Shown here: one piece after another, positions 1-35,669 of the stretch
Position numbering within the stretch: position 1 is the first letter of the stretch
Layout of the letters: every line of letters starts with the position of its first letter
From: Clostridia bacterium
GTDB taxonomy: Bacteria > Bacillota > Clostridia > Christensenellales > Pumilibacteraceae
Assembly: GCA_017396125.1 (NCBI GenBank)
Contig: JAFQMX010000026.1
Coordinates: forward strand, 1-35,669
Length of the DNA stretch: 35,669 nucleotides
Direction: 5' to 3'
Notes under the pieces: model-generated
Told to the model about the DNA's origin: nothing
The model's database searches: none
Seen by the model: the letters and a program-made list of their open reading frames with translations, nothing else
Translations under genes and position numbers: made by a program

Positions 1-1
1 A

Positions 2-985
2 GACATTGAAAAGTTTGGCGTACAGTGCAAAAACATTTTTGAGCAGGTTTCCCGCGACGTAGTAGGTCAGAAGGAAGTAGTAGAAGGAACTATCATCGCG
101 ATGATCGCAGGTGGTAACTGTTTGTTGGAAGGTGTACCGGGCGTAGGTAAAACCCGTCTTGTAAGATCTCTTGGTAGAGTATTTGACCTTCCATTCTCCC
201 GTATCCAGTTTACCCCAGACTTGATGCCAGCGGACGTTACTGGTACCAACATCGTAGTTAAGGACGACAAGGGAAACAGCTCTTTCGACTTCCAGCCAGG
301 TCCTATTTTCAGTAACATCATCCTCGCGGACGAAATTAACCGTGCTACCCCTAAAACCCAGTCTGCACTCCTCGAGGCGATGCAGGAGCACAGCGTAACC
401 GTTATGGGTGTAACCAGAAAGCTTAACGAACCATTCTTCGTGCTTGCAACTCAGAACCCTATCGAGCAGGACGGTACTTACCCACTTCCTGAAGCGCAGA
501 TGGACCGTTTCATGTTCAAGCTCATCGTACCAAATCCAAAGCTCGACGAACTTATGGCGATCGTAGACATGACCCAGAAGACCATGGCCGAAGTTGCAGA
601 TTGTGCATGTACCGGCGAAGAACTTTTGCAGATGAGAAAAACTGCTAACCAGATCCCAGTAGCATCTGACGTAATGAGATACGCAATGTACCTTACTTCT
701 GCAACTCACCCTGACAGCGAGTGCGCATCTGAAACTGCTAAGAAGTATATCCGTGTAGGAGCATCCCCACGTGCAGGACAAGCACTTATCTCCGCAGGTA
801 AAGTAAAGGCATTGATCAAGGGCAGATACAACGTATCTTACACCGACATCAACGAATTGGCATTCCCAGTACTCCGTCACCGTCTTAAGATGAACTTCGA
901 AGCAATTGCAGAAAGAGTAACCGCAGACGACGCGATCAGAATGATTTTGGAAGAAGCAAGCAAGAACTACAAGTTTGAGAAATAA
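2..985 (+). CDS. MoxR-family AAA+ ATPase (5' end outside the window)
   Basis: MoxR ATPases act as chaperone-like remodelers, usually together with DUF58 and vWA partners encoded next to them. The frame is open from base 2, so the gene starts upstream of the window and the ATG at 101 is internal. Visible motifs are Walker A (GVPGVGKT), Walker B (ILADEINRA), a sensor-1 region (ATQNPIEQDGTYPLPEAQMD) and a late GASPRAG motif typical of the MoxR lid. The family is normally about 310-330 residues, so nearly all of it is present. The DUF58 gene starts 25 bp downstream, and the following vWA genes complete a classic MoxR cluster. The substrate cannot be read from sequence. Confidence 0.95.
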   Translation, partial: DIEKFGVQCKNIFEQVSRDVVGQKEVVEGTIIAMIAGGNCLLEGVPGVGKTRLVRSLGRVFDLPFSRIQFTPDLMPADVTGTNIVVKDDKGNSSFDFQPGPIFSNIILADEINRATPKTQSALLEAMQEHSVTVMGVTRKLNEPFFVLATQNPIEQDGTYPLPEAQMDRFMFKLIVPNPKLDELMAIVDMTQKTMAEVADCACTGEELLQMRKTANQIPVASDVMRYAMYLTSATHPDSECASETAKKYIRVGASPRAGQALISAGKVKALIKGRYNVSYTDINELAFPVLRHRLKMNFEAIAERVTADDAIRMILEEASKNYKFEK

Positions 986-1010
986 AAGATAAGGAAATAG
1001 GGAGAACGGA

Positions 1011-1910
1011 ATGAAAGTTTCTTTTTTGGACGATAAATTTTTCGGCCGTCTGGAAACGTTATCCTTAAATCTCAGAAGCAATCTCGCTGGATATTTCGGT
1101 GGAAAGCACTTGGTAAGCACGTATGGACAGACCGTAGAGTTTTCGGATTACCGTGAATATCAGTTTGGCGATGATATACGTCGAATAGACTGGAACTTGT
1201 ACAGCCGTTTTGAGAAGTATTTCTTGAAATTGTTTACAGACGAAAGACAGATGCAGATACAGCTCTTTTTGGACTGCTCGGCATCGATGGGCGAGGACAA
1301 CCCACAAAAAGCAGCGTACGCTGTAGCATGTGCGGCGGCTCTCGGATATTTGTCTGTACACAATATGGATAAGGTATCGCTCAACTTTATGAAGAGCACG
1401 GGTTGTGACAATCCGTTTGGTACGATTATCGGCAAGAATGCTTACTTTAGAGCTGTAAGCGCCATGAACGAGATGGAATTCGTTGAGGAAGTGGATATCG
1501 AAAAATGCGTAACCAGTTGCAACAACACAAGTACGGGCAACGGATTGAGCGTAATAATTTCTGACTTTATGACGGACAGTAACTGGAAGAAGGCAGTAGA
1601 CTACTTGTGTTACAAGAAGAGACAGGTACTGCTGATGCAGATACTGACGCCGGACGAGTTGGATCCAACTTATGACGGACGTGTACACTTGATAGACTCC
1701 GAGTCGGTAGACGTGGCGGATACCAAGAACATGAAGATAAAGATTACACGCAGTATGCAATTAGCATACGAAGAGGCACTCAGAGACTTTAAGCAGGACA
1801 TCAAGACGTACTGCAACAAGAGAGGAGTAGGCTACGTAACAATACGAACCGACATTCCTATCGAAAGAGTGCTGTTCTCTGAATTATTAAATGCAGGTAT
1901 TATGGGATGA
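1011..1910 (+). CDS. DUF58 domain protein, MoxR partner
   Basis: This 299-residue protein carries the DUF58 signature (REYQFGDDIRRIDWN, about residues 47-61). A vWA-like strand with a metal-site motif (DCSASMG, about residue 89) follows. DUF58 proteins are nearly always encoded beside MoxR ATPases and are thought to work with them; the biochemical role is not settled. A GGGAG-type ribosome binding site precedes the ATG. The stop overlaps the next start in an ATGA arrangement, which indicates translational coupling with the vWA gene. No signal peptide or membrane span is evident, so it is probably cytoplasmic or peripheral at the membrane. Confidence 0.92.
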   Translation: MKVSFLDDKFFGRLETLSLNLRSNLAGYFGGKHLVSTYGQTVEFSDYREYQFGDDIRRIDWNLYSRFEKYFLKLFTDERQMQIQLFLDCSASMGEDNPQKAAYAVACAAALGYLSVHNMDKVSLNFMKSTGCDNPFGTIIGKNAYFRAVSAMNEMEFVEEVDIEKCVTSCNNTSTGNGLSVIISDFMTDSNWKKAVDYLCYKKRQVLLMQILTPDELDPTYDGRVHLIDSESVDVADTKNMKIKITRSMQLAYEEALRDFKQDIKTYCNKRGVGYVTIRTDIPIERVLFSELLNAGIMG

Positions 1911-3934
1911 AATTATTAACACCTTTAGGATTATTAGGCTTAATCTCCTTGCTGATTTTGCTTATTATTTACATAATAAAGCCAAACTACCAGCAAAAGA
2001 GAATTTCCAGTACATTTATCTGGAAGCTAAGCTTAAGATATAGAAAGAAGAAGATTCCGATTTCTAAGCTCAGAAATATCCTTATAATCATCTGTCAGAT
2101 TTTGATTTTGACTTCGTGTGCATTTATTTTGGCTCAGCCTAATAAAGTGCTCGAAATGCCGGAAAAAACTGACGAGTTGATTATTGTTTTGGATGCTTCT
2201 GCCAGCATGAGATCGACTTATGACGAGAAAACCCGTTTTGAGAGAGCTGTAGATTCCATTATCAAAGATTATAATGGTATGAAAGAAGAGGGAACTATGT
2301 CCGTTATCATTGCGGACGCTGCTCCTCATTACTTGTTCGAAGGCAAGGGCAAGCTTCCAGAAGATGCTGCTTTTGTTGACGAAAAGTTCGACGAGCTTTT
2401 GCTCGACGAGATGGCTTGCTCTTACGGTGTTTCTGATACTGAGGCAGCTTTCAAGATTTGCGAACAGATTCTTAAAGAGAACCCAGACGCTAAAATCAAA
2501 TACTACACTGATACCACTTACGGCGTTGTTCCTAAGAAGATCGAAGTAGTTAACGTTGGCGTAGCAAAGAGCGTTGAAGGCGCAATCGGTGAATGGAATG
2601 CAGGTATCCTTAATGCTCGTGCAGAGTACGAGGACAACTATTATGCGTTCTACGTAGAAGTAGCGTGCTTTGGAAAGGACGCTGAAGTAGAGCTTACCGT
2701 TCAGATTCAGGGTGCAAACGCTTACGATGCTAGCGACTACGGTTCACAGATTACTGTTTCCGAAAGCGTTTACTGCGGACAGGATCAGACCGCAAACGTA
2801 GTATTCAAGTACTTCAATACACAGGAAGAGCAGGAAGATTACATGGCTATCATTGACGACAAGACCACCGTTGTGGTTCTTGATCAGAGTCAGAGAGTAT
2901 TCTCTTATCAGTCTGTGCATCTTTCTCTTGCAGTTAGCGATACTTTCTACGAGGACGACAGCTTTGATATTTACGGCGGTCAGAAGGAAGTTATGAAGGT
3001 GCTTTATACCAGTACCATGGCAAACAGCTTCTTCTACGGCGCAATGAACGTATTTAGTAGCGAACTTGCAGACAGATGGGATATCCAGTATAATGAGCAC
3101 AAGAACGAAATGCAGGCTCCTGGTGATCCAATTGAGGAGCACGTAACCGAGGGTTACGACTTCTATATCTACGAGCATGACGTTCCAAATAAGCTTCCTA
3201 CTGACGGCTTTATTTTGCTCGTAAACCCTGACGAGACTCCGGACGGACTCGGCGTAAATTTTGGTCAGGATGCACCGCTTGGTAGCAGCAAGTCTATGTC
3301 TGCTCTCGACGATACCCATCCACTTCTCAAGAATATTGACGCTAGTAAGATTACGATTAGTATGCACAAGCAGGTTCTCAACTACGATCCAAGCTTTACC
3401 GAAGTTTTGAGCGTAGACGGACGCCCACTCGTGCTTGTTAAGAACGAAGTAGATTGCAAAATCGGAATTTTCGCATTCAGCTTGCACTATTCCAGCATCG
3501 CAATTCAGGCTGCGTTCCCTCAGCTTTTGTACAATATGTTCCAGTTCTTTTTGCCTCCTACGGTAGAGCGTAACGCTTATGAAGTTAACGAGACCATTTC
3601 GTTCAATGCAAGAGGCGCGGATCTTACCGTTGCAAGCGTAACTAATATCGTAGAGCCTGAGCTTTATACCGAATTCCCAGCAGAATACACCGCAACTATT
3701 CCGGGAACTTACGAGTTGTTCCAGACTGCGTTTGGCAAGAGCATTTACGAGAAGATTTACGTTAAGATTCCTGAGACTGAAAGTAACATTTGGGCTTATG
3801 AAGATTCACTTGTTGACCCATACAGTCAGCAGCAGATCGTAGACTTCTACGACGACTTGTTGATTTACATTGCTGCGGCACTTGTAACCTTGCTCTTCTG
3901 TGAGTGGTGGTTGCATCTCCGTGAGGAAGTATAA
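1907..3934 (+). CDS. BatA-like membrane protein with vWA domain
   Basis: The 675-residue product begins with a BatA-type N-terminus: a hydrophobic helix at about residues 5-27, a basic stretch, and a second helix at about 59-79. A vWA domain follows with a metal-ion site of the DxSxS type (VLDASASM, about residue 95). A long acidic middle part is predicted to be extracytoplasmic, and a final membrane helix lies near the C-terminus (about 648-667), ending in a short basic tail. It overlaps the DUF58 gene by 4 bp, and the next vWA gene starts 14 bp after its stop. In MoxR clusters such proteins are likely membrane-anchored partners of the ATPase. The specific function is unknown. Confidence 0.85.
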   Translation: MKLLTPLGLLGLISLLILLIIYIIKPNYQQKRISSTFIWKLSLRYRKKKIPISKLRNILIIICQILILTSCAFILAQPNKVLEMPEKTDELIIVLDASASMRSTYDEKTRFERAVDSIIKDYNGMKEEGTMSVIIADAAPHYLFEGKGKLPEDAAFVDEKFDELLLDEMACSYGVSDTEAAFKICEQILKENPDAKIKYYTDTTYGVVPKKIEVVNVGVAKSVEGAIGEWNAGILNARAEYEDNYYAFYVEVACFGKDAEVELTVQIQGANAYDASDYGSQITVSESVYCGQDQTANVVFKYFNTQEEQEDYMAIIDDKTTVVVLDQSQRVFSYQSVHLSLAVSDTFYEDDSFDIYGGQKEVMKVLYTSTMANSFFYGAMNVFSSELADRWDIQYNEHKNEMQAPGDPIEEHVTEGYDFYIYEHDVPNKLPTDGFILLVNPDETPDGLGVNFGQDAPLGSSKSMSALDDTHPLLKNIDASKITISMHKQVLNYDPSFTEVLSVDGRPLVLVKNEVDCKIGIFAFSLHYSSIAIQAAFPQLLYNMFQFFLPPTVERNAYEVNETISFNARGADLTVASVTNIVEPELYTEFPAEYTATIPGTYELFQTAFGKSIYEKIYVKIPETESNIWAYEDSLVDPYSQQQIVDFYDDLLIYIAAALVTLLFCEWWLHLREEV

Positions 3935-3948
3935 GGAGGATTAAAAAT

Positions 3949-6882
3949 ATGAGAAATTTTGAAATACATTTTGAACATCCTCTGCTGTTGTTGCTCATCA
4001 TTTTGTTCGTTGCGTTTACGCTTATCCCTTACTTTAGACTCAACAAGAGATATCGTAAGACCCGTAACCGTATTACTTCGATGACGCTCCATATCATAAT
4101 TTCGGTATTGTCTATTGCGACTCTCGCAGGTATGACCATGACCTACGATATTCCTAACGACAAGAACGAATTGATTTTGCTCGTAGACGTTTCAGAGACT
4201 GAACAGCTCGAAGAAGATACGAGAGAAGATCTTATTCAGACTATTATTGCACAAGGTAGTTTTGATAACTACAATATCGGTATCGTATCTTTTGGTTTCG
4301 ACCAGGTTTATGCTGCTCCGCTTACCAAAGACGTAGATAGCATTTACGAAAAATACCTTACCGCTGAACTTCCTGATACCAGCGCAACCAACATTGCTGC
4401 TGCTCTCGAGTTCACTAAAGATTTGTTTAAGCATCCTAAGACCGCCAAGATCGTTCTTATTACCGACGCAAAGGAAACTGACGAAGAAGCAGCTTCTGCT
4501 ATCCGTTCGGTAACTGCTCTCGGCATTAAGCTTGATACCGCTTACGTAGGAAGCACTTACGAGGACAACGACGTTCAGATCGTTGACATCGAGCTCCCTA
4601 ATTACCACGTTCTTCTTAACGAAGAGTGTGCAATTAACGTAACTGTTCAGAGTAAAGCGAAGAACGAAATTACTCTTCAGCTTATTGAAGATGGCGTTCC
4701 ACTTCAGGACGCAGATTCCAGCCTCACCGTAGAGGTTAATCCAGGAACTTCCAAGCATACCCTTCGTCATACTTTTACCAGCGAAGGATTGCACGAGCTT
4801 GGAGTAACCGTGGTTAGCAGCGGTGACTCCGTGGAAAAGAACAACGCCTACAGCTCTTATATGCTTATCGAAGTATTCAACAGAATCTTGATTCTCGAAG
4901 CGTACAGCGGCGAATCAGAGTTGCTCGAAGAAACTCTTGAAATTGATGACTTGTACGACGTTGACGTAGTTAACCTCATTACCGGAGATAATCTCCCTAA
5001 GAGCGTTGACGACCTCCGTCAGTACGATCAGATTATTCTTAATAACGTTGCAAACGCAGACCTTATTAAGTACAACGATGTGATGGGTAGAGGTAACACC
5101 AACCAGCATCTCGTAGAAGGCTTCGACCTAATGCTCGAGGAGTACGTTAAGGTTCACGGTGGCGGATTGTTCACCGTTGGCGGTAACGAAGGTGGTAAGG
5201 ATTCCGGTTCGGACGAAGCACACGCTTACAAGCGTTCGGATATGTACAACACTACTTACCAAAAGATGTTGCCTGTAAATGCAATCAACTATACTCCACC
5301 TCTTGGACTCATGATCATAGTGGATACCTCCGGTTCCATGCTTATGACCGACGATAGCGGTGTAAGATACGTTGACTGGGCAATGGCAGGTGCAACTGCT
5401 ACGCTTAATGCTCTTACCGAGCGTGACTACGTAGGACTTATGACACTTGCTAGCGACTATAACGTAATATTGCCGCTTACCCCACGTACCCAGGAAGCAA
5501 AGATTCTCGAAGCGTTCAACTCCGTAAAGGAAGCAAACGGTTCTACCATCTTCCCTGGAGCAATCGAAAGAGCAGGTCAGGCGCTTAGAGCGCTTACCGC
5601 AGTAGACAGAAGACACATCCTTCTCGTTACCGACGGTATCCCTGGTGATGCTCCTTCTGCATACGAGGACTTTATCCGTCAGTACTATGAGCAAGACGGA
5701 ATTACCATTTCGGTAGCAATTATCGGACAGAGTGGATATCCGCTCAAGACCGCAGGTAATACTTACAAAGAAGAAGATTTGACTGACGAGGAGATTCAGG
5801 GTGATCCATTCAAGAAGATGCTTAGAGCAGTTTGTATCGGTAACGGATATTTGTACTGCGTACCGCGTACTCAGTCTGAGCAGCTCGTAACTCTCATGAG
5901 AGAGGACTTGAACGTTCCTGAAATTAAGGAAGTAGTTCCTGAGGAGTTTGCTCCGTTGATATCCAATCCGTTATCTCCTGTGGTTAAGGGAGTTGCAACG
6001 GACGAAGAGTCGCAGCGAAACTTTATGACGGTCAACTTGGGTGGTTTCTATGGAACCAAACCTAAGCCTACGGCGGACGTAATACTCCAAGGCGAGTACG
6101 AAGTTCCGATATACGCCCAATGGAAATACGGAAACGGTATGGTCGGAAGCTTTATGTGTGACCTTAACGGAACCTGGTCGTTGGACTTTATGTCTAATGA
6201 AAACGGTTACACGTTGCTCACCAACGCTATCCAAAACCTCATGCCTATAAACAGCATTAGACCTAGCGAGATTAACGTTACGGCTACTGAGTACAACTAT
6301 ATTAACAAGTACAGCGTACTTACCGAGCTTAAGAGCGGAGAAAAGATAGAAGGTACTATAGTAGACACAAGCGAAGAAGGCGCAGTTCCTATTTCGTTGA
6401 ACGAAGCAACTCTTATGGAAGAAGGTGTTGATTATCCTGTATACGTAACTTCTCCGTTGGATGCATCCAACAGCTTCAGCCGTCTTACCGTTGTTGTTAA
6501 GGGTTCCGGAGTTTACAAGCTCACCTTTAATAAAGTTGACAAAGATGGCAATGTTCTTGCTACTTACGAGACCTACAAGGCGTTCTCCTATTCTCAGGAA
6601 TACGACACCTATGATGATCCAGAAAATCCAGTAGATTACGAGGAAATCATGGACAGCTGGGCTTATAGAGGAAATGGTATCATGGTAGAAGACATTACCG
6701 ATCCTGCAGAAATTTACGATAGCTTTGTGACTGAGATTCACAAGACCTTTGATCCAAGATTCTTGTTCATGATCATCGCTATTACGTTGTTCTTGCTCGA
6801 TATTGCAGTTCGTAAGTTTAAGTTTAAGTGGCCACACGAAATTTATCGTGATTACAAGGCTAAAAAGTCTAACAACAAATAG
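3949..6882 (+). CDS. Large membrane protein with two vWA domains and a glutamine-amidotransferase-like region
   Basis: The 977-residue protein has two N-terminal membrane helices (about residues 12-28 and 47-65) and one near the C-terminus (about 935-955). The first vWA domain starts near residue 79 with a variant metal site (DVSET, Thr in place of the last Ser). A second, canonical site (IIVDTSGSM) lies near residue 460, with a later LLVTDGIPGD. The second vWA appears to be inserted in a GATase1-like fold: GGGLFTVGGNEGG comes before it, and YGNGMVGSFMCDLNGTWS after it. The start is supported by AAGGAGG 8 bp upstream. It is the last membrane component of the MoxR operon and probably lies mostly outside the membrane. 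Its ligand is unknown. Confidence 0.85.
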   Translation: MRNFEIHFEHPLLLLLIILFVAFTLIPYFRLNKRYRKTRNRITSMTLHIIISVLSIATLAGMTMTYDIPNDKNELILLVDVSETEQLEEDTREDLIQTIIAQGSFDNYNIGIVSFGFDQVYAAPLTKDVDSIYEKYLTAELPDTSATNIAAALEFTKDLFKHPKTAKIVLITDAKETDEEAASAIRSVTALGIKLDTAYVGSTYEDNDVQIVDIELPNYHVLLNEECAINVTVQSKAKNEITLQLIEDGVPLQDADSSLTVEVNPGTSKHTLRHTFTSEGLHELGVTVVSSGDSVEKNNAYSSYMLIEVFNRILILEAYSGESELLEETLEIDDLYDVDVVNLITGDNLPKSVDDLRQYDQIILNNVANADLIKYNDVMGRGNTNQHLVEGFDLMLEEYVKVHGGGLFTVGGNEGGKDSGSDEAHAYKRSDMYNTTYQKMLPVNAINYTPPLGLMIIVDTSGSMLMTDDSGVRYVDWAMAGATATLNALTERDYVGLMTLASDYNVILPLTPRTQEAKILEAFNSVKEANGSTIFPGAIERAGQALRALTAVDRRHILLVTDGIPGDAPSAYEDFIRQYYEQDGITISVAIIGQSGYPLKTAGNTYKEEDLTDEEIQGDPFKKMLRAVCIGNGYLYCVPRTQSEQLVTLMREDLNVPEIKEVVPEEFAPLISNPLSPVVKGVATDEESQRNFMTVNLGGFYGTKPKPTADVILQGEYEVPIYAQWKYGNGMVGSFMCDLNGTWSLDFMSNENGYTLLTNAIQNLMPINSIRPSEINVTATEYNYINKYSVLTELKSGEKIEGTIVDTSEEGAVPISLNEATLMEEGVDYPVYVTSPLDASNSFSRLTVVVKGSGVYKLTFNKVDKDGNVLATYETYKAFSYSQEYDTYDDPENPVDYEEIMDSWAYRGNGIMVEDITDPAEIYDSFVTEIHKTFDPRFLFMIIAITLFLLDIAVRKFKFKWPHEIYRDYKAKKSNNK

Positions 6883-6901
6883 ACAGAGTGATTAATCGGA
6901 G

Positions 6902-6923
6902 ACGCTTGGTACTCTCCAAGCGT
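6902..6923 (+). other. Intergenic hairpin before the LRR lipoprotein gene
   Basis: ACGCTTGG and CCAAGCGT form a perfect 8-bp stem with the 6-base loop TACTCT. It lies between the 977-residue vWA gene and the LRR lipoprotein gene, 23 bases before the latter's ATG. No T-tract follows, so it is not a standard intrinsic terminator. It may be an mRNA processing or stability element that separates expression of the MoxR operon from the lipoproteins (inference). Confidence 0.5.
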
Positions 6924-6946
6924 TCCCGGTTAACAAAGGAGGATAT

Positions 6947-9793
6947 ATGAAAAAGCGACTTAGCTTCGCTATAATTGTTCTTACGATTTGTATATTTGCG
7001 TTATGTGCCATAGGTTGCAGTGAGACTATTGCAACGCCTTTCAATACGAATATTGATAGCGATTACAACTTGACTTGGGCTCCTGTTGACGGCGCACGTA
7101 GCTATGAAATCGAAGTAAAGAACACCGAAACAGACGTAACGACTAAAATCGTTTCGAGAAAGACCACCTATTCTCTTGCAAAGTTTGACAAAGGTCTCTA
7201 CGAGATCAAGATCAAAGCAATAGCAGGAAAAGACGACGAAAAAAATTCCAAGTGGTCCAAAGTTATTGAATTCTATAGACCGTATGAATCCGGTTGTATT
7301 TATACCCTTATCAACGGCGGTTCGGAGTACGAGCTTACCAGAGCCGGTGTTTCGGAGGGTGAAATCAACGTTGGTGACGAAAACGGTATGTATAGAGGAA
7401 AACCAGTTACCACTATTGCTAAAAACGCATTTAAGGGTAACAACAGAATTACCAAAATCACCATGGGTAAGTACGTTAAGAGTATCGGTACCAGCGCGTT
7501 CTACAACGCAACCGGTTTGTCTGCAATCGATTTTGCCGACAGCCAGATCACTACTATCGGTGCTTCGGCTTTCCAGGGTTGCAGAGGACTTTTGAGCATT
7601 GTATTGCCAGAAACCGTTACCGTAATCGAGGATTCTACCTTTGCTTACTGCCGTGCTCTTGAGAGCGTAACTATCGGTAGCAAAGTTACGTCTATCGGAA
7701 AAACTGCTTTCTCTGCTTGTAATTCTCTTAAATCTCTCGTAATTCCTGATGAAGTAAAGACCATCGCAGAACATGCTTTCTCCGAGAACGAGGCTCTTAC
7801 TTCGTTGACTATCGGTAAAGGTGTAGAGTCCATTGATGAATATGCTTTTGCATATGCAACTAACCTCGAAACCATTACCTTTGCAGAAGACGGCGCACTC
7901 AAGACCATTTCTGAGTATGTGTTCCTTGAGGCTGATAAGCTCGTTAGCGTAGAGCTTCCGGAAGGTTTGGAAACTATTGGTAACTTTGCTTTCAGTAGTT
8001 GTGATTTGTTGACTGACGTTACTCTTCCTAGCACTTTGACTAGCTTGGGTAGAGGAGCGTTTGTTGCAACTGCTCTTTATATTGCGGCTCAAGAAGCAAG
8101 CCAGGCAGGTACGGGTAGTGACATTTACTACGTTGGAAATTGGGTAATTGGTTGCAATACCACCAAGTTTGAAGAAGTTAAGGAAATCTACGCTGAAGAT
8201 TTCAAAGAGGGCGTTTATGGATTTGCCGACTATGCATTCTATAACCTTGGTAGAATGGAAAATAACATAAAGGTTACCGGTATTGAAGAAGTTTACCTTC
8301 CAGAAACTCTTAAATATTTGGGTGCATACTCTTTTGCAGGAAACTTTAAATTGTGGAAAGTAGATATTCCGGACGGTAGCGTTAAGAAGATTGGTGCGTA
8401 CGCATTTGCTTCCTGCAACGTTTTGATGAACCTCTATATTGGTGAAGGAGTTGAGGAAATTGGCGACTATGCCTTTATGGGATGTACCAAGGTTGACAAC
8501 CCTACTACAGGACTTCTTATTCCTAGTAGCGTGACCCGTATTGGTGCATACGCTTTCTATCAGACCGCTTTGTATTCTAAACCGGTAAACAACATTATGT
8601 ATGCTGGTAACTGGATTGTAGGCGCATCTCCAATGATCACCGAATCTACCCTCAAGCAGGGTACCGTAGGTATCGCTGACTATGCGTTCAACAACTGTCA
8701 GGGACTTAGAAACATTACTGGTGATGCTACCGCAACCATTAAATACGTGGGCGTTGGTGCATTCAGAAACTGCGTAGCTCTTGCTACCATCACCTTGGGT
8801 GACAACCTTAGAGAAATTAAGGAGCTCACCTTCTACAACTGTGCGTTGCTCTTCAGAGTAAGCTTGCCACCTGCACTTAAAACCATTGGCAAGGGTGCAT
8901 TCTATGGTTGCAGCACTTTGAGCGAAATCGATATGTCTTCGACCGACGTAACCGTAATCGAGGAATATGCATTCTACAACTGTCTCAACCTTAAGTCTGC
9001 AAGATTCAGTAACAAAACCACCGAAATCCAGCAGAGAGCCTTCTACGGCTGCTTGGGCTTGGACGGCATAAGAATTCCTGATTCCGTAACTTCTATCGGA
9101 ACCAGAGCTTTCTACGGTTGCTTGGGCTTGAAGAATTTGACTATTGGAAGTGGAATCGAAGTTATCGGAGAGTCAGCGTTCAGTAAGTGTGCTTCTATTA
9201 CCGATCTCGTAATTCCTGGTACCGTAAAGGAACTTTCTAGATATGCGTTCTACGGCTGCGAAGCTCTCGTTAACCTTACCATTGAGGAAGGCGTTGAGAC
9301 CATCGGCGAGCTCGCATTCTACGGCGCAGCATCTCTCAAGAATCTCGTAATTCCTGCATCCGTTAAGACCATCGGAAAGTATGCTTTCCGTGGTTGCACC
9401 AATATGGAAAACCTTGTTCTTAGAGGTGAGTTCAAATCCGTTGGCGCACACGCATTCTACGGCAGCAAGCTTATGACTATTTACTCAGACAACACCGCTG
9501 AGCATTTTGCAGACGTTGACGTTTGGAATATTCGTTGGAATTCTTCCACTCGTCCGGTTATTACCGGTTGTATCTTTGACGCCGACGGAAAAGTCGTTTC
9601 CGTAGCCATTAGCGAAGACACTATTATCAATGCAACCGCACTCAACGGCATCGTTGCTCCGCAGCATCCTGGATACACCTTTGCAGGTTGGTCCACGAGC
9701 GAAGGCGGCAGCGTAGAATATTATGCTGACGAAATCGTTGACGTTGCTGACGGAATTACATTATATGCAGTTTGGGAAGCAGAAGTTGCTTGA
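6947..9793 (+). CDS. BspA-type leucine-rich-repeat surface lipoprotein
   Basis: The 948-residue product starts with a lipoprotein signal peptide whose lipobox ends AIGC, giving a lipidated Cys at about residue 24. A short fibronectin-III-like segment follows (about 35-105). A long array of BspA/TpLRR repeats then fills most of the protein (about 130-870), with recurring patterns such as IGxxAFxxCxxL and TIPxSVxxIG. The C-terminus carries one Listeria-Bacteroides (Flg_new) repeat with GYTFAGW and LYAVWE. Such proteins are surface adhesins or ligand binders in gut and oral bacteria. AAAGGAGG lies 6 bp before the ATG. It follows the MoxR operon by 64 bp and may be read from it. The binding partner is unknown. 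Confidence 0.9.
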   Translation: MKKRLSFAIIVLTICIFALCAIGCSETIATPFNTNIDSDYNLTWAPVDGARSYEIEVKNTETDVTTKIVSRKTTYSLAKFDKGLYEIKIKAIAGKDDEKNSKWSKVIEFYRPYESGCIYTLINGGSEYELTRAGVSEGEINVGDENGMYRGKPVTTIAKNAFKGNNRITKITMGKYVKSIGTSAFYNATGLSAIDFADSQITTIGASAFQGCRGLLSIVLPETVTVIEDSTFAYCRALESVTIGSKVTSIGKTAFSACNSLKSLVIPDEVKTIAEHAFSENEALTSLTIGKGVESIDEYAFAYATNLETITFAEDGALKTISEYVFLEADKLVSVELPEGLETIGNFAFSSCDLLTDVTLPSTLTSLGRGAFVATALYIAAQEASQAGTGSDIYYVGNWVIGCNTTKFEEVKEIYAEDFKEGVYGFADYAFYNLGRMENNIKVTGIEEVYLPETLKYLGAYSFAGNFKLWKVDIPDGSVKKIGAYAFASCNVLMNLYIGEGVEEIGDYAFMGCTKVDNPTTGLLIPSSVTRIGAYAFYQTALYSKPVNNIMYAGNWIVGASPMITESTLKQGTVGIADYAFNNCQGLRNITGDATATIKYVGVGAFRNCVALATITLGDNLREIKELTFYNCALLFRVSLPPALKTIGKGAFYGCSTLSEIDMSSTDVTVIEEYAFYNCLNLKSARFSNKTTEIQQRAFYGCLGLDGIRIPDSVTSIGTRAFYGCLGLKNLTIGSGIEVIGESAFSKCASITDLVIPGTVKELSRYAFYGCEALVNLTIEEGVETIGELAFYGAASLKNLVIPASVKTIGKYAFRGCTNMENLVLRGEFKSVGAHAFYGSKLMTIYSDNTAEHFADVDVWNIRWNSSTRPVITGCIFDADGKVVSVAISEDTIINATALNGIVAPQHPGYTFAGWSTSEGGSVEYYADEIVDVADGITLYAVWEAEVA

Positions 9794-9818
9794 CAAGTTG
9801 CAAAATATATAATAAAAT
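9790..9818 (+). promoter_or_regulatory. Promoter of the 1692-residue lipoprotein gene
   Basis: TTGACA (9790-9795), a 17-bp spacer and TAAAAT (9813-9818) form a near-consensus housekeeping promoter. The -35 box overlaps the last codons and stop of the preceding LRR lipoprotein gene. The expected start of transcription is near 9825, which leaves a leader of about 110 bases. Confidence 0.75.
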
Positions 9819-9827
9819 TTTACCATG

Positions 9828-9862
9828 TGCCGAAACTTCTCTGTATAGAGGTGGTTTCGGCA
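9828..9862 (+). other. Hairpin at the extreme 5' end of the lipoprotein mRNA
   Basis: TGCCGAAAC (9828-9836) pairs perfectly with GTTTCGGCA (9854-9862). An inner stem CTCT/AGAG (9839-9842 and 9847-9850) closes a GTAT loop. No T-tract follows on the + strand, so it is not a normal terminator. With the predicted transcription start near 9825, the stem would begin within the first few bases of the mRNA. That placement is typical of 5' stabilising or regulatory stems. Confidence 0.55.
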
Positions 9863-9935
9863 AATGTGGTATAAAAAGGACTTAACTGTAAGCGGTATTT
9901 CGTAAGCAGTTTAATAAAAAAATAAGGAGAAAAGC

Positions 9936-12900
9936 ATGAAAAAATTCAAAGTTTTGTTGATTGCTTTGCTCGTAGCCATGATGGCGCTCACTGCATTAGC
10001 ATGCGGTGGCGGTGGAAAACCTACCGTAACCTTTGCGCTTAATGGCGGAACAGTGGTTGATGCTACCGGAAATTCCATTACCAAAGTTGAATTGGTAAAA
10101 GATGAAGATTACGTTCTCCCAACTCCGACCTACGAAGGTTATGAGTTTGAGGGTTGGTATACTTCCAAGGATTTCAGTGGTGATCGCGTAACTACTGTTG
10201 CGGGTGACAAATCTGTTAAGGTTTACGCTAAATGGGCTAAACTTTATGCAATCAACCTCAATCTCAACGGCGGAGAAATCGGGGCTACAGGCCTTATGCT
10301 TAAGGAGGGCGCAAACGTTGCTGCATTTATGCAGAATTACGTTCCTACCAAGGCTGATCATCAGTTTGGACAGTGGAAAATCAACGGAGCGACTCTTACC
10401 AGCAGCTACACCATGCCTGGCGAAGCGATTACCCTTACTGCAGAGTACAAGGTAAAGTACGTAGTAAAATATCTTTTGCAGGATATCGAGGATGAAACCT
10501 CTTATACTGCAGACGAATTTGAACTCGTAGGATATGACTATGCAGGAGCAAGCATTTCTCAGACTGCTTCTACTATTACCGGTTTCGAGGCGATCGAGCA
10601 CGATGGTACTGTTTCCAGTATTGTAGTTAATGCAGATCCTGCGCAAAACGAGCTTAAATTCTACTACAACAGAAACGTTTATAACGTTACCTTCAATATG
10701 GTTTATCCTGACGGAACCAAGGGCAGAAACGAGGTTATGACCGCTAAATACGGTGAAAACATCATTGACCCTACTATGGAGCAGGAAGGATATTACCTCG
10801 CTGGTTGGAGCAGTCAGGAAGGCGTAGATTACGTTCAGTATCAGTCTAGCTTCATCAGCGAAAAACTTGGAAAAGAAATTAAGGCTATTGTTGTTGATGG
10901 CGAAATGAACCTCTATCCAGTATGGAGAAGTGGTCTTACCGATATGTTTGGTAGCGCAGACTTGCTCTTTATTGACGAAGAAAATGAAGGCGTTGTTTAT
11001 ATTTACAGACGCGGAATTTTCTTTGAGGGAACTATTGCAGGCGATACCAACGAATTTACCTTTAGAGATGCTAACGGCGACACTCTCTTTAGAGGTAGAG
11101 TTATCGAAAACAATCAGTTTGCATATAGAAATACTGCAAATGACGGACTTGCTGCTATACAGTATATTCCTGGTCTTGGAACAGCAGGCGTTCAAATCTA
11201 TTTTGATGCATACAACGGATTGACCTATTCCGAGCATCAGCAGGATGGAAGCACCATAGAATCTTATGGTACCTATACCCTCCAGACTGACGAAGAGTAC
11301 TCCAACGATATTTACGTTGTTGTGTTTGATGAAGGTCCTATGGCAGGCAAAACCATTAAGCTTATGCTCGCTAGAAATGATATGGGAACGCTCTTCTTCG
11401 TTGTTTACAACCAGAGACACGTAGACCTCGGTGTCCTCGTTAAGTTTGTTAAATACGAAGGTGGTATTGCACACTACGGTGAAGAATATAACGCTATTAC
11501 CTTGGATGGTTACGGACTTAGAGCTACCTACAACGAGGCAGTTTATGAGTACAGCTATGACGAAGATAGCAATGTTATTACTCTTTATGGTGCTTACGGC
11601 TCTGTAGTTGTTCGCGGCAAGCTCGTAGAATATGAGGTCAATGGCGAAAACGTTTTGGGATATATGGACTATGATCCAATCCTTGATGATACTTATACTC
11701 TTGCTGATGGCAGCAAGCTTGAAATGGATGGTATCGGCGACGCTACCTATAAGCCAAAGGGCGGTACTCCGGTTGCTGGTGATTTCACTTACGGATATTC
11801 CCCAATTGCTACCGGTACCACCGATATCATTATCGATCTTACGGCAAGCAACGGCGACGTTTACAACTTTAGACTTGCTCTTACCGTGGATCAGATGGGT
11901 CAGATTACCGATAAGGTTCTTACCTCGTTGCCTAGCGGATACGTAGAGCTTTATTACGCTCATGACGATATCTTCTTGGTATTGAACGATACCGCTCCTG
12001 GTCGCGCGTCGGTTTACGGTTATTACAACACCGGATTGATGATGTACGTTTATAAGTATTCTTCCGGTACTTATACTACTAGCGATAACGATATGTTCGT
12101 TTATACTGCTACCAATTTCCACAATTCCGATAAGGCAATTACTCTTGAGGACGCTGAAATTAATCCTAAGTTTATAAAGTCCATTAAGTTTATGAAGATC
12201 GAAGGATTCTTCGTAAACCCTGTATTTGCGATCTACTCTTACGTTGATACCGTAAACGAAGAACACGTAGTTGCTGATGGTATCTTTACCAACACTGTAG
12301 ACGACGTAAATTACAAGATGACTCTTGCTCAGGGCGTTGGTATGTACTATATTGCAGACAGCGAGCCTGTATACGTTGTTTATGGAAACTACATGGAAGA
12401 CGTTTACGTTGTTCAGATGCCTAACACCGGTGCACAGGGACTTATAAGACTTTATAAAGAAACCGGCAAGTTTGCATTCCTTGAGTACATTCCATACAAG
12501 GCGTACCTTCTCGAAGAAGATGGTTATCCTAGCGAGACTACCTACATTTACAGCGACGGTGAAGGTAACGCATACTACAGAGAAATAGAAATTGACGAAA
12601 AGACCGGAAAGGAAACTATCGTTAAGGAAGTTAAGGGTAAGTTTGCTGAACAGGGCGTAGCTGGTCAGACCAATATGGGTGACGAGCTTGTGATGTTCAT
12701 CGCAGACGACGCTTCTATGGAATTCAAGTTCTTGATGTTCTCTAGAGGAGATTCCCGCTTCTATGCTCTTTATAATGAAGATATTAACGGAACTTATACC
12801 GGTAAAGACGGCAAGAGCAAGATCAAGATTGACGGTTATCAGTTTGGTATTACCTATACCGACGCTAACGGATATACCTTCGAGGATCTCGTAACTTACG

Positions 12901-15014
12901 CTATCGAATACAACGAGGATGGAACTTTTGTTCTCGTAGTTCAGATAATGGGTCAGCTTCGTTACTTTGACTTTGACGAAAACGGCGCGTTCACTCTCCG
13001 TGGTGCAGAAGAAGGCGTTCACCTCGTTTACAAGAACAACAATCTCCAGGATTACTACGTTGAATTCGACGGATATGGAAAAGCAAAATTATTTAGATTT
13101 ACCGGCGAATACGACGAAAACGATGAAGCAATCAGAGAATATATTGACGAAAACGCTACTTATACTGTTTCCGTTGACGGATTGCTTACCTTGAACTATA
13201 CCGAGAACGCTACTGCTAAGGTTATTGAAGGTGTGTTTGGTTACTTGCAAAGCGGCGCAAGCATGTACAAGATGGTTGTTATTCTCGACAACAGCATCGT
13301 AGGTACTTACGTTGACAGAAATACCAACGAAATTATTGAGCTTGACAACGCTAACAATGCAGTCAAGTACGACGTTACCGGCAATGAGTTGCACGGTAAG
13401 TACGAAATCGTAAGTGACGAATTGCTCTTTGTTGCTATCTCCGATAAAAATGGCGTAATTGACGAGGAAAAATCCGGTCTTTATACTTACGACGCAGAAA
13501 ACTTTACTATTACCGCTCATAGCTTCCGTGCTAGAGCTTACTATTCCGCATCGCTCAGAAACTTCAGATTTACCGCTGCAGGCTTGGTAGTATACGTAGA
13601 CGGTTCTAACGGTTACTACGTAATGGATGGCTCTAATGTCATCTTCTACCGTCGTGCATCCGTAGATACTCCAGACGGCGTAGAGGTTAATGAGTATGGA
13701 TTCTATATCGACGATACGTTTGGTGCGTTCCGTTCGACCAAGGACTACAACGGCGAAACTTATTATGAAGTAGGCGATTACGGTTTGAGAATTGAACGTG
13801 ATAGCGCTACCGAAGATGAGTACCCACTCCCTATTGGTAACGACGTAACCGCTGCTCCTGGAACTATTTCCTTCAGCCCTACCGGAGACGGTAACTTTAC
13901 CGTACAAGTTGCTGTAGGTCTTGGCGGTACTGACTACGCCGGTACTATTACCCGTAAGGAAACCGTAACCGAAGACGGAGTTGAGGTAGAAACCTACATT
14001 TCTCTCGGATACTACAAGCTTTACGTAGAGATTAACTTTGCAGGTGAGAGAAACAGCACCTACACCATCACCAAGGTTGTGTACGACAGAACAGCTTACG
14101 GTGTTGACTATGCGCAAGAATATTTCTACTACTACGTAGGATATATCCCAACTCTTGGTGAAAATACTTGGGGTGAAATCAACGAGAGATTCGAGGTTAA
14201 TGCGGACGGTTCTTACGGAGAGGCTTACATTTCCTTTGAATTCTTTGACGATCAGGAAATGACCGACAGCAAGGGAAATAACCTCAAGGCAGAAAACGTA
14301 ACTGATTTCGTTATGTACACCAATGGAATCTACAAAGTAACCTTTACCGCAGAAGACGGTATCGAGTACGTATTGGGCTTCACTTTGGCAAGTGCAAACG
14401 GAATCGTTGATTACTACAACATCACCTCGTTCTCTTATCTCTTGAGAGCAAAGACCGGCAACGATGAATTCAGCGCAGAAGTTATTATTCAGCCGGAAGA
14501 AGATGCAGGCAAGTACGGCGACGTTGCCTTTATCAAGAATGGTGAAAAGGTAGCGTTTGACTTGTTTGCGTACACCGCGGGCGAAAGGGAAGGTAGCGTT
14601 GCTGCATTCTCCTTCATCAGAGATGAAGATGACGCAAGCAAGATCCTTTCTGGTATATTGTATAACATTTCTTTCACTATCGAAAATAATGTTATTACCA
14701 ATTGGTCTTATACCGAAAGCGCACTTACCGTTTACTACGATACTATGAACGTTTCGTACGTAATGGTTGATGGTGACGGCGTAATTCAGTACGTATGCTT
14801 CGGTGGAGTTATCAAGGCTTACACTCAGGGTAAGAACGTTTACAACGAAGGAACCGATACCTATACCGTTCCTTACAGCGATACTTCCTACATTACCGTT
14901 AAGTTTGTTGAAAATGGTGACGTAACCTATGTAGAGGTTGACACCACTCCTAACGACGGTTCTATCGATTGGGATAAAATCGGCAATGAGGACAATACTC
15001 CTGACGAGAGATAA
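9936..15014 (+). CDS. Giant lipoprotein with Flg_new and MucBP-like repeats
   Basis: The 1692-residue product has a lipoprotein signal peptide ending LACGGGG (Cys at about residue 23). Listeria-Bacteroides (Flg_new) repeats follow, at about residues 30-95 (GYEFEGWYTS ... VYAKW), 100-160 and 250-330 (YYLAGWSS ... LYPVW). A MucBP-like segment (about 165-245) lies between them. The remaining 1350 residues are rich in Tyr, Asp, Gly and Thr and look all-beta. They contain a recurring motif like IxLDGYGxAxY near residues 519, 594, 962, 1041, 1078 and 1133. No LPxTG sorting signal is present, so anchoring is by lipid. AAGGAGA precedes the ATG. It is probably an exported surface protein; its function is not recognised. 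Confidence 0.85.
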   Translation: MKKFKVLLIALLVAMMALTALACGGGGKPTVTFALNGGTVVDATGNSITKVELVKDEDYVLPTPTYEGYEFEGWYTSKDFSGDRVTTVAGDKSVKVYAKWAKLYAINLNLNGGEIGATGLMLKEGANVAAFMQNYVPTKADHQFGQWKINGATLTSSYTMPGEAITLTAEYKVKYVVKYLLQDIEDETSYTADEFELVGYDYAGASISQTASTITGFEAIEHDGTVSSIVVNADPAQNELKFYYNRNVYNVTFNMVYPDGTKGRNEVMTAKYGENIIDPTMEQEGYYLAGWSSQEGVDYVQYQSSFISEKLGKEIKAIVVDGEMNLYPVWRSGLTDMFGSADLLFIDEENEGVVYIYRRGIFFEGTIAGDTNEFTFRDANGDTLFRGRVIENNQFAYRNTANDGLAAIQYIPGLGTAGVQIYFDAYNGLTYSEHQQDGSTIESYGTYTLQTDEEYSNDIYVVVFDEGPMAGKTIKLMLARNDMGTLFFVVYNQRHVDLGVLVKFVKYEGGIAHYGEEYNAITLDGYGLRATYNEAVYEYSYDEDSNVITLYGAYGSVVVRGKLVEYEVNGENVLGYMDYDPILDDTYTLADGSKLEMDGIGDATYKPKGGTPVAGDFTYGYSPIATGTTDIIIDLTASNGDVYNFRLALTVDQMGQITDKVLTSLPSGYVELYYAHDDIFLVLNDTAPGRASVYGYYNTGLMMYVYKYSSGTYTTSDNDMFVYTATNFHNSDKAITLEDAEINPKFIKSIKFMKIEGFFVNPVFAIYSYVDTVNEEHVVADGIFTNTVDDVNYKMTLAQGVGMYYIADSEPVYVVYGNYMEDVYVVQMPNTGAQGLIRLYKETGKFAFLEYIPYKAYLLEEDGYPSETTYIYSDGEGNAYYREIEIDEKTGKETIVKEVKGKFAEQGVAGQTNMGDELVMFIADDASMEFKFLMFSRGDSRFYALYNEDINGTYTGKDGKSKIKIDGYQFGITYTDANGYTFEDLVTYAIEYNEDGTFVLVVQIMGQLRYFDFDENGAFTLRGAEEGVHLVYKNNNLQDYYVEFDGYGKAKLFRFTGEYDENDEAIREYIDENATYTVSVDGLLTLNYTENATAKVIEGVFGYLQSGASMYKMVVILDNSIVGTYVDRNTNEIIELDNANNAVKYDVTGNELHGKYEIVSDELLFVAISDKNGVIDEEKSGLYTYDAENFTITAHSFRARAYYSASLRNFRFTAAGLVVYVDGSNGYYVMDGSNVIFYRRASVDTPDGVEVNEYGFYIDDTFGAFRSTKDYNGETYYEVGDYGLRIERDSATEDEYPLPIGNDVTAAPGTISFSPTGDGNFTVQVAVGLGGTDYAGTITRKETVTEDGVEVETYISLGYYKLYVEINFAGERNSTYTITKVVYDRTAYGVDYAQEYFYYYVGYIPTLGENTWGEINERFEVNADGSYGEAYISFEFFDDQEMTDSKGNNLKAENVTDFVMYTNGIYKVTFTAEDGIEYVLGFTLASANGIVDYYNITSFSYLLRAKTGNDEFSAEVIIQPEEDAGKYGDVAFIKNGEKVAFDLFAYTAGEREGSVAAFSFIRDEDDASKILSGILYNISFTIENNVITNWSYTESALTVYYDTMNVSYVMVDGDGVIQYVCFGGVIKAYTQGKNVYNEGTDTYTVPYSDTSYITVKFVENGDVTYVEVDTTPNDGSIDWDKIGNEDNTPDER

Positions 15015-15054
15015 TCGCTCCTGACCAACTTTGGTCAAACTAAATAAAAGACAC

Positions 15055-15089
15055 ACCCCGTTGATTGATTTCAGCGGGGTTGTTTTTTT
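15055..15089 (+). terminator. Intrinsic terminator of the giant lipoprotein gene
   Basis: A 10-bp stem (ACCCCGTTGA with TCAGCGGGGT, one G-T pair) with a TTGATT loop is followed by TGTTTTTTT. It ends the left-hand + strand block, 40 bases after the lipoprotein stop codon. Confidence 0.92.
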
Positions 15090-15218
15090 GGTCTTCGACC
15101 CTTTAGCAGTAACGCTCGGGACTAGTGGGGAGGCGAAAATTGCCATGGTCAACTCTGTAGGGGGCGAGCAAAGGTAGCACGCTAAACAGCCACGATTATC
15201 AAACGACCTAGGGAAACC

Positions 15219-15243
15219 TGTAGGGGCAACTTTGCCCCGCCCG
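15219..15243 (+). repeat. Palindromic repeat, copy 1
   Basis: TGTAGGGGCAAC followed by TTTGCCCCGCCCG. The core GGGGCAA-CT-TTGCCCC is a 7-bp perfect palindrome. The same core flanked by the reverse complement of the left arm (CCCCTAC) occurs about 137 bp downstream, so the pair is inverted. Confidence 0.7.
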
Positions 15244-15355
15244 AAAAAAAGGAAACCTAAACATAACGGAAAAGATCCTTCAGTGCGTTCAGAATGACGA
15301 TACCAATCTTTGTCGCCCGCAATGCAAACAGCATTGTCTACAGCAAATACGTCAC

Positions 15356-15379
15356 GAGCGGGGCAACTTTGCCCCTACA
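15356..15379 (-). repeat. Palindromic repeat, copy 2 (inverted)
   Basis: GAGCGGGGCAAC followed by TTTGCCCCTACA. Read on the minus strand it gives TGTAGGGGCAA...TTGCCCCGCTC, matching copy 1 except for the two central bases and the distal end. The pair brackets about 110 bp, as a small non-autonomous element or dispersed repeat might. Confidence 0.65.
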
Positions 15380-15481
15380 AACTTTTTCTAGAACTTCGTC
15401 CCGTTTTCTGTCACTCTCGCGGGTGAAAAAGTAAAAAAATCAAAAAACAGTTAGAACTTTTGCAAAACGGGGCAAAAACAG

Positions 15482-15510
15482 TTGCATAAATCAAAAATTT
15501 ATTATATAAT
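15482..15510 (+). promoter_or_regulatory. Promoter of tRNA-Thr
   Basis: TTGCAT (15482-15487), a 17-bp spacer and a perfect TATAAT (15505-15510) lie 20 bp before the tRNA. The expected transcription start is near 15517. Confidence 0.75.
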
Positions 15511-15530
15511 AGTTTTCGCACGTGAGGTGT

Positions 15531-15606
<76 letters not shown>

Positions 15607-15609
15607 TTA

Positions 15610-15638
15610 AAAAGACTTGAGATAATCAAGTCTTTTTT
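15610..15638 (+). terminator. Terminator of tRNA-Thr
   Basis: AAAAGACTTGA and TCAAGTCTTTT form an 11-bp stem around a GATAA loop, ending in a T-tract, directly after the CCA end of the tRNA. Confidence 0.9.
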
Positions 15639-15724
15639 GCTATCACAGGTTTTCCCAAGCGCATGGGCTAGCAAAAGGCGAACATTTCGTTTAACAACTT
15701 GCATTTTGGAAAAACTTGGAATAA

Positions 15725-15756
15725 TTAACAAAAAGTTAACGAAGTCCTCGTATAAT
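15725..15756 (+). promoter_or_regulatory. htpG promoter with PhoP-like TTAACA direct repeat
   Basis: TTAACA (15725-15730), AAAAG, TTAACG (15736-15741), nine bases, then TATAAT (15751-15756). There is no -35 hexamer at the normal 17-bp distance. The two half-sites, 11 bp apart, sit where an OmpR/PhoB-type activator binds. The same spacing occurs before the response-regulator gene at 25467-25498. A further isolated TTAACA lies at 15691-15696. Confidence 0.6.
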
Positions 15757-15790
15757 TTACAAAAACTTGTTATGAATCAGGAGAGCAGTA

Positions 15791-17629
15791 ATGAAAAAAT
15801 TTAAAGCAGAGTCAGTCAGACTTTTGGAATTAATGGTCAATTCTATCTACACAAACAAAGAGATTTTTTTGCGTGAGCTTATTTCCAACGCCAGCGACGC
15901 TATCGACAAGAGGCATTTTGCTTCCCTTACCGACGCATCGTTAAGCGCAGACTACGAAATCAAAATTACCACGGACAAGGACAACCGTTTGCTCGTTATC
16001 GAGGACAACGGTATCGGTATGAATGAGCAGGAGCTAGAGAGTAATCTCGGCACTATTGCTTCGTCAGGAACGTTTAAGTTTAAGTCTGAAAACAAGTCCG
16101 AAGAACCGCTTATCGGTCAGTTTGGCGTGGGATTTTATTCCGCGTTCATGGTTGCCGACGAGGTTAGCGTGCTCAGTCGCAAGGTGGGCGAGAGCACTGC
16201 TTACAAGTGGACCTGCTCCAGCCTTGAGGGCTACGAAATTGCCGAGGCGGACAAGGACAGCGCGGGCACTGTAATCACGCTAAAGCTCAAAGCTGACGAC
16301 GAGGATTGCAGATACTCGGATTTTCTTGAGGACTGGTTTATAGAGTCCTTGGTGCGCAAATATTCGGACTACATTCGTTATCCAATACGCGCCGAAATCG
16401 AGGACTCGGTCAAGAACGAGGCGGGCGAGTACGAAGTAAAAAAGGTTTGGCGCACGCTCAACAGCCGCACGCCTATCTGGAAAAAGCCGAAAGAAGAAAT
16501 CAAAGAGGCTGCAGAGGAGTTTTATCGCTCCAAATTCTACGATTTTACTCCGCCCAAAAAGATAATGTCCTTTAAGCTCGAGGGAACGGTTAGTTTTCAC
16601 GCGTTGCTTTTCGTGCCGTCGTCGTTGCCGTTCAATTATTACACCAACGAGTACAAGCGCGGAGTGCAATTATACAGCGGCGGAGTTATGATTATGGAAA
16701 ACTGCGCCGAACTTTTGCCCGAATATTTAGGATTTATTAAGGGCGTGGTGGACAGCGAGGACGTTTCGCTCAACATTTCGCGCGAGATGCTCCAAAAGGA
16801 CCGTCAACTAAAGGCTATTGCGACCGCTCTCGAAAAGAAAATCGTTGCCGAATTCAAAAAATGGCAGACCGAGGACAGACAGTCGTACGACGAATTTTTC
16901 ACTACCTTTGGTTCAGGCATCAAATACGGCGTTTACGGCAACTTTGGCGAGAAAAAGGAACTGCTAAAGGATTTGCTCGAGTTTTATCTCGACGGCAAGC
17001 TTATGACGCTCAAGGAGTGCGCGGCGGCTGTGGGCGAGCAGGAAGAAATTTATTACGCCTGCGGTAGCGACGTGGAGAGTATTCAGGCACTCCCTAAGGT
17101 AAAAATGCTCAATTCCGAGGGCAAAAAGGTGCTTCTTCTTACTGACAAGGTGGACGAGTTCGTTATCAAGACGCTGGGCGAGTACGAGGGCAAAAAGTTT
17201 AAGTCCGTTTCTGCCAGCGATTTCAACACCGAAAAGAGTGAGGAAATCAAAAAGGCGGGCGAGGACAACAAGGAGATTTTTGATGCCGTTTTGACCGCGC
17301 TCGACGGCTGTGTCGAAAAGGTCGTTGCGGCGGATTTGGGCGAGGGCTCGGCAGCGCTTACGGCAGAGGGCGAGGTTTCGCTGGAGATGGAAAAGGTGCT
17401 GTCCGCGATCAACCGCGACAAAGCGCCTAAGGCAAAAAAGGTGCTGCAAATCAACCCGTCCGGCAAGGCTTTTTGCGTAATAAAGGACTTGTTTGCATCT
17501 GACAAACAGGCTTTTGATAGCGCGGTGCTTGCACTTTACTATCAGGCGGCGGTATTGGAGGGGCTTTCTATCGACAAGCCGGAAAAGTTTGCCTCCGCCA
17601 TCGAAACCCTTATCAGCAAAATGGGCTAA
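15791..17629 (+). CDS. htpG: Chaperone HtpG (bacterial Hsp90)
   Basis: HtpG is the cytosolic ATP-dependent Hsp90 chaperone. The 612-residue length fits the family. The N-terminal GHKL ATPase domain shows the family signature YTNKEIFLRELISNASDA (about residues 20-37), DNGIGMNEQEL and GQFGVGFYSAFMV. The middle domain has the conserved stretch DSEDVSLNISREMLQKD (about 320-336), and the C-terminal dimerisation region is present. AGGAG lies 7 bp before the ATG. It stands alone, with a weak terminator-like hairpin after it. The promoter carries a two-component-type direct repeat and no visible CIRCE-type inverted repeat, so control by the response regulator encoded near 25 kb is possible (inference). 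Confidence 0.97.
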   Translation: MKKFKAESVRLLELMVNSIYTNKEIFLRELISNASDAIDKRHFASLTDASLSADYEIKITTDKDNRLLVIEDNGIGMNEQELESNLGTIASSGTFKFKSENKSEEPLIGQFGVGFYSAFMVADEVSVLSRKVGESTAYKWTCSSLEGYEIAEADKDSAGTVITLKLKADDEDCRYSDFLEDWFIESLVRKYSDYIRYPIRAEIEDSVKNEAGEYEVKKVWRTLNSRTPIWKKPKEEIKEAAEEFYRSKFYDFTPPKKIMSFKLEGTVSFHALLFVPSSLPFNYYTNEYKRGVQLYSGGVMIMENCAELLPEYLGFIKGVVDSEDVSLNISREMLQKDRQLKAIATALEKKIVAEFKKWQTEDRQSYDEFFTTFGSGIKYGVYGNFGEKKELLKDLLEFYLDGKLMTLKECAAAVGEQEEIYYACGSDVESIQALPKVKMLNSEGKKVLLLTDKVDEFVIKTLGEYEGKKFKSVSASDFNTEKSEEIKKAGEDNKEIFDAVLTALDGCVEKVVAADLGEGSAALTAEGEVSLEMEKVLSAINRDKAPKAKKVLQINPSGKAFCVIKDLFASDKQAFDSAVLALYYQAAVLEGLSIDKPEKFASAIETLISKMG

Positions 17630-17720
17630 ACGTTTCTTAGCCTTTGCGTGCATTAAGTGGCTAAATTTGCTACGTATCCGCGATTCAATGCCTAAAAATA
17701 AAAAACCGAAAAAATAACGT

Positions 17721-17754
17721 AAACACCGCTCGTTTAGTGGGCGGTGTTTGTTAT
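17721..17754 (+). terminator. Probable terminator of htpG
   Basis: AAACACCGC (17721-17729) and GCGGTGTTT (17741-17749) form a 9-bp stem about 90 bases after the htpG stop. The tail GTTATT is poor in T, so termination may be partial. Confidence 0.6.
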
Positions 17755-17765
17755 TAAGCAAATGC

Positions 17766-17794
17766 TGGATTAATATAGAAATATATGCTATAAT
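17766..17794 (+). promoter_or_regulatory. Extended -10 promoter of the AT-rich membrane protein gene
   Basis: TGCTATAAT (17786-17794) is a perfect extended -10 element. The -35 region (TGGATT, 17766-17771) is weak. The expected transcription start, near 17801, lies after the upstream ATG at 17797. This excludes that ATG and supports translation from 17827. Confidence 0.6.
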
Positions 17795-17826
17795 GTATGC
17801 CTAACTACAAAAGAGGAGAAAAGGTT

Positions 17827-18594
17827 ATGTTTGCGGGAAACATTAAGGCTGTAGGAAATAAAATGTGGAAAGATATATGCAAGATATGGTTTATAACAAA
17901 TATTATTGCATATAGTATACTTTTGGTTATGAATGTTCTTTTGGGTATTGACAAAAGGGAAAGTATAATGCATTTGATATGCTATGGGGTGTTATTTGTG
18001 GGAACAGCTATAATGCTCATTTTGTTTTTAACAAAGACAAAACGAAAAAGTGGCAAATTTGTTAGGGTGCTGAGAATAGTCGACTATGTTGCGCATACAG
18101 TAATTATTGTTTTTAGTATCACGGATATTTTGAAATATGGCACTAACGACCTAAATAAAATAGTTGTTATAATAAACATTTTGTTTCTACTTGTAAAGAT
18201 AGTTGTTGAGATAATTAAATTTTTCGCTGAAAGTTACGCAAAGCTTTTATGGTCTGCATTAAATGAAGATTTTAAAATAATAGGTAAATTAGAAAAAATT
18301 AGTGAAGTAAAAGGGAACTTTTTTGAGATGCTAGATGCACCATTGGAATTTTTTGCTAATAAAATACAAGGAAAAGAAAAGGAGAGCACCCCTCAACAGG
18401 AAACATTAAAAGAGTTAAGAGAAGAATTTGAGGAAGATTTAAAAGAAAAAAAGATTTTGAAAAAAGAGAAGAAAAAGCAAAAAAAAGAAGATCATAAAAA
18501 GAGAAGTGCCGAGCGCGCGGAAGAACAAAAGAAAGAAATTTGCGAACATTGGAAAGTTATTAAAAGTAACTTTTTTAAAAAGAAAAACAAATAA
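17827..18594 (+). CDS. Membrane protein of unknown function with charged C-terminal tail
   Basis: I do not recognise this 255-residue protein. Hydrophobic segments suggest four membrane helices in two hairpins (about residues 20-40, 45-68, 88-105 and 112-135). A soluble part follows, then a very Lys/Glu-rich, probably coiled-coil tail (about 185-245). The start is set by AGGAG 8 bp before the ATG at 17827; the ATG 30 bp upstream would precede the predicted mRNA start. Base composition is clearly more AT-rich than htpG and the mazG operon, with many AAA, ATA and TTA codons. This may indicate transfer or weak codon selection. It is a single-gene unit ended by a bidirectional terminator. Confidence 0.7.
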   Translation: MFAGNIKAVGNKMWKDICKIWFITNIIAYSILLVMNVLLGIDKRESIMHLICYGVLFVGTAIMLILFLTKTKRKSGKFVRVLRIVDYVAHTVIIVFSITDILKYGTNDLNKIVVIINILFLLVKIVVEIIKFFAESYAKLLWSALNEDFKIIGKLEKISEVKGNFFEMLDAPLEFFANKIQGKEKESTPQQETLKELREEFEEDLKEKKILKKEKKKQKKEDHKKRSAERAEEQKKEICEHWKVIKSNFFKKKNK

Positions 18595-18600
18595 AAACAA

Positions 18601-18630
18601 AAAACGCTTTCGGTGGTCGAAGGCGTTTTT
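18601..18630. terminator. Bidirectional terminator between convergent genes
   Basis: AAAACGC-TTTCG and CGAAG-GCGTTTT form a 12-bp stem (one G-T pair) around GTGGT. T-tracts are present on both strands. It serves the membrane protein gene on + and the exonuclease operon on the minus strand. Confidence 0.88.
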
Positions 18631-18679
18631 GTTATGTAATTGAAAAAAATTGTAAAAATTTATTGGGTGCAGTGGAAAA

Positions 18680-19720
18680 CTACTTGTCTTTAACGTTGGT
18701 TTTTTTTGTAGAGCCGTGTTTTTGCGCCGTGTACTCGGTAATGCGGTCGTGCTGTTTGCGTGCCTTTTCGTCCAAGAGAATTTGCTCGTCGTCAAAGGTC
18801 AGCAGTGGGTATTCGCCCAAAATTTGCTTCAGCTCGTCCAGCGTAATGCGGTTTTTCTTAAAAATTTGCGCTACCGTTTGTCTTTTTCCCGTTTCGCTAG
18901 CGCTGACGAAACAGTTGCATTCCTGCACGATTCCCGTGTAAGTTGCGCCCCTAGCGTATAGCGCCGATATTATGCTCCTAAACTCCGGCACGAGCTCAAG
19001 CTCTTCCGAAAAACAAAAGCGCTTGCCGTTAAGCTCACCGCTTTGACGCTTTACATCGCGCAAAAATTCCGCGTTGAGTCTGGCGATGGCGGATTTGCTG
19101 TCGGTTGCGATGGCAACGGCAGGGTAAGGCGAACGGCAAGGGTAGATTACGCCGTTGCGATTGGTTCCACAGCGCACGGAGTATTTTTCGAGGAATTGCC
19201 CGAGAGACAAGCCTTCGTCCGTCAAAATCCCGTGTAGGACCTTGTACGAGGCTTCCGCATCGTCGGCGGACGAGTGCGCGGTAAATTCCACACCGTAGCG
19301 CGCTGCAGCGTCGGCAAGCGAATAGTTGCGACGCTCGTCGAGATGCAGGGCGAGTAGGGTTTGGATGTCGAAAAAGTCGTAGTCAATAAAATCTAAGCCG
19401 TAAAACATGCACGCGTCGTTGAGGTATTTTACGTCGTTCGCCACCGAAAATCCCACGACGGTGTGGGTGGCAAACAGTGATTTTATGCGCTCGTAGTAGT
19501 GCTTAAAGCCGGGAGAGGCGCGATAAACGCTTTTTGGGTACTGGAGCTTGAAATGCTTGCCCTTTAGTAGCATTGGGTTGAATCCGCAGGCAGGGTTGAC
19601 CAAAAGGTCCTGCTTGTCCGTGATTTCGCCTGCCTCAGCCGTCACGAAACCCAAGCTGCACAGACTGCCCACGCTACCTCCGTCACAGCTTTCTATGTCA
19701 AAACAAATAATCTTATTCAT
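18680..19720 (-). CDS. DEDDh 3'-5' exonuclease with BRCT-like C-terminus
   Basis: The 346-residue protein begins with a DnaQ/RNase T-type exonuclease fold. It has FDIES (Asp and Glu near residues 8-10), an Asp in VANDVKYL (about 97) and the His/Asp pair in HSSADDAEA (about 154-159), so it is DEDDh class. After about residue 225 a segment from GKRFCFSEELE through GATYTGIV to the ITLDELKQIL stretch resembles a BRCT domain, as found in other Bacillota exonuclease-BRCT proteins. It probably trims DNA or RNA 3' ends in repair or turnover; the substrate is not identifiable. Its start overlaps the HAD gene stop by 8 bp, so it is coupled as the last gene of the mazG operon. Confidence 0.82.
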   Translation of the reverse strand: MNKIICFDIESCDGGSVGSLCSLGFVTAEAGEITDKQDLLVNPACGFNPMLLKGKHFKLQYPKSVYRASPGFKHYYERIKSLFATHTVVGFSVANDVKYLNDACMFYGLDFIDYDFFDIQTLLALHLDERRNYSLADAAARYGVEFTAHSSADDAEASYKVLHGILTDEGLSLGQFLEKYSVRCGTNRNGVIYPCRSPYPAVAIATDSKSAIARLNAEFLRDVKRQSGELNGKRFCFSEELELVPEFRSIISALYARGATYTGIVQECNCFVSASETGKRQTVAQIFKKNRITLDELKQILGEYPLLTFDDEQILLDEKARKQHDRITEYTAQKHGSTKKTNVKDK

Positions 19721-20717
19721 TGGTTAAGTCTTCCGTTTTTGAAGTAAAAATCGGCGAGTCGTCCACCTTTTTCGCCTCGTTCATCGCCTCGTAGTCGGTT
19801 CTGCAAGAAGCGTTAGGCAAAGTCGACGAATCTTCGTTTGGTAATGAATCTTGTGGGACGTGTGCGGAATTTTTTGACCGTTTGGCAAATATATTCTTTA
19901 TGCCGGACAGTCCTGCGCCCAGCTTTTGCTTAAATTTTTCGCCTACGCCGTAAAAAACAATATCGTACAGCGAGTTAAAAACGTCCGCCGTTACGCCCGA
20001 GCTTGCAAGCTCCTCGCGAGTGCCCTCGCCCGTAAGTACAAGCGCTGCGGAGATGCCGTTGTCTGCGCCGAATTTAAGGTCGGTGTAGATTCTGTCGCCC
20101 ACCATAACCGCCTCGCTGGGCAGTGCCTGCGCCCGAGAGAGCGCGTATTTTGCCATGATAGCGTTGGGCTTGCCACAAATAACCTCGGGAGATCTGCCCG
20201 TGCTAGCGTTTATCAGCGCCATAAACGAGCCGACGTCGGGAATAAAGCCGTCTTTGGTAGGGCAGTTGAAGTCTGGGTGGGTAGCGATATATCTCGCTCC
20301 ACCTCTTATTAGGTCGCAAAAAGCGCAAAGGTTGGCGTAACTCAGGTCGGTGTCAAAGCCGAGGACGGCAGTTTTTGCGCTCTTCACGACGTTGATTCCG
20401 TTTTCCTTAAGCTCGTCCTTGAGCCCGTCCGTGCCGAGCACCGAAACCTCTTTTATGCCGTTTAGCTTAAGGTAATGCGCCGTTGCGCCAGAGGAGGTGA
20501 TTATGTCCTCGCGCGAGGTTGGTATTCCGAGATTGGTCAATTTTTTGGCATACGTATCGCGACTTTTTGACGAATTGTTGGTGAGAAAAAACACCTTTGC
20601 GTTTTGGCGCAAGGCTTCTATCGCCTCTTTTGCACCGCTTATCAGCGTGTCGGATAGGTAAACCGTACCGTCAAGGTCGAGGAAAAATACTTTTTTGTCA
20701 GCGTAATTTTTGTACAT
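19713..20717 (-). CDS. HAD-IIA (NagD-like) phosphatase with extra C-terminal tail
   Basis: HAD subfamily IIA phosphatases hydrolyse small phosphate esters such as phosphoglycolate or nucleotides. Motif I is FLDLDGTVYLSD (about residues 11-22), motif II is FFLTNNSS, and the late motif MVGDRIYTDLKFG carries the metal-binding Asp. The core ends near residue 265. About 70 further residues, rich in Ser, Asn, Asp and Lys and probably disordered, are not part of the usual 255-265 residue family length. The start is supported by AAGGA upstream. The gene lies 51 bp after dus and overlaps the exonuclease gene. The substrate cannot be assigned. Confidence 0.88.
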   Translation of the reverse strand: MYKNYADKKVFFLDLDGTVYLSDTLISGAKEAIEALRQNAKVFFLTNNSSKSRDTYAKKLTNLGIPTSREDIITSSGATAHYLKLNGIKEVSVLGTDGLKDELKENGINVVKSAKTAVLGFDTDLSYANLCAFCDLIRGGARYIATHPDFNCPTKDGFIPDVGSFMALINASTGRSPEVICGKPNAIMAKYALSRAQALPSEAVMVGDRIYTDLKFGADNGISAALVLTGEGTREELASSGVTADVFNSLYDIVFYGVGEKFKQKLGAGLSGIKNIFAKRSKNSAHVPQDSLPNEDSSTLPNASCRTDYEAMNEAKKVDDSPIFTSKTEDLTNE

Positions 20718-20768
20718 AAGATTCCTTTTGGGATAAGTTTTTGTAGCGTAAGCTAAAATATTTTTGCG

Positions 20769-21692
20769 TTAGGCAGAGAGGATAAAATCACTGAGTAGAG
20801 ATTTAATCTTAGCTACATTTTCGGTTTGCATCAGCTCAACCTTGAGTTTGTGGGTGTCGCGCAGTCCTTTTAGATAATATCCCCAAAACTTTCGCACGGT
20901 GGTGGACGCATATTTGTCGTCAAAATACTCGCTCAAATAGTCGAGATGGCGGAAAATTACCTCAAAACGCTGAGTATTTTTTCCGTTTAGCGCGTCGAAC
21001 AGCGTCGGGTCGTACATTGCGCCCCTGCCTATCATAACGAAATCGGCAATTTTCAGCGCATTTTGCGCTTCCTCCACCGTCAAAATATCTCCGCTGCCAG
21101 CCACGGCTACACTCACCGCGTCTTTGACTCGTTTGACATAGTCCCAGTTGGAAATTCCGCGGTACATTTGCTCGGCGGTGCGCCCGTGCATGGTAATCAG
21201 CCTTGCGCCCGCGCGCTCCAAATCCTTGAAAAACGAGGAAGGTAAAATGCTTTGCTCGTCAAAGCCCGCGCGCAGTTTTACCGTAACGACGGGGAAGTTG
21301 TCGGCACAAGTTTCTACGATTTTGAGTAGCAAAGCAGGCTCTTTTAGTAGCGCCGAGCCCTCTCCGTTGCGAATAATTTTGCCTACGGGACAGCCAAAAT
21401 TGAGGTCGACTATATCAAATTCGTTCACGTCGCCGCTTTTTAGCACGCGCTTGAAATCCTCGGGGTCGCGACCAAAAAGCTGAACGCTCTTTATTTTTTC
21501 GCTCTGTGCGGTGCGGAGCATAAGCTTGGTTTTTTGGTTGTCAAAAACCAGCGCCTTTGCGCTTACCATCTCCGTCACGGCAAACCCTGCGCCGTGCTCG
21601 GTCATTACTCTGCGAAACGCTACGTCGGTGTAGCCTGCCATAGGGGCGACTATATAGGGATTGTCGGGGGTAAGGTTGCCGATTTTTAGCAT
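20769..21692 (-). CDS. dus: tRNA-dihydrouridine synthase (DusB-like)
   Basis: Dus enzymes reduce uridines in tRNA D-loops to dihydrouridine using FMN and NADPH. The 307-residue protein has the TIM-barrel start APMAGYTDVAFRR (about residues 17-29), the catalytic Cys in DLNFGCPVGKI (about 97-107), a TVKLRAGF strand and the phosphate-binding region VAGSGDI ... FVMIGRGAMYDP (about 215-250). The start codon overlaps the mazG stop by 7 bp (ATGCTAA), with GGAGC upstream, so translation is coupled. The order mazG-dus is unremarkable for tRNA and nucleotide housekeeping. Confidence 0.93.
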   Translation of the reverse strand: MLKIGNLTPDNPYIVAPMAGYTDVAFRRVMTEHGAGFAVTEMVSAKALVFDNQKTKLMLRTAQSEKIKSVQLFGRDPEDFKRVLKSGDVNEFDIVDLNFGCPVGKIIRNGEGSALLKEPALLLKIVETCADNFPVVTVKLRAGFDEQSILPSSFFKDLERAGARLITMHGRTAEQMYRGISNWDYVKRVKDAVSVAVAGSGDILTVEEAQNALKIADFVMIGRGAMYDPTLFDALNGKNTQRFEVIFRHLDYLSEYFDDKYASTTVRKFWGYYLKGLRDTHKLKVELMQTENVAKIKSLLSDFILSA

Positions 21693-22993
21693 AAAAGCTC
21701 CGAAAGTGATTTTTTGCCGAGAGCATCGGACGTGCTTTGCGAATTTTTGTTATATGCCGAGCAGTCGATATTTTTTGCGGAAGCTTTTTCCGCCTCCTGC
21801 ACTTTGTTCAAAATTTTGTTGCAGTATTCACGCAAAACGACTTCGGCATCCAGCCCTTGTTTTGCGCATTCCGCTACTGCGATAAAGAGCTGTTGTTCGG
21901 CGCTTGTAGGCTGTGTCAAATCGTCCACAACGCCGTTTTTGAGCAGTTTTTTGTAGAATTTTTGTGCGCGCAGTAGGGACGGAAAGCTTTGAGGAATACG
22001 CTGGAGCTGGTCTGCAAGAGAAGTGTATTGCTTTTCGCTCGCCTTGGCTTTTTCCCAAAATCCCAGCGCCGACGCCGCGTCAGTTGCCTTGTTGGAGCCA
22101 AAGACGTGGGTGTGACGGGTTACGAGCTTGTCGCACAGCCTGGTCGTAACCTCGCTAAAATCAAATTCGCCGTTGTTTTTTGCGATGACGCAGTGGAATA
22201 CCGATTGCAGTAGCACGTCGCCCAGTTCTTCTATCATATCGTCGAGGTTGCCCGAATTGATCGCGTCCACAGCCTCGTACGCTTCTTCGATCAAATTGAT
22301 GCGAATACTGTCGTGAGTTTGAACCTTGTCCCACTCACAGCCGTCGGGAGCGGTGAGTCTGTCCATAATGTTTAGTAGAGAGTCAATTCCGTACTTGCGG
22401 TTTTCCAATCTTTCCACCGGCGGAATAATCAGCGTGGTGTTTGCGGAAAAACGTTTTCCGTGGTCGATTTCGTACAGCGAAACGACTTTTTTATTGTTGC
22501 CGTCAAACAGCCAAACCTTTTCCTCGTCGCTATAAAATTCCATAAGCTTTAGTTTTACGTCGCCCGCAATCTCCGCGCTGTCAATTTCTACCACCTTGAC
22601 GCAGGCGGAATTGTCCAGCACTCTTACGTTTTCTATTTCGTAAGCGGACACGGTAACTGTGTACACCGATGGGTAGCCTTGTCCCAAAACAAAGCATACG
22701 TCCCCGCGAATTTTGAACAATTCCATAACGCTACGGTCAAAATATCCGTCGCCTTTTACAAGATACAATACCGTGCCGTGCTCGCGTTCTGCTTCGATAA
22801 CGTGCTGAGCCATTTCGCGGTAGAGCGAATCAAAATCGGCTGCGCTATCGTACATATCGTCAAAAGACAGGTCAAAATCTATGCCGTCTACACCCTCGCC
22901 GGAGCGCAAAATTACGAAGCAATTTTTTGCCTCGTCCAGCACTTTTTTTGCGATTTCGTTTTTGCCCAAGCCAATTCCTGCCACCTTAATCAT
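21686..22993 (-). CDS. mazG: MazG-family nucleoside triphosphate pyrophosphohydrolase (YabN-like)
   Basis: MazG proteins hydrolyse NTPs to NMP and pyrophosphate and clear non-canonical or damaged nucleotides. This 435-residue protein has the two-part YabN layout. Residues 1 to about 195 resemble a tetrapyrrole-methylase fold, but its glycine motif is degenerate (GIGLGKNE), so SAM methyl transfer is doubtful. From about residue 200 comes the MazG domain with APDGCEWDKVQTHDSI, the metal-binding EEAYE and EELGDVLLQ. It is first in a four-gene operon behind a perfect consensus promoter and carries GGAG before the ATG. In Bacillus, yabN lies near translation and DNA genes, which is similar company. 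Confidence 0.92.
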   Translation of the reverse strand: MIKVAGIGLGKNEIAKKVLDEAKNCFVILRSGEGVDGIDFDLSFDDMYDSAADFDSLYREMAQHVIEAEREHGTVLYLVKGDGYFDRSVMELFKIRGDVCFVLGQGYPSVYTVTVSAYEIENVRVLDNSACVKVVEIDSAEIAGDVKLKLMEFYSDEEKVWLFDGNNKKVVSLYEIDHGKRFSANTTLIIPPVERLENRKYGIDSLLNIMDRLTAPDGCEWDKVQTHDSIRINLIEEAYEAVDAINSGNLDDMIEELGDVLLQSVFHCVIAKNNGEFDFSEVTTRLCDKLVTRHTHVFGSNKATDAASALGFWEKAKASEKQYTSLADQLQRIPQSFPSLLRAQKFYKKLLKNGVVDDLTQPTSAEQQLFIAVAECAKQGLDAEVVLREYCNKILNKVQEAEKASAKNIDCSAYNKNSQSTSDALGKKSLSELLC

Positions 22994-23063
22994 AGCGATA
23001 CTCCAAAAGATTCAGCCAAAATTTTACAGCTTTTTGCCGTAAGGCCAAAATATTTACACTAAG

Positions 23064-23092
23064 ATTATAAAAGTAAAAGAAGATTTTGTCAA
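23064..23092 (-). promoter_or_regulatory. Consensus promoter of the mazG operon
   Basis: Read on the minus strand: TTGACA, a 17-bp spacer and TATAAT, all perfect. Transcription should start near 23057, about 64 bases before mazG. Facing it on the + strand is a weak possible promoter for the small gene at 23158 (TTGTCA at 23086-23091, TATTGT at 23109-23114). Confidence 0.9.
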
Positions 23093-23157
23093 TATTATGC
23101 GCGGTGAATATTGTGCGAGCAGAGTGGCAATACTAGGTTTACAAGGAGGGAGAAACA

Positions 23158-23316
23158 ATGAACAGCAACAATTTGGTTCCGGGCTCGATTTGCCCAAAGA
23201 GCGGTGAATATAACGTAGTTGCCCGAAACGGCAGAATCGTAGGTACCGTCAACGTGAGCAAGGGTGACAGAATGCCCCCTACTCAGAGTAAAGACGACCA
23301 CTTCGAGCTTGCCTAA
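23158..23316 (+). CDS. Small YjzC-like protein
   Basis: The 52-residue frame is preceded by a strong AAGGAGGG and the spacing is ideal, so it is very likely translated. The sequence VPGSICPKSGEY, then a basic middle, then GDRMPPTQSKDDHFEL, matches the pattern I recall for YjzC-like small proteins (PGxxxPxSGxY and a late GDRxPP). Their function is unknown; in Bacillus they are about 60 residues. It is a single-gene unit, divergent from mazG, and followed by an 11-bp tandem array and a terminator. It is soluble and has one Cys. The assignment rests on motif memory only. Confidence 0.72.
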   Translation: MNSNNLVPGSICPKSGEYNVVARNGRIVGTVNVSKGDRMPPTQSKDDHFELA

Positions 23317-23355
23317 CTTGTAGTGACTCCGTGGCTTACTGCCGATAATAAGCAT

Positions 23356-23421
23356 TTAACGGTCGTTTGATAATCGTTTAACAAGCGTTGAATAATTGCC
23401 AAATAGCCGTTTGATAATCGT
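23356..23421. repeat. Tandem array, 11-bp period, six units
   Basis: Six consecutive 11-mers follow the pattern TTRAYANNCGT: TTAACGGTCGT, TTGATAATCGT, TTAACAAGCGT, TGAATAATTGC, CAAATAGCCGT, TTGATAATCGT. Units 2 and 6 are identical and lie 44 bp apart. Unit length equals one DNA helical turn, and units 1 and 3 begin with the TTAACG/TTAACA half-sites seen in the htpG and response-regulator promoters. It lies between the YjzC-like gene and the kinase gene. Confidence 0.7.
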
Positions 23422-23502
23422 TATTCGGTACAAGCACAAAGTGAATTTTTGTCAAGAATCAGTCAAAACGAAAGTTGAAAGAATTTTGCAAAAAAAAGAG
23501 TC

Positions 23503-23549
23503 AAAAAAAAGGAATTTGCGTGTTTTTAGCGTGCAAGTTCCTTTTTTTG
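23503..23549. terminator. Bidirectional terminator between the YjzC-like and kinase genes
   Basis: A7-GGAA-TTTGC (23504-23519) pairs with GCAAG-TTCC-T7 (23533-23548). A- and T-tracts on both sides make it work on either strand. It is 190 bases after the small gene and 160 bases beyond the kinase stop. The stretch 23550-23707 holds no supported gene; an AATCCGC/GCGGATT hairpin lies at about 23636-23668. Confidence 0.85.
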
Positions 23550-23707
23550 TGGTCGGAGTAAATTATATTTTGAAAGCTTTAATAAAAGCGCTCGGTCGGG
23601 TGTTTGGAGAAATTTATACGAAATTAGACGGGGCAATCCGCCGCCGAAACGAGTCCGACAGCGGATTAACAAAAGAAGATGAAAAGGGTTATGGTCCAAA
23701 GTGTTGG

Positions 23708-24760
23708 TCAGGAAAGGGGAATTTCTACTTGGAATGTCGAGCCCTGACCGTAGGTGCTTTTTACCGAAACGGAGTAGCCGTTTAGATGACAAATCTTTTT
23801 TACCAGCGCTAGCCCAAGTCCGTTGCCTTGCTTGCTGTGCGAGTTGTCCGCCTGATAAAACTTGTCAAAAATCTTGTTGAGCTCCTCGGGTTTTATGCCT
23901 ATTCCGTAGTCTGTGACCGAAAAAACCGCATACGTATCGTGTTTTTTTAGACTAATATCAATTTTTCCGCCGTAGTTAGAAAACTTGATTGCGTTGCTGA
24001 TAAGGTTGATCCAAACGTGCTTGGTGAATTGCTCGTATCCACTAACAGTGAGCTCGTCCATTTCGATATCAAGCTCAAGATTTTTGTCCGACCAAGCTTT
24101 TTCCAGCGATAAAACCGCCTGGCGTATTTGCTCGTCGAGAGAAAACTCGTTTTTTTGTAGTGAAGACGCGTCGTTTTCGAGCTGGGAAATGCGCAAAATA
24201 TTTTCGAGTAGCATATTGAGCGCACTCACGCTGGTCGTGAGGTTTTTTGTGTATTTTTTTCGTTCTTCTGCCGTTATGGTTTCGTCGGCAAGCAGAGTCG
24301 CGTAGCCCGAGATGGCGGAAATAGGCGTTTTGAATTCGTGGCTGACGTTGTCGACGAAGTCCTTTTTGAGAATCTCAATTTTCTTTAGGTCGCGCGCCAT
24401 GATGTTAAAGTTGTTGATAAGATCGCTGATTTCGCCCTCGGCGTCCGAATCGTCCAGAGCAACGTCAAAGTCGCCGTGAGAAATCTTTTGCATTGCCTTG
24501 CTTATTTTGCGAATCGGATTGAGAAAGTGGCGACTGACGAAAAACGATACCGTCATCGTGATAAGCAAGCTGATTGCAAACACGATAAGCACGATAAATC
24601 CCGGGTGAGTACGGCGGCTTTCGATGGCGAGCTGTCCTGATTGCAGCAAAACTATGCTCAAGCACACTATTAGCGCCAAAATAAAGAGAAGCACCTCAAA
24701 TACCATTACCAGTAGTCGAAACGTGAGGCTACCCTTTAGCGTAGGCTTCTTTTTATTCAT
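23708..24760 (-). CDS. Sensor histidine kinase (HAMP/HisKA/HATPase)
   Basis: The 350-residue membrane kinase has two helices (about residues 15-40 and 54-75) that enclose only about 12 extracytoplasmic residues. A HAMP region follows (about 75-127), then the H-box with the phospho-acceptor His 141 in VSHEFKTP. The ATPase domain has the N-box WINLISNAIKFS, G1 (DYGIGI), F (FDKFYQ) and G2 (GNGLGLAL). The tiny external loop suggests it senses membrane state or an interacting protein rather than a soluble ligand (inference). Its start overlaps the response-regulator stop by 8 bp, so the two are coupled. It probably phosphorylates that regulator. The signal is unknown. Confidence 0.95.
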   Translation of the reverse strand: MNKKKPTLKGSLTFRLLVMVFEVLLFILALIVCLSIVLLQSGQLAIESRRTHPGFIVLIVFAISLLITMTVSFFVSRHFLNPIRKISKAMQKISHGDFDVALDDSDAEGEISDLINNFNIMARDLKKIEILKKDFVDNVSHEFKTPISAISGYATLLADETITAEERKKYTKNLTTSVSALNMLLENILRISQLENDASSLQKNEFSLDEQIRQAVLSLEKAWSDKNLELDIEMDELTVSGYEQFTKHVWINLISNAIKFSNYGGKIDISLKKHDTYAVFSVTDYGIGIKPEELNKIFDKFYQADNSHSKQGNGLGLALVKKICHLNGYSVSVKSTYGQGSTFQVEIPLS

Positions 24761-25427
24761 GCTTCACCGCCTTGTATCCAAGCCCTCGCACGGTAACTAT
24801 TTCAAAATCGCCGTTGTCCTTGAATTTTTCGCGTATTCGGGTGATATGTACGTCCACGGTTCGCTCAAACGATTCGCTGTTGTAGCCCCAAAATTCGTCC
24901 ATCAGCTGACTGCGCGTAAAGATTCGGTTGGGGTAGCTGAGAAGCTTAAAGAGCAGACAAAATTCCTTGTTTGGTAGCACGGTGGTTTTGCCGTCGCAGG
25001 TGACGGTAAAGGTGTGGTAATCGAGCACCGTACCGCCCACCGTAAGCTTGTTTTCGCTAGCAATTTTGGAGCGACGAAGCAAAGCGTGTACTCGTAGAAC
25101 CAACTCGCCCAGGTCAATGGGCTTGACCATATAGTCGTCAATGCCGAGATTAAAGCCCTTTTGCTTGTCCTCAAAGGAATCCTTGGCGGTAACGAACAAA
25201 ATCGGTATGGATTTGCTGGTTTTTCGCACGGTTTCGGCAAAAGCAAAGCCGTCCATACCCGGAAGCATAATATCGGATACGATAAGGTCGAGAGTTTTGG
25301 ATTCGAGGATTTTGATGCCGTCGAGAGCGTTGTATGCGTATTCGACGCAAAATCCGCTTTTTTCCAAAGCCGTTTTCATCAAATCGTTGAGCATAGCGTC
25401 GTCTTCGACGATAAGAACTTTTAACAT
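24753..25427 (-). CDS. OmpR/PhoB-family response regulator
   Basis: The 224-residue DNA-binding regulator has a receiver domain with acidic pair Asp9-Asp10, phospho-acceptor Asp52 in SDIMLPGMDG, Thr80 and Lys102. A winged-helix domain follows from about residue 130 (TRSQLMDEFWGY, RTVDVHITRIREKF, VRGLGYKA). It overlaps the kinase gene by 8 bp. Its promoter holds two TTAACA half-sites with an 11-bp period placed directly upstream of the -10 box, which suggests positive autoregulation. The same arrangement before htpG suggests a target outside the operon. Family members of this type bind direct repeats; whether this one is a true PhoP orthologue cannot be decided here. Confidence 0.95.
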   Translation of the reverse strand: MLKVLIVEDDAMLNDLMKTALEKSGFCVEYAYNALDGIKILESKTLDLIVSDIMLPGMDGFAFAETVRKTSKSIPILFVTAKDSFEDKQKGFNLGIDDYMVKPIDLGELVLRVHALLRRSKIASENKLTVGGTVLDYHTFTVTCDGKTTVLPNKEFCLLFKLLSYPNRIFTRSQLMDEFWGYNSESFERTVDVHITRIREKFKDNGDFEIVTVRGLGYKAVKHE

Positions 25428-25466
25428 AATTTGCTCCGTGAATAAATTTCCGTGCTTACAAAAAGA

Positions 25467-25498
25467 ATTATAAGCCCTTTTTGTTAACCTTGTGTTAA
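25467..25498 (-). promoter_or_regulatory. Two-component operon promoter with TTAACA direct repeat
   Basis: On the minus strand: TTAACA, CAAGG, TTAACA, nine bases, TATAAT (-10 at 25467-25472; half-sites at 25493-25498 and 25482-25487). No proper -35 hexamer is at 17 bp. The layout is that of an activator-dependent PhoB/PhoP-type promoter and is identical in spacing to the htpG promoter. Confidence 0.65.
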
Positions 25499-25575
25499 TT
25501 GAATTAATAGCGAGGAGAGTTGCGCCGTTGATACGGCTCTAAAAACGGTGGTTAGTAATAAAGCAGGTGAGTAAT

Positions 25576-25602
25576 AAAAAAGCGACAAGGTGACTTGTCG
25601 CT
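25576..25602 (-). terminator. Terminator of the DUF2188 gene
   Basis: AGCGACAAG and CTTGTCGCT form a perfect 9-bp stem around a 4-base loop. On the minus strand a run of T follows. It lies about 45 bases beyond the stop of the gene at 25647. Confidence 0.88.
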
Positions 25603-25646
25603 GTCCGCTATCCGAACTAGAGCATTAGAATAGCGGAAATTATTGT

Positions 25647-26333
25647 TTATTTCTTTTGGAATTTGCCGTCCTTTTTGTGAACGACGAGAGCAGTTTCTTG
25701 GTTTTTGCTCAGCTCCTTGGCTATACGCATCGCTTCTTCTTTGGTGCGCACACGGCGGATAACGCGCTTGGCGTTGTCCTTTTTTATTATCCAGGTGTGA
25801 GTGTTTTTGTCAAAGATTACGCGATAACGTACTGCAGATTCTCTTACCGCGCCCTCGGTTTTTTCTTCCGTTTCTGCTTCGGTTACGGGGGACTGCGGAG
25901 CGGTTTTTTCTACAGGTTTATTGGTTTTTTCGGTAGGCTTATTGTTAGGACTTTCGACAGGCTTGTCGGATTTTTCGGACTTGTCTGCCTTTTGTGCCTC
26001 GCCTCTTTTTTGCGTTTGTGCGTATTCGCCTAGTTTGTATTCCTTACGGACTTTTTTTGGAAAATACTCCTTTGGCTCGGAATAAACTATTTTAGTCTCT
26101 TCCGCCTCATTAGGTTTTTCGGATTTTTCGCTCTTTTCAGTCTTGGACTTTGAGTTTTCCTCCGACTTCTTTTTTGCCTGCTCGTCCACGATTTTTTCGA
26201 TATCGTCGTGAATCATTTGCGGTTCGTCCGACCTCTTTTTTCGCGTGAGAAAAAATACGCACAAAGCCACCGCGATTATTGCGACGACTCCGCCACCTAT
26301 CAACAATATGCTACTGCTCGCCAAAATATTCAT
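25647..26333 (-). CDS. Membrane-anchored DUF2188 domain protein
   Basis: The start is set at 26333, because AGGAGAG lies 8 bases before that ATG; the longer frame to 26375 has no such site. The 228-residue product has one N-terminal membrane helix (about residues 7-28) followed by basic residues (RKKR), which puts the rest in the cytoplasm. A long Lys/Glu/Ser/Pro-rich disordered linker (about 35-165) leads to a C-terminal DUF2188-like domain (about 170-228: YRVIFDKNTHTWIIKKDN and a TKEEAMRIAKELSK helix). DUF2188 is a small domain of unknown function, often a stand-alone 60-80 residue protein. The anchor and linker are unusual. It has its own promoter and terminator. Confidence 0.8.
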   Translation of the reverse strand: MNILASSSILLIGGGVVAIIAVALCVFFLTRKKRSDEPQMIHDDIEKIVDEQAKKKSEENSKSKTEKSEKSEKPNEAEETKIVYSEPKEYFPKKVRKEYKLGEYAQTQKRGEAQKADKSEKSDKPVESPNNKPTEKTNKPVEKTAPQSPVTEAETEEKTEGAVRESAVRYRVIFDKNTHTWIIKKDNAKRVIRRVRTKEEAMRIAKELSKNQETALVVHKKDGKFQKK

Positions 26334-26429
26334 AATATCTCTCCTGCGCAAACGCCAAAATATTTTTATTTGCACTCTTGCGGAAAACCGCCGCGGTCAA
26401 GCAAATAAATATATGCCGTTTCTGAATAA

Positions 26430-26458
26430 ATTATAACATTGATTGCGGATTTTGTAAA
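26430..26458 (-). promoter_or_regulatory. Promoter of the DUF2188 gene
   Basis: On the minus strand: TTTACA, a 17-bp spacer and TGTTATAAT, an extended, perfect -10. Transcription should start near 26423, about 90 bases before the chosen start codon. It is divergent from the birA promoter. Confidence 0.85.
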
Positions 26459-26473
26459 GTTCTGACGAAATAC

Positions 26474-26502
26474 TTGCGATAAATTTGATTAAATATTATA
26501 AT
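26474..26502 (+). promoter_or_regulatory. birA promoter
   Basis: TTGCGA (26474-26479), a 17-bp spacer and TATAAT (26497-26502). The expected transcription start, seven bases after the -10 box, falls at 26509, the A of the birA ATG. The 13 bases ATATTATAATAAT around the -10 recur in the gltX and tuf promoters. Confidence 0.8.
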
Positions 26503-26508
26503 AATATC

Positions 26509-27216
26509 ATGATTAATGCACAAAAGATTTATCAATTTTTGAGCGAGCCACAAAAAAGCAGGCTAAGCTTTGAGATTTTGCAAATAACCGAGTCCACCAA
26601 CGATGTCGCGCTGGCTTGCGCGCCGGGCACGGTGGTTATTGCCGATCAGCAAACCAAGGGCAGAGGCAGAGAAAACCGTGAGTTTTATTCGGGCAAGGGC
26701 GGAATCTATATGAGCGTCTCGGTGGAAAGTACGCAGATCTACCGCCTTACCGTGCGTTTTGCCTCCGCCACGGCTCGCGCTATCGAGCAGGTTTTGGGCA
26801 AATCCGTGGGCATTAAGTGGGTTAACGACCTGATTGTAGGGGGCAAAAAGGTATGCGGAATTTTGTGCGAGAGCAGAGTTCAGGGCGACCAAATCAGCGC
26901 CGTCGCGGGCGTGGGCATTAATCTTTGCGGTGAAATTCCCGACTCGCTTAAGGATATTGCCGGCACGCTGGAAAAAAGCGACGAAAAGAAGGAAGAGCTG
27001 GTGGCGAAAATTCTCGACAATTTTTACGAGGAGTGGGATTATTTGGACTATTACCGCAAAAAAAGCTTGGTGCTGGGCAAGAAAATCGAGGTGGACGGCA
27101 AAATTTACGAGGCTACCGATATAGACGACGAAGGCGGGCTGGTTTTGCAAAACGAGATGGAGCGCGTGGTTAAGCGCACGGGCGAAATACGAATTGCCCT
27201 AGCCGACTTGCTGTAA
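26509..27216 (+). CDS. birA: Biotin--[acetyl-CoA-carboxylase] ligase, stand-alone type
   Basis: Biotin protein ligase activates biotin with ATP and attaches it to carboxylase or decarboxylase carrier proteins. The protein has the start-of-domain ITESTNDVA, the biotinyl-AMP loop QQTKGRGRENREF (GRGRxxR), the IKWVNDLIVGGKKVCGILCE strand and a C-terminal SH3-like part. At 235 residues it lacks the N-terminal helix-turn-helix of BirA repressors, so it is a ligase only. I chose the ATG at 26509. A TTG at 26485 would extend the frame, but it lies inside the promoter. No ribosome binding site precedes 26509 and the mRNA is predicted to begin there, so translation is probably leaderless. Confidence 0.9.
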   Translation: MINAQKIYQFLSEPQKSRLSFEILQITESTNDVALACAPGTVVIADQQTKGRGRENREFYSGKGGIYMSVSVESTQIYRLTVRFASATARAIEQVLGKSVGIKWVNDLIVGGKKVCGILCESRVQGDQISAVAGVGINLCGEIPDSLKDIAGTLEKSDEKKEELVAKILDNFYEEWDYLDYYRKKSLVLGKKIEVDGKIYEATDIDDEGGLVLQNEMERVVKRTGEIRIALADLL

Positions 27217-27244
27217 ACTAAAACTAATTTGAAATTAATAGAAA

Positions 27245-27281
27245 AAGAGCAAACACAATTTGTGCCTGCTCTTATTTTTTT
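27245..27281. terminator. Bidirectional terminator between birA and trxA
   Basis: AAGAGCA pairs with TGCTCTT, and an inner CACA pairs with TGTG. ATTTTTTT follows on the + strand and TTTTTC on the minus strand. It serves both convergent genes. Confidence 0.88.
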
Positions 27282-27313
27282 GTCGTAAAATTTGTGCCTA
27301 GACTTTTTTGCGA

Positions 27314-27625
27314 TTAATCCTTGATAAGCTCGGTCAAATCGTCGAAATTTTGCAATCCGCTGACCTTATTTATCATTTTACCGTTTTTGAACACGATAAG
27401 AGTAGGGATGTTCATTATGCCAAAACGCTTGCTAAGGTCGTATTCGTCGTCCACATTGACCTTGCAAACCTTGACCCTGTCCGCCATTTCGTCGGCAAAC
27501 ATGTCGAGAATAGGGCCTTGGGAACGGCACGGTCCGCACCACGGTGCCCAAAAATCCACGATTACCGTCTTGTCGGTATTGGTAATTTCTTTTTCGAAAG
27601 TCTGATAAGTAAGTTCGGTTGCCAT
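27314..27625 (-). CDS. trxA: Thioredoxin
   Basis: Thioredoxin is the small cytosolic dithiol reductase that keeps proteins such as ribonucleotide reductase reduced. The 103-residue length is typical. The active site is WAPWCGPCRSQGP (about residues 25-37), and the cis-proline loop is MNIPTLIVFKNG (about 71-82). GGGAG precedes the ATG. It follows pepV by 78 bp on the same strand with no clear promoter of its own, so it may be cotranscribed. The Arg-Ser-Gln after the active site replaces the common KxxxP helix start, a minor variation. Confidence 0.95.
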   Translation of the reverse strand: MATELTYQTFEKEITNTDKTVIVDFWAPWCGPCRSQGPILDMFADEMADRVKVCKVNVDDEYDLSKRFGIMNIPTLIVFKNGKMINKVSGLQNFDDLTELIKD

Positions 27626-27703
27626 ATTTTATCTCCCGTATATAATTTGTGTAAAAAACGTCGGTTTATTCGCGAGCGAGCAGCCGCCGCAACCAAGGGT
27701 CGA

Positions 27704-29077
27704 TTATTCGCAAGCAAGCTTTTTGATAGCTTCTTTGTAAATTTCTGCCGCTTTGTAGAATTCTTCGATAGGAACGCACTCGTCGATGTTGTGAATATTG
27801 GTTTCCGTTCCGCGGAAGGTAGGACCAAACGCAAGCGCGTTTTTGAGTTCTCTGGCATAAGTTCCGCCACCGCAAATCAAGCACTCGCCCGGATTGCCGG
27901 TAACCTGCTCGTAAACTTCAAGAAGCGAGCTTACCAGCTTGCTCTCCGGTGGAATAAAGAGGTTTGGTGCGTATTTGTTGACAACGATATGCGAATTTTT
28001 TGGCAAAGCGGTCTTTACTGCCTTTTCGATGTCTTCCTTTTTGTTGCAAACAGGACAACGGAAGTCGAGAGTAAAGTAAAGAGTTTTTTCGTCGATATCG
28101 ATTATGCCCATGCTTACTGTCTGGTTTCCCGTCGAGTCCTCGTTGTCTATTCCGAGAACGGACACAGCCTTGGAGTTGCAGAACACTTCGTTCATCATGT
28201 TAACGAGCTCGGAATCGGTTTCAAGAGCGCCGAGTACGGTAAAAAGCTTCCAGATAGCATTGTCGGCGTTGTGCGGAGCCATCGCGTGACCTGCCACGCC
28301 CTTTGCTTCGATAACAACTACCTTGTCCTTTACCAAAAGGTTGTAGTCGTCAGGCTGGTGACCTGCCGCGAGAATATTGCCCACGAGCTCGGAGCGGAAG
28401 AACGGCTTATCGCCAAGAGCGAGAAGCTTTTCGCCGAGAGGGCTGTCCTTGAACACCGAAACGAAGGCCTTGTCCGGAACTACGTTGTAGCTGTCGCCTG
28501 CGCCGATTGCTGCGATATTTTTTTCGAAGAACTTGTCGAGCGGGCAGGTAACGTTGAGATGCAAAATTCCCTTTTCGCTGTTGATAAGAGGGAAGTCTGC
28601 GTCGGGAACGAAGCTCATAGTAGGCATTTCGTCGTGCTGAACGTAGTGCTTGATGCACGCGCTGCCGTGTTCTTCATCACAGCCTGCAATAATACGCACG
28701 CGCTTGTTGAATTTAACACCGTTGTTTTTGAGTTCCTCGAGAGCCTTGAGGCACATAACAACCGAGCCCTTGTCGTCCACTACACCGCGACCGTAGAGCT
28801 TGCCTTGGTCTACCGTGAGCTTGTACGGCGGATAGGTCCAGCCACCGCCTGCAGGAACGACGTCGAGATGGCACAAAATTCCCAGCATTTCCTCGCCCTC
28901 GCCGTATTCCGCGTATCCGCAGTAACCGTCAAGGTCGTGAGTTCTAAAGCCCATTTGCTCGCTCTTTTGCAAAAACCAGTCGAGAGCCTTGCGACATTCC
29001 TCTCCAAAAGGCGCGCCTGGGGCAGGTTCACCCTTTTCGCTAGGGATTTCCATAATTTCGGCTAACATTTCTAACAT
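27704..29077 (-). CDS. pepV: M20-family dipeptidase (PepV/Sapep type)
   Basis: PepV-type enzymes are dinuclear zinc dipeptidases of the cytoplasm that finish peptide breakdown. The 457-residue length fits. Metal and catalytic motifs are visible: GILCHLDVVPAGGGW (His and Asp near residues 68-70), GRGVVDDKG (bridging Asp near 102), GCDEEHGS (Glu pair near 134) and PDADFP (near 158). A late GGGTYAR is the end-of-domain His-type region. It has its own extended -10 promoter upstream and is followed by trxA. A near-copy of its last 16 bases, including the stop, lies 38 bp further downstream. Confidence 0.93.
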   Translation of the reverse strand: MLEMLAEIMEIPSEKGEPAPGAPFGEECRKALDWFLQKSEQMGFRTHDLDGYCGYAEYGEGEEMLGILCHLDVVPAGGGWTYPPYKLTVDQGKLYGRGVVDDKGSVVMCLKALEELKNNGVKFNKRVRIIAGCDEEHGSACIKHYVQHDEMPTMSFVPDADFPLINSEKGILHLNVTCPLDKFFEKNIAAIGAGDSYNVVPDKAFVSVFKDSPLGEKLLALGDKPFFRSELVGNILAAGHQPDDYNLLVKDKVVVIEAKGVAGHAMAPHNADNAIWKLFTVLGALETDSELVNMMNEVFCNSKAVSVLGIDNEDSTGNQTVSMGIIDIDEKTLYFTLDFRCPVCNKKEDIEKAVKTALPKNSHIVVNKYAPNLFIPPESKLVSSLLEVYEQVTGNPGECLICGGGTYARELKNALAFGPTFRGTETNIHNIDECVPIEEFYKAAEIYKEAIKKLACE

Positions 29078-29130
29078 AAGTACACCTCATAGCTTACCGA
29101 GAGTTCGGCAGTATAAAAATTGTTTATGAC

Positions 29131-29159
29131 AGTATAACATTATTTGGCCTGGCTGTCAA
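29131..29159 (-). promoter_or_regulatory. Promoter of pepV
   Basis: On the minus strand: TTGACA, a 17-bp spacer and TGTTATACT, an extended -10 with one mismatch. Transcription should start near 29124. Confidence 0.87.
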
Positions 29160-29269
29160 TCGTTATCTTCGGTTAACTGTTTTGCGTAGGCGGGAGCAAT
29201 TTGGACGAAAACAAAATTCAACAAAATTGGACGGAGTTGTTTATCTCTTGTTTTTTGTGGAAAATATAC

Positions 29270-29298
29270 TTGCGAAATGCGCAGTTTTATATTATAAT
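29270..29298 (+). promoter_or_regulatory. Promoter of gltX
   Basis: TTGCGA (29270-29275), a 17-bp spacer and TATAAT (29293-29298). The predicted leader is about 27 bases and too short for a T-box. The core is nearly identical to the birA promoter. Confidence 0.82.
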
Positions 29299-29331
29299 AA
29301 TGCGGAATAATATATAATAAGGAGAGGCTTT

Positions 29332-30750
29332 ATGGAAGAAGTCCGCACCAGATTTGCGCCCAGCCCCACCGGATACCTTCATATCGGGGGATTGAGAACG
29401 GCGCTTTACGCATATCTTTTCGCAAAAAAGAGAGGCGGAAAGTTTATTTTGAGAATAGAGGATACCGACCGCGAGCGTTTCGTAGACGGCGCCGTCGATA
29501 TTATTTACCGCACCATGAAAGAGTCGGGGCTCGTTTACGACGAGGGTCCGGACGTGGGCGGAGATTACGGCCCGTATATTCAGAGCGAGCGAAAGGACAC
29601 TTATCTCCAGTTTGCCGAACAGCTCGTAAAAAACGGCGGAGCATACTACTGCTTTTGCAGTAAGGAAAGGCTGGAGGAGCTTCACGCAAACGGTGCCACC
29701 AAGTACGACAAGCACTGTTTGTCGCTGAGCAAGGAAGAAGTTGAGCGCAGAATTGCTGCGGGCGAAAAGTATGTTATTAGACAAAATATTCCTGCCGATG
29801 GCTCGACCACCTATAACGACATGGTATTTGGCGACATAACCGTGGATTACAAGGATCTCGAGGACAATATCCTCATCAAGTCCGACGGCTTGCCTACCTA
29901 TAACTTTGCCAACGTAGTAGACGACTATCTCATGAAGATAAACTACGTTATTCGCGGAGTAGAGTATCTTTCGTCCACGCCAAAGTACAATCTCTTGTAC
30001 GACGGCTTGGGTTGGGAAAGACCGCACTATATTCATTTGCAGCCGATAATGAAGGACGCTACCCGCAAGCTCAGTAAGCGTTACGGCGACGCAGCGTACG
30101 GCGACTTTATCGAAAAGGGATTTTTGAAAGAGGCGATTATCAACTATATTGCGCTTCTTGGCTGGAGCCCAAAGGATAATACCGAAAAGTTCTCGCTCGA
30201 GGAAATGGTGGAGAAGTTTGACATTTCCGGACTTTCGCACAGCCCGTCCATCTTCGACGAGGTAAAGATGCGTTACATCAACTCTCTCTACGTCAAAGAG
30301 ATGACCGAAGAAGCGTTCCACGAATACGCTTTGCCGTTCTACGACAGATACGATTATCTCAAGGGCTACGATTACAGACTGCTAAGCAAGCTGCTCGCGT
30401 CCAGAGTAGAGGTTTTCTCGGATATCGGCAAGCTTACCGAATTTTTGACGCAGTTTGACGGCTATGATTTGAGCTTGCTCGTAAACGCAAAATGGAAGAC
30501 CAATGAGGAGCTTGCAAAGGCTATGCTCCCTGACCTTATCGAGCTTACCCAAAATGACTTTGAGGGATTGCACGATGGACTTGTGGCTTATGCCGAAAAA
30601 GCGGGTTACAAAAAAGGACAGGTGCTTTGGGTGTACAGAATTGCTTTGACCGGCGCGCAAAACACTCCGGGCGGAGCAGTGGAAATGGCTGAGCTTCTCG
30701 GCAAGGATAAGGCGGTGGAAAGACTGCAAGCAACCCTTGCTAGACTGTAA
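29332..30750 (+). CDS. gltX: Glutamyl-tRNA synthetase
   Basis: GltX charges tRNA-Glu, and in many Bacillota also tRNA-Gln for later amidation. The 472-residue protein has the class I HIGH-type motif in APSPTGYLHIGGLRTALY (about residues 9-26), the RIEDTDRERF strand and the KMSKS-type loop as KLSKRYGDA (about 246-254). The C-terminal anticodon-binding region is complete and ends GGAVEMAELLGKDKAVER. AAGGAGAGG lies 6 bp upstream of the ATG. No clear terminator follows before the next gene, so read-through is possible. Confidence 0.96.
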   Translation: MEEVRTRFAPSPTGYLHIGGLRTALYAYLFAKKRGGKFILRIEDTDRERFVDGAVDIIYRTMKESGLVYDEGPDVGGDYGPYIQSERKDTYLQFAEQLVKNGGAYYCFCSKERLEELHANGATKYDKHCLSLSKEEVERRIAAGEKYVIRQNIPADGSTTYNDMVFGDITVDYKDLEDNILIKSDGLPTYNFANVVDDYLMKINYVIRGVEYLSSTPKYNLLYDGLGWERPHYIHLQPIMKDATRKLSKRYGDAAYGDFIEKGFLKEAIINYIALLGWSPKDNTEKFSLEEMVEKFDISGLSHSPSIFDEVKMRYINSLYVKEMTEEAFHEYALPFYDRYDYLKGYDYRLLSKLLASRVEVFSDIGKLTEFLTQFDGYDLSLLVNAKWKTNEELAKAMLPDLIELTQNDFEGLHDGLVAYAEKAGYKKGQVLWVYRIALTGAQNTPGGAVEMAELLGKDKAVERLQATLARL

Positions 30751-30914
30751 CAAGATAGCATTTTAGACTAATAATTTATATAACCGAGCAAACGGGTAAC
30801 GAAAAAACAAGACGCTAAACAACCGCAGGACTGACAAAAGAAGGGACGAAAAAACTGCCGTTTCCGCCCAAGGGACACGGTAAAAAAAAGTAAAGTTTTA
30901 TTCGAGGAAAAATT

Positions 30915-31895
30915 ATGAGTGGTAAGAAAAAAGTCAATACGTATATTGGAAAAATGAGCAAAAGTGAAAGGGTTGCGTTTTTTAGCAACTTGGTTTTGAT
31001 GTTGTTGCTCGTCGTTTCGTTCATATATGCGCTGTTTAATTGCTTCGTTGCGCCGATATCTTCTTCTACCGAAAACACAAAGAGCAACTATATGCTGACT
31101 GCATGGCAAAGCCTTTTGGGAATAATAGTTTTGTCGCTTCCTAGCGTGTTGAAAAAGTTCAGATTAGTAGTTCCGGCATATCTCAAAATAGTGCTGGTAT
31201 TCTACGTGTTGGCGGCAATTTTCCTCGGCGAAGTCAGACATTATTATTATCGCTTTGAGCATTGGGACACCCTGTGCCATATGTGTAGCGGTATGATTTT
31301 TACCGTGCTCAGCTTTTCATTCGTTTATCTGCTCAATGCAGGCAAGGGCTTGCACGACAAAATGAGTCCCGGATTCGTTGCACTGTTCGCGTTTTGCTTT
31401 GCGGCAACCTCGGGTATGGTGTGGGAGGTTATGGAATTTTGCATCGATACCATAGTTGGATGTAATATGCAAAAGTTTATTCCAATGGTGGACGGCTTGT
31501 TTAACGGCGGAGCGGGCAGAGAACCGCTGCTTGGTACGGACGAGCAAATCGCTGCGTTTTTCCGTAGACCCGAGGGGTACAAATACGCGCTTATGGACAC
31601 TATGTACGACCTCGTGGTAGACCTAGTGGGAGCGTTTATTATGACCATGGTTTGCTATGCTTTGATGAAAGCCAAAAAGGCGCGTATGGACGAATTTGTT
31701 ATTACCAGAGTAAAAGAGACAGAAACCGTCAAGGAAATTGTTATCCAAACCGTGGTCACTGAGGTTGGCAAACAAACAGCCGTTGCTGAGCAAGAAAAAC
31801 AACCAACGGTTGTCGCCGACGAACTGTGCGAGACAGCCGAGCAAGAGGCCGAGGTGGAGCAAGAAGTTGCGTCCACTGCGGAGACGGTGGAGTAG
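30915..31895 (+). CDS. YjdF/DUF2238-like membrane protein
   Basis: The 326-residue protein has about five or six membrane helices (near residues 24-48, 60-75, 88-107, 120-143, 155-175 and 240-258). Motifs match what I recall for the YjdF/DUF2238 family: GEVRHYYYRFEHWDTLCHM, FVALFAFCFA, VWEVMEFCIDT, GCNMQ and DTMYDLVVDLVGA. A Glu/Val/Thr-rich cytoplasmic tail of about 60 residues (after 265) is an addition. The function is unknown. The start is supported by GAGGAA 8 bases upstream. It ends just before a strong terminator and the str operon. The stretch between it and gltX holds an imperfect hairpin (about 30858-30881) and nothing else recognised. Confidence 0.78.
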   Translation: MSGKKKVNTYIGKMSKSERVAFFSNLVLMLLLVVSFIYALFNCFVAPISSSTENTKSNYMLTAWQSLLGIIVLSLPSVLKKFRLVVPAYLKIVLVFYVLAAIFLGEVRHYYYRFEHWDTLCHMCSGMIFTVLSFSFVYLLNAGKGLHDKMSPGFVALFAFCFAATSGMVWEVMEFCIDTIVGCNMQKFIPMVDGLFNGGAGREPLLGTDEQIAAFFRRPEGYKYALMDTMYDLVVDLVGAFIMTMVCYALMKAKKARMDEFVITRVKETETVKEIVIQTVVTEVGKQTAVAEQEKQPTVVADELCETAEQEAEVEQEVASTAETVE

Positions 31896-31940
31896 CCCAA
31901 ATCGTAAAATTGTCCCAAGGGGAACGAAAAAATAGTCAAC

Positions 31941-32005
31941 AAGCCGATAATTTGCGAATTTAAGTGCAGAAAACACACGAATTTGCAAAAAATCGGCTTT
32001 TTTTT
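31941..32005 (+). terminator. Long-stem terminator of the DUF2238-like gene
   Basis: AAGCCGAT (31941-31948) pairs with ATCGGCTT (31992-31999), supported by an inner TTTGC/GCAAA pair. A run of T follows. It insulates the str operon promoter, which begins three bases later. Confidence 0.85.
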
Positions 32006-32007
32006 GT

Positions 32008-32037
32008 TTGACAAAGGATTGCCCTTTGGTTTATAAT
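32008..32037 (+). promoter_or_regulatory. Promoter of the str operon
   Basis: TTGACA (32008-32013), an 18-bp spacer and TATAAT (32032-32037). The predicted transcription start is near 32044, about 100 bases before rpsL. Confidence 0.88.
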
Positions 32038-32043
32038 CATTAT

Positions 32044-32130
32044 CGCGTGTGCTTTCGCGCGCGTGGTTTTTCTTTTCCGAAAAAAGAAATCTGTCCTTCT
32101 TTTTTAAGAAGCGGGGCAAGACTACTAAAG
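32044..32130 (+). promoter_or_regulatory. Structured leader of the str operon
   Basis: The leader contains two consecutive small hairpins: a TTTCTTTT/AAAAGAAA stem with a short loop, and CTTCTT-TTTT-AAGAAG. A GC-rich alternating CGCG segment precedes them at the 5' end. There is no strong terminator before the AAAGGAGG site, so control would be at stability or translation level if at all. Confidence 0.4.
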
Positions 32131-32144
32131 GAGGTAGAGTAATA

Positions 32145-32516
32145 ATGCCAACTATTAACCAGTTGATTAGGAAGGGTCGTAAAAAGATCGAGTACAAATC
32201 CATGAGCCCGATTTTGGAAAACAATCCACAAAAGCGTGGAGTTTGCTTGTCTGTTACCACCACCACTCCTAAAAAGCCTAACTCGGCACTTCGTAAGATC
32301 GCCAGAGTTCGTCTTGTAAACAAGATGGAAGGTACTGTTTATATTCCGGGAATCGGACACAATTTGCAGGAACACAGCGTCGTGCTTATTCGTGGTGGCA
32401 GAGTGAAGGATTTGCCAGGTGTAAGATATCACATTATTCGTGGTACGCTTGATACTGCAGGCGTTGCAAAACGTAAGCAATCCCGCTCTAAGTACGGTGC
32501 TAAACGCGCCAAATAA
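32145..32516 (+). CDS. rpsL: 30S ribosomal protein S12
   Basis: S12 shapes the decoding centre and is the streptomycin-resistance locus. The 123-residue length fits the short form of the family. Conserved stretches are [10 protein letters not shown] at the start, [20 protein letters not shown] (about residues 37-56), [13 protein letters not shown] and [16 protein letters not shown]. Lys42 and Lys87, where resistance changes arise, appear as the normal lysines. The frame is open further upstream, but AAAGGAGG before the ATG at 32145 and the family length fix this start. It is first in the operon rpsL-rpsG-fusA-tuf. Confidence 0.98.
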
Positions 32517-32521
32517 TTAAG

Positions 32522-32557
32522 GGACCCGTAGGGCGCAGGTCCAGCATTAATTGCGCC
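32522..32557 (+). promoter_or_regulatory. Two mutually exclusive hairpins between rpsL and rpsG
   Basis: GGACC (32522-32526) can pair with GGTCC (32538-32542). GGCGCA (32532-32537) can instead pair with TGCGCC (32552-32557). The stems overlap, so they cannot form in full together. In E. coli the rpsL-rpsG gap is the target of S7 autoregulation; this may be a counterpart (inference). Confidence 0.45.
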
Positions 32558-32581
32558 TAATATTACAAGGAGGACAAAATT

Positions 32582-33052
32582 ATGCCAAGAAGAAGCGGGG
32601 TCCCAAAACGTGACGTTTTACCGGATCCTATTTACGGAAGCAAGGTTATTACCAAGCTTACCAATCAGATAATGTACGATGGCAAGAAGGGTATTGCTCA
32701 GGCAATCGTTTACGAAGCTTTCGATATTATTAAAGAAAAAATGGGCGCTGAGCCAATGGACGTTTTCAATCAGGCGATTGAGAACATCAAGCCGGTGCTA
32801 GAAGTTAAGGCAAGAAGAGTTGGTGGTTCTACCTATCAGGTTCCTATCGAAATCAGACCTGAAAGACGCCAGACTCTCGCAATCCGTTGGATGGTTCTTT
32901 ATGCGCGCAAGCGTTCGGAGAAGACCATGAAGGAGAGAATTGCCGGAGAAATTATGGACGCTTACAACAATACCGGCGCATCTATCAAGAAAAAGGACGA
33001 GATGCACCGTATGGCTGAAGCTAACAAGGCTTTTGCACATTACCGCTGGTAA
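32582..33052 (+). CDS. rpsG: 30S ribosomal protein S7
   Basis: S7 nucleates assembly of the 30S head and contacts the exit-site tRNA. The 156-residue protein is the standard length. It begins [20 protein letters not shown] and contains the conserved [19 protein letters not shown] (about residues 76-94) and [14 protein letters not shown] at the end. AAGGAGG precedes the ATG. It lies 65 bp after rpsL and 15 bp before fusA in the str operon. S7 is the usual translational feedback regulator of this operon. Confidence 0.98.
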
Positions 33053-33067
33053 TATAAGGAGAAGACT

Positions 33068-35188
33068 ATGTCCAATAGAGAATATTCACTTGAAAATACC
33101 CGTAATATCGGTATAATGGCGCACATCGACGCTGGTAAAACCACCACTTCGGAGCGTATTCTTTATTATACCGGTAAAACTCACAAAATCGGTGAGGTTC
33201 ACGAAGGTGCAGCTACCATGGACTGGATGGAGCAGGAGCAGGAGCGTGGTATTACCATTACTTCCGCTGCTACCACCACTCAGTGGAGAGTAGACCGCAG
33301 TGCAGGAAGCAAAGAGCCATATAAGAGAATTAACATTATCGACACCCCAGGACACGTTGACTTTACTGTAGAGGTAGAGCGTTCGCTCAAAGTTCTTGAC
33401 GGATCCGTAGCAGTGTTCTGTGCAAGAGGCGGTGTACAGCCTCAGTCCGAAACCGTTTGGAGACAGGCAGACAAGTACAGAGTTCCAAGAATGGCGTACG
33501 TTAATAAGATGGACCGTGACGGTGCTAACTTCTTTAACGTTATCGATATGATGAAGTCTAGACTTGGTGCTAATCCTGTTGCTATTCAGCTCCCTATCGG
33601 TAAGTCCGAGACCTTTGTTGGCGTTATCGACCTCGTATTGATGAACGCTACTATATATAAGGATGACCTCGGTAAGGAAATGGAAGTTATCGAGATCCCT
33701 GCTGAGTACATGGAGCAGGCTAAGGAATACAGAGCAAAGCTTCTCGAAGTTGTTGCAGAAAGTGACGACGCTCTTATGGAAAGATACTTTGAGACCGAAG
33801 GTGAGGACTTCACCGTAGAAGAAATCAAGAGAGGCCTCAGAAAACTCACTATCGAGATGAAAATCAACGTAGTAGTTTGCGGATCTTCCTTCAAGAACAA
33901 GGGTGTTCAGAAGCTCCTCGACGCTATCGTAGATTATATGCCATCTCCACTCGATATCCCAGCTATCAAGGGAACTTTGCCTGATAGCGAAGAGGAAGTA
34001 GAGAGAGAAGCTAGCGATACCGCTCCGTTTGCAGGTCTTGCATTCAAGATCATGGCAGACCCATTCGTAGGTAAGCTTGCATTCTTCCGTTGCTATTCCG
34101 GTACTTTGGAGTCTGGTTCTTACGTTCTCAACTCTACCAAGGGCAAGAAAGAGCGTATCAGCCGTATCCTTATGATGCACTCCAACAGCCGTACCGAAAT
34201 CGACAAGATTTTCGCAGGAGATATTTGTGCGTTCGTAGGTCTCAAGGATACCACCACCGGTGATACCCTTTGTGATGAAAAGCACCCTATCATTCTCGAA
34301 AGTATGGAATTCCCTGATCCAGTTATTAACGTAGCTATCGAGCCTAAGACCAAGGCAGACCAGGAAAAGATGACCACTGCACTTATCAAGCTTGCAGAAG
34401 AAGACCCTACCTTTAAGACTTACACCGACCGTGAAACCGGCCAGACCATTATCGCAGGTATGGGTGAGCTCCACCTCGACATTATCGTTGACCGTATGAA
34501 GAGAGAGTTTAAGGTAGAAGCAAATATTGGTAAGCCACAGGTTGCTTACAGAGAGACCATCCGTAACCGTATTGAAGCAGAAGGTAAGTATGCTCGTCAG
34601 TCCGGTGGTAAAGGACAGTACGGTCACTGTAAGATTATTATGGAACCTCTTGAACCAGGCAAGGGATACGAGTTCGAAGATAAGACCGTTGGTGGTTCTA
34701 TTCCTAAGGAATACATCCCAGCTATCGACAAGGGTATCCGCGAAGCTAAGAACAGCGGTATCCTCGCAGGTTACGAAACCGTTGACTTCAAGGTTACAGT
34801 TTACGACGGATCTTACCACGAGGTTGACTCTTCCGAAATGGCGTTTATGATCGCAGGATCTATGGCGTTCAAAGAGGGTATGAGAAAGGCAGATCCATTC
34901 CTTATGGAGCCTATCATGAAGGTTGACGTAAGTTTGCCAGAAGAATATCTTGGTTCTGTTCAGGGTAACGTATCTTCCCGCCGTGGTAACCTTATGGGTA
35001 CCGATGACGTAAACGGCAGCAAGGTTATCCATGCTGAGATTCCTCTTTCCGAAATGTTTGGTTATGCAACCGACCTTCGTAGCCGTACGCAGGGACGTGG
35101 TAACTACACCATGACTTTCGACCACTATGCAGAGGTTCCTAAGTCTGTAGCTACCAAGATTATGGGCGAAAGAGGCAAAAAAGAATAA
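33068..35188 (+). CDS. fusA: Elongation factor G
   Basis: EF-G is the GTPase that drives ribosomal translocation and, with RRF, ribosome recycling. The 706-residue protein has P-loop AHIDAGKTT (about residues 17-25), switch [11 protein letters not shown] (near 92), NKMD (near 146) and the domain IV region with [11 protein letters not shown] and [12 protein letters not shown] (about 515-570). It runs to the usual MGERGKKE-type end. AAGGAGA lies before the ATG. Codon choice is strongly biased, as expected for high expression, and this creates a long open frame on the opposite strand. It lies 15 bp after rpsG. Confidence 0.98.
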
Positions 35189-35191
35189 TTA

Positions 35192-35216
35192 GCCGTACTT
35201 TTTAAGTATTTTCGGC
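35192..35216 (+). terminator. Weak hairpin after fusA
   Basis: GCCG pairs with CGGC, with an inner TACTT-TTT-AAGTA stem and a TTTT bulge. AATAATTTTTG follows, so termination is probably partial and tuf may also be read from upstream. Confidence 0.4.
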
Positions 35217-35246
35217 AATAATTTTTGAAAAATCATTTCAAAATGA

Positions 35247-35275
35247 TTGAAATATTTTTAAAAACATATTATAAT
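35247..35275 (+). promoter_or_regulatory. Internal promoter of tuf
   Basis: TTGAAA (35247-35252), a 17-bp spacer and TATAAT (35270-35275). AATCATTT (35231-35238) and AAATGATT (35241-35248) form a perfect palindrome that reaches into the -35 box. The predicted leader is about 83 bases. Confidence 0.8.
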
Positions 35276-35364
35276 AATCGCTATAAAGACGTTGCCGCTT
35301 TAGACGATTGAATATAAAAGGCAACAAAAAAATAAATTTATTTCTTTAATGGAGGAAATTAACA

Positions 35365-35669
35365 ATGGCTAAAGCTAAATTTGATCGTTCCAAGCCACAC
35401 GTTAACGTAGGTACCATCGGACACGTTGACCATGGTAAAACTACTTTGACCGCTGCTATCACCATGACTCTCGGTGCTAAGGGTCTTTCTGAAAAGATGC
35501 GTTACGACGAAATCGATAAGGCACCAGAAGAGAAGGCAAGAGGTATCACGATAAACACCTCTCACGTTGAGTACCAGACCGCTACCCGTCACTATGCACA
35601 CGTTGACTGTCCAGGCCACGCTGACTATGTTAAGAACATGATCACTGGTGCTGCTCAGATGGACGGTGC
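35365..35669 (+). CDS. tuf: Elongation factor Tu (3' end outside the window)
   Basis: EF-Tu delivers aminoacyl-tRNA to the ribosome. The first 101 residues are present: the P-loop [12 protein letters not shown] (about residues 16-27), the effector loop [16 protein letters not shown] (about 55-70) and switch [14 protein letters not shown] (about 81-92). TGGAGGAA lies 9 bases before the ATG. The family is about 395-400 residues, so three quarters of the gene is beyond the window. It has its own promoter 90 bases upstream in addition to the str operon promoter. Confidence 0.97.

Follow-up and report, generated by a model that had tools for sequence, protein, structure and literature searches.

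Do a two-component system operon and the chaperone gene htpG, whose predicted operators lie 10 kb apart in the window (the whole stretch of 35,669 nucleotides that was analysed), answer to the same regulator? The layout TTAACA-N5-TTAAC(A/G)-N9-TATAAT is present before both, as TTAACA-CAAGG-TTAACA-AAAAGGGCT-TATAAT upstream of the response-regulator operon (25498-25467, minus strand) and as TTAACA-AAAAG-TTAACG-AAGTCCTCG-TATAAT upstream of htpG (15725-15756, plus strand), and the positions and spacings given in the original prediction proved exact. The following elements were read directly from the sequence:

25493..25498, minus strand: first half-site of the regulator operator, TTAACA (found as TTWACR in the regulator promoters of relatives)
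25482..25487, minus strand: second half-site of the regulator operator, TTAACA, 11 bp past the first
25467..25472, minus strand: -10 box of the regulator promoter, TATAAT, without a -35 element at 16-18 bp on the same strand
15725..15730, plus strand: first half-site of the htpG operator, TTAACA
15736..15741, plus strand: second half-site of the htpG operator, TTAACG
15751..15756, plus strand: -10 box of the htpG promoter, TATAAT, without a sigma-70-type -35 match

Counted from the first base of the -10 box, the half-sites lie at about -26 to -21 and -15 to -10. On the relevant strand, neither site has a sigma-70 promoter with its two boxes 16-18 bp apart, in agreement with the claim that both lack a -35 hexamer at 17 bp. 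Both sites have the features of OmpR/PhoB-type class II activator promoters, namely the lack of a -35 element and half-sites repeated in the same orientation at 11 bp, about 10 bp ahead of the -10 box. A point that the original prediction overlooked is that a G precedes the second half-site in both, so that each can also be read as an inverted repeat, TTAAC-N5-GTTAA, with perfect 5-bp arms.

The genes and signals around the two promoters are the following:

24753..25427, minus strand: OmpR/PhoB-family response regulator, 224 aa, with Response_reg and Trans_reg_C domains
23708..24760, minus strand: sensor histidine kinase, 350 aa, with two transmembrane helices, HAMP, HisKA and HATPase domains
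25581..25602, minus strand: terminator of the preceding DUF2188 gene, from the terminator scan
15531..15606, plus strand: tRNA-Thr upstream of htpG, followed at about 15610-15640 by a stem-loop with a T-run (read by eye; not listed by the terminator scan)
15791..17629, plus strand: htpG, Hsp90-family chaperone, 612 aa

The regulator belongs to the OmpR/PhoB family according to its domain scores (PF00072, 97.3 bits; PF00486, 77.4 bits), and it fell under the cut-off of every one of the 25 NCBIfam models listed. The kinase gene overlaps the regulator gene by 8 bp. Since the kinase has two helices (at about residues 13-39 and 53-73) joined by a loop of about 14 residues, followed by a HAMP domain (74-126), its probable input is the membrane or a partner protein, as is thought for SaeS (PMC5083920). 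The chaperone is a true HtpG (NF003555, 581.9 bits for a cut-off of 371), and its best named matches are mostly from metagenome-assembled genomes of gut Clostridia. Both transcription units very probably have a promoter of their own, the regulator because a terminator separates it from the DUF2188 gene and htpG because a tRNA gene lies upstream of it. Elsewhere in the window, genes for a MoxR AAA ATPase, a DUF58 protein, a BatA/VWA protein and VWA proteins form a MoxR-type cluster (101-6882), and two large putative surface proteins, one of 948 aa with BspA-type LRRs and one of 1692 aa with a Listeria-Bacteroides repeat, are encoded directly upstream of tRNA-Thr and htpG (6947-15014).

The occurrence of this pattern before the regulator gene and htpG is not due to chance. 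Within the window, the two sites are the only matches even when three mismatches are allowed, for a mean of 0.14 in shuffled sequences, so that the motif is not equally frequent in shuffled sequence. Across the assembly of this uncultured gut Clostridia genome (1.11 Mb, 67.6% complete), only these two places have TTAAC-N6-TTAAC with a TATAAT after it, and the reversed control was found nowhere. An extra copy of TTAAC-N6-TTAAC, on contig 30, was set aside, as its neighbour is the 3' end of a short gene and no promoter context was seen around it. When the -10 box is not required, TTWACR-N5-TTWACR has three copies in the assembly for nine of the reversed controls; two of the three stand exactly 9 bp before a TATAAT and in front of a gene, and the third falls within a transporter ATPase gene. 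As TATAAT occurs at only about 6 per 10,000 positions (in sampled sequence), such a coincidence is very unlikely. Furthermore, when 396 genomes of the order were searched, which by their rounded sizes add up to about 0.7 billion bases, the exact pattern appeared at four places and its reversed control at none. Two of these are the window's regulator and htpG sites. Another comes from a different family, where it precedes by 18 bp the gene of a regulator with 52% identity, and the last has no regulator downstream.

Comparison with relatives strongly supports the predicted autoregulation of the two-component system. Among 57 upstream regions of homologous regulator genes (the window's own gene left out), 16 match the half-sites at 10 or more of the 12 positions and are correctly spaced from a -10 box, for 0.6 expected from dinucleotide shuffles and none on the opposite strand; at least 11 of 12 matches were found in 11 of the 57, with none expected. 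Examples are TTAACG-AAAAT-TTAACA-N9-TACAAT (L022), TTAACA-AAGTT-TTAACA-N9-TACAAT (L126) and TTTACA-AAATT-TTAACA-N9-TATAAT (L123). Conservation of the operator extends to other genera and to another family, and none of nine more distant OmpR-family regulators has the half-site arrangement. A sequence model built from the regulator sites of seven relatives, with nothing from the genome under study, ranks the window's regulator promoter first genome-wide (13.8 bits, E 0.12); in this way, the motif was derived independently of the pattern chosen in the original prediction. The regulator thus very probably activates its own operon by means of the pair of TTAACA repeats; it is from the conserved operator that we infer binding, activation and their sign. 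In genus g8, six regulator genes (L011, L012, L017, L099, L104 and L105) have the operator followed by a TATAAT only 6 bp before the ATG, which leaves no room for a Shine-Dalgarno sequence, so that their mRNA looks leaderless, unlike that of the window's regulator.

In 74 genomes, a looser pattern was found at 48 places and its controls, by a hand count, at 28, with a clear enrichment of regulators; no chaperone target is shared among the loci read from these 48 places. Two additional arrangements were observed: (i) a site common to two genomes, TTAACACTCTTTTAACA-N9-TAAAAT (G078:C84:7344-7375, L170, and G079:C3:5164-5195, L145), lies 99 bp upstream of a gene for a 376-aa protein whose first 160 residues have no Pfam match, possibly a further target in genus g17, and (ii) in two genomes of genus g8 (L150, L151), TTAATA-type direct repeats precede a -10 box at 36-40 bp ahead of a gene for a lipoprotein-like protein of about 490 aa and are perhaps the operator of another regulator.

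For htpG, the evidence is of two kinds. The claim that the regulator controls this gene gains from the identity and rarity of the operator, the htpG site being a perfect match to the motif of its own genome, and loses from the orthologous promoters, from which the half-sites are absent. Indeed, among relatives outside the genus, none of 29 orthologous htpG promoters carries the operator in one comparison, and none of 41 distinct htpG upstream regions has a 12/12 half-site match. Apparent operators before htpG in L045, L069 and L077 were rejected, as their -10 boxes have only 4-5 of 6 matches and they seem to be the last part of the preceding coding sequence (read by eye). The model from relatives gives the htpG site 7.5 bits (E 0.41 and third rank in the window, not within E 10 genome-wide), in part owing to the G that closes its second half, where the regulator sites of relatives nearly always have A.

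Heat-shock control offers a second point of comparison. The htpG of Clostridium acetobutylicum has a conserved HrcA site (PMC3828012), and a clear HrcA operator (CIRCE, 15-18 of 18 matches) was found at 9 of the 46 htpG loci examined, lying just past the -10 box in L038, L039, L042, L062, L063, L074, L076, L079 and L082. The window's htpG cannot be assigned to the class I heat-shock genes: there is no CIRCE between its promoter and the gene (best match 10 of 18), and the only CIRCE of the genome stands in front of hrcA. The regulation of htpG therefore varies across the group, HrcA control appears patchy in the order, and in this lineage HrcA seems to have been replaced or bypassed at htpG, which suggests, from sequence comparison, that the gene was recruited into the circuit of the regulator. 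As no relative's htpG has the operator and some are under HrcA/CIRCE, the link looks lineage-specific. Judging from operator identity, it is reasonably probable that this regulator acts at htpG.

Autoregulation could be real and the htpG site a coincidence, htpG being served by an ordinary or differently regulated promoter. The absence of the operator from every relative's htpG and the weak score by the relatives' model would fit this, but outside regulator promoters the exact pattern occurs once in the other 395 genomes, so that about 0.002 chance copies are expected here; moreover, the half-site pair is rarer than its reversed control, yet two of its three copies stand exactly 9 bp before TATAAT. 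We consider such a coincidence unlikely. It is more doubtful still that the operators serve one of the genome's other OmpR-family regulators, or several of them in crosstalk: similar TTWACA repeats do precede regulator genes with different recognition helices, and at least three further OmpR-family regulators are encoded in the genome (matches at E 1e-30) and could use the htpG site, but the best site of the genome precedes this regulator's own gene, the usual autoregulatory arrangement.

The inverted-repeat reading, in which another dimeric regulator such as a repressor common to both genes would bind TTAAC-N5-GTTAA, draws on the G that gives both window sites their perfect arms. Relatives do not keep that G (2 of 14 regulator sites) and none of the 14 has the exact inverted repeat, which favours the direct repeat, and 13 of 14 retain A as the sixth base of the second half-site, a base required by the direct repeat alone. 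The sites also lie where those of an activator would be expected, over the -35 region of promoters that have no -35 element, and this alternative appears very improbable. We thus regard it as likely that both sites are operators of the window's OmpR/PhoB-family regulator, which would activate its own operon and, through a lineage-specific link, htpG.

Bacillus PhoP and PhoB have the OmpR/PhoB fold and bind 11-bp direct repeats in place of a -35 element. The regulator shares this fold and these repeats, and the predicted PhoB/PhoP-type activator layout holds for the 11-bp direct repeats without a -35 element; no link of the system with phosphate or with PhoP/PhoB proper was seen. A phosphate regulator was rejected on scores under the cut-offs (PhoB NF053854, 185 of 270; TIGR02154, 173 of 296; PnpS, 201 of 400), no pho genes were found in the window, and the kinase differs in having neither a PAS nor a large sensor domain. 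CiaR promoters of Streptococcus carry a direct repeat of the hexamer TTTAAG with N5, about ten bases before TATAAT (PMC3091779), and in the homologous BAS0540-0541 system of Bacillus anthracis, BAS0540 has binding sites ahead of its own gene and ahead of a gene for a heat-induced protein (PMC3091779, PMC4938410). The window sites share the direct repeat, the N5 spacer and the distance of about ten bases to the -10 box with these systems, but their half-site is TTAACR instead of TTTAAG. In the CiaR consensus, NTTAAG-N5-TTTAAG, the final G is extremely important (PMC3091779); it is missing here, the half-sites ending in C(A/G), so that membership of CiaRH was rejected. The recognition helix differs as well (RTVDVHITRIREKF in the window, VVEVYVSKVRKKL in CiaR), and the window's regulator is about 37% identical to a CiaR sequence.

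The operator of SaeR in Staphylococcus aureus, GTTAA-N6-GTTAA, differs in one base from the ATTAA-N6-GTTAA of both window sites, and according to a review the G is not absolutely required (PMC5083920). SaeRS, which activates its own P1 promoter (PMC5083920), also has a membrane-sensing kinase with a short loop and a HAMP domain, like the window's kinase, whose loop has about 14 residues, compared with 9 in SaeS. Orthology with SaeR was rejected, since SaeR does not have the closest DNA-binding domain and no saePQ-like genes were seen next to the regulator operon. RR_1586, an OmpR-family regulator of C. difficile, recognizes RTTAAG half-sites repeated directly at 11 bp, and its own operon is among the places bound (PMC6222199); it differs in the sixth base and in its targets, which are sporulation and germination. 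The window's regulator works like CiaR, SaeR, RR_1586 and Bacillus PhoP and, by the tests made, is a member of none. As for htpG, a two-component system controlling it, which the original prediction did not know to be described, exists in the cyanobacterium Synechocystis as Hik34-Rre1, in which Hik34 regulates heat-shock genes negatively (PMC3264485). Porphyromonas RprY binds the groES, dnaK and clpB promoters but not that of htpG (PMC3646045). Two-component control of htpG is thus not wholly new, and no report of OmpR-family control of it in Clostridia was found.

Activators of the PhoB type cover the -35 region as dimers arranged head to tail and recruit sigma region 4. By analogy, the phosphorylated regulator (25427-24753) would bind both predicted operators as a head-to-tail dimer on the TTAACR half-sites, which follow each other at 11 bp, cover the -35 region and end 9 bp ahead of the -10 box. 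There it would stand in for the absent -35 element and recruit sigma-A RNA polymerase. At its own promoter, this would create a positive feedback loop. At htpG, operator identity suggests that the dimer would raise chaperone synthesis while the membrane-sensing kinase is active, a link that may have arisen by lineage-specific rewiring. Whether htpG, free of HrcA/CIRCE control, was captured by an autoregulated, membrane-sensing OmpR-type system, so that Hsp90 would be made on an envelope signal and not in response to heat-denatured protein, appears to us evenly balanced.

In bacteria, the phenotypes linked to Hsp90 are modest and its cues unclear. A direct two-component operator at htpG, if true, would name a signal route for Hsp90 in Clostridia, within a small circuit of one regulator and two predicted operators. 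Furthermore, TTWACR-N5-TTAACA-N9-TATAAT provides a sequence tag by which members of this regulator subfamily that are autoregulated can be found among uncultured gut genomes.
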